Positions 1 to 64,000 are shown, counted from the stretch's first letter. The stretch is DNA of 64,000 nucleotides from Pseudomonadota bacterium (GCA_022709365.1 JAKLIY010000010.1:26341-90340), one strand, 5' to 3'. Numbers and translations: made by a program. Notes: a model not told the origin generated them from the sequence alone.

Positions 1-180
1 GTGAAGGTGCTGGCGCTGAGTTTCCTGATTCTGGTCGGCGTGGCGTTGATGGCTGACGGCCTCGGCTTCCACATTCCCAAGGGTTATCTCTATTTTGCCA
101 TTGCCTTCTCAGTCGCGGTCGAGGCGCTCAACCTGAGAGCGACCAGCCGTCGGCGGCAGGCGGTGGCGCAAGCCCATTGA
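1..180 (+). CDS. TerC-family integral membrane protein, C-terminal end (5' partial)
   Basis: The frame is open from the first base to a TGA at 178-180, giving the last 59 residues of a protein that begins outside the window. It reads as two hydrophobic helices separated by a short loop containing [12 protein letters not shown], followed by a basic Arg/Gln-rich tail. The loop and the following [15 protein letters not shown] helix resemble the C-terminal end of TerC/YkoY-type membrane proteins, which are linked to metal-ion export. The family call rests on this short stretch only, so another polytopic membrane protein is possible. Confidence 0.55.
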
Positions 181-198
181 ACCAGGCAGACGGCAAAC

Positions 199-666
199 AT
201 GGCTACGGAAATCGAACATAAATTTCTCCTCCGTAATGATCGCTGGCGTTCACAGGTCGAGCGTTCGGCGCGGCTGCGGCAAGGCTACCTGACCAGCGAT
301 GCCCGTTGCTCAGTGCGAGTGCGCGTTGTGAATGGCCAAGGTTTCCTAAATCTCAAGAGCGGTACGCTCGGTATTCAGCGCAGCGAGTACGAATATTCCA
401 TTCCGCTGGCTGAAGCCGAAGAAATCCTCGACACCCTGTGTGAGAAGCCGTTGCTGGAAAAGACGCGCCATTACCTGCATTTTGGCGAACACTTGTGGGA
501 GATCGATGAATTCGCGGGCGACAACGCCGGGTTGATCGTGGCGGAAGTGGAACTGAGCCGGATCGACGAGCTGTTTGCCCGGCCTGACTGGCTGGGTGAG
601 GATGTTTCGCACGATATCCGCTATTACAACTCACAACTGGCCCGGCATCCCTACCGGAATTGGTGA
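199..666 (+). CDS. CYTH domain protein (triphosphate tunnel metalloenzyme family)
   Basis: A 155-residue protein that begins MATEIEHKFL, the E-x-E-x-K signature at the start of the CYTH fold. Alternating charged strand residues follow (VRVRVV, LNLKSG, EYEYSIP, EKTRHYL, WEIDEF, VAEVELS), as expected for the eight-stranded tunnel that binds a triphosphate and divalent metal. The length matches the short bacterial single-domain group, some members of which hydrolyse inorganic tripolyphosphate. The substrate here is unknown. The stop codon overlaps the start of the next gene (TGATG), so the two are probably co-translated. Confidence 0.85.
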   Translation: MATEIEHKFLLRNDRWRSQVERSARLRQGYLTSDARCSVRVRVVNGQGFLNLKSGTLGIQRSEYEYSIPLAEAEEILDTLCEKPLLEKTRHYLHFGEHLWEIDEFAGDNAGLIVAEVELSRIDELFARPDWLGEDVSHDIRYYNSQLARHPYRNW

Positions 667-1151
667 TGTCCGAACGATTGATTCACATCAGTATTCCAGA
701 GCAGCGGCTGGAAGTGCTGGAAGCGCAACGTGTGATGGCAACTTACCCAGTGTCCACCGCCCGCAATGGCCCCGGCGAGCGGCGCGGCAGTGGATGTACG
801 CCGTGCGGCTGGCACCGCATCCGCATCAGGATCGGGGCCGGATTGCCCCTCAATACGGTCTTCGTCGGGCGCCGGCCTACGGGCGAAATTTACCATCCGG
901 AACTGGCGGCCCGCTATCCGGATCGGGACTGGATTCTGACCCGGATTCTCTGGCTGACCGGGTTGGAACCCGGACGCAACCGGGGCAGCGATAGCGATAC
1001 CCTGCGCCGGTTCATCTACATCCACGGTTGTCCGGACACGGCGCCGATGGGCGAACCGCGCTCGCATGGCTGTATCCGGATGCGCAACCGGGACTTGCTG
1101 GAATTGTTCGAGCAGGTGAGCGCGGGCGACCGGGTGTTGATCAGCAGTTAA
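666..1151 (+). CDS. L,D-transpeptidase (YkuD domain) without visible signal peptide
   Basis: A 161-residue YkuD-family protein. The catalytic signature is near the C-terminus: an upstream IHGCP with the conserved His, then SHGCIRM with the nucleophilic Cys, separated by the usual spacing. Such enzymes cross-link peptidoglycan or attach proteins to it in the periplasm. I placed the start at the ATG overlapping the previous stop; TTG or GTG codons two or one triplets earlier are alternatives. No hydrophobic leader is visible from any of these starts, which is odd for a periplasmic enzyme. The gene converges on the STAS gene and their stop codons overlap by 4 bp. Confidence 0.85.
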   Translation: MSERLIHISIPEQRLEVLEAQRVMATYPVSTARNGPGERRGSGCTPCGWHRIRIRIGAGLPLNTVFVGRRPTGEIYHPELAARYPDRDWILTRILWLTGLEPGRNRGSDSDTLRRFIYIHGCPDTAPMGEPRSHGCIRMRNRDLLELFEQVSAGDRVLISS

Positions 1152-1639
1152 TTGTTCAACCGGGATCGCAGGCTATCCAGTACTCCCTTGAAGGCTTCCT
1201 GATTACGGGAATTAAGATCGCTCAGGGTCTGGTGCGCCTCATAGACGATCCGGGTCAGCTCATCCTTGCAGGGCGTATCAATTGCCAGTTGTTGCAAGGC
1301 CGCAGTAATGGCCTCGCCAGTGTCGCGAATATTAAATATCTCATAAAAACCCATACTATCCAGGATTTGATTAACATCCGGATTTGTGGATAGCAATGTG
1401 GTTTTATGAGCGAAATGTTGAAGATTAAAATTAGCGATCTTGGCTAATAAACCCAGACTAGTGCTGTCGATGGAATGGGTTTCAGTCAGATCAACGACGA
1501 TATCATTGTAGTCGGTGTGGGTGAACAGTCTATCCAGAAAATCCCCGAGTGCGCAACCCATCGTATAGCGGATATCACCGATCAACTTGAGAATATAAAT
1601 ATTGCCCTGCCTGACATAGAAAGCCGCACCGGATTCCAT
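1148..1639 (-). CDS. STAS-domain anti-sigma factor antagonist-like protein
   Basis: A 163-residue protein with a STAS domain in its first ~110 residues: an N-terminal strand (IYILKLIGDI), a DIVVDLT strand, and the phosphorylation-site loop around HSIDSTSLGLLAK. By comparison with the SpoIIAA-type D-S-S-G-L-G loop, Thr60 probably occupies the phosphorylated position. A C-terminal ~50-residue helical extension is unusual for a minimal antagonist. The start is the ATG one base after the stop of the upstream phosphatase gene, so the two are translationally coupled. The upstream SpoIIE phosphatase is its likely partner. No anti-sigma kinase is encoded nearby. Confidence 0.82.
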   Translation of the reverse strand: MESGAAFYVRQGNIYILKLIGDIRYTMGCALGDFLDRLFTHTDYNDIVVDLTETHSIDSTSLGLLAKIANFNLQHFAHKTTLLSTNPDVNQILDSMGFYEIFNIRDTGEAITAALQQLAIDTPCKDELTRIVYEAHQTLSDLNSRNQEAFKGVLDSLRSRLNN

Positions 1640-1640
1640 T

Positions 1641-2822
1641 TCAGTCCATCCTCTCAACCAACAAAAGCGTGACGTCATCGGGCAGTGGTTCCGCCTGATC
1701 CAGCCCTAGCGTCTGGATCAGATTCTCAATCGTCAATTCGGTATGGCCGACCAGCTCCAGTAGAAACGCCTGCTTGTCGCGCAGGGTCGGTTGCGGCAGC
1801 GTTTCCAGAATACCGTCGGAAATGAACACCATGGTAAAGCGCGGCGGCAATTGGAGGGATTCGGTCTGATAGTTGGCGAAATCGAACAGGCCAATCGGCA
1901 AGCTCTTTTTCCCCACATAACTGGCCTGCTTGCCATCGAACAGGATTGGGAATGGGAACTGTCCGCCACTGCTGTAGCGCAACTGATTAGTTGACCACTC
2001 GATCACACCATAGAACATGGTCAGATATTTGTCCATGTGGCAGCCAAAGATTTCCCGGTTCAGCCGACTTAGCGTTTCCGCCGGGTTGAGAATGCCCTTG
2101 TCACGATTTTGCCGGCGCAATTCCCGGTAGCGGCCCATATAACTTTTAAGCATGACGGTTACAAAAGCCGAGGAGACTCCGTGGCCGGAGACATCGGCAA
2201 TGTAGAAACCGAGATGATCGCCGTCAATAGCAAAATAGTCCACGAAATCGCCGCTCAGGTACTGCGAAGTCAGCAGATGCCGACTGAAACGATAACTGCG
2301 GTAGAGCTTGTCATTTTCGGGCAGCAATTGAAACTGGATACGCCGCGCCGCCGCTTCGTCCTCGCGTAATTGCCGCACTGTCTGCCGCAGTTGGTCATTG
2401 ACCGCTTCGAGATGTTCGCGGTGTTGACGATTTTCCTGGCGTAGCCGGGCGCGTTCCAGCGCATAGGCAATGGCGTGCTCCAGCACCGCCATATCCTCAA
2501 TCGGCTTGGTCACGTAATCCCAGGCGCCAAATTTAAGCGCCTGAATGGCGTCGCTCATCCCACCCATCCCCGACACCACCAGAATCGGCAAATCGGGAAA
2601 TTCGCGGGTCACGGTCGCTAACACTTGCAAACCGTCCATACCGGGCATGCGCAGATCACAGAGCACCAGATCCGGGCGCTCACGGCGGATCAGGTCGATG
2701 CCGGTCGGCCCGTCGCCCGCCTGGAGCACTTCGAAACCACTGTCTTCCAGATAGGTGGCGAGAATTTCGCGCACCATCGGTTCATCGTCAATCGTCAGGA
2801 CGCGCACCGCTGGCGTATTCAT
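1641..2822 (-). CDS. Response regulator fused to SpoIIE/PP2C-type phosphatase (RsbU/RssB-like)
   Basis: 393 residues. The N-terminal receiver domain (about 5-120) has the acidic pair in LTIDDEP, the phosphoacceptor Asp56 in LCDLRMPGMDG and the Lys in TKPIED. A coiled-coil linker (about 135-165) leads into a SpoIIE/PP2C domain showing SGDFVDYF, the metal-binding IADVSGHGVSSA, YSSGGQFPF and FISDGILE. Phosphorylation of the receiver is expected to control dephosphorylation of a STAS antagonist, encoded immediately downstream with a one-base gap. The start codon overlaps the preceding receiver gene (ATGA). Confidence 0.92.
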   Translation of the reverse strand: MNTPAVRVLTIDDEPMVREILATYLEDSGFEVLQAGDGPTGIDLIRRERPDLVLCDLRMPGMDGLQVLATVTREFPDLPILVVSGMGGMSDAIQALKFGAWDYVTKPIEDMAVLEHAIAYALERARLRQENRQHREHLEAVNDQLRQTVRQLREDEAAARRIQFQLLPENDKLYRSYRFSRHLLTSQYLSGDFVDYFAIDGDHLGFYIADVSGHGVSSAFVTVMLKSYMGRYRELRRQNRDKGILNPAETLSRLNREIFGCHMDKYLTMFYGVIEWSTNQLRYSSGGQFPFPILFDGKQASYVGKKSLPIGLFDFANYQTESLQLPPRFTMVFISDGILETLPQPTLRDKQAFLLELVGHTELTIENLIQTLGLDQAEPLPDDVTLLLVERMD

Positions 2823-3205
2823 GAACGGCTCTCCCGACTCGACAAGATGTGGACTGCGGCGGCCAGCGGCGCCATGTCGCTTAGGGGCTTTTGGTAGACG
2901 CGGTCGTCGTCAAGTCCTATCGCACGCAAATCATCAGGCAGGCTGTAGCTGGAGGAACCCGTGTGGATCAAAAATTCCATGTTGGGATAAAGCTGGTGCA
3001 GGATGCGAATGGCGGAGTTGCCGTCTATATCGGGCAGACGCATGTCCATAATGCACACTGGGCAGGTGTCGCCCTCGACGAGCCAGCACAGGGCAGGGGT
3101 GACCGACTCGAACGCCATCACCTGCAAGCCTTCATCTTCCAGATAGGCCTTCAGATTTTCCCGAATCATTTCCTCATCATCGACGATCAAGACCCAATCC
3201 GTCAT
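2819..3205 (-). CDS. Stand-alone response regulator receiver protein
   Basis: A 128-residue single receiver domain with the acidic patch (LIVDDEE), phosphoacceptor Asp54 in CIMDMRLPDIDG, a conserved Thr/Ser position at HTGSSS, and the switch Lys in YQKPLSD. There is no output domain, so it acts either as a phosphate shuttle or by protein binding. Four-base ATGA overlaps with the kinase gene upstream and the phosphatase gene downstream place it inside a tightly coupled operon. It could carry phosphate from the kinase or serve as a competing sink for the receiver-phosphatase. Confidence 0.92.
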   Translation of the reverse strand: MTDWVLIVDDEEMIRENLKAYLEDEGLQVMAFESVTPALCWLVEGDTCPVCIMDMRLPDIDGNSAIRILHQLYPNMEFLIHTGSSSYSLPDDLRAIGLDDDRVYQKPLSDMAPLAAAVHILSSRESRS

Positions 3206-5457
3206 GAGAGCGCCTCCCGGCCGATGGGCAGGCGGATACTGAAGCAGGCGCCTTGACCCGGTTTAGACGCCACCGCCAGCTTGCCCCGATGCTGCTCGGT
3301 GACAATGAAATAGGATACTGATAACCCCAAGCCGGTCCCTGAACCGACCTCCTTGGTGGTGAAGAACGGTTCGAAAATCCGCTTGAGGGTTTTTTCATCC
3401 ATACCGGGTCCGTTGTCAATCACTTCGATTAAAACGTAATGCGGTTCGCGGAGAGTACGCAAGGTGATCGTCGGGAAAGGCGCGCTGTCTTCGGCCATCG
3501 CTTGGGCAGCGTTCTTGAGCAGGTTCAGGATCACCTGCTCGATCTCGGTCTTGTCGCAATACACCAGGCGCAGAGTGGGATCATAGTCGCGCTGGATCGC
3601 GATGCGCTTGAAGTCGTACTTTTTTTTCAAATCATAGTCGCTAGCGGCCAACCGCAGCACGGTTTCCAGCAGGTCTTCGAGATCCACGGGCGCAAAGCGC
3701 GATTCGCTGCGCCGGCTGAACGAGAGCATATCGGCGACGATCTTAGCGGCGCGGGCGCCCGCTTCCCGGATGCCTTCCAGAAAATGCAGAACGCGCCGCT
3801 GTTCCAAATAGCGGTTCAACCGGTCCAGGTCGATGCCGATGGCTTCGGCGACCGCACGATTCTGGGGCATATCCGGAGTGATGCGGCGCAGGATGTTTTG
3901 GCTACCCTGCAGGATCGCGCCCAGCGGATTATTGATTTCATGGGCCATCCCGGCGGCTAACCCACCCACCGAGAGCATTTTTTCGGTTTGCACCATCATG
4001 GATTCGATACGGACCCGGGCGGTCACGTCATCCACCCGGATGACGGCACCGCTCGCGCTGTCCGCGATTAAAGGATAGACCATCACATCGGCATAATGGA
4101 GTTCGCCCTGATCCTCGAGCGTCATGCGCGGGGTCTTGATCGGGGTGCCCAAGCGGATGGCTTCTCGAACCTGCTCAAATTGACTTTCCAGTTGCGGGAA
4201 CATTTCGCCGAAAAACCGGCCTTGGGCGATTTCCCAGGAGGCGCCGCAGGCTTGTTCGGCAGGCTGATTCAGGACAGTGATATAACCCCAGGGATCGACG
4301 CCAATCAATACCGAGGGCATCGAATCGATGATATTTTTGAGATACAGCCGCATCCGCGCCACTTCTTCCTTGGCCTGTTTCTGCTCAGTAATATCGATAG
4401 ACACGCCTAAAACAGCAGTTTCGTTCAACCCCGGTTCGCTGAACGGAATCTTGATCGTTTGCATGATGCGTGCGCGGCCGGTGTGATCGGTGAACGACTC
4501 CTCGGCGATCAGCTTGGAAGCGCCGCTTTCAATCACCTCCCGATCATCGGCCAGCATCCGCTCGGCTTCTTCATCAATCTCATGCACGACGCCATGAGAA
4601 CGATCCACCAATTCCTCAACGGTCAGGCCATAGGCGGCGGCAGCAGCGCGGTTGGCCAGCAGAAAACGCCCGTTACGGTTTCTGGCGAAGATCATGTGCG
4701 GCACCAGATCGATGATGCGTCGCAGCCGCAACTCGCTTTGCTGTAGCGCGGCTTCCGCCTTAACCTGCTCGGTGATGTCCGTACCTGTGCCGCGATAGCC
4801 GGCAAATCGGCTCTGCTGGTCATAAATGGGCTTGCCGCTGACTTTCAGACAGCGATCCTGATCAGAGCGACCGCCCACGTTGGTGCGGTAGACGAAATCG
4901 CGAAAAGATTGATGGTTTTCCAGCATTTCCCGGTGCTGTCGCCATTTTTGCGGGTCAATCGCTGCATCGACCGTCGCCAGTTCCCACCGGGTGCGACCCA
5001 GGACGTGTTGCGGGGCGATGCCGGTCAGCGCATAGAAGCGTTCCGACAGGTAGGTAAATCGCAGATTCCCGTCCATCTCCCAGATCCAGTCGCTGGCTGC
5101 CTCGGTCACATCACGGAAGCGTCCTTCGCTTTCGCGCAGGGCGGCTTCCGCCTGCTGGCGCTCACCGAGTTCCCGTTGCAACTGGCGGGTCCGATGCGCC
5201 ACCTTCCGCCGCAACAGCCAGGACCACAACAGGGAGGCGACGGTGATCAGCGCAATCGGCAGCAGCATCCAGAATGTCAAACGCAGCATGGTCGAGAATT
5301 CCCCGGTCTCCACCGGCTCCTGATCCAGTGCGTAGGCCAGGGTAGCGCCGACGAGGGTAGTCACAATCAGCAGCGTCCACACGGAAAATCGCGCCAGCCC
5401 GGCAGTCAACCGGGTGGCGGGGCGAGGATGGGTTAAAAGACGTGATCGGTTAAGCAT
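3202..5457 (-). CDS. Membrane-bound PAS-domain sensor histidine kinase
   Basis: 751 residues. Two N-terminal transmembrane helices (about 22-45 and 59-83) enclose a very short periplasmic loop, so sensing is probably through the three cytoplasmic PAS domains (about 108-232, 238-360 and 368-485). The catalytic core has the H-box [13 protein letters not shown] with His506, the N-box [11 protein letters not shown], the G1 box IDNGPGMD, the F-box FEPFFTTK and the G2 box GTGLGLSV. It heads an operon with a receiver, a receiver-SpoIIE phosphatase and a STAS protein, the probable phosphorylation cascade. The signal is not evident; none of the PAS domains shows an obvious haem or flavin motif to me. 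Confidence 0.93.
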
Positions 5458-5529
5458 GGAGGCTGATGATGACTGGATTAATCGCTATGATAGAACCATT
5501 TTGCAGCCATGGTGGATTTGGAGCGAATA

Positions 5530-6579
5530 ATGATGGCATTAGGACCGGTGATGCTGGGACTGGAAGGTTTGGCGCTGACTGCCGAGGAGCGGGAGCTGCT
5601 GCGCCATCCGCAAGTAGGTGGGGTGATTCTGTTTGCCCGCAATTATCAATCGCCGGAACAGGTGATGGCGCTCACGGACGCCATCCATGCGCTGCGACAA
5701 CCCCGGTTGCTGATCGCCGTGGATCATGAGGGGGGTCGGGTTCAGCGATTCCGCGAGAGTTTCACCCGCCTGCCCGCAGTGCGGCGACTGGGCGAAATTC
5801 ACGATCAGGATCCCCAGCGCGCCCAGCAACTGGCGCGGATCACCGGTTGGTTGATGGCGGCTGAATTGCGAGCGGTTGGCGTCGATTTCAGCTTTGCGCC
5901 GGTGCTGGACCTCGACCATGGCGTCAGCGGCATTATCGGCGACCGGGCCTTTCACCACGATCCCGAGGTCGTGGCGGATCTGGCCCATGCCTATCGGAGC
6001 GGGATGCAGAAAGCCGGCATGGAGGCGGTGGGCAAGCACTTTCCCGGCCATGGCGGAATCGCCGCCGACTCGCATCTGGAACTGCCGGTGGATCCACGTT
6101 CCTATGACGAACTGGCCGTTGCCGACCTGCTCGCCTTCGAACGGATGATTCATTACGGCCTGGCGGCGCTGATGCCGGCCCATGTGCTCTACCCCCAAGT
6201 GGACGACCAGCCGGCCGGCTTTTCTGCGCGCTGGCTCAAGGACATTCTGCGTCGACATCTGGAGTTTCAGGGCGCGATTTTCAGCGATGATCTGGACATG
6301 GCCGGAGCGGGACTGGCCGGTACGCCGCCGGAACGGGCGCGAGCGGCGCTGGCGGCGGGTTGCGACATGGTGTTGGCCTGTAATGATCGCGCCGCCGCCG
6401 TGGCGATTCTCAAGGGGCTGGGCGAAGCGCTCGATCCCGTCAGCCAGTTGCGGCTGATTCGCCTGCACGGGCGCGGCCGTTCCAACCTGGAGCGCTTGCG
6501 GCGCAACCCGGTCTGGCAGCGAGCGATTCACCGGGTGCAGGATTATGATGCGTTTCCCTTGCTGGAAATGGATATTTGA
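5530..6579 (+). CDS. nagZ: Beta-N-acetylhexosaminidase NagZ
   Basis: 349 residues, the normal length for the GH3 family enzyme that removes N-acetylglucosamine from anhydromuropeptides in the cytoplasm during peptidoglycan recycling. Diagnostic sequence includes [21 protein letters not shown] and the [14 protein letters not shown] loop with the catalytic His/Asp pair, followed by [10 protein letters not shown] with the nucleophilic Asp. An in-frame ATG lies 21 bp upstream, but GGAG at 5520-5523 is ideally spaced for the ATG at 5530. Divergent from the kinase operon, and followed closely by hpt and mtiP. Confidence 0.95.
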
Positions 6580-6593
6580 ATTCGGAGTCCGCG

Positions 6594-7151
6594 ATGTCTT
6601 CCTCAATCACTCCGGAACAGGCGCTGGCCGTGCTGCGTGATGCGGAACTGCTCTGCAGGCCGGAGCAGATTCAAGCGGCGCTGGATCGTTTGGCCACTGC
6701 GATTACGGCCTGCCTGGAGCGCCATAACCCGTTGGTGTTGGTGGTAATGAATGGTGCGTTCATTCCCGGCGCGGAATTGTTGCTGCGTTTGCCTTTTCCC
6801 TTACAGGTCGGTTATTTGCACGCGACCCGCTATCGCAGCGGCACCCAGGGCGGCGAAATCGACTGGATCGCGCCGCCGCGTCCGGCGGTCGCGGGACGCA
6901 CGGTGTTGGTGGTGGATGATATTTACGACGAGGGCGACACGCTCAAGGCCATTCTCGATGCCGTGCGCCGGGAAGGCGCGGCAGCAGTCTATAGCGCGGT
7001 GCTGGTCAACAAGCGGCATGAGCGCAAGGTCGCCGGGCTGACGGTCGATTTCGTCGGTCTGGAGGTCCCGGATCGCTATGTCTTTGGCTGTGGCATGGAC
7101 TATCAGGAATATTGGCGGCAACTGCCGGCTATCTATGCAATCAGTCAGTAA
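6594..7151 (+). CDS. hpt: Hypoxanthine-guanine phosphoribosyltransferase
   Basis: 185 residues. The PRPP-binding motif VLVVDDIYDEGDTL and an N-terminal VVMNGAFIPGAELL loop are typical of HGPRTs, which convert hypoxanthine or guanine plus PRPP to IMP or GMP. The ATG at 6594 is preceded by GGAG six bases away; a TTG overlapping the nagZ stop is less likely. The next gene encodes a thioinosine phosphorylase that releases hypoxanthine, so the two probably form a purine salvage pair. Confidence 0.92.
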   Translation: MSSSITPEQALAVLRDAELLCRPEQIQAALDRLATAITACLERHNPLVLVVMNGAFIPGAELLLRLPFPLQVGYLHATRYRSGTQGGEIDWIAPPRPAVAGRTVLVVDDIYDEGDTLKAILDAVRREGAAAVYSAVLVNKRHERKVAGLTVDFVGLEVPDRYVFGCGMDYQEYWRQLPAIYAISQ

Positions 7152-7183
7152 ACGCCGCTCATCTCCTTGTGAGGAAGTTCATC

Positions 7184-7936
7184 ATGACCCCGACCGTCGC
7201 TATCATCGGAGGCACCGGCCTCACCGCTCTGGATACGTTAAAAATCACTCGCCGGGAAGCACTATCCACACCTTACGGCCAGCCGTCCAGCCCGCTGATT
7301 TACGGTGAACTGGACGGACGCTCGGTAGTGTTTCTGGCCCGGCACGGCCTGCATCACACCATCCCCCCACATAAGATCAACTATCGGGCCAATCTCTGGG
7401 CGCTGCAGCATATCGGCGTTCGGTGGGTGATTGCGGCAGCGGCGGTCGGGGGCATTCGCGCCGATATGGAACCGGGCGTTCTGGCTTTTCCTGACCAGAT
7501 TGTTGATTACACCTGGGGTCGGCCCAGCACCTTCTTCGAGGATCATCTCAGTCATGTGACCCACATTGATTTCACCGAGCCGTATTGCCCCACACTGCGT
7601 GAGAAGCTGATTCAGGCCGCCCGCGAGCTGGGCCTTAATGCCCGAGAATCGGGTACTTATGCGGCGATGCAGGGGCCGAGGCTGGAGACGGCGGCGGAAA
7701 TTCGCCGGCTGGAACGGGACGGTTGCGACATCGTGGGGATGACCGGGATGCCGGAGGCGGCGCTGGCCCGGGAACTGGGGCTGCGCTACGCCGCCTGCGC
7801 AGTGGTGGCTAACTGGGCGGCGGGTAAGATTCCTGGCGAAATCACCATGGCCGAGATCGAACGGAATCTGGTCGGCGGCATGGAGCAGATTAAAAAATTG
7901 CTGGTGCGGGTAATTTCGATGTTGGATGAAGAGTGA
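7184..7936 (+). CDS. S-methyl-5'-thioinosine phosphorylase
   Basis: 250 residues of the PNP/MTAP fold, with the phosphate-binding GGTGL loop near the N-terminus, FLARHGLHHTIPPHKINYRAN, YAAMQGPRLETAAEI and a substrate loop reading VVANWAAG. In MTAP enzymes that act on methylthioadenosine this loop carries two Asp residues (as in TDYDCW). Asn and Ala in their place match the Pseudomonas enzyme specific for methylthioinosine. The product hypoxanthine would feed the adjacent hpt. GAGGAAG at 7171-7177 fixes the start at 7184; a longer in-frame opening is not supported. Confidence 0.88.
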   Translation: MTPTVAIIGGTGLTALDTLKITRREALSTPYGQPSSPLIYGELDGRSVVFLARHGLHHTIPPHKINYRANLWALQHIGVRWVIAAAAVGGIRADMEPGVLAFPDQIVDYTWGRPSTFFEDHLSHVTHIDFTEPYCPTLREKLIQAARELGLNARESGTYAAMQGPRLETAAEIRRLERDGCDIVGMTGMPEAALARELGLRYAACAVVANWAAGKIPGEITMAEIERNLVGGMEQIKKLLVRVISMLDEE

Positions 7937-7938
7937 GC

Positions 7939-8337
7939 ATGGTGGAAAGCAACACCCGTCTGGAACTGACCTGGATCGGCAAGGAGAACCGGCCAAAGCT
8001 GGAACCGCGTATCCTGATCGAAGACCTAGACAAGTCCTATCACGACGCCCATCGGGCCAGCGAGAACGACCTCTTCGACAATCGGCTGATTTTTGGCGAC
8101 AACCTCCTCACCCTCAAAACGTTGGAACAGGAGTTCACTGGCAAGATCAAGTGCATCTACATCGACCCTCCCTACAAACCGGGATGGTTCGGGCATCAGC
8201 GACCGCCCAGCGGCAATAAACATTTTCGTTGCGCCCTGCCTTCGCGTTATCATCGCCGCCTTGTCATCATCAAACCCTTCGTCAAAATCCCCAACATTTT
8301 GTTGGAACTGAAAATTCACCCCATCGTTACTGATTGA
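7939..8337 (+). pseudogene. Truncated adenine-type DNA methyltransferase remnant
   Basis: A 132-residue reading frame. Its first ~85 residues match the N-terminus of type III/beta-class site-specific DNA methyltransferases: LIFGDNLLTLKTLEQEF and CIYIDPPY, the catalytic DPPY motif. After DPPY the sequence should continue with an asparagine-glycine loop and several hundred more residues. Instead it switches to unrelated sequence rich in Arg, His and Pro and stops just before leuC. The AdoMet pocket and target-recognition domain are absent, so it cannot be an active enzyme. It probably marks a lost restriction-modification system inserted between mtiP and leuC. Confidence 0.75.
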
Positions 8338-8339
8338 TC

Positions 8340-9749
8340 ATGCCAAAAACGCTCTTTGAAAAAATCTGGGAGTCGCATGTCGTTGCCGAACAGCCCAACT
8401 CCCCGGCTATTCTGTACATCGACCTGCACCTCGTCCACGAAGTGACCTCGCCCCAGGCGTTTACCGGCCTGCGCCAGCGCGGTTTGCAAGTCCGCCGCCC
8501 CGAACGCACCGTCGCCACGATGGACCACTCCATCCCGACCACGCCACTCAATGTGCCGATTGCCGATCCGCTGGCTGCTGCGCAAATCCGCCAGATGGAA
8601 ACGAACGCCGCCGAATTTGGCGTCACCCTGCACGGCATGGCCAGCGCCCATCGCGGCATCGTCCATGTTATCGGCCCGGAACTCGGTCTGACCCAGCCGG
8701 GTATGACCATCGTCTGCGGCGACAGCCATACGGCCACCCACGGCGCGTTTGGCGCATTAGCTTTCGGCATCGGCACCAGCGAAGTCGAGCATGTTCTCGC
8801 CAGCCAATGCCTGTTGCAGAGAAAGCCGAAAACCTGCGAAGTCCGCATTGATGGGACGCCCCCGGCGGGCGTGACCGCCAAGGATATTATCCTGGCGCTG
8901 ATTGCCAAAATCGGCGTCGGTGGCGGCACCGGCTACGTCTTTGAATATACCGGCTCCGCCATTCGCGGGCTGACCATGGAACAGCGGATGACCGTCTGCA
9001 ATATGTCCATCGAAGCCGGCGCACGGGCTGGACTCATTGCGCCGGACGAGACGACCTTTGCCTATCTGAAGGGCCGTGAACACGCACCGAAAGGTGCGGA
9101 ATGGGATCAAGCGATAGCTCGTTGGCAAGCACTGGCCAGTGATGAAGGCGCGACCTACGATCACGTTATCACCCTTGACGCCGCCGCGCTGGAACCGATG
9201 ATCACCTATGGCACCAATCCCGGCATGGGCATGGGCATCACCGGGCGCATCCCCGATCCGGCCCGCCTGAGCGACGCCAACCAGAAAGCCGCGCTGGACA
9301 AAGCGTTGCGCTATATGGGCCTCCAGGCCGGGCAAGCGTTGCTCGGTCAGAAAGTGGATGTGGTGTTTATCGGCAGTTGCACCAACTCGCGCATTTCGGA
9401 TCTGCGTGAAGCGGCGGCGCTGCTCAAAAACCGCAAGGTTGCTGACGGCGTGCGGGTCATGGTGGTGCCCGGCTCGCAGGTCATCAAACAGCAGGCCGAA
9501 GCCGAAGGACTGGATCAGGTGTTCAAGTCCGCCGGCGCGGAATGGCGCGAACCCGGTTGCAGCATGTGCATTGCGATGAACGGCGACCAGCTTCAGCCCG
9601 GCCAATATGCAGTCAGCACCAGTAACCGCAATTTTGAAGGCCGCCAAGGTCAAGGCGGGCGCACCTTCCTCGCCAGTCCATTAACCGCTGCTGCGAGTGC
9701 CTTAGCCGGCGCCGTGGCTGATCCGCGCGCCTTGGCCGGAGATCGCTAA
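8340..9749 (+). CDS. leuC: 3-isopropylmalate dehydratase large subunit
   Basis: 469 residues of the aconitase family. It contains the start [14 protein letters not shown], the [21 protein letters not shown] segment, and the three cluster-binding cysteines: one in GSCTNSR and two in the CSMC motif. With LeuD it isomerises 2-isopropylmalate to 3-isopropylmalate, and in citramalate pathways also citramalate to 3-methylmalate. The start is taken at the ATG rather than the in-frame TTG two codons earlier. It begins immediately after the methyltransferase remnant, so the original leu promoter may have been displaced or may lie within that remnant. Confidence 0.97.
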
Positions 9750-9750
9750 C

Positions 9751-10332
9751 ATGGCCCAGTTTACCTCCCTGACGTCCCGCGTGGTCGCGCTGCCGGTCAA
9801 CGACATCGACACCGACCAGATCATTCCCGCCCGGTTTTTGAAGGCTACTGACAAAAGCGGCATGGGCGACAATCTGTTCGCCGACTGGCGCTATCACAGC
9901 GACGGTTCGCCCAAGCCGGATTTCGTGCTGAATCAGCCCAAAGCGGCGGGCCGCCAGATTCTGCTGGCCGGCGACAATTTCGGCTGCGGCTCCTCCCGTG
10001 AACATGCGCCCTGGGCGCTGACCGGCTTTGGCTTCCAAGCGGTGATCAGCACCTCGTTCGCCGACATTTTCCGCAGCAATGCGCTGAAAAACGGCCTGCT
10101 GCCAATCGTTGTCGATGAGTCCACCCATCAGCGCCTGTTCGCCATGGTCGGGGAAAATCCCGGCGTGGAACTGACCCTTGATCTGGCCACCCAAACGCTG
10201 TCGTTCCCCGGCGGTTCGGTCTCGTTCTCCATTGACCCGTTCAACAAGACTTGCCTGCTCAATGGCGTCGATGAACTGGGTTATATCCTGAGCTTCGAGA
10301 AAGAGATCGCGGCGTTTGAAGCCCGAAGATAA
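9751..10332 (+). CDS. leuD: 3-isopropylmalate dehydratase small subunit
   Basis: 193 residues, slightly shorter than the ~200-residue norm. Recognisable motifs are [31 protein letters not shown] and [21 protein letters not shown], which form the swivel domain that recognises the substrate. It begins one base after the leuC stop, so both subunits are made together. Only four bases separate its stop from the cimA start. Confidence 0.97.
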
Positions 10333-10336
10333 GCCC

Positions 10337-11896
10337 ATGTCCTTGATTCAAATTTACGATACGACCCTGCGCGACGGCACGCAGAGCGAAGGTTTCACCC
10401 TGTCGGGTCACGATAAAATTCGCGTCGCTCAACGGCTGGACGATTTAGGCGTGGCCTTCATCGAAGGCGGCTGGCCCGGCTCCAACCCCAAGGACGCTGA
10501 GTTTTTCGAGCGCGCCCGCGATCTGGAATGGAAAACCGCGCTGATTGCCGCCTTTGGCTCCACTTGCCGGGTCAAGGGCGGCCCGGAAGATGACGCTAAC
10601 CTCCAGTCGCTGCTGGATTCGCAGGCCCCGGTCTGCACGATTTTCGGCAAAACCTGGACGCTGCACGTCACCGATGTGTTGCTCACCACGTTGGAAGACA
10701 ACCTGCGCATCATCGAGCAGTCGGTCGCTTACCTGCGCGCTGCGGGCCGTCGGGTCATTTACGACGCCGAGCATTTTTTCGATGGCTACCAGGCTGATCC
10801 GCTGTACGCCATTGAAACGCTCAAGGCCGCCATTCGCGGCGGAGCCGAAACGGTCGTGTTCTGCGACACCAACGGCGGCACCCTGCCCTGGACGTTGGAA
10901 ACCATCATCCACGAAGTGAAGGAGGCCATCGATCACCCGTTTGGCATCCACACCCACAATGACGGCGATTCTGCGGTCATCAACGCGCTGCTGGCAGTGC
11001 GCGAAGGCGCGATCCAGGTGCAAGGGACGATCAACGGTGTGGGCGAGCGTTGCGGCAATGCGAATTTGTGTTCGGTCATGGCCAATCTGGAACTGAAAAT
11101 GGGCCGCCAGTGCCTGCCGAAAGATGGCTTGAGCAAATTGTACGAGTTGTCGCATTTTGTCGATGAAGTCGCCAACGTGACGCCCAACGACCATCTGCCC
11201 TATGTCGGCAAGAGCGCGTTTGCCCACAAGGGCGGCGTCCATGTAGCGGCGATGCGTCGCTCGGCGCAGTCGTATCAACATGTCGCGCCGGAGCAGGTGG
11301 GTAACAAGATGCGGGTGGTCGTTTCCGCACTGTCCGGGCGGGCCAATCTTCTCAGCAAGGCCGAAGAACACGGCGTCGATGTCAGCAGCGTGACCGATGT
11401 CGTCGGTGTACTCAACGATGTTAAGGAACTCGAAGCACGCGGTTTTTCCTTCGAAGCTGCCGAAGCCTCGGTCGCCATGATGCTCAAGCGCCAGCAACCG
11501 GGTTACCAGCCCTTGTTTGAACTGGTGGATTTTTTGGTCAACGTCGAGCATCGCCAGGGACGGGGCATTTTCGCTGAAGCCATGGTCAAGTTGAAGGTGG
11601 GCGAGGAAGTGCTGCATACCGCCGCTGAAGGCAATGGTCCGGTGAACGCTCTCGATCTGGCCCTGCGCAAGGCGCTGATCGGGCATTACCCGGAAATAGC
11701 CTCCTTCCATTTGGCGGATTACAAAGTCCGCATTCTGGAGGGCCAGAACGGCACCGAAGCCATCACCCGCGTGTTGATTGACACGCGCAACACCACCCGA
11801 ATGTGGAGTACGGTCGGCGCGAGCGCCAACATCATCGAAGCCTCCTGGCAAGCGCTGGTTGATGCAGTGGAATATGGGCTGTCCGTAGCGCATTGA
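10337..11896 (+). CDS. cimA: (R)-citramalate synthase
   Basis: 519 residues. The HMGL-like TIM barrel starts IYDTTLRDGTQSEG and contains EGGWPGSNPKDAEFF, FGKTWTLHVTDVL, FGIHTHNDGD and GTINGVGERCGNANLC. These favour the citramalate-synthase branch over LeuA. A C-terminal LeuA-type allosteric dimer domain (about 390-515) is present and may give isoleucine feedback control. The enzyme condenses pyruvate and acetyl-CoA. LeuCD upstream and LeuB downstream can carry citramalate to 2-oxobutanoate, the isoleucine precursor, bypassing threonine deaminase. The earlier in-frame start at 10316 overlaps leuD and is unlikely. Confidence 0.93.
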   Translation: MSLIQIYDTTLRDGTQSEGFTLSGHDKIRVAQRLDDLGVAFIEGGWPGSNPKDAEFFERARDLEWKTALIAAFGSTCRVKGGPEDDANLQSLLDSQAPVCTIFGKTWTLHVTDVLLTTLEDNLRIIEQSVAYLRAAGRRVIYDAEHFFDGYQADPLYAIETLKAAIRGGAETVVFCDTNGGTLPWTLETIIHEVKEAIDHPFGIHTHNDGDSAVINALLAVREGAIQVQGTINGVGERCGNANLCSVMANLELKMGRQCLPKDGLSKLYELSHFVDEVANVTPNDHLPYVGKSAFAHKGGVHVAAMRRSAQSYQHVAPEQVGNKMRVVVSALSGRANLLSKAEEHGVDVSSVTDVVGVLNDVKELEARGFSFEAAEASVAMMLKRQQPGYQPLFELVDFLVNVEHRQGRGIFAEAMVKLKVGEEVLHTAAEGNGPVNALDLALRKALIGHYPEIASFHLADYKVRILEGQNGTEAITRVLIDTRNTTRMWSTVGASANIIEASWQALVDAVEYGLSVAH

Positions 11897-11961
11897 TGCA
11901 GGGATGCCGGGTCTGTCCCCCTGTCGATTTCTGGTCTTTATTTATACCGGGAGATGTTTAA

Positions 11962-12378
11962 ATGCAGTGGAGAGGTATTCTCAGGTTAATGGCTGCCAGC
12001 CCCACGATCATTGGGCTTGGTGTTTTGGCGATAACAGTTCCTTCTAAAGTCTTCGCGGCGGATATGCTGTGTCGAGGAACCATTCATCGCGCTAATAGCA
12101 ATATCTCATTTTCCGTGCCCTGGAGTCCTAATACCGGTTTTGAGCAGCAAGTGCAGTTCCGCAACGCACGGACTGGCATAGATATTTCCCGATCCTCCCG
12201 GCTACGTTTTGATCGCAAGAATGAGAAGGGTCAGCGGATTTATCGCGGCAACGTCAGCGGTATGGCGGATGTCACTTTAATCAACTTATCCAGATCCTTT
12301 CAACCTCGACCCGGCGGGCAGATTTCCGTGAATTTTGATGGTCAATGGGGGCGTGGAACCTGCTCTAATCGTCGTTAG
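11962..12378 (+). CDS. Small secreted protein of unknown function
   Basis: 138 residues. Residues 1-33 form a signal peptide with a hydrophobic core (IIGLGVLAITV) and a likely cleavage after KVFA. The mature part of ~105 residues has two cysteines (in MLCRGT and GTCSNR), suggesting one disulfide joining the ends, and is otherwise strand-like and basic. I recognise no family. It interrupts the leu genes, sitting between cimA and leuB with a 65-bp upstream gap and GGGAG as ribosome site. It may be a later insertion into the operon. Confidence 0.7.
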   Translation: MQWRGILRLMAASPTIIGLGVLAITVPSKVFAADMLCRGTIHRANSNISFSVPWSPNTGFEQQVQFRNARTGIDISRSSRLRFDRKNEKGQRIYRGNVSGMADVTLINLSRSFQPRPGGQISVNFDGQWGRGTCSNRR

Positions 12379-12483
12379 ATAGGGAACACTTCTGCATCCT
12401 GAGTAGAATCGCCTTAAAACAATCCCCCTCTGCTATTTCATGGAAGTATGCCCGAAAAGCAGGGGACCCTTCACGGAATCCTT

Positions 12484-13542
12484 ATGAAAGCTCATATCGT
12501 TTTACTGCCCGGTGACGGCATCGGCCCGGAAGTTGTCAGCCAGGCCGTTCGGGTACTGGATGCCATCGCCAGCCAATTCCGACACGAATTCGTTTATCAG
12601 GAACGGCTGATGGGCGGCTGCTCTATCGACAAGTGCGGTTCGTCGCTGACCGACGAAACCCTGGCGGATTGTCAGGCGGCGGATGCCGTGCTATTGGGCG
12701 CGGTGGGCGGGCCAAAATGGGATAATCCGAACGCCAAGGATCGCCCTGAACGGGGATTATTGGCCTTGCGTAAGGGTCTCGGCGTGTTCGCCAACCTGCG
12801 TCCGGTCAAGGTTCACCCGGCGTTGATCGATGCCTCGCCGCTGAAACCGGAAAAACTCCAGGGTGTGGATATTCTGGTCATCCGCGAGTTAACCGGCGGC
12901 CTGTATTTCGGCTGGCCAAAAGGTCGTGATGTCAAAGATGGTCGTGAGCGCGCCGTCGATACGCTGGAATATTACGATTACGAAATTCGCCGGGTGATGG
13001 AATTGGCATTCAAGTTGGCTCAGGGCCGCCAGCGCAAGGTTACGTCAGTAGACAAGGCGAATGTCCTCGAATCTTCGCGGTTGTGGCGACAGATCGCCGT
13101 GCAGGTCGGCGCAGAGAACCCGGAGATCGCCTTGGAACATGTGCTGGTGGATACCGCCGCCATGCGCCTGATCACCGGTCCCGCCTCGATGGATGTCATG
13201 GTCACTGAGAACATGTTTGGCGACATTCTCACCGACGAAGCTTCCGTGTTGGCGGGTTCGATGGGCATGTTGCCGTCGGCCAGTCTGGGCGCGGGCCGGG
13301 TCGGATTGTACGAACCGATTCATGGTTCCGCTCCCGATATCGCCGGGAAAGGGATCGCCAACCCGATTGGCATGATCCTGTCCACGGCGATGCTGCTGCG
13401 TCACTCGTTGGGGCTGGAGACGGAAGCCGTGGCGATTGAAAAAGCGGTGGATGACACCATCACTGCCGGGGCGCGTACCGCTGATCTCGGTGGGAAATTG
13501 ACCACCACCCAGATGGCGGATGAAATTATCCGCCGATTCTGA
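12484..13542 (+). CDS. leuB: 3-isopropylmalate dehydrogenase
   Basis: 352 residues. [11 protein letters not shown] near the N-terminus, [39 protein letters not shown] (read as [12 protein letters not shown]), the metal-binding [18 protein letters not shown] and the NAD-binding [17 protein letters not shown] identify LeuB. It oxidatively decarboxylates 3-isopropylmalate, and also 3-methylmalate in the citramalate route. Translation should begin at the ATG at 12484, preceded by GGAA. The ~105 bp upstream could hold its own promoter, since the secreted-protein gene separates it from leuCD-cimA. Confidence 0.97.
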
Positions 13543-13624
13543 TTTCCGCAAGAATCCTCGCAGAATTCTACTGGAGTGGACGATCTTCTCCACCATGCCC
13601 AATAGTTATTCTGCATTTTGCCAA

Positions 13625-14413
13625 TCACTTTCTCCATCTCGTTCGTCTGCGGGTGAAAACAACGAAATCATCTACTGCGGGCACACTGGCCATTGCCACC
13701 AACAGGAGTGCTAATGGCACAGTGGCGATGTAGCCAACCAACTTAAAGCCCCACACTCCGATCACACCTCCGGTAAAAAATAACACTGCCAACGAGATCA
13801 GCACCTGGAGACGATCTCGGTTGGCAAACACCTTCGGCAAGTGGTTCGATCCAGGTGCGCTCCAATACACCAGTTTGCCCAATTCAATCCCAATATCCGT
13901 GACCAGGCCAGTGATATGCGTAGTCCGGATTTCGGATCGGGACAGCTTGGTAATCACCGCGTTTTGCAAGCCCATAATGAAGCTCAACAACATCACGGTG
14001 AGTGGGACAAACAGTCCGGCGATCTCGGACAGTTTGTTGCCCAACACGCCAAAGCACAGTAACAGCGCGGCTTCCAGCAAAAGTGGCAAAGCATATTCGC
14101 TGTGCATTTTCCGAGATCGCGCATAGTTGACCATGATCGCTGTACATGCCGACCCGGCAATGAACGACAGTAGCGCCCCAAATCCAGTCAAATACTCTCG
14201 GTACGCACCCAGTGCCAGATGGTCAGCCATCGATGACACAATTCCAGTCATGTGCGATGTGTATTGATGCACGGCCAGAAAACCTCCGGCATTAGTAGCA
14301 CCCGCCACAAAAGCCAACATAAAACCTAGGTGTCGGTTGGCCTGGGCGGTACGTTTTCTTCCCGTGAGTCGTCTGGAGTACTTGATGGGCATGATCGTGA
14401 CCGCCCCGGACAT
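13625..14413 (-). CDS. DUF1275 (YoaK-type) integral membrane protein
   Basis: 262 residues from the ATG at 14413; an ATG seven codons later is an equally plausible start. About six hydrophobic helices are visible. The conserved DUF1275 features are near the N-terminus, AFVAGATNAGGFLAV and the following YTSHMTGIVSSMA, and centrally FIMGLQNAVITKLS followed by RTTHITGLVTDIG. The family is widespread, likely transporter-like, and has no established substrate. It is divergent from the M16 protease pair, with a ~190-bp shared upstream region. Confidence 0.88.
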   Translation of the reverse strand: MSGAVTIMPIKYSRRLTGRKRTAQANRHLGFMLAFVAGATNAGGFLAVHQYTSHMTGIVSSMADHLALGAYREYLTGFGALLSFIAGSACTAIMVNYARSRKMHSEYALPLLLEAALLLCFGVLGNKLSEIAGLFVPLTVMLLSFIMGLQNAVITKLSRSEIRTTHITGLVTDIGIELGKLVYWSAPGSNHLPKVFANRDRLQVLISLAVLFFTGGVIGVWGFKLVGYIATVPLALLLVAMASVPAVDDFVVFTRRRTRWRK

Positions 14414-14601
14414 ACCGGCCTATTCGTGAGAAAAACAGGAACGATGAAAGCTTCGATATCTTTTGGCGGAAGCGATTGATTATTCGAATAGTATACTTCA
14501 ACTCTATGATCAATGACGCTGTTCCGCCGAACCCTCGCGCCGGTTGGTTGCCAAAAGGCCGGAATGGTCCTTTCGGAACTGGCCCCACTTACGGAAACCT
14601 T

Positions 14602-15981
14602 ATGTGCAGAAATCGCTTTGTCGCCCTAGCCTGCTGGCTGACCGTCAGCCCGCTGGTCGCCCTCGCCGCCACCCCGGTGCATGAATTCATCTTGGACAAC
14701 GGCCTGAAAATTCTGGTGCGCGAAGACCATCGCGCCCCGGTCGTCGTTTCGCAAGTCTGGTACAAAGTCGGCTCCAGCTACGAGCCGAGCGGTCTGACTG
14801 GCATTTCCCACCTGCTGGAACATCTGATGTTCAAGGGTACCCCCAACGTGCCGGGTGGTGAATTTTCCCGCCTGATCGCCGCCAATGGCGGGGATGAGAA
14901 CGCCTTTACCAGCCACGACTACACGGCCTATTTCCAAACGCTGGAAAAAGAACGACTGGAACTGAGCTTCCGACTGGAAGCCGACCGGATGCGCCATCTG
15001 CTGTTGAAACCGGAGGACGTAGCCAAGGAAGCGCAGGTCGTCGCCGAGGAACGCCGGTTGCGCACGGAAGATCAGCCCGAGGCGCTGACCCAGGAACGTT
15101 TCCAGGCGGCGGCCTACATCACCAGTCCCTACCGCAACCCGATCATCGGCTGGATGCAGGATATTGAGTTGATCAAGCCCGACGATTTGCGCCGCTGGTA
15201 TCAACAATGGTATGCGCCCAACAACGCGACGCTGGTGGTGGTCGGCGATGTCGATCCCGCCAAGGTGCGGGAACTGGCGGAGAAGCACTTTGGACCGTTG
15301 CCGACCAGCGAATTAACCCCGCCCCGGTCGGCGGTGGAGATTCCCCAAAAAGGCGAGCGGCGCATCACTGTCAAAACCCCGGCGGAAGTGCCCTATGTCG
15401 TCCTCGGCTATAAAGCACCGACGCTGAAAACTGCCGCTGAGGGGTGGGAACCCTACGCGCTGGATGTGCTGGACGGCGTTCTCGACGGCGGCAACAGCGG
15501 ACGCATCAGCCGCAATCTGATTCGCGGTTCCCAGGTCGCCGCCGCTGCGGGAACCAGCTACAGCACGACATCACGGCTGGAGGAATTATTTACGCTGGCT
15601 GGCAATCCCGCGCCGGGCCGCACCAGCGCCGAACTGGAACAGGCGCTGCGTGCGGAAGTTGCCAAGCTGCGTGAAGAACTCATCAGTCCCGAAGAATTGG
15701 CGCGGGTCGTTGCGCAGGTCACCGCTACCGATGTCTATCAGCAGGATTCGCTGTTCTACCAGGGTATGCGGCTGGGCACTCTGGAAACGGTCGGGCTGGG
15801 CTGGAACAAGCTCGATGACTATGTGCAACGAATTCAGGCCGTCACCCCGGAGCAGGTGCGTGAGGTTGCCCGCAAGTATCTGACCGATGACCGGTTGACC
15901 GTGGCGATGCTGGATCCGTTGCCGCTGGAAGGTCGGCGGCCGGCGGCTCCCGGCGCGGCGATGGATCATGCGGTTCGCTAA
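14602..15981 (+). CDS. M16 family zinc protease, catalytic partner
   Basis: 459 residues with an N-terminal signal peptide (core ACWLTVSPLVALA). The inverted zinc motif HLLEH in GISHLLEHLMF, with the distal Glu about 75 residues later in VVAEERRLRTEDQ, shows that this subunit is catalytically competent. Two M16 halves are present, as usual for bacterial periplasmic processing-peptidase-like proteins. A long in-frame extension upstream (from 14476) has no leader character; the ATG at 14602 places the signal peptide at the N-terminus. It is followed after 63 bp by a second M16 gene lacking the zinc site, the standard two-subunit arrangement. Confidence 0.92.
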   Translation: MCRNRFVALACWLTVSPLVALAATPVHEFILDNGLKILVREDHRAPVVVSQVWYKVGSSYEPSGLTGISHLLEHLMFKGTPNVPGGEFSRLIAANGGDENAFTSHDYTAYFQTLEKERLELSFRLEADRMRHLLLKPEDVAKEAQVVAEERRLRTEDQPEALTQERFQAAAYITSPYRNPIIGWMQDIELIKPDDLRRWYQQWYAPNNATLVVVGDVDPAKVRELAEKHFGPLPTSELTPPRSAVEIPQKGERRITVKTPAEVPYVVLGYKAPTLKTAAEGWEPYALDVLDGVLDGGNSGRISRNLIRGSQVAAAAGTSYSTTSRLEELFTLAGNPAPGRTSAELEQALRAEVAKLREELISPEELARVVAQVTATDVYQQDSLFYQGMRLGTLETVGLGWNKLDDYVQRIQAVTPEQVREVARKYLTDDRLTVAMLDPLPLEGRRPAAPGAAMDHAVR

Positions 15982-16000
15982 AATTTCCCCTCACCCCCGG

Positions 16001-16025
16001 CCCCTCTCCCACAAGGGGAGAGGGG
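16001..16025. repeat. Intergenic hairpin (10-bp stem, 5-base loop)
   Basis: CCCCTCTCCC at 16001-16010 pairs perfectly with GGGAGAGGGG at 16016-16025 around the loop ACAAG. It fills the short gap between the two M16 genes. C-rich sequence just upstream (CCCCTCACCCCCGG) resembles a widespread class of bacterial intergenic palindromes. No T-run follows, so it is not an obvious terminator; it could tune the ratio of the two protease subunits. Confidence 0.75.
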
Positions 16026-16044
16026 AGTTAAGGATTCTTTCGCT

Positions 16045-17388
16045 ATGCTTTCTCTGAAATCGTTGTTATCCGGCGTTCTCGCCGCACTGTTGCTAATGGC
16101 GTCCGGGCTAGCGGTTGCCGTCCCGGAAATTCAGCACTGGCGCGCTGCCAATGACGTACCGGTTTACTTCATTCCTGCCCGTGAGTTGCCGATGGTGGAT
16201 GCGCAAATCCTGTTCAGCGCCGGTTCGGTGCGCGATGACGGGAAACCCGGCTTGGCACAACTGACGAATGCCTTGCTGGAGGAAGGCGCGGGTGACTGGT
16301 CGGCGGATGTCATCGCGGACCGGCTGGATCGGGTGGGCGCACGCTTCAGCGCCAGTTCACGGCGCGATTCGGCGGTCCTCTCACTGCGCAGCCTCGCCGA
16401 TCCGCGCTATCTGCAACCGGCGGTCGAAACCGTCGCCCGGCTGCTCAAGGAACCGACTTTTGCCCCGGACGCCGTGGAACGGGTGCGCCAGCAGATGCTG
16501 ACTGCGCTCCAGGAACGCGCCCAGTCGCCCGGCACCATCGCCCAGGATGCCTTTTTCAAAGCGCTCTATGGCGATCATCCCTACGCGACGCCGCCCGAGG
16601 GAACGACCGCCAGTCTGAACGCGCTCACCCGTGCGGACATCCAGGATTTTCACCGCCGCCACTACACTGCGGCTAATGCGGTCATCGCCATCGTTGGTGA
16701 TCTGGATCGTTCCGCCGCCGAATCGCTCGCGAATGCCCTGGTCAGCGGTCTGCCCAAGGGTGAACCGATTCCGCCGCCCCCGCCCGTTTCCCCGGTTCCC
16801 GCCAGCCAGACGATCCGCATTCCCCACCCGTCCAGCCAGAGCCATATTCTCATCGGCCAAGTCGGCGTGAGCCGCGCTGATCCTGACTATTACGCCCTCT
16901 ATCTGGGCAATCACGTCCTCGGCGGCAACGGCTTGGTCTCGCAACTGTCCCAGGAGATTCGGGAAAAACGCGGGCTGGCTTACGGAGCCTATAGCGCCTT
17001 CTCGCCTTCTCGCCAAGCGGGTCCCTTCCTGATGAATCTGCAAACCCGCAATGACCAGGTCGATACCGCGCTCCAAGTGGCGCAAACCACCCTGCGCGAA
17101 TTTACCGCCAAAGGCCCGGAATCGCCGGTGCTGGAGGAAGCCCGGCAGAATATTACCGGTGGCTTCGCCCTTGACATTGCCGGCAACGGCAAACTGGTGA
17201 ACTATCTGGGGTCCATCGCCTTCTACGGCCTGCCGCTGGATTACCTGCAAAACTTCATCGGCGTGATGAACGGCATCAGCCTCGATCAGGTCAAGAGCGC
17301 CTGGCAACGGCACATTCAACCGGATCGGTTGATCACCGTCATTGTCGGCGGCCCGGCGCTAACTCCATCGAGTGCGCCCGGCACATGA
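16045..17388 (+). CDS. M16 family peptidase-like protein, non-catalytic partner
   Basis: 447 residues with a signal peptide (core GVLAALLLMASGLAVA). Where the partner has HXXEH this protein reads LTNALLEEG, so both zinc-binding histidines are missing. The C-terminal half keeps the substrate-handling REKRGLAYGAYSAF motif with Arg and Tyr. A Pro-rich linker (about 235-245) separates the halves. It is expected to form a heterodimer with the preceding catalytic subunit. The stop overlaps the rsmD start by 4 bp. Confidence 0.92.
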   Translation: MLSLKSLLSGVLAALLLMASGLAVAVPEIQHWRAANDVPVYFIPARELPMVDAQILFSAGSVRDDGKPGLAQLTNALLEEGAGDWSADVIADRLDRVGARFSASSRRDSAVLSLRSLADPRYLQPAVETVARLLKEPTFAPDAVERVRQQMLTALQERAQSPGTIAQDAFFKALYGDHPYATPPEGTTASLNALTRADIQDFHRRHYTAANAVIAIVGDLDRSAAESLANALVSGLPKGEPIPPPPPVSPVPASQTIRIPHPSSQSHILIGQVGVSRADPDYYALYLGNHVLGGNGLVSQLSQEIREKRGLAYGAYSAFSPSRQAGPFLMNLQTRNDQVDTALQVAQTTLREFTAKGPESPVLEEARQNITGGFALDIAGNGKLVNYLGSIAFYGLPLDYLQNFIGVMNGISLDQVKSAWQRHIQPDRLITVIVGGPALTPSSAPGT

Positions 17389-17954
17389 ACCGGCGCGGGC
17401 GACCGTCTAACCAGTTGCGCATCATCGGTGGCCAGTGGCGCAGCCGACGTCTGGCGTTTCCCGACCTGCCGGGGTTACGACCGACCCCGGATCGGGTGCG
17501 GGAAACCCTGTTCAACTGGCTGACTCCGGTACTGCCCGGCGCCCGCTGCCTGGACTTGTTTGCCGGCAGCGGCGCACTCGGCATAGAAGCCCTGTCACGC
17601 GGCGCAGCGGAAACGGTCTTTGTCGAGCATCACCCACTGGCCGTTCGCACCCTGCGAGAAAATTTGGCCCGATTGAACGCTCAGAGCGCACGGGTTGAAC
17701 CGGCGGAGGCGCTGGCCTGGCTGCGCCAACCGGGAATACCCTTTGAAATTGTGTTTCTCGATCCGCCGTTTGGGGAAGGACTGCTGGAGCCGGTCTGCGC
17801 CCAACTGGAACAAGGCGGCTGGCTGGCGGCGAATGCCTGGATTTATCTGGAAGCCGAAGCGAATCAACCCGCACCAGCGCTGCCGGCGGATTGGACGCTG
17901 CATCGGGAAAAAATCGCCGGGACGGTCGCTTACCGGCTGGCTGTGAAGCAGTGA
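17385..17954 (+). CDS. rsmD: 16S rRNA (guanine(966)-N(2))-methyltransferase
   Basis: 189 residues. RIIGGQWRSRRL and LRPTPDRVRETLFNWL at the N-terminus, the AdoMet loop DLFAGSGALGIEALSRGA and the catalytic LDPPF motif (about residue 125) are diagnostic for RsmD, which methylates G966 of 16S rRNA. It begins within the last codons of the M16 partner gene (ATGA). Confidence 0.95.
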   Translation: MNRRGRPSNQLRIIGGQWRSRRLAFPDLPGLRPTPDRVRETLFNWLTPVLPGARCLDLFAGSGALGIEALSRGAAETVFVEHHPLAVRTLRENLARLNAQSARVEPAEALAWLRQPGIPFEIVFLDPPFGEGLLEPVCAQLEQGGWLAANAWIYLEAEANQPAPALPADWTLHREKIAGTVAYRLAVKQ

Positions 17955-18042
17955 TGGACCTGAGCCAGCAAATCCGCTAGCCCCAGGAGTTTCTTCCGGC
18001 AGAGAGGCCAGATAGTTAGCCAGGTTGAGCATACGGTGCAGA

Positions 18043-19440
18043 CTATGACTCTCCCGGCGACGGGCCGCCCGACAACGGCGGGAATTCGGGATGGGATGAT
18101 TCCCGCTGCCGAACCGCTGGGTTATAGCGCAGGCAGTTGGGGACGCAGGGACATTCAAAGGCGATTTTCATCGGCGCGATTCGCCCCTCATTTTTAAGCT
18201 GGAACAGCTTCGGCACCACTCGGTCGCGCAAGGTTTCCGGGTCAATGGTATTGACATAAATCTTGGTGCCGCCCTCAAACCCCGCCGGAGTCGATACCCG
18301 CCATTTGATCAGAATACGCCAGGGCATTGGCACATCGACATCAGGCGGCTTGTAGTACCACTCTTCATTGCAGGGAATATCCGACCCGGCGGCGGCATGG
18401 CAGCCATGCACCAGATCGGACATGCTGCGCAACTCCTCGGGCGAATGATTCCACGGCTGGCTGCGTTCGCTCTTGGAGAAAATCTCCAGCGTCGGATAGC
18501 GATGGCCGAAGCCGGCATAGGCAATGGCGTGATCATTTTCCGCCACCACCAGATTGCGGTAACTGGCGAAGTTAACTGCCGCCTCGTTGTAAATGTTGGG
18601 ATTATCCCGCACCCGGTGTAATTCCATCTCGTTCTGGACGCCGCGTTCGTCAATGGCCACCAGTTGCTTGTGCAGGTGATCGAACGACGCCCCCGCCGGT
18701 TTCAACCAGTTCTGGAAGACCGCGACATACCGGACATAGCGGTTATTGATGTACAGATCGCGCAGGGCATCGATAGTGAAACGCAGATATTGATAGTGTT
18801 CCTCCGGGGTCAGCGTTCCTGAAGAAGCTAATTGATGGTCATGGGTCGCGCCGTCGATGAGATGGCGTCGGGCGACGATCACTTCATGACCGCCGCCGAA
18901 GAAAGCATTAGCGAGTTGCAACCGCTCGTCCACCGACAACCGGTTGCGGGCGGCTTCATCCAAACCAGAAGCTTTCAAGCGCTGTTCGACGACTTGCAAC
19001 ACATGCTGGCGGCCCGCTTCCGAGGCCAGATAACTGCACTTGTGCGCTTCCATGGAGTCTGGAATCTGGTAGCCAAAGTTCTTTTGCCAGTAGTCAAAAG
19101 AGACGATCTCGAACAGGTTGGGAATGCGCCGGAATTCAGCCACGGTGTCAAACAGTTCCTCGGCGTGGAGATGGCGCAGGGTGGTGAAACCCTCGCTGGT
19201 TTTAACCAGCCGCGCTTTTTCCGGCGGGGTCTCCAGATAATGCCGGGTGCAGAATGAGCAGTGGGCATCGTGCTGGGCTGGATCGAGCGGCTTGGGGTTG
19301 GGTGCGCTGACGCCCAGTGGCCGATTGCCCCGGCCCGGCACGGTCCATACCTCCGTACCGGTGAACGGGTTGACCTGCTTGATGGTCCCATCGGCCATCC
19401 GCATCAGATAATTGGATTCGGGAATAATCTGCGGCAACAT
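18043..19440 (-). CDS. DUF4921 family protein (GalT/HIT-like)
   Basis: 465 residues from the ATG at 19440, which has GAGG upstream; the in-frame extension to 19536 lacks support. HCSFCTRHY near residue 65 looks like a Cys metal site. A central FDHLHKQLVAIDERG and later CPCVPNCLRYNP resemble galactose-1-phosphate uridylyltransferase/HIT-fold proteins, and I assign it to DUF4921 on overall appearance. A nucleotidyl-transfer or hydrolysis role is inference. It is convergent with rsmD. Confidence 0.75.
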   Translation of the reverse strand: MLPQIIPESNYLMRMADGTIKQVNPFTGTEVWTVPGRGNRPLGVSAPNPKPLDPAQHDAHCSFCTRHYLETPPEKARLVKTSEGFTTLRHLHAEELFDTVAEFRRIPNLFEIVSFDYWQKNFGYQIPDSMEAHKCSYLASEAGRQHVLQVVEQRLKASGLDEAARNRLSVDERLQLANAFFGGGHEVIVARRHLIDGATHDHQLASSGTLTPEEHYQYLRFTIDALRDLYINNRYVRYVAVFQNWLKPAGASFDHLHKQLVAIDERGVQNEMELHRVRDNPNIYNEAAVNFASYRNLVVAENDHAIAYAGFGHRYPTLEIFSKSERSQPWNHSPEELRSMSDLVHGCHAAAGSDIPCNEEWYYKPPDVDVPMPWRILIKWRVSTPAGFEGGTKIYVNTIDPETLRDRVVPKLFQLKNEGRIAPMKIAFECPCVPNCLRYNPAVRQRESSHPEFPPLSGGPSPGES

Positions 19441-19600
19441 GCCCGCTATACCTCGCTGCTGCGTCAAAATGAGCCTGTATTGCCTAACTCTAGTCCAGAG
19501 TATGCGGGCCTGCCACCAGGCCCCATGACTCATCATCCACCGTTCAAGATTGACCGGGTGATCGCGCTCCAGCGCAAGAATCTGATCGCCAGGGAGGAAC

Positions 19601-19927
19601 TTCCAGACCCCGACCCTGTTTCAGATTGCCCAGGATCTGCGGGCGATGCAGATCGACACCAGCATCGCCGAAGCCGATGTCGGCGTTTTACAACCGGGCA
19701 TGGCAGTACACTTCACAGTAGACGCCTATCCTGAGCAACGCTTTCAGGGCCGCATCCGCCAGATTCGCCTGAACCCGACTATCCAGCAGAACGTCGTGAC
19801 CTACAGCGTGGTGGTCGACGTGGACAACGCCGATGGACGGCTGCTGCCGGGCATGACCGCTTACGTCCGCATCACCACTGGCGAACGTAAAAATGTGCTG
19901 CGCGCACCGGTGGTGTTCTTGACGTGA
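19601..19927 (+). pseudogene. 3' fragment of an RND/ABC efflux periplasmic adaptor (MacA/HlyD-like)
   Basis: In frame from 19601 the sequence reads FQTPTLFQIAQDLRAM, then DTSIAEADVGVLQPGMAV, TVDAYPEQRFQGRIRQIRLNP and LLPGMTAYVRITTGE: the beta-barrel and proximal part of a periplasmic adaptor subunit. The signal/membrane anchor, coiled-coil hairpin and first lipoyl half are missing. Upstream sequence is unrelated, and no transporter gene follows. It ends in the first copy of a 103-bp direct repeat. This is a remnant of a lost efflux operon. Confidence 0.8.
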
Positions 19928-20010
19928 ATACGGATATCAATAAAATGCTTACAACACATTGATTATAAATAAACTTAATGAATCTATATCCACGTTTGAA
20001 GCACTACCCA
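19908..20010 (+). repeat. 103-bp direct repeat, copy 1
   Basis: This segment recurs at 20802-20904 with the same length and, by eye, six substitutions and no gaps. It begins inside the last codons of the adaptor fragment and runs through AT-rich intergenic sequence to GCACTACCCA. The two copies bracket the secreted Ig-like protein gene. Confidence 0.95.
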
Positions 20011-20056
20011 AAAAAAATTAGCGAAACTCCGGTATTTTCATCAAACTAGAATATAA

Positions 20057-20085
20057 TTGACATTATCGTAAACTAAGTTTCTTAA
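20057..20085 (+). promoter_or_regulatory. Possible sigma70-type promoter
   Basis: A consensus -35 TTGACA at 20057-20062 is followed after 17 bases by TCTTAA, which matches the -10 consensus at only three of six positions. It lies in AT-rich sequence about 90 bp upstream of the secreted protein gene. The poor -10 makes this tentative. Confidence 0.3.
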
Positions 20086-20177
20086 TGCTTGCTGTTGCAG
20101 TGAGTATCAGAGTTTGCGATAGTGTCTAACTCCTGATTTGACAACTTATTGATAAGCACCAACTGGTGGAGGCTAGC

Positions 20178-20792
20178 ATGAAAGCTAAAATCATTAGCTT
20201 ATTTTTTACGGTCTGTGTGATGTTTGTTACTTTATTCGCAATTCCTCAGGCTGCCATGGCTCAGGCTGTAACGGATAACATCCTAACAGTTGAAGAGCCT
20301 CTTCCTAACGGTACTTATTCCGGCGTTGCCAACTTGCGGGGTTGGGCAGTATCAATCAACGGAATCGAGCATATTGAGCTTCTTGTTGACGGCACATTTA
20401 AGACTAATATTCCGTCTGGAGGGTTAAGAACAGATGTAGGTGATTCTTTTCCAACTTACCCCGCCTCAGATAAATCCGGTTTCTCAATGGCTTATAACTA
20501 TTCAGACCTTTCTCCTGGTCAGCACACCTTTACCCTCCGAGCCGTTGATAATCGCGGCAACGCCACGGCAAAGACCATTGCAGTGTTCACCACGCATTTT
20601 GACGTTCCCGGTAATTTTTTAGCTGATCCAGAAAAGGTCAGTCTGCGAGGTGCTACTTTTAGTCTTGGGACCAACAACGATAGGTCATTATTTATCAGAA
20701 ATATGACGGTAGATGGTAAGACTTATACGATCCTTTTGGATTGGAGTACTCCTTCTCAAGGATTTTCCATTACGCAGATCTCTAGCCCTTAG
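20178..20792 (+). CDS. Secreted protein with Ig-like domain
   Basis: 204 residues. The signal peptide (about 1-30, core LFFTVCVMFVTLFAI) is probably cut after AAMA. The mature N-terminal ~110 residues resemble a bacterial Ig-like/sandwich domain (LRGWAVSINGIEHIELLVDG, SGFSMAYNYSDLSPG, TLRAVDNRGNA). The C-terminal ~55 residues form a second small strand-rich region without a known match. There is no sorting signal or membrane anchor. GGAGG nine bases before the ATG at 20178 fixes the start. Lower GC than neighbouring core genes and the flanking direct repeats suggest acquisition or mobilisation as a unit. Confidence 0.75.
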   Translation: MKAKIISLFFTVCVMFVTLFAIPQAAMAQAVTDNILTVEEPLPNGTYSGVANLRGWAVSINGIEHIELLVDGTFKTNIPSGGLRTDVGDSFPTYPASDKSGFSMAYNYSDLSPGQHTFTLRAVDNRGNATAKTIAVFTTHFDVPGNFLADPEKVSLRGATFSLGTNNDRSLFIRNMTVDGKTYTILLDWSTPSQGFSITQISSP

Positions 20793-20801
20793 TTGCCAAT
20801 T

Positions 20802-20904
20802 CGGTGGTGTTCTTGACGTGGACATGGATATCAATAAAATGCTTACAACACATTGATTATAAATCAACTTGATGAATCTATATCCACGTCTGAAGCACTA
20901 CCCA
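20802..20904 (+). repeat. 103-bp direct repeat, copy 2
   Basis: Second copy of the segment at 19908-20010. Because copy 1 includes the coding end of the adaptor fragment (GGTGGTGTTCTTGACGTG), copy 2 carries the same coding-derived bases in a place with no adaptor frame. The duplicated unit therefore originally belonged to the adaptor gene's 3' end. Confidence 0.95.
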
Positions 20905-21008
20905 CGATCTTTACTGCAAACCAGCGAGTGATTCAGGAAGCCAAGACAGCTCATCGGCTCAGGCTGCGTTAGCGCCTTGCCGAGGTTCCACGGTTCCTGG
21001 ACAACTGC

Positions 21009-21614
21009 TCAGCCCGAACTGCCCACTACATCACTGTCACCGAAATACTCCGTCGTATAGCGCTCCACCCGCAATTCCGGCGACCAGAAATCCAGCGGCA
21101 ATCCCGCCTTCTGCTTGAGTTGCGCCAAGAATACATAGGGATCCGTCAGATGCTTCCACACCGACGGCAGGAAGGTCCCCCGATGATGGCGAAAATGCAG
21201 AATCAGCCCATCCTCGCCGGGCCGCAACTGCGCCAGCAATTCGTCCTCGGAAGCAAAATGCAGCGGCTCTGGCGGCGACAGCACCGAAATATGAACGTCC
21301 AGCGCCGGAAATTCCTCCATGCGCACTTCTGGGAAGCGCGGATCCTCGAACGCCGCCGCGTAAGCGTGTACCGCAGCATCCTGAACCAGCGGTTGATAGG
21401 CGGCCAGCGCGCCGATACAACCCCGCAACTGACCACTCTTCTCCAAGGTGACAAAGGTTGCCCGCAGCACACGGAGGGGTTCTGAATAGTTGCCCGGATT
21501 GACGTCCAGCGGCTGGCGATGGCGCAGGCCGTGCTGAATCGAAGCGCGGGCGACTTCAAGCAACGTCGCCCGGTTCTCCGGTGACAGCGAATTAGTGGAA
21601 GGCATAAGCACCAT
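21009..21614 (-). CDS. amrA: AmmeMemoRadiSam system protein A (AMMECR1 homologue)
   Basis: 201 residues (or 198 from a second ATG at 21605). The family hallmark LRGCIGAL is near residue 70, followed by a helix containing AAFEDPRFPEV. Later come VHISVLSPPEPL and LPSVWKHLTDPYVFLAQLKQKAGLP. AMMECR1 proteins have no agreed biochemical role. The start lies inside the end of the Memo gene, so A and B are translationally coupled. Confidence 0.93.
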   Translation of the reverse strand: MVLMPSTNSLSPENRATLLEVARASIQHGLRHRQPLDVNPGNYSEPLRVLRATFVTLEKSGQLRGCIGALAAYQPLVQDAAVHAYAAAFEDPRFPEVRMEEFPALDVHISVLSPPEPLHFASEDELLAQLRPGEDGLILHFRHHRGTFLPSVWKHLTDPYVFLAQLKQKAGLPLDFWSPELRVERYTTEYFGDSDVVGSSG

Positions 21615-22380
21615 ACCCCACGACTTGATCGCGTGTCCCGGCGGTATCGCCGGAATTGCGCAGATCGAGGGTTTCGCACCGCAAACCCTTGCGCCGCGCT
21701 ACCCAGAGCAGGCCATTGACCGGATTGCGCCCACAGGCCTGTTCATAGCCGATGTCCTCGAAGCGCAGGTTTTCAATGGCGCTGGAGGTTTCGCGATCCA
21801 TGGCGCGGGCAGTCTGATAGTCGTGATAATGGCTGAGATCGGAACTGATGACGATCAGCGTTTCCGGGCCGCCCCACAAGGCTTCCAGCACGGCCCCTAC
21901 CTGGGACGGGCGGGCGTCGCCGACCACCAATGGCGCGAGCTTGAAGGCGCCCAGCACTTCCTGCAGGAACGGCAGATGCACTTCCAGACTGTGTTCTTGG
22001 GCATGGGCTTGCTCCAGGAAGCCAACTTCCGGCAATTGCCGAACCTGTTCGACCGCTTCCTGGTCTATGGGAATCACGCCCAACGGCGTAGCAAACGCGG
22101 TCATGCTGCTGACGGCGATGCCCCGGAAACCGACCCGGTGGCTCGGTCCCAGCAGCACCACGCGGGTAATCAGGTCGCGCACCGCGCTCAACCGCGCATA
22201 AGCGGATGCGGCAATCGGGCCAGAGTAGATATAGCCGGCGTGCGGGGCAATAATCGCCTTGGGCGGCGGCTCCGCCGGAACTGGAACTTGGTTGAGAAAA
22301 GTCTGCACTTGTGAATGCAGTTCGGCGGCGCTCGCCGGATAGAACATGCCCGCTACGGCAGGTGTGCGTGTAGTTTGCAT
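21592..22380 (-). CDS. amrB: AmmeMemoRadiSam system protein B (Memo homologue)
   Basis: 262 residues. The Memo family, a fold related to extradiol dioxygenases, is shown by IIAPHAGYIYSGPIAASAY, VVLLGPSHR, EHSLEVHLPFLQ and ISSDLSHYHDYQTA; the histidines in these motifs line the metal-site-like pocket. The start is the ATG at 22380 behind a strong GGGAGGG, not the longer frame to 22419. Divergent from the radical SAM gene, sharing a ~170-bp upstream region. Confidence 0.94.
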   Translation of the reverse strand: MQTTRTPAVAGMFYPASAAELHSQVQTFLNQVPVPAEPPPKAIIAPHAGYIYSGPIAASAYARLSAVRDLITRVVLLGPSHRVGFRGIAVSSMTAFATPLGVIPIDQEAVEQVRQLPEVGFLEQAHAQEHSLEVHLPFLQEVLGAFKLAPLVVGDARPSQVGAVLEALWGGPETLIVISSDLSHYHDYQTARAMDRETSSAIENLRFEDIGYEQACGRNPVNGLLWVARRKGLRCETLDLRNSGDTAGTRDQVVGYGAYAFH

Positions 22381-22552
22381 AACGACGCCCTCCCGGTTTA
22401 GTGTGCCAACGTCGATCATCAGCGCACAGGATGATTGGCGAATTTATCATCTAAAGTATAGAGCGTTATTCAAGCAGAAAAGATCAAACCCTATGAACCG
22501 CTAGGTTTCCACTGGCGGAATAACGACGAGAGCCTTTGCTCATGAGGCCGCC

Positions 22553-23677
22553 ATGACGATTAAAACCACCATTCCACCAATGCCTGCTTCTACCATTCCG
22601 GAGTTCTTTCCGACCCAATACTGGCATATTCTCGACGATGGCCGAGTGCAATGCGATGTTTGTCCGCGCTATTGCAAGCTGCACGAAGGCCAGCAGGGCC
22701 TGTGCTTTGTGCGCGGCAACCATGATAGCCAAATCAGGTTGACCAGTTACGGACGCTCCAGCGGATTCTGCATCGATCCCATTGAGAAGAAGCCGCTCAA
22801 TCACTTTTTGCCGGGAACGCCCGTGTTGTCCTTCGGCACCGCTGGCTGCAACCTGGCCTGCAAGTTTTGCCAGAACTGGGATATGAGCAAGTCCCGCGAG
22901 ATGGATACCCTGGCTGATGAAGCTTCGCCGGCCAAATTGGCGCGGGTTGCTCACGAACTGGGCTGCCGCAGCATCGCCTATACCTACAACGACCCGGTGA
23001 TTTTCATGGAGTACGCGATGGACACTGCCATCGCTTGCCGGGAGTACGGCATTCAGTCGGTGGCGGTTACTGCGGGCTATCTGTGCGAAGAGCCGCGCCG
23101 CGAATTCTTCAAATACATGGATGCCGCCAATGTCGATTTGAAAGCGTTCACCGAAGATTTCTACTGGAAAATCTGCGGCGGCCACCTGCAACCGGTGCTG
23201 GATACCCTGATTTATCTCAAGCGGGAAACCCAGGTCTGGTTTGAGATCACGACGCTGCTGATTCCCGGCGAGAACGATTCTGATGCGGAACTGGAGGCGC
23301 TGACCCAGTGGGTGATGGAAAACCTCGGGCCGGATGTGCCGCTCCATTTCACCGCCTTCCATCCCGACTGGAAGATGATGAACCACTCGCCGACGCCGCC
23401 TTCCACCCTGAGTCGGGCGCGGCGCATCGCCATGAAAAACGGTGTTCGCTACGCCTACACCGGCAATGTCCACGACGAAAAGGGCGACAGCACCTATTGC
23501 CATCAATGCGGCCACAAGTTGATTGGCCGTGACTGGTACACGCTCGGCGTCTGGAACCTGACGGCGGAGGGCCGATGCAATGCTTGCGGTACGCCTTGCG
23601 CCGGTGTGTTTGAGGCCGAACCGGGAACCTGGGGCGCACGGCGGCGGCCGGTACGGTTGCGGCAATATGCAGATTGA
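22553..23677 (+). CDS. amrS: AmmeMemoRadiSam system radical SAM enzyme
   Basis: 374 residues. The 4Fe-4S cluster motif is CNLACKFCQNW (CX3CX2C). An N-terminal Cys set (CDVCPRYCKL and GLCFVRG) is typical of this family, and a C-terminal Cys region (CHQCGHK and CNACGTPC) looks like a zinc knuckle. SIAYTYNDPVIFMEY and FHPDWKMM are family-typical. The substrate is not known to me. AMMECR1 and Memo proteins encoded opposite are its constant genomic companions. rlmJ starts six bases after the stop. Confidence 0.94.
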   Translation: MTIKTTIPPMPASTIPEFFPTQYWHILDDGRVQCDVCPRYCKLHEGQQGLCFVRGNHDSQIRLTSYGRSSGFCIDPIEKKPLNHFLPGTPVLSFGTAGCNLACKFCQNWDMSKSREMDTLADEASPAKLARVAHELGCRSIAYTYNDPVIFMEYAMDTAIACREYGIQSVAVTAGYLCEEPRREFFKYMDAANVDLKAFTEDFYWKICGGHLQPVLDTLIYLKRETQVWFEITTLLIPGENDSDAELEALTQWVMENLGPDVPLHFTAFHPDWKMMNHSPTPPSTLSRARRIAMKNGVRYAYTGNVHDEKGDSTYCHQCGHKLIGRDWYTLGVWNLTAEGRCNACGTPCAGVFEAEPGTWGARRRPVRLRQYAD

Positions 23678-23683
23678 GCCGAT

Positions 23684-24529
23684 ATGCTGAGCTACCGCCA
23701 TGCTTTCCATGCCGGCAATTTCGCTGACGTATTCAAACATGTCCTGCTGATCCAGCTCATCCGCGCCCTGCAATGCAAGGACAAACCATTCCGGGTCTTC
23801 GACACCCATGCCGGGGCGGGGCGCTACGATCTGCATTCCGCGCCCGCCCGCAAAAATCGGGAATATCAGAACGGCATCGGCCAGTTGTGGGATCAATCGG
23901 CATTGGGGCCGGAATTGCGCGAGTATCGGGAACAAGTGCGGGTGTTGAACCCGGATGGCGCATTGCGGGAATATCCTGGCTCGCCGCGCCTGATCCGCAC
24001 CCTGTTGCGACCGGAAGACCGGTTGACGCTGATTGAACTGCACCCTGGCGACTATCCGGCGCTCAAAGCCGAATTCACTGGCGACCGGCAAGTCGCGGTG
24101 CATCATGCCGACGGCTACGCCAGCCTGAAGGCGTTTTTACCCCCCCCGGAACGGCGCGGACTGGTGTTTATCGATCCGGCTTTTGAACTGCGGAATGAAT
24201 TTGACCGATTGGTCGAGGCGGTGCAGACGATGCACTGGCGCTGGGCGACGGGAATGGCCGCGATCTGGTATCCGATCCTCGACCGTGCGCCCAGCTTGCG
24301 CTTTCAGCGGAATCTGCAACAACTGGGAATTCCGGCGATCCTGTGCGCGGAGTTGGGACTCTATCCCTATGATCAACCCGTCGGTCTGCATGGCTGCGGG
24401 ATGATCGTCATCAACCCGCCTTGGAAACTGGATGAAACGCTTAACCGGCTGTTGCCGGAGTTGCTGGCGGCCTTACGAACCGGCGAACCGGGTCAAATCC
24501 GGCTGGAGTGGCTGATGCCGGCGAATTGA
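23684..24529 (+). CDS. rlmJ: 23S rRNA (adenine(2030)-N(6))-methyltransferase
   Basis: 281 residues. The RlmJ N-terminus LSYRHAFHAGNFADVFKHV, the AdoMet region DTHAGAGRYDL, LRPEDRLTLIELHP and the C-terminal GCGMIVINPPW identify the enzyme that methylates A2030 of 23S rRNA. The usual catalytic D-P-P-Y/F motif reads IDPAFE here: the codon after GAT CCG is GCT, an alanine. Whether this lowers activity is unknown. Close spacing suggests co-transcription with the radical SAM gene. Confidence 0.92.
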   Translation: MLSYRHAFHAGNFADVFKHVLLIQLIRALQCKDKPFRVFDTHAGAGRYDLHSAPARKNREYQNGIGQLWDQSALGPELREYREQVRVLNPDGALREYPGSPRLIRTLLRPEDRLTLIELHPGDYPALKAEFTGDRQVAVHHADGYASLKAFLPPPERRGLVFIDPAFELRNEFDRLVEAVQTMHWRWATGMAAIWYPILDRAPSLRFQRNLQQLGIPAILCAELGLYPYDQPVGLHGCGMIVINPPWKLDETLNRLLPELLAALRTGEPGQIRLEWLMPAN

Positions 24530-24534
24530 CTGTC

Positions 24535-24756
24535 TTACGCTGACGGAAGGGGTGGATACAGCGTTTCCAGCGCTTCCGGCTCCACCCGAATAACCTCGAT
24601 ATCCCCTTTGCGGGTGAAATTCCAGCCGTGCGCATGTTGCGTCCCGAAGATGGCGTAGGACAGGATGGAATAGCCGCGCAGGCCGATTCGATCCGCAATC
24701 TTCATCGTGCTGCTGGCCCGGTCCAGGGCCTTGCTTTGAATACCGTTCCCGTTCAT
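24535..24756 (-). CDS. Small conserved-looking protein of unknown function
   Basis: 73 residues from an ATG at 24756 with GGAGAG six bases upstream. The body contains a short helix (SSTMKIADRIGLRGYSILSY), then AIFGTQHAHGWNFTRKGDIEVIRVEPEAL and a C-terminal Pro-rich end. No membrane segment, signal peptide or metal motif is visible. It runs opposite to rlmJ, the stops being 5 bp apart. The good ribosome site supports a real gene, but I recognise no family. Confidence 0.5.
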   Translation of the reverse strand: MNGNGIQSKALDRASSTMKIADRIGLRGYSILSYAIFGTQHAHGWNFTRKGDIEVIRVEPEALETLYPPLPSA

Positions 24757-24921
24757 AGCCATCTCTCCAAGTCGTGAACCCTGATCGGCGATCAAGATGT
24801 ATAAGGATTATCGGCGGCGGTGATCGAGTCTGTAGATACAAGGTGGTTCACCGTAACCCCGATATCGCCACCGCCGTTCCAAGTCTGACCAGAGATTTTC
24901 AGCAAGTTTCACGCCACAAAT

Positions 24922-25446
24922 TTACTTATCGCCAGGCAATGGTTCGAGGGCTTGCTGCGGCGGGACGGTGAACTGGTGGGTGGCCCGCCATTCCTTGACT
25001 TTCTTCTCGGCTTCAGCAATTTGCGCCGGGGTCATCTTGGCCGCGATCTCCCGTTTGGCTTGAGGTCCCTGACTGTCGCCCTGGCTGTCCGCCATCGCAT
25101 ACCAGAAATAGGCTTGCACCAAGTCTGCCGGCTGGCCTTCGCCCTCCGCGTACATGATGCCCAAATTGATTTGCGCCTGCGACAGGCCCTGTTCAGCCGC
25201 CTTGCGATACCATTCGATTGCTTTTTGGTCATCCATCGGCACACCGTGTCCGTTGTCGTACAGGACGCCCAGGTTGAACTGGGCAAAAGCGAATCCCTGC
25301 TCGGCCAGTGGCCGAACAATCGCCAACTCCGTCGCATAATCGCCGCGTTCGTGGGCCGTTCTGGCCCGATCCCAGTCGCCCTCGGCCCAAACTGGTGCGG
25401 CGCACAGCAGGCTGCCCGCTAGCCACAGAAATAACAGTTTTCTCAT
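24922..25446 (-). CDS. Periplasmic Sel1-repeat protein
   Basis: 174 residues with a clear signal peptide (MRKLLFLWLAGSLLCAAPVWA, cleavage after VWA). Two to three Sel1-like repeats follow (FAQFNLGVLYDNGHGVP, AQINLGIMYAEGEGQP, plus a degenerate third), ending in a charged helix and the PPQQALEPLPGDK tail. Sel1 solenoids mediate protein contacts. A longer open frame upstream (to 25938) has no leader and should be ignored. Confidence 0.85.
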   Translation of the reverse strand: MRKLLFLWLAGSLLCAAPVWAEGDWDRARTAHERGDYATELAIVRPLAEQGFAFAQFNLGVLYDNGHGVPMDDQKAIEWYRKAAEQGLSQAQINLGIMYAEGEGQPADLVQAYFWYAMADSQGDSQGPQAKREIAAKMTPAQIAEAEKKVKEWRATHQFTVPPQQALEPLPGDK

Positions 25447-25489
25447 CAGTAAATGCTCAGTCGATGGAGGTGGGAGACAACGGAATGGC

Positions 25490-25687
25490 TCAGGCCCAAC
25501 GCAGATCGTCGCTATTGTTCCAGGCGCGGGCCAGAGAAGCCCATCCCGCCATCCAGGCGTGGTAAAGGTGGCTGTTGGGGACGTAAGGATTGCGATCCTC
25601 GCCCCGACTGGCCGCTTCGACGCCTTGCCGGAAGGCTTGACGCAAGAGCGGGGCCAGTTTTCTGGAAACGTCGATAGTACTGCGCAT
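25490..25687 (-). CDS. Ribosome modulation factor (Rmf/CrpP)-like small protein
   Basis: 65 residues. The pattern FRQGVEAASRGEDRNPY followed by AWMAGWASLARAW matches the Rmf arrangement of G-x2-A-x3-G, an N/C-P-Y triplet and a terminal W-x2-G-W. Rmf binds 30S subunits and promotes 100S hibernation; CrpP-type relatives on mobile elements share the pattern. The spacing is right, but identity to either cannot be judged by eye. No strong ribosome site precedes the ATG. Confidence 0.55.
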   Translation of the reverse strand: MRSTIDVSRKLAPLLRQAFRQGVEAASRGEDRNPYVPNSHLYHAWMAGWASLARAWNNSDDLRWA

Positions 25688-25759
25688 AAGCTGAATGAAT
25701 GAACCACGCCAAATTTTGAAACCGTTGAAATAAACGGTGTTGCGTATTTGACATCATTT

Positions 25760-27517
25760 TTATTGATTTTGCAACTTTGTTGCGCTGGCGCTATCCGCCT
25801 GCATTCGGTACAGGCTGGCGTAGCGACCGTTGCAGGCCAGCAATTCGGCATGCTGGCCGATTTCAACAATGCAGCCCCGGTCGAGGACGACGATGCGGTC
25901 GGCGCTTTCAATCGTGGACAGGCGGTGGGCGATGACAAAAGCGGTGCGACCTTGGCGCAGGGTATCGAACGCCTGCTGGACCTTGCGTTCGGACTGGGTG
26001 TCCAGCGCCGAGGTGGCCTCGTCGAGAATGAGAATCGGCGCGTTTTTCAACAGGGCGCGGGCAATGGCGATGCGCTGGCGCTGACCGCCGGACAGACGTG
26101 CGCCATTTTCGCCGATCAACGTGTTCAAGCCTTGGGGCAATTCGCGGATGAAATCCATGGCGTAGGCGTGTTCGGCGGCTTGGATAATCTGCGCTTCGCT
26201 GGCCAGAAAACCGGCCCCATAGGCGATGTTGGCGGCCACCGTATCGTTGAATAGTACGATCTCCTGGCTGACGTAGGCGATGTTGGCGCGTAAATTCGCC
26301 AGCCGCAGGTTACGGATCGGGATGCCGTCCAGCAGGATATCGCCGGATTCCGGCTCGTAGAAACGTGGCAGCAGGGCCATCAGTGTCGTTTTGCCACTGC
26401 CGGACGGACCGACTAAAGCGATCGTTTCCCCCGGACGCACGTCTAGGTTGAGGTTCTGGATGACCTCCGCGCCTTCATCCCGGTAGCGGTGGCTGAGGTT
26501 CTGGATGCGCACTTCGCCACGGGCGCGGCCCAGAGTTTGCATTCCTTGATCCGGTTCCGGCGATTCATCGAGCAGGGCGAAAATGGTTTCCGCCGCTGCC
26601 AGTCCGCGCTGCAATTGTTCATTGACCTTGGTCAGGCGCTTGATCGGCGCCAGCAGCATGGCCATCGCCCCGAACAGGGAAACGAAACCACCGACGGTAA
26701 TCTGGTCGGCGGCGGATTGCAGAGAGGCGAAATAGATCACCGCGCCCAGGGCGAGGACCGTCAGCAGTTGCACCAAGGGTCCGCTGGCTTCGGAGGCGGT
26801 GACCAGTTTCATGCTCAACTGACGAACCCGGTTGTTGACCCGGTGGAAACGTTCCCGCTCATAATCCTGGCCACCGAAGATTTTGATGACCTTGTGGCCC
26901 TGCAGGACTTCGTCGATGACGTGAGTGAGATCGCCCATCAGTTCTTGCAAATCCCGGCTGAGTCGCCGCAATCGCCGGCTGACCGTGCGGACGATGAAAG
27001 CGATGCCAGGAGCAATCAGGAACGCCATCAGCGACAGTTGCCAGTTGAGATAGAGCATCCAGCCTAGCAGACCGACAACCGCCAGCCCATCCTTGACCAC
27101 AGTAATCAACGCCTGGGTGGTGGCGTTCATGACCTGAGTGACGTCGTAGGTCAGGCGGGACAGCAGGTTGCCGGCGGAGTGATCGTCGAAATAGCGGGTG
27201 GGCAGAGTGAGCAGCCGGTCGAACAGGGCGGCGCGCAGGTCCATCACCACCCGGTGGGCGATCCAGTTCATCGTGACCGAACCGATAAAGCCGGTGATGC
27301 CGCGCACGATGAACACGGCGACGAGCAACACCGGCATCAGGCGGATGCTGTGGGGGTCTTTTTCGACGAAGCTGCCATCCAGCAAGGGCTGAATCAGGGC
27401 TGGAATCATCGGTTCAGTGGCGGCGGCGGCGGCGGTGCCCAGCATCGACAGGATGAAAATGCGGGTATAGGGCCGGACGTAGCGCAGCAGCCGAAAATAG
27501 AGGTCTTTGCTGTTCAT
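25760..27517 (-). CDS. msbA: Lipid A export ABC transporter MsbA
   Basis: 585 residues, the usual length. An N-terminal six-helix exporter domain is followed by an ATPase domain with Walker A GPSGSGKTT (about 370), Q-loop in YVSQEIVLF, signature LSGGQRQR (about 475), Walker B ILILDEATSALD and the H-loop IAHRLST. MsbA flips core-lipid A across the inner membrane. Its start overlaps the stop of the D12 methyltransferase gene by 4 bp, so it is now the last gene of the restriction-modification operon. hldE, its usual LPS neighbour, lies on the other side of that insertion. Confidence 0.95.
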   Translation of the reverse strand: MNSKDLYFRLLRYVRPYTRIFILSMLGTAAAAATEPMIPALIQPLLDGSFVEKDPHSIRLMPVLLVAVFIVRGITGFIGSVTMNWIAHRVVMDLRAALFDRLLTLPTRYFDDHSAGNLLSRLTYDVTQVMNATTQALITVVKDGLAVVGLLGWMLYLNWQLSLMAFLIAPGIAFIVRTVSRRLRRLSRDLQELMGDLTHVIDEVLQGHKVIKIFGGQDYERERFHRVNNRVRQLSMKLVTASEASGPLVQLLTVLALGAVIYFASLQSAADQITVGGFVSLFGAMAMLLAPIKRLTKVNEQLQRGLAAAETIFALLDESPEPDQGMQTLGRARGEVRIQNLSHRYRDEGAEVIQNLNLDVRPGETIALVGPSGSGKTTLMALLPRFYEPESGDILLDGIPIRNLRLANLRANIAYVSQEIVLFNDTVAANIAYGAGFLASEAQIIQAAEHAYAMDFIRELPQGLNTLIGENGARLSGGQRQRIAIARALLKNAPILILDEATSALDTQSERKVQQAFDTLRQGRTAFVIAHRLSTIESADRIVVLDRGCIVEIGQHAELLACNGRYASLYRMQADSASATKLQNQ

Positions 27518-28473
27518 AAATAGCCACGCTCAACCAACGGGTAGTCAGGCACTTTTTCGTGGATTTCTTCCAATCTATCGAGCCACGCAAGGTTTCTGCC
27601 AATCACCAGTTCAACCAATTGGGCATGGTGGGTATTATTCATGGGAATCTGCCGCATTTGAAAACCATGCTTTCTCGCCAGATTTTTGACTTCATCCGCA
27701 TGGTCATAGGTCATTAAAAAATCGCCTTTCAGCGATTCGGCAATTTCGAATAACCGTCCATGATCCATATTGCAATGACGATACAGACGCTTGCCCGCTT
27801 TTTTGCCGCCCGCTGTATAAGGAGGATCAATAAAAAAAACTGCGTTTTTATTTTCAGCGTAGTCAGGCAGCAATTCCAAGGCGTCCGCTTTAAAAAAAGC
27901 CATTCTCTGCCTGATATGATTTAGGTTAATAATACGGTTAGCCAGTGTTTTCGGATACCAGCGGGATTGAATTCCTTTGCCGTTTTCTCCATTTCTGAGC
28001 AGCCCGGCGCCTTCCGCCAGAATGCCGCCATGAAGGGTTCGATTTTTAAGAATGGTTTGAAAAGCGCATTGTTGAATTTCAACGGAATTTATTTTTAATT
28101 CATTTTCCAGATTTTCATGAGTCAGATCAAATTGCTGAATCCTTTCAGCCAGCCACTCAGAATAACCAAGAATAACCGCTTGCCAGACTGCTGCAACTTC
28201 ATGATCCATTTCAATCATAACTGCTCGTTCAACAAAATTCTCGAATAATGCGGTAAGACTGATAATGCCTCCTCCGGCAAAAGGCTCTACAATCAAATCC
28301 GGCTTAAAATCAAGGGATTGCATCCATTGTCTGAAGGTGGGTACGAACCAGGTTTTTCCACCAGGATAGCGAAAAGGACTGCGCTGCGGCACTGAGGCAA
28401 CATTCACCGGCTTGTTTTTCTTGCAAAGAAAACCGGTGCCAGAAAAAAGACTTTGCTGTTCCGGGAGATTCAT
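27514..28473 (-). CDS. D12-class DNA adenine N6-methyltransferase of a type II R-M system
   Basis: 319 residues. Motif order is that of Dam-like D12 enzymes: FRYPGGKTWFVP (AdoMet-binding) near residue 34, VEPFAGGGIISL, a target-recognition region, then FFIDPPYTAGGKKAG with the DPPY catalytic motif of adenine-N6 methyltransferases. It should protect sites cut by the endonuclease encoded immediately upstream, with which it overlaps by 4 bp. Base composition is more AT-rich than in msbA or hldE. DPPY implies the target contains an adenine. It also overlaps msbA by 4 bp. Confidence 0.9.
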   Translation of the reverse strand: MNLPEQQSLFSGTGFLCKKNKPVNVASVPQRSPFRYPGGKTWFVPTFRQWMQSLDFKPDLIVEPFAGGGIISLTALFENFVERAVMIEMDHEVAAVWQAVILGYSEWLAERIQQFDLTHENLENELKINSVEIQQCAFQTILKNRTLHGGILAEGAGLLRNGENGKGIQSRWYPKTLANRIINLNHIRQRMAFFKADALELLPDYAENKNAVFFIDPPYTAGGKKAGKRLYRHCNMDHGRLFEIAESLKGDFLMTYDHADEVKNLARKHGFQMRQIPMNNTHHAQLVELVIGRNLAWLDRLEEIHEKVPDYPLVERGYL

Positions 28474-29357
28474 ACCAATGGATTTTCAATGGATTGGTTA
28501 TCAGGAGCCGATTCCAGATGATCACCTAACTTCTGCTGAAGTATGTTGATAAAATCCGCAATTTTTCCGGGCTGAGGCGTCGTTATTTTAATCAGTGAAG
28601 ATTGGAAACTTGTAAAAACTTCATCAACTTTTTCAAGCTTGAATCTTTTAAGTTCCGGCTTATAAATCAGTTCATATATAAACCATCCAATTTCCCCATC
28701 GTTTTTTGAAACCGCATCCAACTTGGATATAGGAAGAGTTTCATAAAATCCTTTGTTTAACGCAACAGCGACTTTCTTGTTCCAGGAATTTAATATTCTA
28801 CCCTTAAATAGAAGTTGAGGAGCAAGCCTTTTTCGAGAAGAAGATAAATAATCAGGACGTGGGTAGTTAGGCTGATTTGTCCAATTCATATCTTGGTTAT
28901 TTATAGATGAATTGATATAATTCTCGAAAGGTTCACGAACATTTCCAGAGATATAGACAGCTTGAATTTCAAGCGCTCCAAAGTCATAAATATGTTCATT
29001 TTCATCATACGCTACCAGAACAACATCAATATTACCTGCTGATTTTCCATGAGCATCATTTAATCGAACTTCGGTTAAAGAACTCCAGGTGGCGCCTTCA
29101 GCAAAGAAAAATTCTGCGGCGTCCTTAACGATCAGCCAGTCTTCACGAAATCGGATTGGGCATGTAATGACTGGGGAATCATTGTGAAAAATGCTACAAA
29201 CACCGAGAGGATTTTTAGCTTTATCCTTTGTGCAGTTAGGGACTTTGTTATTGAATGGACAAAGCTTGTTTTGACGATAAAAAACAGCCCGTTCAGAAAA
29301 GTCAGTCGTCAGTTGGCCAAAGACTTCAGCAAGAGGATGTTGGGGTAGTTTCATCAT
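28470..29357 (-). CDS. NotI-family type II restriction endonuclease
   Basis: 295 residues from the ATG at 29357, preceded by AAGGA; the ORF extends upstream but without a ribosome site. Four cysteines in the N-terminal third (in KLCPF, NCTKD, GVCSIF and ITCPIRF) match the Cys4 iron-binding knot described for NotI. They are followed by EVRLNDAHGKSAGNIDVVLV and DFGALEIQAVYISGN, which have the D-x(n)-E-x-Q layout of a PD-(D/E)XK nuclease: Asp in NIDVVL, then Glu and Gln in LEIQA. I assign the NotI family on this basis. The partner's adenine-methyltransferase motif suggests the site differs from the NotI octamer. The gene is AT-rich and likely acquired. Confidence 0.8.
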   Translation of the reverse strand: MMKLPQHPLAEVFGQLTTDFSERAVFYRQNKLCPFNNKVPNCTKDKAKNPLGVCSIFHNDSPVITCPIRFREDWLIVKDAAEFFFAEGATWSSLTEVRLNDAHGKSAGNIDVVLVAYDENEHIYDFGALEIQAVYISGNVREPFENYINSSINNQDMNWTNQPNYPRPDYLSSSRKRLAPQLLFKGRILNSWNKKVAVALNKGFYETLPISKLDAVSKNDGEIGWFIYELIYKPELKRFKLEKVDEVFTSFQSSLIKITTPQPGKIADFINILQQKLGDHLESAPDNQSIENPLV

Positions 29358-29523
29358 GCAATTCCTTATGTTATTGAGAAAGCGATTCCTGTCCGGAGCG
29401 ACTGAAAATTTATGATGCCACACCCGCCAAAATCTGGCTATGTGCGATGCATCCCGACAAGGCCAGTGTCTTCCAGCGCCGTGTTATGATGTGCCCATCA
29501 TGCAACATTTTCCATGACCAACC

Positions 29524-30960
29524 ATGAAACCCGAGATACCCCGTTTTGAACAAGCCCGTGTACTGATCGTCGGCGATGTCATGCTGGATCGCTACTGGTA
29601 TGGCCCCACCTCCCGCGTCTCGCCAGAAGCGCCAGTGCCGGTCGTCAAGGTCGAGGAAGTCGAAGAACGTCCCGGCGGCGCAGCCAATGTGGCGGTCAAC
29701 ATTGCCACCCTCGGCGGTCAGGTCCGGGTACTGGGCGTGGCCGGCGCGGATGAATCGGCCACCGTGCTGGAAACCAAACTGCACCGGATCGGTGTGGTCT
29801 GTGAGTTACTCCGCCAGCCCGGTCAGGCGACCATCACCAAGCTGCGGGTGTTGAGCCGCAATCAGCAATTGCTGCGACTGGACTTTGAGGACGGCTTCCC
29901 CGGCTTCGATCCTGCCGCGCTCCGCGAACGCTTCGTTGCCCATCTGCCGGATGTGGATCTGGTCGTGCTGTCCGACTACCAGAAGGGTGCCTTGCGCGAG
30001 GTCGAGTCCTACATCCAGTTGGCCCGCGCTGCTGGCAAGCGGGTGCTGGTCGATCCCAAGGGGCAAGATTTTCGCCGCTATCACGGCGCCACCCTGCTGA
30101 CACCCAACTTGGCCGAGTTCGAAGCGGTCGTCGGTCCCTGCCGCGATGAAGCGGAACTGGTCGGTAAGGGTCAGGCGCTGCGTCGCAATCTGGAACTGGA
30201 GGCGTTGCTGATCACCCGGGGTGAACTGGGCGTGTCCCTGCTACAGTCCGGAGCGGAGCCACTGCATCTGGCGGCCCGCGCCCGAGAAGTCTATGACGTG
30301 ACCGGTGCCGGTGATACGGTGATTGCGACCCTGGCGGCTGGCCTGGCGGCTGACCTGGAATTGCCCGCTGCAACCGTCTTGGCGAATCTGGCTGCCAGTA
30401 TCGTCGTCGGTAAACTGGGTGCGGCCAGCGTCACCATTTCTGAACTGCGCCGGGCGCTGTATGACCATGAAGAACCGCCGCGCGGGGTGGTGGACGAAGC
30501 CCAACTGTTGCGAGCGGTCGCCGACGCCAAGGCCCACGGTGAAACCATCGTCATGACCAACGGCTGTTTCGACATCCTGCATGCTGGTCATGTGACCTAT
30601 CTGGAACAGGCCCGGCGCTTGGGCAACCGGCTGATCGTCGCCGTCAACGACGACGATTCGGTTCGCCAACTCAAAGGTCCCGACCGGCCGATTCATGCGC
30701 TCTGGCAACGGATGCGGGTGCTGGCCGGACTGTCGTCCGTGGATTGGGTCGTGTCCTTTACCGAGAACACCCCGGAACGGTTGATCTGCGCCGTCAAGCC
30801 CGATTATCTGGTCAAAGGTGGCGATAACGATCCGGCCCATATTCCCGGCAATCACTGCGTGTGGGAAGCGGGCGGCCAAGTGGTCGTCATGGACTACATC
30901 GAGGGCTGTTCGACCTCCAGCACGATCACCCGTATTTTGAGCCGACCCGGAGCCTCATGA
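29524..30960 (+). CDS. hldE: Bifunctional heptose-7-phosphate kinase / heptose-1-phosphate adenylyltransferase
   Basis: 478 residues. The ribokinase-like N-terminal domain carries [14 protein letters not shown] and the catalytic [14 protein letters not shown] (about 260). The C-terminal nucleotidyltransferase domain carries [20 protein letters not shown] and the VKGGD segment. It makes ADP-heptose for the LPS inner core. The gene runs divergently from the R-M operon and msbA. Its stop overlaps the start of the FAD oxidoreductase gene. Confidence 0.96.
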
Positions 30961-32150
30961 ATCCAACCCTCAATATCGACGTCGCCATCATCGGCGGCGG
31001 CATCGCTGGTTTGTGGTTGCTGGCGCGATTGCGTGAGCGCGGCTATGGCGCACTGCTCATTGAGAGCGACCGACTGGGTGCTGGTCAGACCCTCTGCGCG
31101 CAGGGCATCATCCACGGCGGCGCCAAATACGGCCTGCGCGGCTACGCCGGCCCGACTGCCGAAGCGGTCGCCGGGATGCCCGCTTTATGGCGGTGCTGCC
31201 TGAACGGTGAAGATGAAATCAATCTGCACGGCGCTGCATTGCTGGCTGAACATCAATATCTCTGGGCCACTCACGCCCCAACCTCCCGGCTGGTCGCCTT
31301 TTTCGCCAGCAAGTTGATGCGCGGCCATGTGGAGAAGGTGGCGGACGGCGGTATGGACGCCAGCGATTATCCGCCGGTCCTGCGCCATCCCGATTTCCAT
31401 GGCGCGGTGTACCGGTTGGATGAACCCATTATCGAGGTCGCCTCGGTGCTGACTGTGCTGGCTGAGCGTTATCAGGACGCCATGGTCCGTAATCGTGGGC
31501 CAGCTATTTTGAAAGCGGACGGGAACCTGACCCTGCACCATCCTGAACGTCCACAATGGGTGATCCGGCCGGCAGTCACGGTGTTCACCGCAGGAGCCGG
31601 CAATGCCGGGCTGCCGTGGGCAACTTTGCAATTGCGCCCGCTGCACATGGTGATGGCGCGCGGCGTCAACCTTCCCGGACCCTTGTATGCACACTGTCTG
31701 GGCGCCAGCGAGGTCCCCCGCCTGACCGTAACCAGCCATTACGACGCTACTGGCCGGTTGATCTGGTATCTCGGCGGCGGACTGGCGGAAGAGGGAATTC
31801 GGCGTGATCGCCGCGAGCAGATCCGGGCCGCACGGCGGGAATTGCAGGCGTTATTGCCATGGGTAGACTGGAATCCCGTGGAATTTGCCACCTTCACCAT
31901 CCAGCGAGCCGAGGCCCATCAGCACGGCGGTGGACGGCCAGCGACGGCCAGCGTGTTCCGCGATGGCCGAGTGATCGCCGCCTGGCCGACCAAGCTGGCG
32001 CTGGCGCCGCTGTTAGCCGAACAGGTTGAGGGACTGTTGCAAACCTTGAAAGTGCCGCGCCGTCCGGTGGATTTGAGTCCGCTGGCGAATTGGCCGCGCC
32101 CGGAAATTGGCGTCTATCCCTGGGATCAGGAGGAAATGGAGTGGAGTTAA
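30957..32150 (+). CDS. FAD-dependent oxidoreductase (DAO family)
   Basis: 397 residues. The dinucleotide-binding motif [18 protein letters not shown] is at the N-terminus, followed by [20 protein letters not shown], which resembles glycerol-3-phosphate dehydrogenase/D-amino acid oxidase-like proteins. Near the middle, [11 protein letters not shown] and the C-terminal [20 protein letters not shown] fit the FAD-closing region. The substrate is unknown. The 4-bp overlap with hldE and the overlap with the aldo/keto reductase downstream suggest one operon. Confidence 0.82.
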
Positions 32151-32965
32151 GGTCCTTGGGATCAACTGGCGTACAGGTCAGTCCCCTGGGGTTGGGGACG
32201 GTCAAGTTCGGTCGTAACCAGGGGGTTAAATATCCCCGACCGTTCGCCCTGCCTTCGGATCAGGACGCACTGACGCTGCTGGATTTAGCTTGGGACCTGG
32301 GGATTAACCTGCTGGACACCGCCCCTGCTTATGGCGAAAGCGAGGAACGGCTGGGCCGGTTGCTGCGGCAATGCCGGCAGGACTGGGTGATCGTTACCAA
32401 GGTAGGTGAAGAATTCCACGATGGCGTCTCTGTGTTCGATTTCTCCGCCGCCGCCACCCGCACCAGTGTTGAGCGCAGTCTGCGGCGGCTGGGGGTGGAA
32501 ACGCTGGATGTGGTGCTGATTCATTCCAGCGGTGATGATCTGCGCATTCTGGAGCAGGAGGAGGTTTTACCTGCGCTGCGGCGTTTACAACAGGCCGGTC
32601 TGATTCGCGTCGTGGGGATGTCCAGCAAGACGGTCGGCGGCGGCTTGCGGGCTGTGGAATGCTGCGATGTGGTCATGATGACCTATAACCTGTCACAGCG
32701 GGAAGAACTGCCGGTCATCCGCACCGCGCACGCCGCCGGCAAGGGCGTGTTGATCAAGAAGGGTCTGCTCAGTGGACATCTGGATTCGCTGACGAACGCT
32801 GATCCAGTGCGGGCGTCAATGGAGTTAATTTATGCCGAACCGGGAGTGAGCAGCGTCGTGGTCGGGACGTTGAACCCGGGACATCTTCGGGCGAACGTGG
32901 CGGCGGTGGAAGAGGTGTTGAGCCAGCCAGCCGTATCCGATCCGGTTGGAACCACTGCTGGCTGA
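32141..32965 (+). CDS. Aldo/keto reductase family protein
   Basis: 274 residues starting with GTG at 32141, ten bases before the end of the previous gene and behind AGGAGG. The AKR barrel shows the catalytic DTAPAYGESEERLG (Asp and Tyr), VTKVG (Lys) and VLIHSSGDD (His), then the cofactor end VVGTLNPGHLRANV. It likely reduces a small carbonyl compound with NADPH. It is probably co-expressed with the FAD oxidoreductase. Confidence 0.88.
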   Translation: MELRSLGSTGVQVSPLGLGTVKFGRNQGVKYPRPFALPSDQDALTLLDLAWDLGINLLDTAPAYGESEERLGRLLRQCRQDWVIVTKVGEEFHDGVSVFDFSAAATRTSVERSLRRLGVETLDVVLIHSSGDDLRILEQEEVLPALRRLQQAGLIRVVGMSSKTVGGGLRAVECCDVVMMTYNLSQREELPVIRTAHAAGKGVLIKKGLLSGHLDSLTNADPVRASMELIYAEPGVSSVVVGTLNPGHLRANVAAVEEVLSQPAVSDPVGTTAG

Positions 32966-33059
32966 TCCCGATTGCTGTCATCCAGCGCTGAGGTTAAGAG
33001 AATCATGCAAAACGCTTATCGTACTGTATAGCGGTTGGAAGGTCGCCATTTAGTTCATT

Positions 33060-33675
33060 AATTAAATTAGGTAAACCCCCGGCTTAGCCGGGGGACTCCC
33101 CAAGATTTGACCGTTCCGGCGGTCAGTTGGATTCTCTACGGTCCCTTCAACGACCGAGGTGAATCTACCATGGCAGAGTATCGGAGTCTGAGTCATACGA
33201 AATGGGATTGCAAATATCATATTGTTTTCATTCCCAAACGGCGGAAGAAAGTGATCTATGGTCAAATCAGGAGGAGGCTTGGAGAGATGTTTCACGAATT
33301 AGCCAGCCATAAAGACGTAGCAATTATCGAAGGGCATCTGCGACCGGATCATGTTCACCTGTGCTTGAGGATAGCACCGAAGTACGCGGTATCGAATGTG
33401 GTGGGGTATCTGAAAGGGAAAAGCGCCATGATGATCGCTCGATTTTTTGTAGGAAAGGAGAGGAATTTCACGGGCGAGAGCTTTTGGGCCAGAGGCTACT
33501 TTGTATCGACGGTGGGATTGGATGAAGCGACGGTTATTGAGTACATTCGGAACCAGGAGGCCGAAGAGGAGCGCCATGAACAGTTGAGGTTGCGTATGCC
33601 GCTTTGAGCGGCCCCAAGCATCCACAACCCCTTTGAGGGGTTCACCTAATAAGCCCCCGGCTTTGCCGGGGGTCA
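33060..33675 (+). mobile_element. IS200-like insertion sequence (tnpA only)
   Basis: The element is bounded by two nearly identical hairpins: CCCCCGGC/GCCGGGGG at 33076-33094 on the left and at 33654-33672 on the right. These subterminal stem-loops are what single-strand HUH transposases recognise. Between them lies one transposase gene; there is no tnpB. A further hairpin (AACCCCT/AGGGGTT, 33627-33643) precedes the right end. The exact cleavage ends cannot be fixed from one copy. Confidence 0.82.
33170..33607 (+). CDS. tnpA: IS200/IS605-family transposase TnpA (Y1 HUH)
   Basis: 145 residues. HIVFIPKRRKKVIYG at the N-terminus, the HUH metal motif in RPDHVHLCL, the SFWARGYFVSTVG segment and the nucleophile region IEYIRNQE are characteristic of Y1 transposases. 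Full length and intact. The ATG at 33170 gives the normal N-terminus MAEYRSLSHTKWDCKYH. Confidence 0.95.
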   Translation: MAEYRSLSHTKWDCKYHIVFIPKRRKKVIYGQIRRRLGEMFHELASHKDVAIIEGHLRPDHVHLCLRIAPKYAVSNVVGYLKGKSAMMIARFFVGKERNFTGESFWARGYFVSTVGLDEATVIEYIRNQEAEEERHEQLRLRMPL

Positions 33676-33682
33676 TTTAACT

Positions 33683-33856
33683 GTAGATTTTCCAAAATCT
33701 GGCGATGTGGAAATTATTATTCTTTCGCTCGATTCGACCGATGAAGCCACAGGCCGACTCTTAATGCGCGAATGGCTGGCCCGCGCTTGGGGTTGTGCGC
33801 CTGATTTCCCCGACCGTCCCGATCAACCACCACTCGGTGACATCACGCTATTATGA
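33683..33856 (+). pseudogene. Probable antitoxin gene remnant (3' end)
   Basis: In frame from the right end of the IS200 element the sequence encodes about 57 residues (VDFPKSGDVEIIILSLDST, then REWLARAWGCAPDFPDRP). It stops at a TGA that overlaps the start of a PIN-domain gene (ATGA). That coupling is typical of VapB-VapC pairs. The N-terminal DNA-binding part is absent, perhaps cut off by the insertion. The antitoxin identity is inferred mainly from position. Confidence 0.35.
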
Positions 33857-34086
33857 CCTCCCGCTATTTGCTGGACACCAATATGTGCATCGAAATTGCT
33901 CGTGGGCGTCATTCAGGCATTCAAACGCGCATGGCGACATTGTCCTACGGCGAAGTGGCGATCTGTTCCATCGTTTGGGCTGAATTGGAACTGGGAGCGT
34001 ATTTATCCCCCAAGGGTTATGGTGATTTCTGGAAATCGAGATCCCATTACAACGCTAATAGGAGTTACGAATTGACAACCGGTTGA
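33853..34086 (+). pseudogene. Truncated VapC-type PIN-domain toxin
   Basis: The first ~55 residues, SRYLLDTNMCIEIARGRH followed by GEVAICSIVWAELELGAY, match VapC ribonucleases, including the first catalytic Asp in LLDTN and the Glu in AELELG. Beyond LSPKGYG the frame no longer looks like a PIN domain and stops after 77 residues, about half the family length. The remaining catalytic Asp residues are missing, so the toxin is dead. Confidence 0.8.
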
Positions 34087-34136
34087 AATTGTGAGTTAAG
34101 ATTTTCCATACTAATAAGCTGTCGCAAAAGTTTTGA

Positions 34137-34260
34137 TAGGTTCTCGTTCCCACGCTCCAGCGTGGGAACGCCGACGAGCCGCTCCAGCGGCCCGAATGAT
34201 CTCAATAAAATCGCGACGCTGGAGCGTCTGGACGTACTCCCACGCTGGAGCACGGGAGCT
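34137..34260. repeat. Cluster of short palindromes built on GCTCCAGC
   Basis: Four imperfectly related inverted repeats occur in 125 bp: 34147-34168 (10-bp arms, 2-base centre, perfect), 34178-34191 (6-bp arms), 34215-34228 (6-bp arms, complementary orientation) and 34237-34258 (imperfect). All share a GCTCCAGC or GCTGGAGC core. This is the look of an extragenic palindromic repeat family. It lies between the dead vapBC pair and the start of the kinase/coiled-coil locus. Confidence 0.85.
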
Positions 34261-34309
34261 AGGCGCTACCTGTCAGAATTTATGCATCAATCCACTAGAG
34301 ATATTCTCA

Positions 34310-36235
34310 ATGTCTGCCCTCATCGTCCCACTCACCACTCGGATCCATGCACTCTTCACTCAAGCCGCCGCCGCCAGTGATGATGTGGAACAGGGCCTCA
34401 TTGATCCTCCGCTTAAAAATCAGTTGCGACGGTTGCGAGACGATTTTCACGGAAAAAATCTACATCTGTTGATCGTCCCGGCTAGCTCGGAGGTAATGCC
34501 AATGCTGTTAGCAGCGTTGCCACAAGGTGTTCTGCCATCGCTACTGCCGGATCCTCTCCCCGCGTTGTGCAGTTTGGTTCCTGACGGTTATCCCTGCGTA
34601 TCCTGGAATGATGGATCGCCCCAGCGGTCATTAACATCAACGGCCCGGCAACTCCGTTGGATTCATCACTATCCATCGTCTGTATTTCCACAGCCGGTTT
34701 GCCTTCATGTGCTGGGCGATCCCGAGGTGATACTGAAATCGCCAGTGCTGCTTGGTGAGTTGATCGGCTGCGCTGATCTGACGCTGCTGGTCAATCTGGC
34801 GGAAACGCCGGTTTCCACCAGCGCCGGCTGTTTCAGTGATATTCCGGGGTATGCTGAGACAGTTATTAACTGGGTTTTGATATCGCGATCTGCAGAATCT
34901 GTAGACGGATCGGAATCAACTGAGAACTTTGATCAATGGTTTCTCAACCAACTGAATATTTTACTTAAAAGTCCGCGTTATGATGGCTATTTGTTGATAG
35001 CCGCTGCGCGTAAACTGGCGTGCTTGAAAAGCGTGTTTCAATATGTCATTCAACGTCGTCAGGAACAGATTAAAATATGGAATTTTGAAGCTACCCACCG
35101 CAAAAAGAGACAAGATGATGGCTCTAAAAACCAAATGGATTTGATCCGTGATTTGGAAAAAATAGCCGATGAAGAATTGAAAAAAATTCGCTCTGACTTT
35201 GTCCAGAGTTACCGATATTACAAAACGGCATTGGATCAAGCAAACTTTTCACAAAGTGGCATTCGCACCACAAGCTATTGCTATCCTTTCAATATTGAAG
35301 GTGTATTGCTGGACCAAGTGGATAGCGATGATCTGGAAAAAATGAAAACCCGTCGTCATGAACCAGTCTTCAAAAATCAACTTTGGCGCTATCTGTCCAC
35401 CAAGTTTGGTAACACTGAATACAGACTTTTCATTAGCAATGGAAAATTGGCATTGCTCGCTAAAACAGTGCAAAATAAGCTAAAAAAACATGTGGATAAG
35501 GAGTGCAATGGATTTAACCAAGCGATTAATCAATTACAGCAAACCCTGCAATGCTATCTCCACGACAATAATCTTGATGCAGACTTGCAATTACCAATGA
35601 TAAAGTCCGAAGTTTTGACGACAACATTGGGGCAACCGATCTGCATTGATGGTGATGAAACCTTCGTGCAATACGGTTATGGACAACGGTTTCGGGAAGG
35701 GCGAATGTTAATGGGAGGTGGATTTTACATGGTCATTATGATGCTAACTCGGGTTTTTCGCGAAGACATCAATGCGTTGTTAAATTTGAAGGGAACGTCT
35801 AATATTACAAGTTATTTAATGCTATTTATTATGCTATTTTCCCTGATCATTTATTTTCCATACGCTGGCAAAAAATATGCAGCAGATGCAGAAAAATCCA
35901 TCGAATCAGCGCTGAATAAACTGCGAAAAAAACTACGGGATACTATCCAAAAAACCTGTAAAGATGTGGTAGAGGAAAATAAGAAGAAGGAGTTTTCTGC
36001 GCATCTTGATCAGGTTAAAAATCGAATCAAGATTGAAAGTGACCGACTTCGCGCCAGCATGACTGCTAAAACGCCCATTGAAGGCCACTCCGAGAAGTAC
36101 ATCGCCCTGAAAACAAAGACATTGCAACAGTTGACTGCACCGACCGCCGCCCTTAGCAAGTTTAACAGCGAAACCGATCATGCCGCGCTAAAAACCGACC
36201 TGCAAAAGCTTAAACTGGAACTTGAAAAAGCATAG
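34310..36235 (+). CDS. Membrane protein of unknown function resembling a degenerate dynamin-like GTPase
   Basis: 641 residues from the ATG at 34310; an in-frame stretch from 34133 is translated palindromic repeat and should be excluded. Residues ~50-90 (LHLLIVPASSEVMPMLLAAL, then GVLPSLLPDPLPAL) align by pattern with the dynamin G1 region, where a GKS P-loop is followed by a VLP..PTT switch, but Gly, Lys and Ser are missing. CLHVLGDPEVI and CADLTLLVNL resemble later GTPase strands. The C-terminal half has long charged helices and two adjacent transmembrane helices (about 465-482 and 490-512), then coiled coil. The middle is AT-rich. The Hsp70-like gene follows after 12 bp. The dynamin assignment is inference. 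Confidence 0.6.
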   Translation: MSALIVPLTTRIHALFTQAAAASDDVEQGLIDPPLKNQLRRLRDDFHGKNLHLLIVPASSEVMPMLLAALPQGVLPSLLPDPLPALCSLVPDGYPCVSWNDGSPQRSLTSTARQLRWIHHYPSSVFPQPVCLHVLGDPEVILKSPVLLGELIGCADLTLLVNLAETPVSTSAGCFSDIPGYAETVINWVLISRSAESVDGSESTENFDQWFLNQLNILLKSPRYDGYLLIAAARKLACLKSVFQYVIQRRQEQIKIWNFEATHRKKRQDDGSKNQMDLIRDLEKIADEELKKIRSDFVQSYRYYKTALDQANFSQSGIRTTSYCYPFNIEGVLLDQVDSDDLEKMKTRRHEPVFKNQLWRYLSTKFGNTEYRLFISNGKLALLAKTVQNKLKKHVDKECNGFNQAINQLQQTLQCYLHDNNLDADLQLPMIKSEVLTTTLGQPICIDGDETFVQYGYGQRFREGRMLMGGGFYMVIMMLTRVFREDINALLNLKGTSNITSYLMLFIMLFSLIIYFPYAGKKYAADAEKSIESALNKLRKKLRDTIQKTCKDVVEENKKKEFSAHLDQVKNRIKIESDRLRASMTAKTPIEGHSEKYIALKTKTLQQLTAPTAALSKFNSETDHAALKTDLQKLKLELEKA

Positions 36236-36247
36236 GAGCAGCAACCC

Positions 36248-37339
36248 GTGTATGCGTTGGGGATTCATTTGGGCAGCCTGACCACCCAAGCTGTTTATAT
36301 CGACTCGCTGGGCGACAGCGGACGGCTAACCGATCTCGAAGAAGGCCGTAGTTATCCGATTCCCAGTTGGGTAGCGCTGGATGGGTTCGGGTCGTTGACC
36401 GGTTACGCCGCCCTGCGGTTGCGTTCCAGTGAATCGCCGCCAGCTCTGATTCGCTTCGCTCGCGAGGCGTTGTTGGTGGATAAAGCGACTCTAGCCAACG
36501 CTGATCAACCGCGCACTGCTGATGAAATCGGTGTCCTGCTGCTGAATAAAGTTCTGCGCGATTTGCCTAGCCTGCGGCGCGATGATCTTTTTGTGGCGCT
36601 GACCGTGCCAGACGGCATGAGCGACCAGCGTCGGCAGCAAATGCATGAGATTTGGCGCGGGGTGGGCCTCCAGAACTTGGCATTTCTTGAGGACAGCGTT
36701 GCGGTACTCAACGCAGCTAACAACCGTGCGGCACTGAGCGGCAACACCTTTTTATCGCTGGTCTTTGATGAAGATGCCCTAAAGATTAGCTTGCTGCGCC
36801 GCCAAGCATCGGAGTTCACGGTATCGGCGCATACTGTGATCGAAGCCGTCAGCTTGCTGGCAATTCGCAACGCGCTGGCCGAAGCGGTGACGCGGGATGC
36901 CAAGCTGCTGACCAGCGGGCATGACGTGGTAGAGCCGGCGGAATTGGAGGATTGCTGGTATCGCCACGGCGATGCGTTCATCGGCCATTGCGCCGATGCG
37001 CCGCAAACCGCGTTCAGCCGGGAGTTAATCCTTCGCTATGGCAACCGCTATCTGACCCTGATATTCACGCCTGCCGCGCTCGATGAGAGCCTGGATGCCC
37101 AGCGCCGGATGTTGGAAAGCCGCCTGCTGGAGTTTGCCCAGCGCCATGCCGGTCCGAGTATCGATCAAGCGATCTGTACGGGCAAGCTGGGGCGGTTGCT
37201 GAATGCGTCGGGCCTGCTGCAAAAAACGCTGGGGTTGCGACCCGATGCGATTACGATCCAGCCCGATACCGCGCTGGCGCATGGCGCGGCTTTGTACGCG
37301 GCCCGGATCGATAATAATACTCGTGCTGCCGGTAAATGA
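36248..37339 (+). CDS. Hsp70/actin-fold protein, ATPase domain only, with eroded nucleotide motifs
   Basis: 363 residues starting at GTG, with AGGAG upstream. The start YALGIHLGSLTTQAVYID aligns with the Hsp70 phosphate-1 loop GIDLGTTNS, but the Asp is His. The phosphate-2 loop DLGGGT appears as VFDEDALKISLL, lacking the glycines. The C-terminal CTGKLGRLLNASGL corresponds to the adenosine-binding segment. There is no substrate-binding domain or lid. FVALTVPDGMSDQRRQQMHEI and ALAHGAALYAA are otherwise Hsp70-like. It is probably a pseudo-ATPase acting with the membrane protein encoded just upstream. Confidence 0.75.
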   Translation: MYALGIHLGSLTTQAVYIDSLGDSGRLTDLEEGRSYPIPSWVALDGFGSLTGYAALRLRSSESPPALIRFAREALLVDKATLANADQPRTADEIGVLLLNKVLRDLPSLRRDDLFVALTVPDGMSDQRRQQMHEIWRGVGLQNLAFLEDSVAVLNAANNRAALSGNTFLSLVFDEDALKISLLRRQASEFTVSAHTVIEAVSLLAIRNALAEAVTRDAKLLTSGHDVVEPAELEDCWYRHGDAFIGHCADAPQTAFSRELILRYGNRYLTLIFTPAALDESLDAQRRMLESRLLEFAQRHAGPSIDQAICTGKLGRLLNASGLLQKTLGLRPDAITIQPDTALAHGAALYAARIDNNTRAAGK

Positions 37340-37468
37340 TCACGCTGGAAAATTGCACAAAGTTGGGGAAGCAGCCTTGGCAACGGGATCAGCCAGATCA
37401 GCAGTTGATGGCACACACTGGCACCCCAAGGGTTGCTTTATGAGGATTAAAATGATGGATAAGTCTGG

Positions 37469-39394
37469 TTAGCGTAACTGGCCGTTCTCGGCCAACCTGG
37501 CGAGGGCAGCTTGCGCTTGCGTGTTTCCCTGTTTTGCCGCTTTGCGATACAAAGTCACAGCTTGAGCCATATTTTTGGGTACTCCGCGACCATTCTCGTA
37601 CATCCAACCGAGATTTAATTGTGCCATTTCATCACCCTGTTCGACGCCTTTTTGAAACCATTCGATAGCTTTTTTATCATCTTGAGCCACACCAAAACCT
37701 ATCTTGTAATTCATGCCAAGGTTATTAAATGCCGAAGGATAGCCTTGTTCGGCAGCCTTTCGGCACCAGAATACAGATTGTTCCGGATTGTTGGTCACTC
37801 CTTCGCCTTTGCGGTAACTCACGCTGAGATTATACTGCGCCTCAGCAAACCCTTGTTCGGCTGCTTTGCGATACCAGAGTACGGCTTGGGCATAGTCTTG
37901 GGTTACCCCAAGACCTTTGTCATACATCCAGCCAAGTTGACTCTGTGCCGGAGCGTATCCCTGCTCGGCTGCTTTGCGAAACCACTTAACAGCTTGTGCA
38001 TTATCTTTCCCAACTCCCTCACCCTTGTGGTACATGTCACCGAGATTTACCATTGCTAACAAGATACCTGCCTGTGCCCCCTGCTGGCACTGTACAAGTG
38101 CGTCCTGTGAACGATTCGCTTTCCTTAGAGCGCGGCAGAAATAGGCTTTAAGTTTAGGGTCTTGAGGATTATCTCGCACGGCCTGTTCACAGGCAGGCAC
38201 CGCACGACCGGGATCAATGTCATCAAACTGGATCCAGCGCGAGTCACTCCAACCGGCCGCAAGCTGGCGGCACTGATCAGCCTCAGCTTGTTGTGCCTGC
38301 CGTTCAATCGCCGCTTTTTCTTCCTGCAGACGCTTCGCATCGACCTCAGCTTTCTCCCGTGCTTGCCGCTCAATCTCCAATTGTTGCTGGTGCTGTGCGG
38401 TGCTTTCATTGGCCTGCCATTGGAAGTAGCCGCCTCCCGCCACTGCAACTCCCAACACCATCGCCGCCGGCAGCAACCAACCCCGGATTGACTTACCCTC
38501 CCCCCCCAGCGCCGCTTGCCACGCTTCAATACTTTGATGCCGGTCACGCGGCTTGAGCGCCAGCGCTTTGTCCACACTCGCCAGCCACTGCCGCGAATAC
38601 CCCGCCGGTCGGATTTCACTGAGTGGCTTGAGCCGGTCGTCCAGTACCCGATCCGGCGCCGCCCATGGTTTGTTGCCGGTGATCCATTCGTAGATCGTAG
38701 CGCCCAGCCCGTAAAGATCCGTCCATGGCCCTTCCTTGATCTCGCCGCCGCTCCCCCCGTATTGCTCGATCGCCGCGTAGCCAGAAGTGTAGGCGTTGTT
38801 TGAGGAACTACGGCTTCCTTCCACCACCACCCGCCGCGCCGCTCCAAAGTCCAGCAGCACCGGCCGCTCGCCATCCACTAAATAGATGTTGTCGGGTTTT
38901 AAATCCCGGTGCAGCAGCCCTGCCTCATGCACTGTCCGCAACCCGTCCAGCAGTCGCTCCAAAACCCGTTGCACGCGCGCCGGTTCCGGGCGTCCTTCTC
39001 CCAGTTCCGCCGCCAGCGTTTTGCCTTCGTAGTACGGCATCACCAGATACGCGGTGCCATTGGCTTCCAGCACCCGGTACACCCGCACAATGTGCGGATG
39101 ATCCAGCCGCGCCAAGGTCCGCGCTTCGCCAAGAAAACGGTTTAATCCCTGCTGGTACGCCAGCCGGTACTCCGCCGATCCGGATCTCGACCGCGCCGTT
39201 ACCTGTACTCCATCCCGGCCCCGTTCCGCCACCAGCCCCGGCAGAAATTCCTTCATCGCCCGCCGTTTCCCCAGCGTGTGATCTATCACCAAGTACACCA
39301 CCCCAAAGCCGCCTCTCCCCAACACCCGCTCAATCTCAAATTCCTCCAGTCGGGTTCCCGTCGGCAGTTCGTCATTATTGTTTTGCTCAGTCAT
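37469..39394 (-). CDS. Membrane Ser/Thr protein kinase with C-terminal Sel1 repeats
   Basis: 641 residues. Kinase domain ~18-295: GRGGFGVVY, Lys48 in AMKEFLP, HRDLKPDN (162-169), DFGAA (182-186) and a GPWTDLYGLGATIYE segment. A transmembrane helix (about 306-326) follows, then a Gln/Glu-rich coiled coil (330-375), then about six Sel1 repeats of the AVKWFRKAAEQGYAPAQSQL type up to the C-terminus. The kinase is therefore cytoplasmic and the Sel1 solenoid periplasmic. It is divergent from the coiled-coil genes; its 5' leader (TCAAGG.TTT..AGG.CATG) is shared with the third kinase gene, implying duplication. Confidence 0.92.
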   Translation of the reverse strand: MTEQNNNDELPTGTRLEEFEIERVLGRGGFGVVYLVIDHTLGKRRAMKEFLPGLVAERGRDGVQVTARSRSGSAEYRLAYQQGLNRFLGEARTLARLDHPHIVRVYRVLEANGTAYLVMPYYEGKTLAAELGEGRPEPARVQRVLERLLDGLRTVHEAGLLHRDLKPDNIYLVDGERPVLLDFGAARRVVVEGSRSSSNNAYTSGYAAIEQYGGSGGEIKEGPWTDLYGLGATIYEWITGNKPWAAPDRVLDDRLKPLSEIRPAGYSRQWLASVDKALALKPRDRHQSIEAWQAALGGEGKSIRGWLLPAAMVLGVAVAGGGYFQWQANESTAQHQQQLEIERQAREKAEVDAKRLQEEKAAIERQAQQAEADQCRQLAAGWSDSRWIQFDDIDPGRAVPACEQAVRDNPQDPKLKAYFCRALRKANRSQDALVQCQQGAQAGILLAMVNLGDMYHKGEGVGKDNAQAVKWFRKAAEQGYAPAQSQLGWMYDKGLGVTQDYAQAVLWYRKAAEQGFAEAQYNLSVSYRKGEGVTNNPEQSVFWCRKAAEQGYPSAFNNLGMNYKIGFGVAQDDKKAIEWFQKGVEQGDEMAQLNLGWMYENGRGVPKNMAQAVTLYRKAAKQGNTQAQAALARLAENGQLR

Positions 39395-39554
39395 GCCCTG
39401 AAAATCCTTGATGGTGGGTCAAAACGGCTTGAGTTTGTCGCAACTAATACTAACATTGCCAAAATCCTTCAAGAATAGGGACGCACTCGGCGCTTCATTC
39501 CGCTCTGGCATCAACCCCTGAATTCCCAACCACAAACCCACAAGGATGCTGTTC

Positions 39555-40400
39555 ATGGACGTCAACGATTTAGGCCGCAACGTCGCCGAAGTCGTCAAGA
39601 TCATCAACACCACCCTGGAAGGGCGCTATCTGCCGGCGATTGAGCATCAGCGTCAGCAACTGGAAACCGGTCGCGCTCAACTGGAACAACTGCTCGAAAC
39701 CCTGGAAACCGCTCTCGACGAAGCGGATCAACAGGTGCAGCAACAATTAACGGAATGGGAGCAGGGTCTGGAAACCGCCAACCAGCAGGTCACTGCCGTC
39801 GCCGACGAGGTACGCGACAAGATCCAACAGGCAGAAAACTTCGTTAGTCAGTTCAAGGATTTTCTGCACCAGCTCTCCGAGCAGTTCAACCAGCATCACC
39901 AGCAGATTGCCACCGAGTTCAGCCAGTCCGCCAGCCACACCCAAGCCGCCCATGACCAGACGCTGACCCGTTTGCAGCAATGGGTTGCCGACACCGATTC
40001 GGGTCTGGAAAAATTGGGGCAGCAACACGCGACCCTCGAATCCGAATTCACTGCGCTCCAGCAGCAGGGCATCCAGCACTTCAGCGCCATCAGCCAAGCC
40101 TATCAGGAACTGAGTACTCAGACTGACCAACATCTGACCGGCGTGGAGCAACATCTCGATACCGCGCTGGAACAGATGCTCAACCAGTTTGAACAACTGT
40201 GGCAACACGACACGGACAGTACCTTGACCACCGACGCCAGCCATCTGAGCGAAATTCTGGAGCAGTTTAGCGCCGCTGGCGATCAGTTCAGCAATGTGTT
40301 CGATAGCGACACTCGCCAGATTCTGGAGAAAATCCAACAGGTCGCGGAAATCATCGAAAAGATCAAACCGATCCTCGACCTTGTCGACCAGTTGGCCTAA
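39555..40400 (+). CDS. Gln-rich coiled-coil protein 1
   Basis: 281 residues from the ATG at 39555, chosen because AAGGA lies eight bases upstream; an ATG three codons earlier is possible. Nearly the whole protein is predicted heptad-rich helix, full of Gln, Glu, Thr and His. There is no membrane segment, signal peptide or cysteine motif. The last ~30 residues (ILEKIQQVAEIIEKIKPILDLVDQL) form a more hydrophobic amphipathic helix, perhaps for membrane or partner binding. It is the first of four similar consecutive genes. No family recognised; it superficially resembles chemoreceptor signalling helices without their hairpin tip. Confidence 0.8.
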   Translation: MDVNDLGRNVAEVVKIINTTLEGRYLPAIEHQRQQLETGRAQLEQLLETLETALDEADQQVQQQLTEWEQGLETANQQVTAVADEVRDKIQQAENFVSQFKDFLHQLSEQFNQHHQQIATEFSQSASHTQAAHDQTLTRLQQWVADTDSGLEKLGQQHATLESEFTALQQQGIQHFSAISQAYQELSTQTDQHLTGVEQHLDTALEQMLNQFEQLWQHDTDSTLTTDASHLSEILEQFSAAGDQFSNVFDSDTRQILEKIQQVAEIIEKIKPILDLVDQLA

Positions 40401-40432
40401 CGGTTCCCGCCTTTCGATTTCAGGAGCGCAAC

Positions 40433-41431
40433 ATGGCTATCCCCGTCGCCAGTATTGGCCCGGCGCAATTGCAGGCTATTGGCCAACAGCTTGAAACCCA
40501 CATCGACGCAGCTAAGGACCTCCTGATCGATTTGGATCAGCGTTTCGCCCATCTCAGCCCCGAAGGCGACGCTGGCGGCTTGACGCGGGAGCATGATTTC
40601 ACCCAAGTCAGCGAAACCACCAGCCACGTCCATGAGGGCTTGCAAAAGCTGACACAAAGCGTGAGCGAAACCGCTGCCCAGAGCCAGCAGACCCTAACTC
40701 AACTGAGCACGGGCTACACCCAGTTCAATCAGCAGGTCGATTTAGGGGAACAGGAACTGCAAGACTGTCATCAGACGGTGCAAACCCACGGCGAGGAAAC
40801 CACCGCGCTGCTCGAACAATTTTTGCAATCTCTCCAGCGCCTGTTCGAGCAGACCGGCCAAACCTATCAGACCACCGAGCAGGAAATCGCTCAACTGCAC
40901 CAGACCGGCCTGCAAACATTCAATACGGTCGAATCCACTCTGAACAACTTTCAGCAAAACGCCGTACAGCATAGCCAAACCGAACTGGAGAACGCCGCTC
41001 AGCACCTACAGGAACAGTTGCGCAACCTGGGCAACCAGCAGATTCAGAATTTCGCCCACACCATTCAGAACCGATTTGACGAAACTCAGACCCACTTTAC
41101 CCAAATCAGCAGCGAGTTAAGCCACAAGGTGCAAACCATAGAACAACTACTCACTGAAGCCGGACAATTCGCTCAGGAGCAAGGCCAGCACCATATCAGT
41201 GAGCAAGTGGATAAACTGATTCAGGGCGCGGTCCAGCGCCTAGTAGAGGAAATCGTGTTAGCCATTGCCGAAACCGAAGCGGGCGCCTCAATTACCGGGG
41301 CGCTGATGCCGATCATGCCGGAGCTGATTGTGGTTTATAAGGCGACCGAATCGATCAAGGAAGCCATCCGGATATGGAAGGAACTCCAAGACACCCTTGG
41401 CGGCGCCAGCCATATCTTTAGTGGAGCCTAA
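40433..41431 (+). CDS. Gln-rich coiled-coil protein 2
   Basis: 332 residues, starting MAIPVASIGPAQLQAIGQQL, with CAGGAG upstream. A continuous helix-forming region with repeated Gln/Thr/Glu heptads spans about residues 60-265. The C-terminal ~65 residues differ: VEEIVLAIAETEAGASITGA, then a hydrophobic PELIVVYKATESIKEAIRIWKEL amphipathic helix. Located 32 bp after protein 1 and 43 bp before protein 3. No recognised family. Confidence 0.8.
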   Translation: MAIPVASIGPAQLQAIGQQLETHIDAAKDLLIDLDQRFAHLSPEGDAGGLTREHDFTQVSETTSHVHEGLQKLTQSVSETAAQSQQTLTQLSTGYTQFNQQVDLGEQELQDCHQTVQTHGEETTALLEQFLQSLQRLFEQTGQTYQTTEQEIAQLHQTGLQTFNTVESTLNNFQQNAVQHSQTELENAAQHLQEQLRNLGNQQIQNFAHTIQNRFDETQTHFTQISSELSHKVQTIEQLLTEAGQFAQEQGQHHISEQVDKLIQGAVQRLVEEIVLAIAETEAGASITGALMPIMPELIVVYKATESIKEAIRIWKELQDTLGGASHIFSGA

Positions 41432-41474
41432 AACTGGCGCCGCTCGGTTCAACGCTCAACCCGGAGATTTTTAT

Positions 41475-42401
41475 ATGGCCGATTTATTTGAGAGCATCGT
41501 CCAGGAATCCAACGAAGTAAACGCGCTGCTGGAGCGAGTGGTGCAGGAGATGCTACACGTCGGCGAGCAGATTCAGCAGGCCGGTGAACTGATCACCCAA
41601 GGTCGCGATCACTTGCAGCACGAGATCGAAACGGTCAGTACGGCAACGCAGCAGCTCTGGCAACACTTCGAGGAACAGGCTCAGCAAGTCCATACGCAAG
41701 GAAGTCGGGTTGAGCAACTGGTGCAAGGATTGTCCAGCCAAGTGGGGGATATGGACCAGCGCTTCCACGAAGAGGTTAACCACACGCGCACTGCCTTTGA
41801 GGAATACCGCCAAGGCATCGCGCACTGCGCGCAAACCCTGCAAACCCAGCAGGGTGACTTTGAAAGCCGCCTGAACGCTGGCCACGAAGTCTTGCAACAA
41901 CTTCAACAGTCGTTGCAAACCCAGTTTGAGCAGTCTGCGGCTACCTTGCACGAGTTTGAACAGCACACGCAAACGCTGGAAAACGAATGGCGACAGTTCA
42001 TCGAGCAGAGTCTGGAGACATTGCGCACCACGGAACAGGAAACCGCCCAGGAAGTGGAAACCGCCCTGATCAACGTCATCAACCAGGAAGCGGAACACCT
42101 GGCCAGCGCAGTTGAGCAGGTAGGGACTGGTCCGCTGACCGAGACCACGCAACAGCTCATTGACCTAGCGCGAGACGAGTTGGAACAGCAGATCAAGCAA
42201 CTCATCAGCGAGATCGGCCAGCACTTCAACGACATCCTAAGCCAGATCAGCAATGAACTCACCCAATCCACCTCCGGCAGTTCGGAAATCCGGGAATTAC
42301 TGAAACCTGTTTTCGAGCAACTGGAAAACATGACGGATCCGATTAAGGAAGTGGTCGAGAATGTTCGACGGGTTGCCGAAACGGTAGGTATTCACGTTTA
42401 G
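41475..42401 (+). CDS. Gln-rich coiled-coil protein 3
   Basis: 308 residues from the ATG at 41475 with GGAG eight bases upstream. The N-terminus MADLFESIVQESNEVNALLER leads directly into long Gln/Glu-rich coiled coil. The C-terminus ends in an amphipathic helix (LLKPVFEQLENMTDPIKEVV) like that of proteins 1 and 4. No membrane or catalytic motif. An open frame beginning in the previous gene is out of context and ignored. Followed after 17 bp by protein 4. Confidence 0.8.
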   Translation: MADLFESIVQESNEVNALLERVVQEMLHVGEQIQQAGELITQGRDHLQHEIETVSTATQQLWQHFEEQAQQVHTQGSRVEQLVQGLSSQVGDMDQRFHEEVNHTRTAFEEYRQGIAHCAQTLQTQQGDFESRLNAGHEVLQQLQQSLQTQFEQSAATLHEFEQHTQTLENEWRQFIEQSLETLRTTEQETAQEVETALINVINQEAEHLASAVEQVGTGPLTETTQQLIDLARDELEQQIKQLISEIGQHFNDILSQISNELTQSTSGSSEIRELLKPVFEQLENMTDPIKEVVENVRRVAETVGIHV

Positions 42402-42418
42402 ATCACGGAGAAAACCAC

Positions 42419-43342
42419 ATGGTCGATTTTGCCAGTCAGATCGAAAACGAAGCCCGGCAGATGCTGGACAATCTTGGCGGGATTCGTGGGCAGTTGCAGC
42501 AGGCCAGCGCACGGGTGATGGAAACGCAGCAGCAGGCTGAAGGTTTGATCACCGAGACTCAGACCGCCTACGAACAATTGACTGGCCGTTTGCAGGCCGT
42601 GCGCCAGCGGGCCGACCAGGTTCGGGAGAGCGTGACCACTCGGGTTTCGGATCTGGTGCAGCAAGTTGAACACCTGCTCCAGCAGGTTGAACAAGGGCAT
42701 CAGCAGGTGACAACGACTTATGGGCAGGTCAGCGCGGCGTTGGGGGCGCTGGTCAACGATACCGGTCAGCGGCACACTGAGTTACAGGATTATACCGAAC
42801 AGAGCCACCAACAAAGCCAGGAACTGCTGGGTACTGTGGAAAGCTTGCTGCATGGCTTGCAGCAGGAGGCGCAGCGGGCCGAAAGCGTGTACGGGCAAAA
42901 AGTCACGGAGCAGGCCCAGCACTGGGGGCAACGCTGGCAGGAATTGACTGGCGCGGGGCGGCAGGAGTTGAGCAGTGGGGTGGAACAGCATGTTCGCAAC
43001 GGCAACCAGCAGTTCAATGCCCATGTGCAGGAAGTCGCCGGGCGGTTCAATCAGAAGCTGACAACTTCCGCGCAGCGTGTTTCGGATCAGGGGCAGCAGG
43101 TTATGCAGACGTTTAGCCAGCACCAGCAGGATCGGTTGCGCAAGCTGGGAGAGGATGCCAATCGGCTCAAAGAACATTTGTTCAGCGTAGCCGAGAACTT
43201 CCAGACATTGACCCACGGTGCGACCGAAGCCACCGGAACCATGGTTAAAGGAATGGATGCGGTCAATTTGGGCCTGAAAGTCACAGTAGGGACCTTGAAT
43301 AATGTTAAGGAGGTTTTAGACGAAATCGGAACCATGATTTAA
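42419..43342 (+). CDS. Gln-rich coiled-coil protein 4
   Basis: 307 residues with CGGAG upstream of the ATG. The bulk is Gln/Glu-rich heptad sequence (about 20-265). The C-terminal ~40 residues (TEATGTMVKGMDAVNLGLKV, then LNNVKEVLDEIGTMI) are hydrophobic-amphipathic. Last of the series. The kinase gene downstream on the same strand starts after a 238-bp gap, so it may have its own promoter. Confidence 0.8.
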   Translation: MVDFASQIENEARQMLDNLGGIRGQLQQASARVMETQQQAEGLITETQTAYEQLTGRLQAVRQRADQVRESVTTRVSDLVQQVEHLLQQVEQGHQQVTTTYGQVSAALGALVNDTGQRHTELQDYTEQSHQQSQELLGTVESLLHGLQQEAQRAESVYGQKVTEQAQHWGQRWQELTGAGRQELSSGVEQHVRNGNQQFNAHVQEVAGRFNQKLTTSAQRVSDQGQQVMQTFSQHQQDRLRKLGEDANRLKEHLFSVAENFQTLTHGATEATGTMVKGMDAVNLGLKVTVGTLNNVKEVLDEIGTMI

Positions 43343-43440
43343 ATGGGGGATAGGGTGAGAAGAGCAATCAAGTTTTTTAAATGATTACATCAGTAATTAT
43401 AGTTCGAAAATTCAACTAATTTAAGTGAGCAATGGCAGTT

Positions 43441-43469
43441 TTGACAGACATTAGCGCCATTTTTAGCGT
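43441..43469 (+). promoter_or_regulatory. Possible promoter for the second kinase gene
   Basis: The 43343-43580 gap has no gene. It contains a consensus -35 hexamer TTGACA at 43441-43446; 17 bases later TAGCGT is a weak -10 candidate. The gap is clearly AT-rich. I see no hairpin or repeat in it. Confidence 0.25.
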
Positions 43470-43580
43470 AATGATTTGGGCTGTAATATTGCAGTTTGCA
43501 ACAAACAGAGTTGCTTATCCCCTTCCTCCTTAATAGACCAGTGAATAAACCTGATTCAAATACAATGGAATAACAGGCCC

Positions 43581-45242
43581 ATGACCGAATTTGAAATTGG
43601 CTACCACTTGCCGGTGGGTTACCGGCTGGAAGAATTCGAGATTCAGCAAGTGGTTGGGGAAGGCAGTTTCGGGATAGTGTATTTGGCGCACGACCACATC
43701 CTGAACCAGCGGCGGGCCATCAAGGAATTCCTGCCACCCCAAATGGCAGCGCGTGCGCCAGATGGAATTCAAGTAAATGCACGCACTCGCAACAAGGAGA
43801 TGCAGACCGCCTATCGAGTGAGTCTGAGACGCTTTATCAAGGAAGCGCAAATGCTGGCAGCACTGGATCATCCCAACATCGTACGGGTGTATCGCTGTCT
43901 GGAAGCCAATGGCACAGTCTATCTGGTGATGCCTTATTATCCCGGGGAAACCCTGGAACAGCATATTGAACGGGCTGGAAGCACAGCGCCTGACCCTGCC
44001 TGGGTGCAGCGGTTACTGGAACGACTTCTGGATGGATTAGCGGCGGTCCATGCCTGCGACTTGCTGCATCGAGATATCAAACCCGCCAATATCTATCTGG
44101 TCAACGGCGAACGGCCGGTACTGCTGGACTTTGGCGCAGCGCGACAGACGATGGTTCAGGAATACTCACAGAGTTTCGGGTTGATCCTGACTCAGGACTA
44201 TGCCGCGATTGAACAGTATGGCATTGATCGTTCTCAGGATGGGCCATGGACCGATCTTTACGCCTTGGGCGCCACCTTTTATCAATTGATATTAGGTAAA
44301 AAACCACCACCTGCCGCTAAGCGCATCTTGGAAGACAATTACCTGCCACTCATTGCGGCAGCACCCAAGCATTACCCCCGCTCTTTGGTGGCCAGCATTG
44401 ATCGAGCGCTGGCGGTACGCCCACGCAATCGTTATCTCGATACGGTTGCCTGGCTAAGGGATTTGCAACCCACCGGAGTCTCGCCATTGTCATCGCCAAG
44501 AAAGCGCGGACATATGCCGGCAATCCTGATCGGGTTGGTCGTCGGGGTGGGAGGCGCAAGCGCAATGTATTCCAGGTTCAAGCCCGGTCCCACGCCCATA
44601 CCCACACCTACCCCGACCGTCCAGCCTGCGCGATCATCGAATGCCCAACCACCGCCGCCCTCCACGATACCTGAGTCCCCCCGCTACGATGAGATTAGTC
44701 TAAATGTTGATTCTCCGGCTAACTGGTATATTAAGCGTATGATCCAGTATGCGCGCGATAGGACCCAATTTCAGTCGGATCAAGAGGAGTTGAGCGCTCT
44801 TGAAAAACCCTCCAGAGGCGACAGAAGATCAGCTAGACCACTAAACGATCAGGCAATTGCTTTAATTAGGCAATCAAACTACGCGGAAGCGCTGCCACTG
44901 CTTGAGGAAGCTCATCAAACCGATCCACGCGATGAGGAGATTGCCGATAATCTTGGATTCGCTTACTTGAATAATAATGAATACGACAAGGCAAAACAGG
45001 CTTTGGTTAATGCTTTATATATTAATTCTGAACGTAGCACAGCATGGCAAAACTTAGGCGATGCCTTCGCTATTGACGGAGATGAAAAAAGCGCCATTAA
45101 TTGTTATATCAATTTCTATTTTTCTTCAAGAAATAGAGAAAGAGCTTTGTCTTCTTTAAAAGATAACGGGACCGATGACTCCAGCCCAACAAGCGCAGCC
45201 CACCAGAAAGCCTATGAGTTCTTGCGCCAGCAGGGTTTTTAG
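43581..45242 (+). CDS. Membrane Ser/Thr protein kinase with C-terminal TPR-like region
   Basis: 553 residues. Kinase domain with GEGSFGIVY, Lys48 in AIKEFLP, HRDIKPAN (163-170) and DFGAA, closely related to the two neighbouring kinases. A transmembrane helix (about 312-332) is followed by a Pro/Thr-rich linker (PGPTPIPTPTPTVQP). The C-terminal region contains two or three TPR-like helices: AIALIRQSNYAEALPLLEEA, then ADNLGFAYLNNNEYDKAKQAL. Sequence after ~44,690 becomes AT-rich, as if the C-terminal module were added separately. Co-oriented with the coiled-coil genes. Confidence 0.92.
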   Translation: MTEFEIGYHLPVGYRLEEFEIQQVVGEGSFGIVYLAHDHILNQRRAIKEFLPPQMAARAPDGIQVNARTRNKEMQTAYRVSLRRFIKEAQMLAALDHPNIVRVYRCLEANGTVYLVMPYYPGETLEQHIERAGSTAPDPAWVQRLLERLLDGLAAVHACDLLHRDIKPANIYLVNGERPVLLDFGAARQTMVQEYSQSFGLILTQDYAAIEQYGIDRSQDGPWTDLYALGATFYQLILGKKPPPAAKRILEDNYLPLIAAAPKHYPRSLVASIDRALAVRPRNRYLDTVAWLRDLQPTGVSPLSSPRKRGHMPAILIGLVVGVGGASAMYSRFKPGPTPIPTPTPTVQPARSSNAQPPPPSTIPESPRYDEISLNVDSPANWYIKRMIQYARDRTQFQSDQEELSALEKPSRGDRRSARPLNDQAIALIRQSNYAEALPLLEEAHQTDPRDEEIADNLGFAYLNNNEYDKAKQALVNALYINSERSTAWQNLGDAFAIDGDEKSAINCYINFYFSSRNRERALSSLKDNGTDDSSPTSAAHQKAYEFLRQQGF

Positions 45243-45304
45243 TAAGCCGATTACGTTGCTGTTAAAAGCATTTATATAGTACTTCAAAATCCGGGGGTTT
45301 GGCT

Positions 45305-46924
45305 CTACTCGAAAGGTGATTGCTCACACTCGGCTTTGATTAATGCTTGTAGAGCTTTCCAGAAACTGTAAACAGGTTGATCAGGGCGTGATAATAGGTA
45401 TTTTTTTATCTCTTCTTGATCTGGAATTTGACCTTTTTTGTATATTACAGATGGAAATTTTGTATCAATTCCTCCACCTGTAGAATGAAAGACATCTTCT
45501 TTTTTCATAATCACTCCCGGAAATTCAATACGAATACGAATAGAAAAAGTATCGTCGTTTAAAATGTAGTAGACTAATCTATATGAAACTCTCTTAATAT
45601 TAATAGAACATAAAGCATAACTCCATGTAATAGTACTATCACCGCTTTTCTCCTCGGTATAAAGTGTCTTACTATTGTTATCATACCTGATCAATTTTTC
45701 ACTCATATCTTCTGAATGCTTTTTGAGCCATTTGAGAATATCTTCCAACTGATTAGCCCGCTGCTGATCCTGATCTAGTTTGCGTTTATTATCCTCATCT
45801 AATTTACGTTGCCGATCAGCCGCAAGTCGTTCTTCAGCCTTGCGGTTAATTTCATCAATTTTTGATTGAAAATTACGGTTAATCTTATCAATTTCTTCTT
45901 GAGCCTTACGGTTAGCTTTATCAATCTCTTCAGCGGTGCGTTGTGATTGATCCCTATAGAGCCAATACCCCCCTCCCAGCAACACCAGCGCCAGCGCACC
46001 AACCGCCCCTGGTTGCCAGCGAAAACCGGAAGACTTCCGTTGCGCGGCCAGCGCCGCCAGCCACTCATCCGCGCTCTTGTAGCGATCCCGGGGACGAACC
46101 GCCAGTACCCGGTCAAGACTAGCCAGCAGGCGGCGTGGATAACCCTTGGGCGCGATCTCGCTCAGGGGTTTGAGTCGATCCTCCATCGCCCGCGAGGGAG
46201 CGTCCCACGGTCGTTCGCCGGTAATCAGTTCATAAAAGGTTGCGCCCAGCGCGTACAGGTCACTCCACAGTCCCTGCGGCATACCACTGTCCGCATATTG
46301 CTCGATGGGCGTGTAACCAGGGCTGATCACCGTGTTCAGGCTCTGGGTGCCTTGCGCCACCAGCCGCCGGGCCGCGCCAAAATCCAGCAGCACCGGCCGC
46401 TCTCGACCGGCCAGATACAGGTTGGCTGGTTTAATATCGCTATGCACGATCCCCCGCCCATGCACCACCCGCAGCCCTTCCAGCACCTGGGTCAACAAGC
46501 GCTGTACCCAATCCGGATCCGGTGGAGTTCCGCCCGCGTGCGCCAGGTACTGAGCCAGCGTCTCGCCCGGATAGTACGGCATCACCAGATAAGCTGTATC
46601 ATTGGCTTCCAACACCCGGTGAACCTTCACAATATTAGGATGATCGAGTGCCGCCAGCGTCTGTGCCTCTTCGATGAAACGCGCCAAGCTGTCCCGGTAA
46701 ACGCCGGACGCTCCTCCGGAACGGGCCGTAACTCGTATCTCCCCACTGGCCCGTCGCGCCGCTATGCCGGGTAGAAACTCCTTGAGTACCCGAGGTTGGT
46801 TGAGAGTACGGTCTTTAGCCAAGTACGCCACTCCAAAGCCCCCTTCTCCCAATACCCGCTCAATCTCAAATTCCTCTAGCTGGTAGCCGGCTGGCAAGTG
46901 ATTGCTGTTCGCTTGTTTGGTCAT
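45305..46924 (-). CDS. Membrane Ser/Thr protein kinase with coiled coil and unknown C-terminal domain
   Basis: 539 residues. Kinase domain shows GEGGFGVAY, Lys48 in VLKEFLP, and DFGAA. The catalytic loop reads HSDIKPAN: the usual Arg before the Asp is Ser, a non-RD form. A transmembrane helix (about 308-326) is followed by a highly charged coiled coil with repeated INRKAQEEIDK-like units (335-400). The C-terminal domain of ~130 residues (SGDSTITWSYALCSINIKRV and on) has strand-like sequence and no recognised family; its DNA is AT-rich. It lies 23 bp after the aminotransferase gene on the same strand, so it may be read from that operon. Confidence 0.9.
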   Translation of the reverse strand: MTKQANSNHLPAGYQLEEFEIERVLGEGGFGVAYLAKDRTLNQPRVLKEFLPGIAARRASGEIRVTARSGGASGVYRDSLARFIEEAQTLAALDHPNIVKVHRVLEANDTAYLVMPYYPGETLAQYLAHAGGTPPDPDWVQRLLTQVLEGLRVVHGRGIVHSDIKPANLYLAGRERPVLLDFGAARRLVAQGTQSLNTVISPGYTPIEQYADSGMPQGLWSDLYALGATFYELITGERPWDAPSRAMEDRLKPLSEIAPKGYPRRLLASLDRVLAVRPRDRYKSADEWLAALAAQRKSSGFRWQPGAVGALALVLLGGGYWLYRDQSQRTAEEIDKANRKAQEEIDKINRNFQSKIDEINRKAEERLAADRQRKLDEDNKRKLDQDQQRANQLEDILKWLKKHSEDMSEKLIRYDNNSKTLYTEEKSGDSTITWSYALCSINIKRVSYRLVYYILNDDTFSIRIRIEFPGVIMKKEDVFHSTGGGIDTKFPSVIYKKGQIPDQEEIKKYLLSRPDQPVYSFWKALQALIKAECEQSPFE

Positions 46925-46947
46925 GACCTATAAACCCTTGACAGTGG

Positions 46948-48141
46948 TTACAACCTGCCTAAGCGAAAGTCCTGGTCTTTTAATCGCAACACCCGCCGCA
47001 GCCGTTCTACGCCCTCCGCTAGTTGCGGGATAGCGCTGGTATAGGCGAAACGGACATGCCGGTTCGGCCGGTGATGGCCGAAGTCCAAGCCGGGAGTGAT
47101 AGCGACGCCCACCTCATCGAGCAGGCGTAACGCGAAGGCGTAGCTGTCGTCGGTGAAGCGGCCACAATCGGCATAGAGATAGAATGCCCCGTCCGGGGTC
47201 ACGGGAATGACAAAACCCAGTTCCCGCAAGGCCGGCAGCAGAAAATCCCGCCGCGCCTGAAATTCCTGCCGCCGTGCCTCAAACACGGTCTGCGCTGCCG
47301 GGGTAAACGCCGCCAGCGCCGCGTATTGCGCCGGGGTCGATGCCGCTAGAAATAGATTCTGCGCTAGCTTCTCCGCCACGCCAACGCTATCTTCCGGCGC
47401 GACCAGCCAGCCCAGTCGCCAGCCTGTCATGCCGTAATACTTGCTAAAACTGTTGACCACGAACGCTTGATCGGAAAACGCCAGCGCCGTTTGCAGCGCT
47501 GCGCCATAAACCAGCCCGTGGTAAATCTCATCCATAATGACTCGCCCGCCGCGTGCCTCGACGGTCGCGATGATCGCGGACAATTCTCCAGGCGGGATCA
47601 CTGTGCCGGTAGGATTGGCCGGCGAGGCCAACAACACCGCAACGGTCCGTTCATCCCAGTGCCGTTCTACGAGATCGGCGGTCAGTTGATAACCGGTTTC
47701 CGGCCCCACCGGAATTCCTACCGCTTCGCCTTCCACCAGCCGCACAAAATGCCGGTTGCAGGGATAGCTGGGATCGGCTAGCAATACCCGGTCGCCGGGA
47801 TTGATCAGCACCGCCGTTGCCAGTTGCAACGCGCCGGACGCGCCGGGGGTGACGAGAATGCGCCGGGGCGGAACTTCAACGCCATACCGCTCCCGGTAGT
47901 GGTCACTGATCGCCTGACGCAGTTCCGGCAGGCCCGCAGCGGGGGTGTAACGGGTGCGACCTTTCGCCAGCGCACGCTGACCGGCGGCGATGATCGGTTC
48001 GGCGGTCGGAAAATCCGGCTCGCCGATTTCCATGTGAATGATGGAACGACCTGTTGCTTCCAGTTCCCGCGCACGGGCCAGCAACGCCATGGCATAAAAC
48101 GGCGCAATATCCGCCATCCGGCGGGCCAGCACGCTGCTCAT
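46948..48141 (-). CDS. Pyridoxal phosphate-dependent aminotransferase, class I/II
   Basis: 397 residues. EIGEPDFPTAEPI, TPGASGALQLATAVL, DPSYPCNRHFV, ASPANPTGTVIP, DEIYHGLVYG and the cofactor-binding SFSKYYGMTGWRLGW (catalytic Lys) define a fold-type I aminotransferase, similar to aspartate/alanine-type enzymes. The amino acid substrate cannot be told. Its start overlaps the pilU stop by 4 bp. Confidence 0.92.
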   Translation of the reverse strand: MSSVLARRMADIAPFYAMALLARARELEATGRSIIHMEIGEPDFPTAEPIIAAGQRALAKGRTRYTPAAGLPELRQAISDHYRERYGVEVPPRRILVTPGASGALQLATAVLINPGDRVLLADPSYPCNRHFVRLVEGEAVGIPVGPETGYQLTADLVERHWDERTVAVLLASPANPTGTVIPPGELSAIIATVEARGGRVIMDEIYHGLVYGAALQTALAFSDQAFVVNSFSKYYGMTGWRLGWLVAPEDSVGVAEKLAQNLFLAASTPAQYAALAAFTPAAQTVFEARRQEFQARRDFLLPALRELGFVIPVTPDGAFYLYADCGRFTDDSYAFALRLLDEVGVAITPGLDFGHHRPNRHVRFAYTSAIPQLAEGVERLRRVLRLKDQDFRLGRL

Positions 48142-49289
48142 ATCCCGAACCGGCTTCCCCCCCGGTTGTCATCCTCGTCGTGCAGGGTCAGATCGGCCAG
48201 GTTGGAGGATGATTTACTGCCCGACTCCATGCCTTCCGACAGGCGGATCTGCAAGGCGACGTTGTTCTTGGAATCGGCGTTCTTGATCGCTTCATCCTTG
48301 GAAATTTTGCCTTCCTTGTACAGCTTGAACAGCGCCTGGTCGAAGGTCTGGGTGCCGGACTCGGTGGACTGCTCCATGGCGTCCTTGACGTAATCGATTT
48401 TGCCCTTTTGAATCAAATCGGCGATGTAGGGCGTGTTCAGAAGCACTTCCACCGCCGGAACCAGACCGCCGGTCAGCGAGCGGATCAGTCGTTGCGAGAT
48501 GATGGCGCGCAGGTTCATCGACAGGTCCATCAGCAACTGGGGCCGGGCATCCTCCGGGAAGAAGTTGACGATGCGCTCCAGCGCGCCATTGGCGTTGTTC
48601 GCATGCAGGGTGGACAGCACCAGGTGGCCGGTCTCGGAGAAGGTCAGCACATATTTCATTACCTCACGCTCGCGGACTTCGCCGACCAGAATGACATCCG
48701 GCGCTTCACGCATGGCGCTACGCAGGGCGAATTCATAACTATGCGTGTCGATGCCAATCTCGCGCTGGGCCACCACCGATTTCTTATGCTGGTGGGTGAA
48801 CTCAATCGGGTCTTCAATGGTGATGATGTGGCCCGGCGAACTGGAATTACGGTGATCAATCATCGCCGCCAGCGTCGTCGATTTACCCGAACCGGTCGCG
48901 CCGACCAGCAACACCAGACCGCGTTTTTCCATGACGATCTGCCGCAACAGTGGCGGCAAGCCCAGTTCCTCGACCTGCGGAATGTCGCCCTTGATGTAGC
49001 GGATCACCATGGACACTTCGCCGCGCTGCTTGAACACGTTGGAACGGAATCGGCCCACCCCATGCAGCGGAATGGCGAAATTCAGCTCCCATTCGTGCTC
49101 AAAGTCCTTGATTTGATCGTCCTTCATGACCGAGTAGGCGATTTCACGCACCTGTCCCGGCCCCAGCACCTTGTTGCCAATGGGCCGCACGACGCCGCCG
49201 ATTTTGATATTGACGGGCGCGCCGACATGGAAAAACAGGTCGGAAGCGTTCTTGTCGACCATCAATTTGAGATAGGGCGTAATGTCCAT
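48138..49289 (-). CDS. pilU: Twitching motility ATPase PilU
   Basis: 383 residues of the PilT/PilU family. Walker A VGATGSGKSTTLAAMIDHRN, the Asp box IITIEDPIEFTH, Walker B APDVILVGEVRE and the His box TGHLVLSTLHANNA are intact. The extended acidic C-terminal tail (LADLTLHDEDDN) and overall sequence favour PilU over PilT. It assists type IV pilus retraction. No pilT is next to it, unlike in many relatives, where pilT-pilU are paired. It follows sthA by 14 bp. Confidence 0.92.
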   Translation of the reverse strand: MDITPYLKLMVDKNASDLFFHVGAPVNIKIGGVVRPIGNKVLGPGQVREIAYSVMKDDQIKDFEHEWELNFAIPLHGVGRFRSNVFKQRGEVSMVIRYIKGDIPQVEELGLPPLLRQIVMEKRGLVLLVGATGSGKSTTLAAMIDHRNSSSPGHIITIEDPIEFTHQHKKSVVAQREIGIDTHSYEFALRSAMREAPDVILVGEVREREVMKYVLTFSETGHLVLSTLHANNANGALERIVNFFPEDARPQLLMDLSMNLRAIISQRLIRSLTGGLVPAVEVLLNTPYIADLIQKGKIDYVKDAMEQSTESGTQTFDQALFKLYKEGKISKDEAIKNADSKNNVALQIRLSEGMESGSKSSSNLADLTLHDEDDNRGGSRFGI

Positions 49290-49303
49290 GGAGAACTCCT
49301 TCC

Positions 49304-50707
49304 TCAGGCCAGCCGATTCAGACCATTCAGCGCCGCGACCCGGTACGCCTCAGCCATGGTCGGATAGTTGAATGTGGTGTTGACGAAATATTGAATCGAG
49401 TTGGCTTCGCCCTGCTGGGCCATGATCGCCTGGCCAATGTGGACGATTTCCGCCGCCTGGTCGCCGAAGCAGTGGATGCCGAGAATTTCCAGCGTGTCAC
49501 GGTGGAACAACAGCTTGAGGATCCCCACCGTGCGACCGGTAATCTGGGCACGCGCCAAGCTCTTGAAATAGGCGTGGCCGACCTCGTAGGGTATCCGCGC
49601 CTCGGTCAGTTCGCGCTCGGTGCGGCCTACGGAGCTGATCTCCGGCGACGTGTAGATGCCGGTCGGGATGTAATCAATCAGGTGATGGTCGCAACTGCCC
49701 TGCACCAGATGAGTCGCAGCGAAGCGCCCCTGGTCGTAGGCGGCGCTGGCTAGGCTGGGATAGCCGATCAGGTCGCCAACCGCGTAGATATGCGGCAGCG
49801 CCGTGCGGTAGTTTTCATCCACCTTGACCTGGCCGCGATTGTTGGGCGTGATGCCCAAATCCTCTAGGCCCATGTTCGCCGTGTTGCCGGTGCGGCCATT
49901 GGCCCACAGCAACACATCGGCCTTGATGCGCTTGCCGGACTTGAATGACATCGCCATGCCATCCGGCAGGCCCTCGACCTGCTCGTATTCTTCGTTATGG
50001 CGAATCATCACGCCTTGATCGCGCAGGTGATAACTGAGCGCGTGGGCGATTTCATCGTCCAGGAACGACAGCAACTGCGAACGAGTGTCCACCAGATCCA
50101 CCTTGCAACCCATGTTGCGGAAGATGCTGGCATATTCGCAGCCGATCACCCCGGCGCCATAAATCAGAATCGAGCGCGGAGTGGTCGACATGCTGAGGAT
50201 AGTATCGCTGTCGAAAATGCGCGGATGGTTAAAGTCGATGTCGCGGGGCCGGAATGGATGCGAACCGGAGGCGACGACGAAAGCGTCAGCGGTCAGAATA
50301 GCGGGTTCAATACTGGTGCTGGAGCGAACTTCGAGAGTATGGGCATCGAGGAATTTGGCGTGGCCATGATAGAGCCGCACCCGGTTGCGCTCGTAGAAAT
50401 CCCGGCGCATGGCGGTCTGGCGGGCGATCACCGACTCGGCGGAGCGCAGCAGGTCGGGATAGGACAGCTTGAGCGCGTGGCCCAGGGCATTGCGAAAGGC
50501 CGGACTAGTGTTGAATTCCAGCATCCGGTTGATGGAATGGCGCAGGGCCTTGGACGGGATGGTGCCCCAGTGGGTGCAACCGCCGCCCACCAGATGGTGT
50601 TTTTCGATCACCGCGACGGATTTTCCGTCTTTGGCGGCTTTCATGGCGGCCCCTTCTCCTCCCGGGCCTGTGCCAATCACGATGACATCGTATTTTTGGT
50701 CGTTCAT
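49304..50707 (-). CDS. sthA: Soluble pyridine nucleotide transhydrogenase
   Basis: 467 residues. The flavin disulfide reductase fold is clear ([20 protein letters not shown]), but the redox Cys pair is replaced: [18 protein letters not shown] keeps only one cysteine, the hallmark of SthA. The C-terminal dimer interface [19 protein letters not shown] is also typical. It interconverts NADPH and NADH in the cytoplasm. First gene of a probable sthA-pilU-aminotransferase unit. Confidence 0.95.
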
Positions 50708-50813
50708 GTCGCGCTCGTCGGTGGTTGTTCTATGAATAGTTTAAACCCTTTCGGGGAGGGCGCAAAAACGGGCTGATCTTGTTTGAGCACACGACCACAG
50801 CGCTTCAAACGAA

Positions 50814-52649
50814 TCATTCCACCGTCACCGACTTGGCCAGATTGCGCGGTTGATCGACGTCAGTGCCTTTGAGAATGGCGACGTGATAGGCCAGCAGTTG
50901 CAGGGGAATAGTGAACACGATAGGCGCAATGGATTCCGGTACAGCGCCCAGCGACAGTACATGGGTGTCAACGCCGCTGAGTGGGGTATCCACTTCCCGG
51001 TCAGCGAACAGGAACAATACTCCGCCCCGCGCCCGCACTTCCTGGAGATTCGACAGCACCTTCTCCAGCAATCCATCCTTCGGCAATACGCACACCACCG
51101 GCATATCGCTGTCCACCAGCGCCAGTGGCCCGTGCTTGAGTTCGCCCGCCGGATAAGCCTCGGCGTGGATGTAGGAAATTTCCTTCAGTTTCAGCGCCCC
51201 TTCCATAGCGATGGGATATTGCGGGCCGCGTCCCAGGAACAGGGCGTGATGTTTCTCGGCGAAATGCTCGGCCAGTCGCTCAATGGCGCTGTCCAGCACC
51301 AGCGCCTCTTCCAGCGCCTTCGGCAGCCGCTCCAGGTCGCGCACACAAACCGCTTCCTCGACTTCGCTTAAACTGTGCTTCCGGCCCAACCGCAACGTCA
51401 GCAACCGCAGGGCCACCAGTTGGGTCGTAAATGCCTTGGTGGAGGCAACGCCGATTTCCCGGCCAGCGCGGGTCAATAGCGTCAATGCCGATTCGCGCAC
51501 CAGCGAGCTTTCCGCGACATTGCAGATCGCCAGCGTGGACAGATAGCCACGCTCTTTCGCCGCCCGCAAAGCCGCCAGCGTGTCCGCCGTTTCGCCGGAC
51601 TGGGAAATGCTGACGAACAGCGTTCCGGGCGGCGTCACCCCGCGCCGATAGCGATATTCGCTGGCCACTTCGACCGTGCAGGAAACGCCCAGATTTTCCA
51701 GCCAGTAGCGGGCCACCATCCCGGCGTGATAGCTGGTGCCGCAAGCGACGATATGCACACCCCGCGTCTGATCCAGCACGGGTCCCGCTTCCGGCCCAAA
51801 GCATTCATCCAGCAACCGGCCCTGATGGATGCGCCCCGCCAGTGTTTCAGCGACCACCGTCGGCTGTTCAAAGATTTCCTTGAGCATGAAATGGCGGTAA
51901 CCGCCCTTGCCGACCGCGCCGCCCTGTTGCGCCGCGTAGGCCAGGGGCCGCTCGACCGCCTCGCCCATGCGGTCGTAGATCGTGAAGCTCTCGCGCTGTA
52001 CGTCAGCGATATCGCCTTCTTCCAGAAAAACAAAAGTCTGCGTGACCGGGGCTAGGGCGAACACATCCGAAGCGATGAAGTGTTCCTCGATACCGATGCC
52101 GAGCACCAGCGGACTGCCCGCTCGCGCGGCAATCAGGCGCTCCGGGTCTTCACAGCAAATCACCCCCAGGCTGTAAGCGCCAGTGAGCCGTGTTACGGCC
52201 TGCTGGACGGCGGTCAGCAGATGGCCGGTTTGCCGCATCCGTTGGTCGATCAGATGGGCAATCACCTCGGTATCAGTGTCGGATTCGAAATGGTAGCCGG
52301 CGGCGATCAGCTCGTCCTTCAGTTCCCGGTAATTTTCGATGATGCCGTTATGCACTACGGCTACTGAATTGTTACTGACATGCGGATGAGCGTTGCGCTC
52401 GCAGGGTTCGCCGTGAGTGGCCCAGCGGGTGTGGGCAATGCCCAGCGGGCCACGCACCGGTTCCTGTTGCAGGCGGTCAGTCAGCATTTGCACCTTGCCG
52501 ACCGTGCGCAACCGGTGTAATTGACCGTCCCGGCTGTCCAGGGTCACGACGCCCGCCGAGTCATAGCCGCGATATTCCAGCCGCCGCAGCCCTTCAAGCA
52601 GGATGGGAGTGACATTGCGTTCAGCAATAGCGCCTACGATTCCGCACAT
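50814..52649 (-). CDS. glmS: Glutamine-fructose-6-phosphate aminotransferase (isomerizing)
   Basis: 611 residues with the mature N-terminal nucleophile in MCGIVGAI. A glutaminase domain ([21 protein letters not shown]) is followed by two SIS domains ([21 protein letters not shown]) and the C-terminal NLAKSVTVE. It makes glucosamine-6-phosphate for peptidoglycan and LPS. I set the start at the Met preceding Cys2; the longer frame would bury the nucleophile. Only 7 bp after ackA, so likely expressed with galU-ackA. I see no glmS ribozyme-like element. Confidence 0.97.
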
Positions 52650-52656
52650 GATCGTT

Positions 52657-53943
52657 TTAACCTCCCAGTACCAGTCGCCGGGTATGCCGGGCAATCACCA
52701 GTTCCTCGTTGGTGGGCAACACCCAGACGGCGGTTCGACTGCCGGCCTGGTCAATCCGCTGAGCGTCGCGGGCATTGGCCGCTGCATCCATCTCGACGCC
52801 CAACCACGCTGACCGGGCGCAGACCTGTTCACGCACCGCTGCCGCGTGTTCGCCGATGCCGCCGGTGAACACCAGCGCATCCAACCCGCCCAGCGCTGCC
52901 GCCAGCGAGCCGAGTTCGCGGGCGATGCGGTAGCAGAAATAATCGACCGCCAGCCTGGCGTTGGGATCGGGACTGGCCAGCAATTCCCGCATGTCGTTGC
53001 TGATCCCCGACAGTCCCAGCAATCCCGACTGCTTGTACAGCAGATTGGTCAAGTCCTTGGCCCCCATGCCGTGCTGCTCGATCAGATAAATCAGCACGCC
53101 CGGATCGAGCGACCCGGTGCGAGTGCCCATCGGCAGACCTTCTATGGCGGTGAAGCCCATGGTGCTGGCGATGCTCTGGCCGTCGCGCATGGCGCACATG
53201 CTGGCGCCATTGCCGAGATGGGCCACGACGACTCGCCCTGTCGCTGGAGTCCCCATGATCTCCGCCAGATGGCCGGCGATAAATTCATAGGACAGTCCAT
53301 GAAATCCATAACGCCTGACGCCCTCTGCACGGTAGACGCGCGGCAACGCAAACAGCTTCGCCAGTTCCGGCTGGACATAGTGGAATGCCGTGTCGAAACA
53401 ACCGACCTGCGGTAAGTCAGGCCGAACCGCGCTCAGCGCATGGATACCGGCCAGATTATGCGGCTGGTGCAAGGGCGCTAACGGGATGAAATGTGCCAGA
53501 CGGGTGACGGTTTCCGGGGTCAATAATTGAGGATCGCTGTATTCCTCGCCGCCATGCACCACACGGTGACCGACGGCGATCACCTCGGGCAACCCTGGGG
53601 TTTTTTTTAACCAGGTCAATAAGTCGCGTAGCGCGGCCTGATGATCGTAAATGGCGGTGGAAACGGGCGTAGAAGGCGGCGGCGGTGTTAAAAGCGGGTC
53701 GGACGCCCTGCGGCGCAATTCCGGCCCCAGCTTGCGATACTGACCCTCGGGGGCCGTCAGCCGAATATCGGCCAACACCTGCCCGGCGTGATCGAATGCT
53801 TTGAAATGCGGATTATCCTCGCCGATATTTTCCTGAAGGCCGCGACAAACCAGTTCCAGCTCGCCATCGCCCGCCGGCAGCGCGAACACCGAGAATTTGA
53901 TGCTGGATGAACCAGCATTTAAAACCAGTAATCCTTGGGACAT
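52657..53943 (-). CDS. ackA: Acetate kinase
   Basis: 428 residues, somewhat longer than the ~400 norm because of an insertion around residues 65-95 with a Pro-rich loop ([14 protein letters not shown]). [43 protein letters not shown] and [13 protein letters not shown] are intact. Converts acetyl phosphate and ADP to acetate and ATP. No phosphotransacetylase gene is adjacent. It sits between galU and glmS. Confidence 0.96.
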
Positions 53944-54018
53944 GATGATTGATTCCCCTTCAGTATTCCGTCGATGAAAAGGCTTCCCCGGTTTTCCGCG
54001 CTTTCCGTGAAAAAATGC

Positions 54019-54933
54019 CTATTCGCTGGTGCCCGGCGCAGAACCGCTAAACTGGCAGCCACAGGATTGCAGATAGGCGCGGAACCGCTCGCCCAGTTCC
54101 GGATGACGCAAACCGTATTCGACCGTCGCAATCAGGTAGCCGAGTTTGCTGCCGCAATCATGGCGACGTCCGGAAAATTCATAAGCTAACACCTGTTCTT
54201 CGTTGATCAGCGCGGCGATGCCGTCGGTGAGCTGGATTTCATTGCCAGCCCCGCGGGGAATATGTTCGAGCAGGTCGAAAATTCGTGAGGTCAGGATGTA
54301 GCGGCCCACCACCGCCAGATTAGAGGGGGCATTTTCCGGCTTGGGTTTTTCGACGATGCCATCCACATTGCTCAGCCGGGTGGCGAAGGGCAGTGGATGG
54401 ACGATGCCGTATTTGTTGGTTTCAGCTTGGGGCACCCGCTCGACGCCCAGGATCGAACACTGGTATTTATTAAAATACCGAACCATCTGGCTCATTGCGC
54501 CGCCTTCCGTGGCGTCATCTTCGATCAGGTCGTCGGCCAGAATGACCATGAATGGTTCATTGCCCACGACGGGTCGGGCGCACAATACGGCATGACCCAG
54601 CCCCAGCGCTTCGGCCTGGCGGACATAGACGCATTCCACCCCTTTTGGCACGATGTTGCGCACCACGTTGAGCAGGTCGGTTTTGCCACGGGTTTCCAGT
54701 TCAACTTCCAGTTCATAAGCCTTGTCGAAGTGATCGGCAATGGCGTTCTTGGTACGGCCAATGATGAACACCAGGGTGTCCACTCCCGCCGCTACCGCCT
54801 CTTCAACCGCGTATTGAATCAGCGGCTTGTCGACGATGGGGAGCATTTCCTTGGGACTGGCCTTGGTGGCCGGCAGGAACCGCGTTCCCAGACCAGCGAC
54901 TGGAAAAACCGCCTTGCGCACACGCCGTTTCAC
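54019..54933 (-). CDS. galU: UTP-glucose-1-phosphate uridylyltransferase
   Basis: 304 residues. The nucleotide-binding [32 protein letters not shown] appears near the N-terminus in two adjoining blocks ([12 protein letters not shown] and [11 protein letters not shown]), and [11 protein letters not shown] and [12 protein letters not shown] are also typical. It makes UDP-glucose. I prefer the GTG at 54933, with GAGG eight bases upstream, over an ATG-started extension to 55014 that lacks conservation. First gene of a galU-ackA-glmS cluster. Confidence 0.94.
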
Positions 54934-55062
54934 GCTGTTTACCTCGCAGATGGAGTGATGAGAGATGGGTGGTGAATGACGCTGCATTGTCCGGCAAGCG
55001 GCGGGATTGGACAAGCCTGCTGGAAGTCCGCCAGCCAGAACATGCGAACTCCCTATCTAACG

Positions 55063-55237
55063 TGAGTTCTGGATAAAGATTAGGGAGGTGGCCCTTGGAG
55101 CGGAACCGGCTTAAGGTTGCCGGTATCACCGCGGCTAACCGCTCGGTCAAACCGATCTGGCGGTCGATGCCGCGTAGGATCACGGGATCGAAATCCGACG
55201 ACAGCGCGCTGCCATTAAACGTTCTACGGAGGCTCAA
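55063..55237 (-). pseudogene. Transposase N-terminal remnant (IS1380-like)
   Basis: On the minus strand the residues DFDPVILRGIDRQIGLTERL, then AAVIP, resemble the N-terminus of IS1380-type DDE transposases (a ...LLR.IDR.LGLTERLA... pattern). About 58 residues are recognisable before the sequence merges with unrelated DNA upstream of galU. No catalytic domain remains. Family assignment is by pattern only. Confidence 0.5.
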
Positions 55238-55325
55238 ACCAGCGATGGGGAAAACGCAGTAATTTTGGGGTAGACTCAGGCAAGGGTGGCCTCGTTGAGT
55301 TTCTTCCGAAGCGCTATTAGCGTAA

Positions 55326-55346
55326 AACTTATTATATCAATAAGTT
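55326..55346. promoter_or_regulatory. AT-rich inverted repeat upstream of xrtH
   Basis: AACTTATT and AATAAGTT are perfect 8-bp arms around ATATC, followed by AAAAGG and seven T. It could be an operator for the exosortase locus or a weak terminator. The rest of 55240-55475 is AT-rich without other structure I can identify. Confidence 0.35.
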
Positions 55347-55475
55347 AAAAGGTTTTTTTACCCCTTTTCTTGAATAATTCGGGAGTAATTATCCGCAACT
55401 TCCACCCGACTGTATATCCATAGATGGTCCTTTTGGTGGCAAAATTCCAGCTAAGGCTGAACGAAGGACATGATC

Positions 55476-55973
55476 ATGCGACGTTTTTTGCTGGCATTCA
55501 TCGGAATCGGGTTGCTGCTGTACGGCGTGGTATACCTGCCACCGGTGCGAGACCAGCTTATTGCGCCTTTTACCGATGGGTTGACCGTGGCGGCGGGCGG
55601 ATTGATCACCCTGTTCGGCGGACAGGCCTGGGTACAGGGTAATGTGTTGACGATTCCCGGTTTTAGCGTGCGCATCCTCGATTTGTGCAACGGCGTGGAA
55701 GCCACCTTGCTGTTGTGGACTGCCATACTGGCCTTTCCCGCGCCGTGGCCTTATCGACTGTGGGGTCTGCTGATCGGCGTGCTGGGAGTGCAAGCGATTA
55801 ACCTAGCGCGAATTGTCAGCCTGGTATACCTGGGGGTGTGGAAGCCAGCGTGGTTCTACTGGGTGCATTGGTACGTCTGGGATGCGCTGATCTTGCTGGA
55901 CGTGCTGTTGATCTTCCTGCTGTGGCTGCGCCGGCTACCGGTGGACATGACACCGCATGCCCCGGCTGCTTGA
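55476..55973 (+). CDS. xrtH: Exosortase H (IPTL-CTERM-specific)
   Basis: 165 residues, short for an exosortase but normal for XrtH. Several transmembrane helices carry the catalytic trio Cys71 (ILDLCNGVEA), Arg112 (INLARIVSL) and His131 (WVHWYVWDAL). It cleaves and anchors proteins bearing IPTL-CTERM tails; two such proteins are encoded 1.4 and 3 kb downstream. AAGGA seven bases before the ATG at 55476 favours it over the ATG two codons earlier. It overlaps the next gene by 17 bp. Confidence 0.93.
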   Translation: MRRFLLAFIGIGLLLYGVVYLPPVRDQLIAPFTDGLTVAAGGLITLFGGQAWVQGNVLTIPGFSVRILDLCNGVEATLLLWTAILAFPAPWPYRLWGLLIGVLGVQAINLARIVSLVYLGVWKPAWFYWVHWYVWDALILLDVLLIFLLWLRRLPVDMTPHAPAA

Positions 55974-56631
55974 TCCGCTGCTTCGCCTGCTGCTGGGCGC
56001 GGCGCTGTGCCTGCCGCTGTGTCTAGGGTTGTGGTGGTGGTTCGTCCGCAAGCCGCTGATAAATTTGTTGGTTTATGCGCTTGGCCTCGTCAGTCCATGG
56101 CTGTGGCCGGAAACCGTACTGGGCGTTGGTCTGGATGGCGATAAAGGTCTGATCGTAAGCCTGCTGCCGCCGCTGACCGACTCGGCCCGGATGTTCATGG
56201 CTTTGCCGTTGTCCTTCAACCGTGCGGCCGTGATCCTGCCGCTGTTCTGGGGGTTGACGCTGGCCACGCCGGGACGTGGCCTGTTTCGCCGGCTGCTGCT
56301 CGGCACTCTAGTCTTGCTGCCGGTGGCGTTTGCGATGGTTCTGCTTTACGTGCAGTTTCAGATCGCGCTTTATCGAACCCACCTGCCCGTGTTGACGGAA
56401 ACGCCGCCCGCCGAATATGCCTTGGCCTTGCCGGATCCGCTTTGGTTGTATCACCTGTGGGGGCTGGGCCGGCAACTGGCGGTTCTGGTGCTCCCAGTGT
56501 TTGCCCCCCTGCTCGCTTGGCTGTTGCTGCACCGATCTTTTCTCCGCACGGTCATCCTCGGTGGACTGCTGCAACGCGGTGCTCGATCCGGTCCCAGGCG
56601 GCCGGTGGCACCCCTGGACCCCGAAGTATGA
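55957..56631 (+). CDS. Exosortase H-associated membrane protein
   Basis: 224 residues with about four transmembrane helices (around 7-29, 85-100, 112-133 and 170-193). It lies immediately after and overlapping xrtH, the position of the conserved accessory membrane protein of XrtH loci. No catalytic motif is visible. A loop between helices 1 and 2 contains LVSPWLWPETVLGV. A role as exosortase partner is inferred from position and known locus structure. Confidence 0.8.
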   Translation: MPRLLDPLLRLLLGAALCLPLCLGLWWWFVRKPLINLLVYALGLVSPWLWPETVLGVGLDGDKGLIVSLLPPLTDSARMFMALPLSFNRAAVILPLFWGLTLATPGRGLFRRLLLGTLVLLPVAFAMVLLYVQFQIALYRTHLPVLTETPPAEYALALPDPLWLYHLWGLGRQLAVLVLPVFAPLLAWLLLHRSFLRTVILGGLLQRGARSGPRRPVAPLDPEV

Positions 56632-57227
56632 TGGTCCACCTTCCCCGATCACTGGCATTACTCGGCGTGTTGCTACTGCTCGGCTGTGATCCACAGCAGA
56701 GTCAATACCGGGTCGCGATGCAGCAATTATTTCACCGCGACTACCGCGCGGGCGCCCTGACGCTGGCTTCGCTGGCCGAAAACGGCCACGCGCCGTCCCA
56801 ATTCCGGCTGGGGATGCTGTATCGCCTGGGGTTGGGCGTGCCGCGCAACCCGCAGCGGGCCGTCTATTGGTTCGACAAAGCCGCCCGGCAAGACGATGTC
56901 GGGGGTCAGTACTGGCTGGCCGAATCCTTTCGACGTGGGGAAGGGGTCCCGGTTTCACACGAACTGGCCTTCGAGTGGTTTCACCGCCTGGCCGAACGGG
57001 GTTACGCCCCGGCGCAGTACCAGGTGGCCCTGGCCTACGCGGACGGGCGCGGCATCGCCCGCGACGAACCGGCGGCCGTCCACTGGTTGCGACGGGCCAG
57101 CGCGGGGGGATACCCGGACGCCGCCCGGCGGCTGGCGCGGGCCTATCGGCACGGCGAACTGGGCTTGCCGCGCGATCCGGCGCAAGCCGGGGCCTGGGAG
57201 CGGAAAACCCAGCCGGCGCGGTTTTGA
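56628..57227 (+). CDS. Sel1-repeat lipoprotein
   Basis: 199 residues. The lipobox LLLLGC with Cys20 followed by Asp marks a lipoprotein; Asp at +2 is an inner-membrane retention signal in enterics. About four Sel1 repeats follow (APSQFRLGMLYRLGLGVPRN, then AVYWFDKAARQDDVGGQYWL, APAQYQVALAYADGRGIARD, a last partial one). The ATG overlaps the stop of the previous gene (ATGATG), so it belongs to the xrtH operon. Its last ~35 codons are part of the segment duplicated at 58706-58934. Confidence 0.88.
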   Translation: MMVHLPRSLALLGVLLLLGCDPQQSQYRVAMQQLFHRDYRAGALTLASLAENGHAPSQFRLGMLYRLGLGVPRNPQRAVYWFDKAARQDDVGGQYWLAESFRRGEGVPVSHELAFEWFHRLAERGYAPAQYQVALAYADGRGIARDEPAAVHWLRRASAGGYPDAARRLARAYRHGELGLPRDPAQAGAWERKTQPARF

Positions 57228-57342
57228 TTTTTCGCGCTTTTTTCGTCAGCGGCGGTGCTGGCGGAAACCGGAATTGTGACGTAAATTACAGGGAAATAGT
57301 TCGCAGCAGAAATCATGAGGGAGGGTACTTCGATGGCGCGTC
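57114..57342 (+). repeat. 229-bp duplicated leader segment, copy 1
   Basis: Identical to 58706-58934 except for about six substitutions, without gaps (offset 1592). It covers the 3' end of the Sel1 lipoprotein gene, the intergenic region with the ribosome site GGGAGGG, and the first three codons of the HAF-repeat protein gene. Confidence 0.97.
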
Positions 57343-58463
57343 CTTATTGTCTTCGTCCACTCACCGGGGCACTCCTGGGGTCCGTCTTGAGCCTGTTCAT
57401 CCTTTCCAGTGGGGCGGTCGCCGACCCCCCAGCGGCAGCGTATAGCTTCACGACCTTGGATGTACCCGGCGCCACTTCAACCCATCCCACCAGCATCAAC
57501 GACAGCGGCCAAGTGACGGGAGGTTACGCTGTTAGATCCGGCGGTTGTAAAATTTGCGATCCCGACCAGGGTTTCGTATACAGCAAAGGCACGTTCACGA
57601 CCATCGACCCGCCGGGCGCCACTTACACCGAAGCCCAGGGCATCAACGCGAGTGGCCAAGTGGCGGGATATTTCGCTGATAGTTCCGGCGGCCATGGTTT
57701 CATATACAGCTACAGCAACGGCGTGTTCACGACCATCGACACGCCGGGTGCCATTGCCACCAATGCCACCAGCATCAACGATAGCGGCCAGGTGGTGGGT
57801 AGGTATGCTGATAGTTCCGGCGGCCATGGTTTCATATACAGCAACGGCGTGTTCACGACCCTCGACGCGCCGGGTGCCACTTCAACCTATCCCACCAGCA
57901 TCAACGCAAGCGGCCAAGTGGCGGGTTATTTCTCTAGCTTGGGTGTTCATGGTTTCGTGTACAGCAACGGCACGTTCACCACCTTGGATGCCCCGGGCGC
58001 TCAAATCACTTATGCCATCAGCATCAATGCCAGTGGCCAAGTGGCTGGTTATGGCCTCGATGCAGATGGAGGAGGTCATGGCTTCGTGTACAGCAACGGC
58101 ACATTCACCACTTTGGATGTCCCGGGCGCTCGAGGCACTCATCCCGCCAGCATCAATGCCAGTGGCCAAGTGGTCGGTGATTTCATCAATGCAGATGGAG
58201 GTCATAGTTTCGTCTACAGCAACGGCACGTTCACGACCCTCGACGTTCCGGGGGCCACTTCCACCTATGCCAGAAGCATCAACGATAGCGGCCAAGTGGC
58301 GGGAGGTTACTACGATGGCTCCCGCATCTATGGTTTCATCGCCACCCCGATGGTGACCGATATTCCCACCCTGAGCCAATGGGCGCTGCTGTTGGGCGGT
58401 GGGTTGCTGGTGGGCATGGCTTTGCTGGCCCAAGTCCGGCGGTCCCGTTTGCTGCGAGGGTAG
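57333..58463 (+). CDS. HAF-repeat extracellular protein with IPTL-CTERM sorting signal
   Basis: 376 residues. Signal peptide at the N-terminus (GALLGSVLSLFILSSGAVA). The body has seven tandem ~42-residue repeats containing SIN(D/A)SGQV(A/V)G and HGFVYSNGTFTTLD(V/A)PGA, the HAF repeat. The C-terminus is TDIPTLSQWALLLGG, a hydrophobic helix and the basic end RRSRLLRG: a textbook IPTL-CTERM tail for XrtH. The start at 57333 follows GGGAGGG; an ATG 18 bp earlier lies before that site. Repeats are also near-identical at DNA level, so copy number may vary. Confidence 0.9.
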   Translation: MARPYCLRPLTGALLGSVLSLFILSSGAVADPPAAAYSFTTLDVPGATSTHPTSINDSGQVTGGYAVRSGGCKICDPDQGFVYSKGTFTTIDPPGATYTEAQGINASGQVAGYFADSSGGHGFIYSYSNGVFTTIDTPGAIATNATSINDSGQVVGRYADSSGGHGFIYSNGVFTTLDAPGATSTYPTSINASGQVAGYFSSLGVHGFVYSNGTFTTLDAPGAQITYAISINASGQVAGYGLDADGGGHGFVYSNGTFTTLDVPGARGTHPASINASGQVVGDFINADGGHSFVYSNGTFTTLDVPGATSTYARSINDSGQVAGGYYDGSRIYGFIATPMVTDIPTLSQWALLLGGGLLVGMALLAQVRRSRLLRG

Positions 58464-58535
58464 TCGCCATCAGGAATCCCCAGCGGGGCGTCAGATAATT
58501 TGATTGTTTAGATGGATTTATGATGTGCTTACCGT

Positions 58536-58705
58536 ATGGGTGATGTCGGTTTGGTCAGACAGAAGTTTGAAGCACTGCGTCCGCTGATGGACGAAAGAAT
58601 GCGGTACTTGTGCGCAGGTTCTGAAGCCGTCGCCTTGGGGTACGGCGGCATTGCCGTCGTGGCCGAGGCCACGGGGATGGCCCGAAATACCGTGGTTGCT
58701 GGCAT
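58536..58705 (+). pseudogene. Transposase N-terminal remnant (ISAzo13-like)
   Basis: Residues 1-57 (VRQKFEALRPLMDERMRYL, then SEAVALGYGGIAVVAEATGM and ARNTVVAGI) match the N-terminal helix-turn-helix region of ISAzo13-type transposases. The match ends exactly where copy 2 of the 229-bp duplication begins at 58706. The catalytic part is missing. It may mark the recombination breakpoint. Confidence 0.7.
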
Positions 58706-58934
58706 CCGGACGCCGCCCGGCGGCTGGCGCGGGCCTATCGGCACGGCGAACTGGGCCTGCCGCGCGACCCGGCGCAAGCCGGGGCCTGGGAGCGGAAAAC
58801 CCAGCCGGCGCGGTTTTGATTTTTCGCGCTTTTTTCGTCAGCGGCGGCGCTGGCAGAAACCGGAATTGTGACGTAAATTACAGGGAAATTGTTCGCGGCA
58901 GAAATCATGAGGGAGGGTACTTCGATGGCGCGTC
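58706..58934 (+). repeat. 229-bp duplicated leader segment, copy 2
   Basis: Second copy of 57114-57342. It brings a non-functional 3' piece of the Sel1 lipoprotein gene plus a full leader, ribosome site and the first codons MAR to the second IPTL-CTERM gene, so both substrates should be expressed with the same translation signals. Confidence 0.97.
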
Positions 58935-60283
58935 TTTCTCATCTACCCATCCCGCCCCTGCTGTGGCTCGTGCTGATTTTGTTCGGCCTTCCCGCTGGGG
59001 CGGCCACCTTCACCGTCACCAATTTCAACGACAGCGGCCTCGGTTCGCTGCGACAGGCTATCCTCGACGCCAACGCGGCGGCGGACGACGACATCATTGT
59101 CTTCCAAGGCGGCTTGAGCGGCACGATTACCCTGACTAGTGGGGAACTCGTTATCAGTAGTAACCTCACCATCAACGGGCCAAGTGCAAATGTACTGGCG
59201 GTGAGCGGTGATCGTCTCACCTTGCGGATTTTAAGCATCGCTCCAGGAGCAACGGTAACAATTGATGGGCTGACGCTCAAGGATGGTTTTGCTGGCTATC
59301 CAGTTGGCAACAACGGCGGCGGTATTAAAAACCAAGGCAATCTGACGGTTGCCAATAGCATCCTGTCCGGTAATTCATCTGGCAGTTACGGTGGCGCCAT
59401 TTCCAATAGTGGCACGTTGAAAATCACTAGTAGTACTTTGATCAGTAATTCGTCGTCAGCACAACGTGGTGGCGTCGGAGGCGCTATCTACAACGAGGGC
59501 ACACTAACAATTACCGATAGTACCCTATCCAACAATGTGGCATCATTTGGTGGTGGCGCTATTGTTAATTCTGAAACTGGCACCCTGACAGTTTCCCATA
59601 GCACCCTAAGTGGCAATTCCAGCTTTCCCGGCGGCGGCATTGATAACCGAGGTACCCTAACAGTCGTTAACAGTAGCCTATCGGGTAACTCCGGCGGCGG
59701 CATTTTCAACTCCAATATCGGTACTTTGGCGGTCACCAACAGTACCCTATCGGGTAATTTTGGAGTCCCCGTTGAAGACAGCGGAGTTGGCATTTCCAAC
59801 AGAGGGACCCTAACACTTGGCAATAGCCTAGTGACTGGCAACAACGCGCCAACACGCATAGAAATTGACAACAACTTTGGCGGTGTTTTCATCTCCCAAG
59901 GCCACAACCTGTTCGGCGAGAACGGGATTTCCGGAGTGGAGGGAGGCACATTAACACCGACCGACATCGTTCCAACGGTCGGCATCAGCGCTATTCTCGC
60001 TCCCTTGGGCGACTACGGCGGGCCGACTCAGACCCATCTTCTCGTCCCCGACAGCCCGGCGATCAACGCTGGCGACAACGCCCTAATCCCGAACGGCGTT
60101 TCTACCGACCAGCGTGGTTTCCCCCGCATCCAGAACGGCACGGTGGATATCGGCGCGGTGGAGGTCGTCGGTTCCGCGACTGACATTCCCACCCTGAGCC
60201 AATGGGCGCTGCTGCTGGGCGGGCTGCTGCTGGGCGGTATCGCTTGGTGGACTCTGGGGCGGACCCATTCGCTGCGAGGGTAG
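58925..60283 (+). CDS. Right-handed beta-helix protein with IPTL-CTERM sorting signal
   Basis: 452 residues. After a signal peptide (PLLWLVLILFGLPAGAA) the mature N-terminus TFTVTNFNDSGLGSLRQAIL is the usual cap of CSLREA/choice-of-anchor Q beta-helix proteins. The middle repeats short turns such as GGGIxNxGTLTVxNSTLSGNS, a pectate-lyase-like parallel beta helix. Near the end come LVPDSPAINAGDNA and DQRGFPRIQNGTVDIGAVE. It ends in TDIPTLSQWALLLGG, a membrane helix and Arg-rich tail for XrtH processing. Passenger unrelated to the preceding substrate. Confidence 0.9.
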   Translation: MARLSHLPIPPLLWLVLILFGLPAGAATFTVTNFNDSGLGSLRQAILDANAAADDDIIVFQGGLSGTITLTSGELVISSNLTINGPSANVLAVSGDRLTLRILSIAPGATVTIDGLTLKDGFAGYPVGNNGGGIKNQGNLTVANSILSGNSSGSYGGAISNSGTLKITSSTLISNSSSAQRGGVGGAIYNEGTLTITDSTLSNNVASFGGGAIVNSETGTLTVSHSTLSGNSSFPGGGIDNRGTLTVVNSSLSGNSGGGIFNSNIGTLAVTNSTLSGNFGVPVEDSGVGISNRGTLTLGNSLVTGNNAPTRIEIDNNFGGVFISQGHNLFGENGISGVEGGTLTPTDIVPTVGISAILAPLGDYGGPTQTHLLVPDSPAINAGDNALIPNGVSTDQRGFPRIQNGTVDIGAVEVVGSATDIPTLSQWALLLGGLLLGGIAWWTLGRTHSLRG

Positions 60284-60325
60284 TCGCAATCAGGAATCCG
60301 AAGCTGGGTGTCAGATAATTCCTCC

Positions 60326-60458
60326 TGTAAATTTTCCTGTGATCAGGGACTTTGGTCGAGGTGGCACACGATGCGCTAATCATAACTATCAATTAGTTGG
60401 AAGGTATTCAACAGCCCGGCCTACCCCATGACCGGCTGCTATCACAGGAAAATTTACA
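60326..60458. mobile_element. MITE-like element with perfect 18-bp terminal inverted repeats
   Basis: TGTAAATTTTCCTGTGAT at 60326-60343 is the exact reverse complement of 60441-60458. The 97 bp between hold no gene. The size (133 bp) and structure fit a non-autonomous transposable element. I cannot see a clear target duplication at the ends. Confidence 0.6.
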
Positions 60459-60464
60459 CGAGGA

Positions 60465-60507
60465 TAAAAAACCCTGCTGGCGCAGCGTAGAGCGCCAGTC
60501 AGGGTTT
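60465..60507 (-). terminator. Rho-independent terminator of clpB
   Basis: Reading the minus strand after the clpB stop, CAGGGTTT-type arms (60469-60476 with 60500-60507) and CTGGCGC/GCGCCAG (60477-60483 with 60492-60498) form a ~15-bp stem with one bulge and an 8-base loop, followed by a run of T (GGGTTTTTTA). It lies six bases from the stop codon. Confidence 0.9.
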
Positions 60508-60512
60508 ATCAA

Positions 60513-63113
60513 TCAATGACTTTTGGCTAAAAGCTGGGAACCCTTCCCGAACACCAGCCCCTCGCGCCCGGCATCCACAGTGACCGTATCGCCCGGGCCG
60601 AACTCGCCGGCCAGAATCCGCCGCGCCAGCGGATTTTCCAATTCCTGCTGAATCGCCCGCTTTAATGGCCGCGCCCCATAAACCGGATCGAAACCTACCT
60701 CACCCAACCGATCCAGCGCTGTTGACGTGATGTCCAGCCCCATCTGCCGCTCAACCAGCCGTTGCCGCAGATAGCCGATCTGAATATCGGCGATGGCGCG
60801 AATCTGCTCCCGGCCCAGCGGATGGAACACGGCAACTTCATCAATGCGGTTGATGAACTCCGGACGGAAATGATCCGCCACCTGCGCCATCACCATGCTC
60901 TTCATCAGCGGGTAGTTATCCTGCGCCGCCAGTTCCTGAATCATCTGCGAACCCAGATTAGAGGTCATGACGATCACGGTATTGCGGAAATCCACCGTCC
61001 GCCCCTGTCCATCGGTCAACCGCCCGTCGTCCAGCACCTGCAACAGCACGTTGAACACGTCCTGATGCGCTTTCTCGATTTCATCCAGCAGAATCACGCT
61101 GTAGGGCCGCCGCCGGATCGCCTCGGTCAGATAACCGCCTTCCTCGTAACCGACATAGCCGGGCGGCGCGCCAATCATCCGGGCGACCGAGTGCTTTTCC
61201 ATGAACTCCGACATATCGATCCGCACCATGGCTTCTTCGGTATCGAACAGAAACGCCGCCAGCGCTTTGCACAATTCCGTTTTACCGACTCCGGTCGGGC
61301 CGAGGAACAGGAAGGAGCCATTCGGTCGGCGGGGATCGGATAACCCGGCGCGGGACCGGCGAATCGCGTCGCACACTGCCTTAACCGCATCGTCCTGACC
61401 CACCACCCGGCGCTGAATCGCCTCTTCCATGCGCAACAGTTTCTCGCGCTCGCCTTCCAGCATCTTGGCGACGGGAATGCCGGTCCATTTGGAGACAACT
61501 TCAGCAATTTCCTCGTCCGTGACCTTGTTGCGCAGCAGCTTGAATTGACCCACCTCAGCAGCGGTCGCCTGGGTCAATCGGCGCTCCAAATCCGGGATGC
61601 GGCCGTAGGTTAATTCGGACATTCGCGCCAAATCACCCGCACGCCGCGCCGTATCCAGTTCCAGCCGCGCCCGTTCCAGCTCCTCCTTGACCTGCGCCGA
61701 ACCGTGCAGGGCCAGCTTTTCCGCCTTCCACACCTCTTCCAGATCGCTGAACTCACGCTCCAGCTTGGCGATTTCCTGTTCCAGCAATTCCAGCCGCTTC
61801 TTGGACGCTTCGTCACTTTCCTTTTTCAACGCCTCGCGCTCGATCTTGAGCTGGATCAACCGCCGTTCCAGCCGATCCATTTCCTCCGGCTTGGAGTCGA
61901 TCTCCATGCGGATGCGGCTGCCGGCTTCGTCCACCAGGTCGATGGCCTTGTCCGGCAGGTTGCGGTCGGTGATGTAGCGGTGCGACAGTGTAGCGGCGGC
62001 GACGATGGCTGGATCGGTGATTTCCACCCCATGATGAACTTCATAGCGCTCGTTCAATCCACGCAGAATGGCGATGGTGTCCTCGACGCTCGGTTCATTG
62101 ACCAGCACTTTTTGAAAACGCCGTTCCAGCGCCGCGTCCTTCTCGACATATTTGCGGTACTCATCGAGGGTGGTCGCGCCGATGCAATGCAATTCGCCCC
62201 GCGCCAGCGCCGGTTTGAGCATGTTACCGGCATCCATCGAACCCTCGGCCTTGCCCGCCCCGACCATGGTGTGCAATTCGTCGATGAACAGGATGATTTG
62301 CCCTTCCTGCCTGGAGAGGTCTTTCAGCACCGCCTTGAGCCGTTCCTCGAATTCGCCGCGAAACTTGGCTCCGGCGATCAGCGCGCCCATGTCCAGGGCC
62401 AGCACCCGTTTGCTTTTCAACCCTTCCGGCACTTCGCCGTTAATGATGCGCTGGGCCAGACCCTCGACAATCGCGGTTTTACCTACGCCCGGCTCGCCGA
62501 TGAGAACCGGATTGTTTTTGGTGCGCCGTTGCAAGACTTGAATTGTGCGGCGGATTTCATCATCGCGGCCAATGACCGGATCAAGCTTGCCCTGCTCGGC
62601 CCGTTCAGTCAGGTCGATGGTGTACTTCTCCAAGGCTTGCCGCTGATCTTCGGCGTTCTGATCATCGACTTTCTGGCCGCCGCGCAGGGCGTCGATGCCC
62701 CGCTCGATCAGACTCTTGGTCGCGCCGACCCGGTGCAGCAGCGCGCCCAGTTCGCTTTTGTCTTCCAGCGCCGCCAGCACGAACAGTTCGGAGCTGATAT
62801 AGGCGTCCTTGCGTTGCTGGGCGAGCTTGTCGGTCAGGTTCAGCAAGCGCGACAGTGCATTGGAAATTTGCACGTCACCGCCGGTCCCGGTGACTTGCGG
62901 CAAGCGATCCAATGCTTCATTCAGTTGCGAACGCAGCAGCTTGAGGTTGACATCGGCCTGAGCGAGTAGTGGCCGCACTGTGCCGCCTTCCTGATCGAGC
63001 AGGGCTGCCATCACATGCGCTGGTTCGATAAATTGATGATCACGGCCCACCGCCAGGCTTTGGGCGTCGCTCAGGGCCAGTTGAAACTTGTTGGTCAGTT
63101 TGTCCATACGCAT
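60513..63113 (-). CDS. clpB: ATP-dependent chaperone ClpB
   Basis: 866 residues, full length. N-terminal Clp repeats (to ~145), first AAA+ domain with Walker [10 protein letters not shown] and [14 protein letters not shown], a long coiled-coil middle domain (about 410-525), and second AAA+ domain with GPTGVGKTE and [11 protein letters not shown]. It lacks a ClpP-binding loop and works with DnaK to dissolve aggregates. GAGGG nine bases before the ATG at 63113 supports this start. No clear sigma32 promoter stood out to me in the ~90 bp upstream. Confidence 0.97.
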
Positions 63114-63205
63114 GGGTGGCTACCCTCTTGATGATACGATTTCCCTACAAAATGGTAGTCATTTGTGGGAATTCAAGGGGGCGCTTCTCCGGTCGCGATC
63201 AGAAC

Positions 63206-64000
63206 TCAGCGGCGTCTGAACGTAACGTAAGTTGTGCAGACACTACCGGCGCAACTGCTGCTCATTCCCCCAAAAGTGTAGCCAGTAGCCGGAGCTGCCT
63301 GTAGGGTCACGCTCGTGCCGCTGGGATAGACCTCACTGCAATCTGTCCCGCAGTTGATGCCTGCCGGGCTGCTGGTCACTGTGCCACTGCCGGTACGGAC
63401 CACTTTCAACGTGTAGGTGCTGGCGGCTTGCGCTTTGAAGGTCGCGGTCACGCTTTGGGCCGCGTTCATCGCTACGGTGCAGGTAGTGGCGGTCCCGGCG
63501 CAAGATCCGCTCCAGCCGCTGAAGACATAGCCGCTGGCCGGAGTCGCTGTCAAACTCACGCTCGCGCCGCTGGCAAAGGGTTCGCTGCAATCCGTTCCGC
63601 AATTGATCCCCGCCGGAGTGCTGGTCACTGTACCGCTGCCGGATTTGGTAACCGTCAACGCATAGGTGGTCGTCGGGGGGGGAGGCGTTGTTAGTTGGGC
63701 AGTGCGGAAGTTGGCGACCGCTATCCGGGTATTATTCAACGACAATGCATTGTTCGCTGCATTCGACGCGGTTTCGCTCACTCCGCAAGCAATGCCATTG
63801 GCGCAGGTGATTGCTGGATTGGAAAATTTGGCGATTCGAGGATTGATATAGCTCATCACCGTCCCAAACGTGCCGCTCACTCCATAACCGTAGGAATAGG
63901 GATAAGCGCCTGAACCACCGCCCGCATTGGCGCGTTCGTGCATACTGCCCATGTTATGGCCGAGTTCGTGGGTAAAGGACAGATCGAGGCAGTAGTAGTT
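63206..64000 (-). CDS. Secreted metzincin-type metalloprotease with C-terminal repeat domains (5' partial)
   Basis: The frame continues beyond the window's right edge; 264 residues are visible. It opens with the zinc motif HELGHNMGSMH (HEXXHXXGXXH), followed by TVMSYI, the Met-turn, typical of reprolysin-like metzincins. After a Pro/Thr linker come two ~75-residue repeats of the YALTVTKSGSGTVTSTPAGI type, each with NCGTDCSE cysteines and a FSGWSGSCAG-type end, as in bacterial InlB B-like repeat domains. The second repeat is incomplete and the protein ends VTFRRR, with no sorting tail. Likely secreted and surface- or substrate-binding. Confidence 0.85.
   Translation of the reverse strand, partial: NYYCLDLSFTHELGHNMGSMHERANAGGGSGAYPYSYGYGVSGTFGTVMSYINPRIAKFSNPAITCANGIACGVSETASNAANNALSLNNTRIAVANFRTAQLTTPPPPTTTYALTVTKSGSGTVTSTPAGINCGTDCSEPFASGASVSLTATPASGYVFSGWSGSCAGTATTCTVAMNAAQSVTATFKAQAASTYTLKVVRTGSGTVTSSPAGINCGTDCSEVYPSGTSVTLQAAPATGYTFGGMSSSCAGSVCTTYVTFRRR

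Follow-up and report, generated by a model that had tools for sequence, protein, structure and literature searches.

Nine adjacent genes lie in a stretch of 64,000 nucleotides (the window) on contig C2 of the genome G000, an assembly of 4.16 Mb in 141 contigs. They encode a membrane protein, an Hsp70-like protein, three Ser/Thr kinases and four coiled-coil proteins. A first-pass annotation of the window had proposed an undescribed locus whose parts might form one system. The question was whether these genes work together or were only gathered at the same site. By its gene content the source is presumably a Competibacteraceae-type gammaproteobacterium. Its closest genomes belong to a family of 39 species. 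G001-G005 are of the same genus, and G021 and G010 of two other genera. Relatives were sought in about 1,800 genome look-ups, which overlap, and in exact-word scans of a larger genome set.

The island and its borders

All nine ORFs that had been proposed were recovered. They are listed with their surroundings in window coordinates:

32132-32965: aldo/keto reductase gene, left flank
32966-46947, no strand: accessory island of about 14 kb, between the aldo/keto reductase and aminotransferase genes
33076-33672, + strand: IS200/IS605-type transposase gene (about 33170-33607) with bounding hairpins CCCCCGGC and GCCGGGGG; family assigned by reading the sequence, hairpins located by computation
33700-34050, + strand: decayed antitoxin tail and truncated PIN-type toxin frame, from direct sequence reading only
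34150-34260, no strand: REP-like palindromes, GCTCCAGCGTGGGAACG and its complement, at positions 34154 and 34238, located by computation
34310-36235, + strand: A, orphan membrane protein of 641 aa
36248-37339, + strand: B, protein of 363 aa with an Hsp70 nucleotide-binding domain only and eroded ATP motifs, starting 12 bp after A
37469-39394, - strand: K1, Ser/Thr kinase with a transmembrane segment (TM), coiled-coil stalk and Sel1 repeats
39546-40400, + strand: CC1, Gln-rich coiled-coil protein of 284 aa
40433-41431, + strand: CC2, Gln-rich coiled-coil protein of 332 aa
41475-42401, + strand: CC3, Gln-rich coiled-coil protein of 308 aa
42419-43342, + strand: CC4, Gln-rich coiled-coil protein of 307 aa
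43581-45242, + strand: K2, Ser/Thr kinase with a TM, Pro-rich linker and TPR domain
45305-46924, - strand: K3, Ser/Thr kinase with HSD in place of HRD, a TM, a coiled-coil stalk of 11-residue repeats and an orphan C-terminal domain
46948-48141: aminotransferase gene of 397 residues, right flank

The aldo/keto reductase and aminotransferase genes are convergent direct neighbours in G001-G005, G021 and G010, giving seven empty sites. The adjacency of both flanking genes in five congeneric species and two other genera indicates that the island was acquired by a clean insertion. An accessory insertion of about 14 kb in the G000 lineage is well supported, and the accessory region suspected at first is thus given precise borders by the empty sites. 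The alignment of the aminotransferase to its relatives ends near residue 379-393 of 397, indicating that the final codons of the gene fall at the border of the island. The transposase, hairpins and palindromes described earlier on the left side are present; the toxin-antitoxin pair described with them was recognised as a remnant, by reading of the sequence.

The GC3 of the island genes was lower and more variable (0.45-0.70) than that of the flanks (0.68-0.78). It differed strongly between parts, with 0.45 for A, 0.66 for B, 0.66-0.70 for the coiled-coil proteins (0.70 for CC1) and 0.51-0.60 for the kinases. This spread fits a composite origin, in which the insertion site gathered at least three independent pieces (the A-B pair, the kinase family and the coiled-coil array) that are not one system. 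The left side of the island, with its IS200-type element, palindromes and toxin-antitoxin remnant, points the same way, to repeated insertion and decay. Moreover, gene directions switch three times along the nine genes, with divergent and convergent neighbours, so the nine are not one operon. On the other hand, kinase and coiled-coil genes are interleaved, K1 before the array and K2 after it, and do not stand in blocks.

Two other regions of the window were recorded. At 27514-29423 on the - strand, between msbA-like and rfaE genes, a low-GC pair (GC 0.40 at 28-29 kb) consists of a D12-class adenine DNA methyltransferase-like ORF and an upstream ORF of 317 aa on the same strand, possibly a restriction-modification pair. 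The ORF at 55470-55973 on the + strand looks like the beginning of a membrane protein of the exosortase type and is followed by ORFs that look like those of extracellular proteins.

Membrane protein A and the Hsp70-like protein B

Protein A had been described as a two-helix membrane protein with a dynamin-like N-terminus that lacks the P-loop. One TM, at 499-517, is clear, and the second, at about 469-483, is only a weaker hydrophobic stretch and uncertain. The P-loop is indeed missing, since neither the G1 (GxxxxGKS) nor the G3 (DxPG) GTPase motif occurs in the translation. The dynamin label had come from likeness by eye, and profile comparison did not support it. Scores of A against three profiles of 10-14 GTPases each fell inside the distribution of its own shuffles, and pairwise BLASTP against one dynamin-like protein gave an E value of 0.28. 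No Pfam, PHROG or PDB match to A was found at threshold, and a match to the PADLOC LeoBC model (7e-5) was confined to the C-terminal helical and TM part. An AlphaFold model made without an alignment had a pLDDT of 38.5 and was too poor to use. Because the profile scores stayed within the shuffles and the model was unusable, A is not called dynamin-like here. It resembles bacterial dynamin-like proteins, including paired ones (doi 10.1038/s41467-018-05523-8) and those of the LeoABC type, in size, in its helical C-terminal half and in its TM, but differs in the GTPase motifs and the profile scores. Searches of 39 genomes of the family and 274 of the class gave no relative of A.

Two adjacent GTPase-like ORFs that match the LeoBC model lie elsewhere in G000 (G000:C78; L108:688-3607), and many of the other sampled gammaproteobacteria also have tandem GTPase matches. 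In four genomes, no Hsp70 gene was recognised from ORF starts beside dynamin-like genes.

With a profile built from four Hsp70s, protein B gave a score of 21.7 bits and the best of 2000 shuffles 7.9. The matching segments, 4-153 and 305-360, are collinear and correspond to both ends of the nucleotide-binding domain. The ATP motifs are eroded. At phosphate 1, GIHLGSLTT is aligned where Hsp70 has DLGTTxS; the glycines of phosphate 2 (DLGGGT) are lost at FDEDALKIS, where the placement of the alignment is uncertain; and the adenosine site reads GKLGR for GGxxR. The substrate-binding domain is absent, as B terminates where the nucleotide-binding domain ends. The missing domain and the eroded motifs indicate that B is likely an inactive ATPase, in agreement with its first description as an Hsp70-like pseudo-ATPase without a substrate domain.

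Pfam does not recognise B at E < 1, and an AlphaFold model without an alignment (pLDDT 39.4) was again too poor to use. No comparable relative was found in 40 related and 398 phylum genomes, where only ordinary Hsp70s matched, at E 6e-6 or worse. An exact-word scan of 84,980 genomes, which finds close relatives only, gave no match. GrpE-Hsp70 pairs of other Pseudomonadota were considered as ancestors of B and rejected, being ordinary full-length Hsp70s.

Kinases and coiled-coil proteins

K1-K3 are Hanks-type kinases, matching the Pfam kinase domain with E values of 7e-32 to 5e-33. Lys48, Asp164, Asn169 and DFG (K1 numbering) are invariant across the three, so that the catalytic residues are complete. 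A hydropathy plot showed a single TM peak in K1 and in K2, and a weaker peak, below threshold, in K3. The description of three related membrane Ser/Thr kinases therefore stands, with a weaker TM in K3. Positive residues ahead of the TM suggest that the kinase domain lies inside and a putative C-terminal sensor outside the cytoplasm.

The kinases share 51-58% identity with one another, and the best other kinases compared, from G000 and neighbouring genomes, reach about 44%. A search of 39 family genomes, at a cut-off passed by K1, K2 and K3 alike, gave no member of this subfamily in the 38 others. Judged by sequence, K1-K3 form one private subfamily. These results indicate that the three kinases diverged from each other chiefly in the sensor regions. 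The C-terminal regions are indeed unlike: Sel1 repeats in K1, TPR in K2, and in K3 the repeat stalk with an orphan end. A 33-bp tandem repeat of 3.1 copies (45830-45931) encodes the 11-residue repeat of this stalk, which is typical of a hendecad coiled coil. An exact-word scan of the 84,980 genomes with K3, again limited to close relatives, returned only distant kinases.

The kinases might also be relocated relatives of the type VI secretion (T6SS) kinase PpkA, and the island a degenerate secretion-regulation locus. Both have a Hanks-type domain, and three of the four plasmid kinases inspected, to which K1-K3 are 37-44% identical over the kinase domain, sit in T6SS clusters. But the fourth lies outside such a cluster, the identity to the plasmid kinases equals that to ordinary G000 kinases, the C-terminal regions are unrelated, and no T6SS, TagF, FHA or PP2C gene is present among the island ORFs. 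This origin is therefore very improbable.

The kinase domains match the PADLOC models PD-T4-6 and MADS6, which bears on a role in anti-phage (abortive) defence. The kinases would sense infection, and the coiled-coil proteins or A would target the membrane or phage assembly. A patchy accessory island with a toxin-antitoxin remnant would suit such a role, and Hsp70-like proteins, kinases and coiled coils are known together in predicted conflict systems. However, three control kinases of G000 scored equally on the same models (E 1e-44 to 1e-52), indicating that the matches are unspecific, and the PADLOC assignment was rejected. Moreover, none of the nine proteins has a Pfam match to a nuclease, toxin or other effector domain. 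Where viral, phage and plasmid sequences were searched with A, B or the coiled-coil proteins, no relatives came up. A defence role is thus considered unlikely.

CC1-CC4 contain 15-17% Gln with few Pro and Cys, and show heptad-type periodicity (z = 10-18 against shuffles). The gaps between these tandem genes are 17-43 bp. In pairwise alignment, all six pairs beat each of 300 heptad-preserving shuffles and every plain shuffle, with CC2-CC3 near the limit (153 versus 137). The scores indicate that the four are old tandem duplicates and not merely alike in composition. The earlier description as four tandem Gln-rich coiled-coil proteins is confirmed by composition, periodicity and this paralogy. 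Matches to models of tape-measure proteins, SMC, apolipoprotein and ZorA were attributed to the likeness that coiled coils share in general.

Among 144 genomes searched, all nearest ones included, the only relative of the coiled-coil genes was found in G013, from another genus of the family. It carries an intact CC4 (77% identical) beside a truncated CC3 (66%). Between the two CC4 genes dN was 0.13 and dS 0.95 (dN/dS about 0.14), indicating purifying selection and thus that CC4 is a real, used protein. A profile that included the G013 CC4 found no further members in 369 class genomes. Relatives of A, B, CC2 and K2 were looked for in G013 and none was found, as would be expected if the coiled-coil array were an independent piece of a composite island. 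But the 5′ end of the CC3 remnant is fused to a truncated cation-efflux-like ORF (L088:18664-20000; G013:C248:58664-60103), a junction produced by a genuine deletion or by a wrong join of contigs. Since the G013 locus is truncated at CC3, the absence of the rest there may reflect decay or a contig artefact.

One system or gathered cargo

The nine-gene set was not found together in any other genome searched. The first-pass annotation had asked whether the genes co-occur elsewhere or have homologues scattered without co-occurrence, and neither pattern was seen, the truncated CC3 and intact CC4 of G013 being the only related pair. Homologues were too rare to be called scattered. With limited searches and no second locus, the analysis neither demonstrates nor disproves that the genes form one system. 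The locus may well be undescribed, as proposed, since it matched none of the systems tested (dynamin pairs, CoCoNuT, DO-GTPase systems, T6SS kinases and PADLOC defence systems), and no description of this gene combination was found in the literature.

The nearest parallels are partial. In some neighbourhoods of GTPase-centric (DO-GTPase/GAP1) conflict systems, an Hsp70 occurs with a second Hsp70 domain that lacks the peptide-binding part; others contain active protein kinases with TM helices, and an assembly-type mechanism was proposed (Kaur et al. eLife 2020, doi 10.7554/eLife.52696). The island shares the Hsp70 domain without a substrate part and the TM kinases, but has no motif-intact GTPase, GAP1, vWA, PP2C, GrpE or tubulin, and has four coiled-coil paralogues. 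No TRAFAC GTPase or GAP1 Pfam domain was found in the nine proteins. CoCoNuT systems of types II and III combine coiled coils with Hsp70-like domains whose nucleotide motifs are degenerate, and a Ser/Thr kinase occurs in the associated TerY-P triads (eLife 2024, doi 10.7554/eLife.94800). These three elements are common to the island, whereas McrB GTPase, McrC and HEPN or other nucleases are absent from it (Pfam), and its kinases are membrane proteins without a zinc ribbon. The yegD-yegI-pphC-yegL cluster of E. coli also places an Hsp70-family protein beside a Ser/Thr kinase. Kinship with it was rejected: the YegD-B comparison was not significant, and YegI matched K3 over a short kinase stretch (E 0.001-0.003).

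The reading we tentatively prefer, at a probability of a little over one in three, takes the island as a rare accessory module gained by horizontal transfer, whose kinases sense the envelope and control an assembly of the coiled-coil proteins, with A and B as anchor and adaptor. All nine genes lie inside a single insertion. The coiled-coil array is preceded by the divergent K1 and followed immediately by K2, an arrangement that speaks for a functional tie of kinases and coiled-coil proteins. A and B make up a pair of their own. Against the module, no phosphatase, FHA or other phospho-reader is found among the nine proteins. Unlinked cargo is nearly as likely as the kinase and coiled-coil module.

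For this module we infer the topology, the kinase-substrate relation, the coiled-coil assembly, the A-B link and the cellular benefit. Each kinase would have a cytoplasmic catalytic domain, one TM and a different C-terminal domain, serving as a separate envelope sensor. Once triggered, K1-K3 would phosphorylate cytoplasmic CC1-CC4, which may build rod-like hetero-assemblies. A and B could be a non-catalytic pair, a membrane anchor and an adaptor, for this assembly, and the cell might gain a stress response or anti-phage defence. That the locus is an undescribed membrane-linked system, with three paralogous envelope-sensing kinases controlling a hetero-oligomeric four-member coiled-coil array, and the nucleotide-dead Hsp70 domain and the orphan membrane protein in structural roles, seems to us rather doubtful.

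Because the empty sites of the sister species are clean, the effect of adding or removing the whole island is easy to test. If the parts act together, they would make up a system, not among the catalogued defence and stress systems, in which phosphorylation regulates a coiled-coil assembly and which includes several sensor kinases and a pseudo-Hsp70. If they are unlinked, the locus still provides a new coiled-coil family under selection and a private kinase family.
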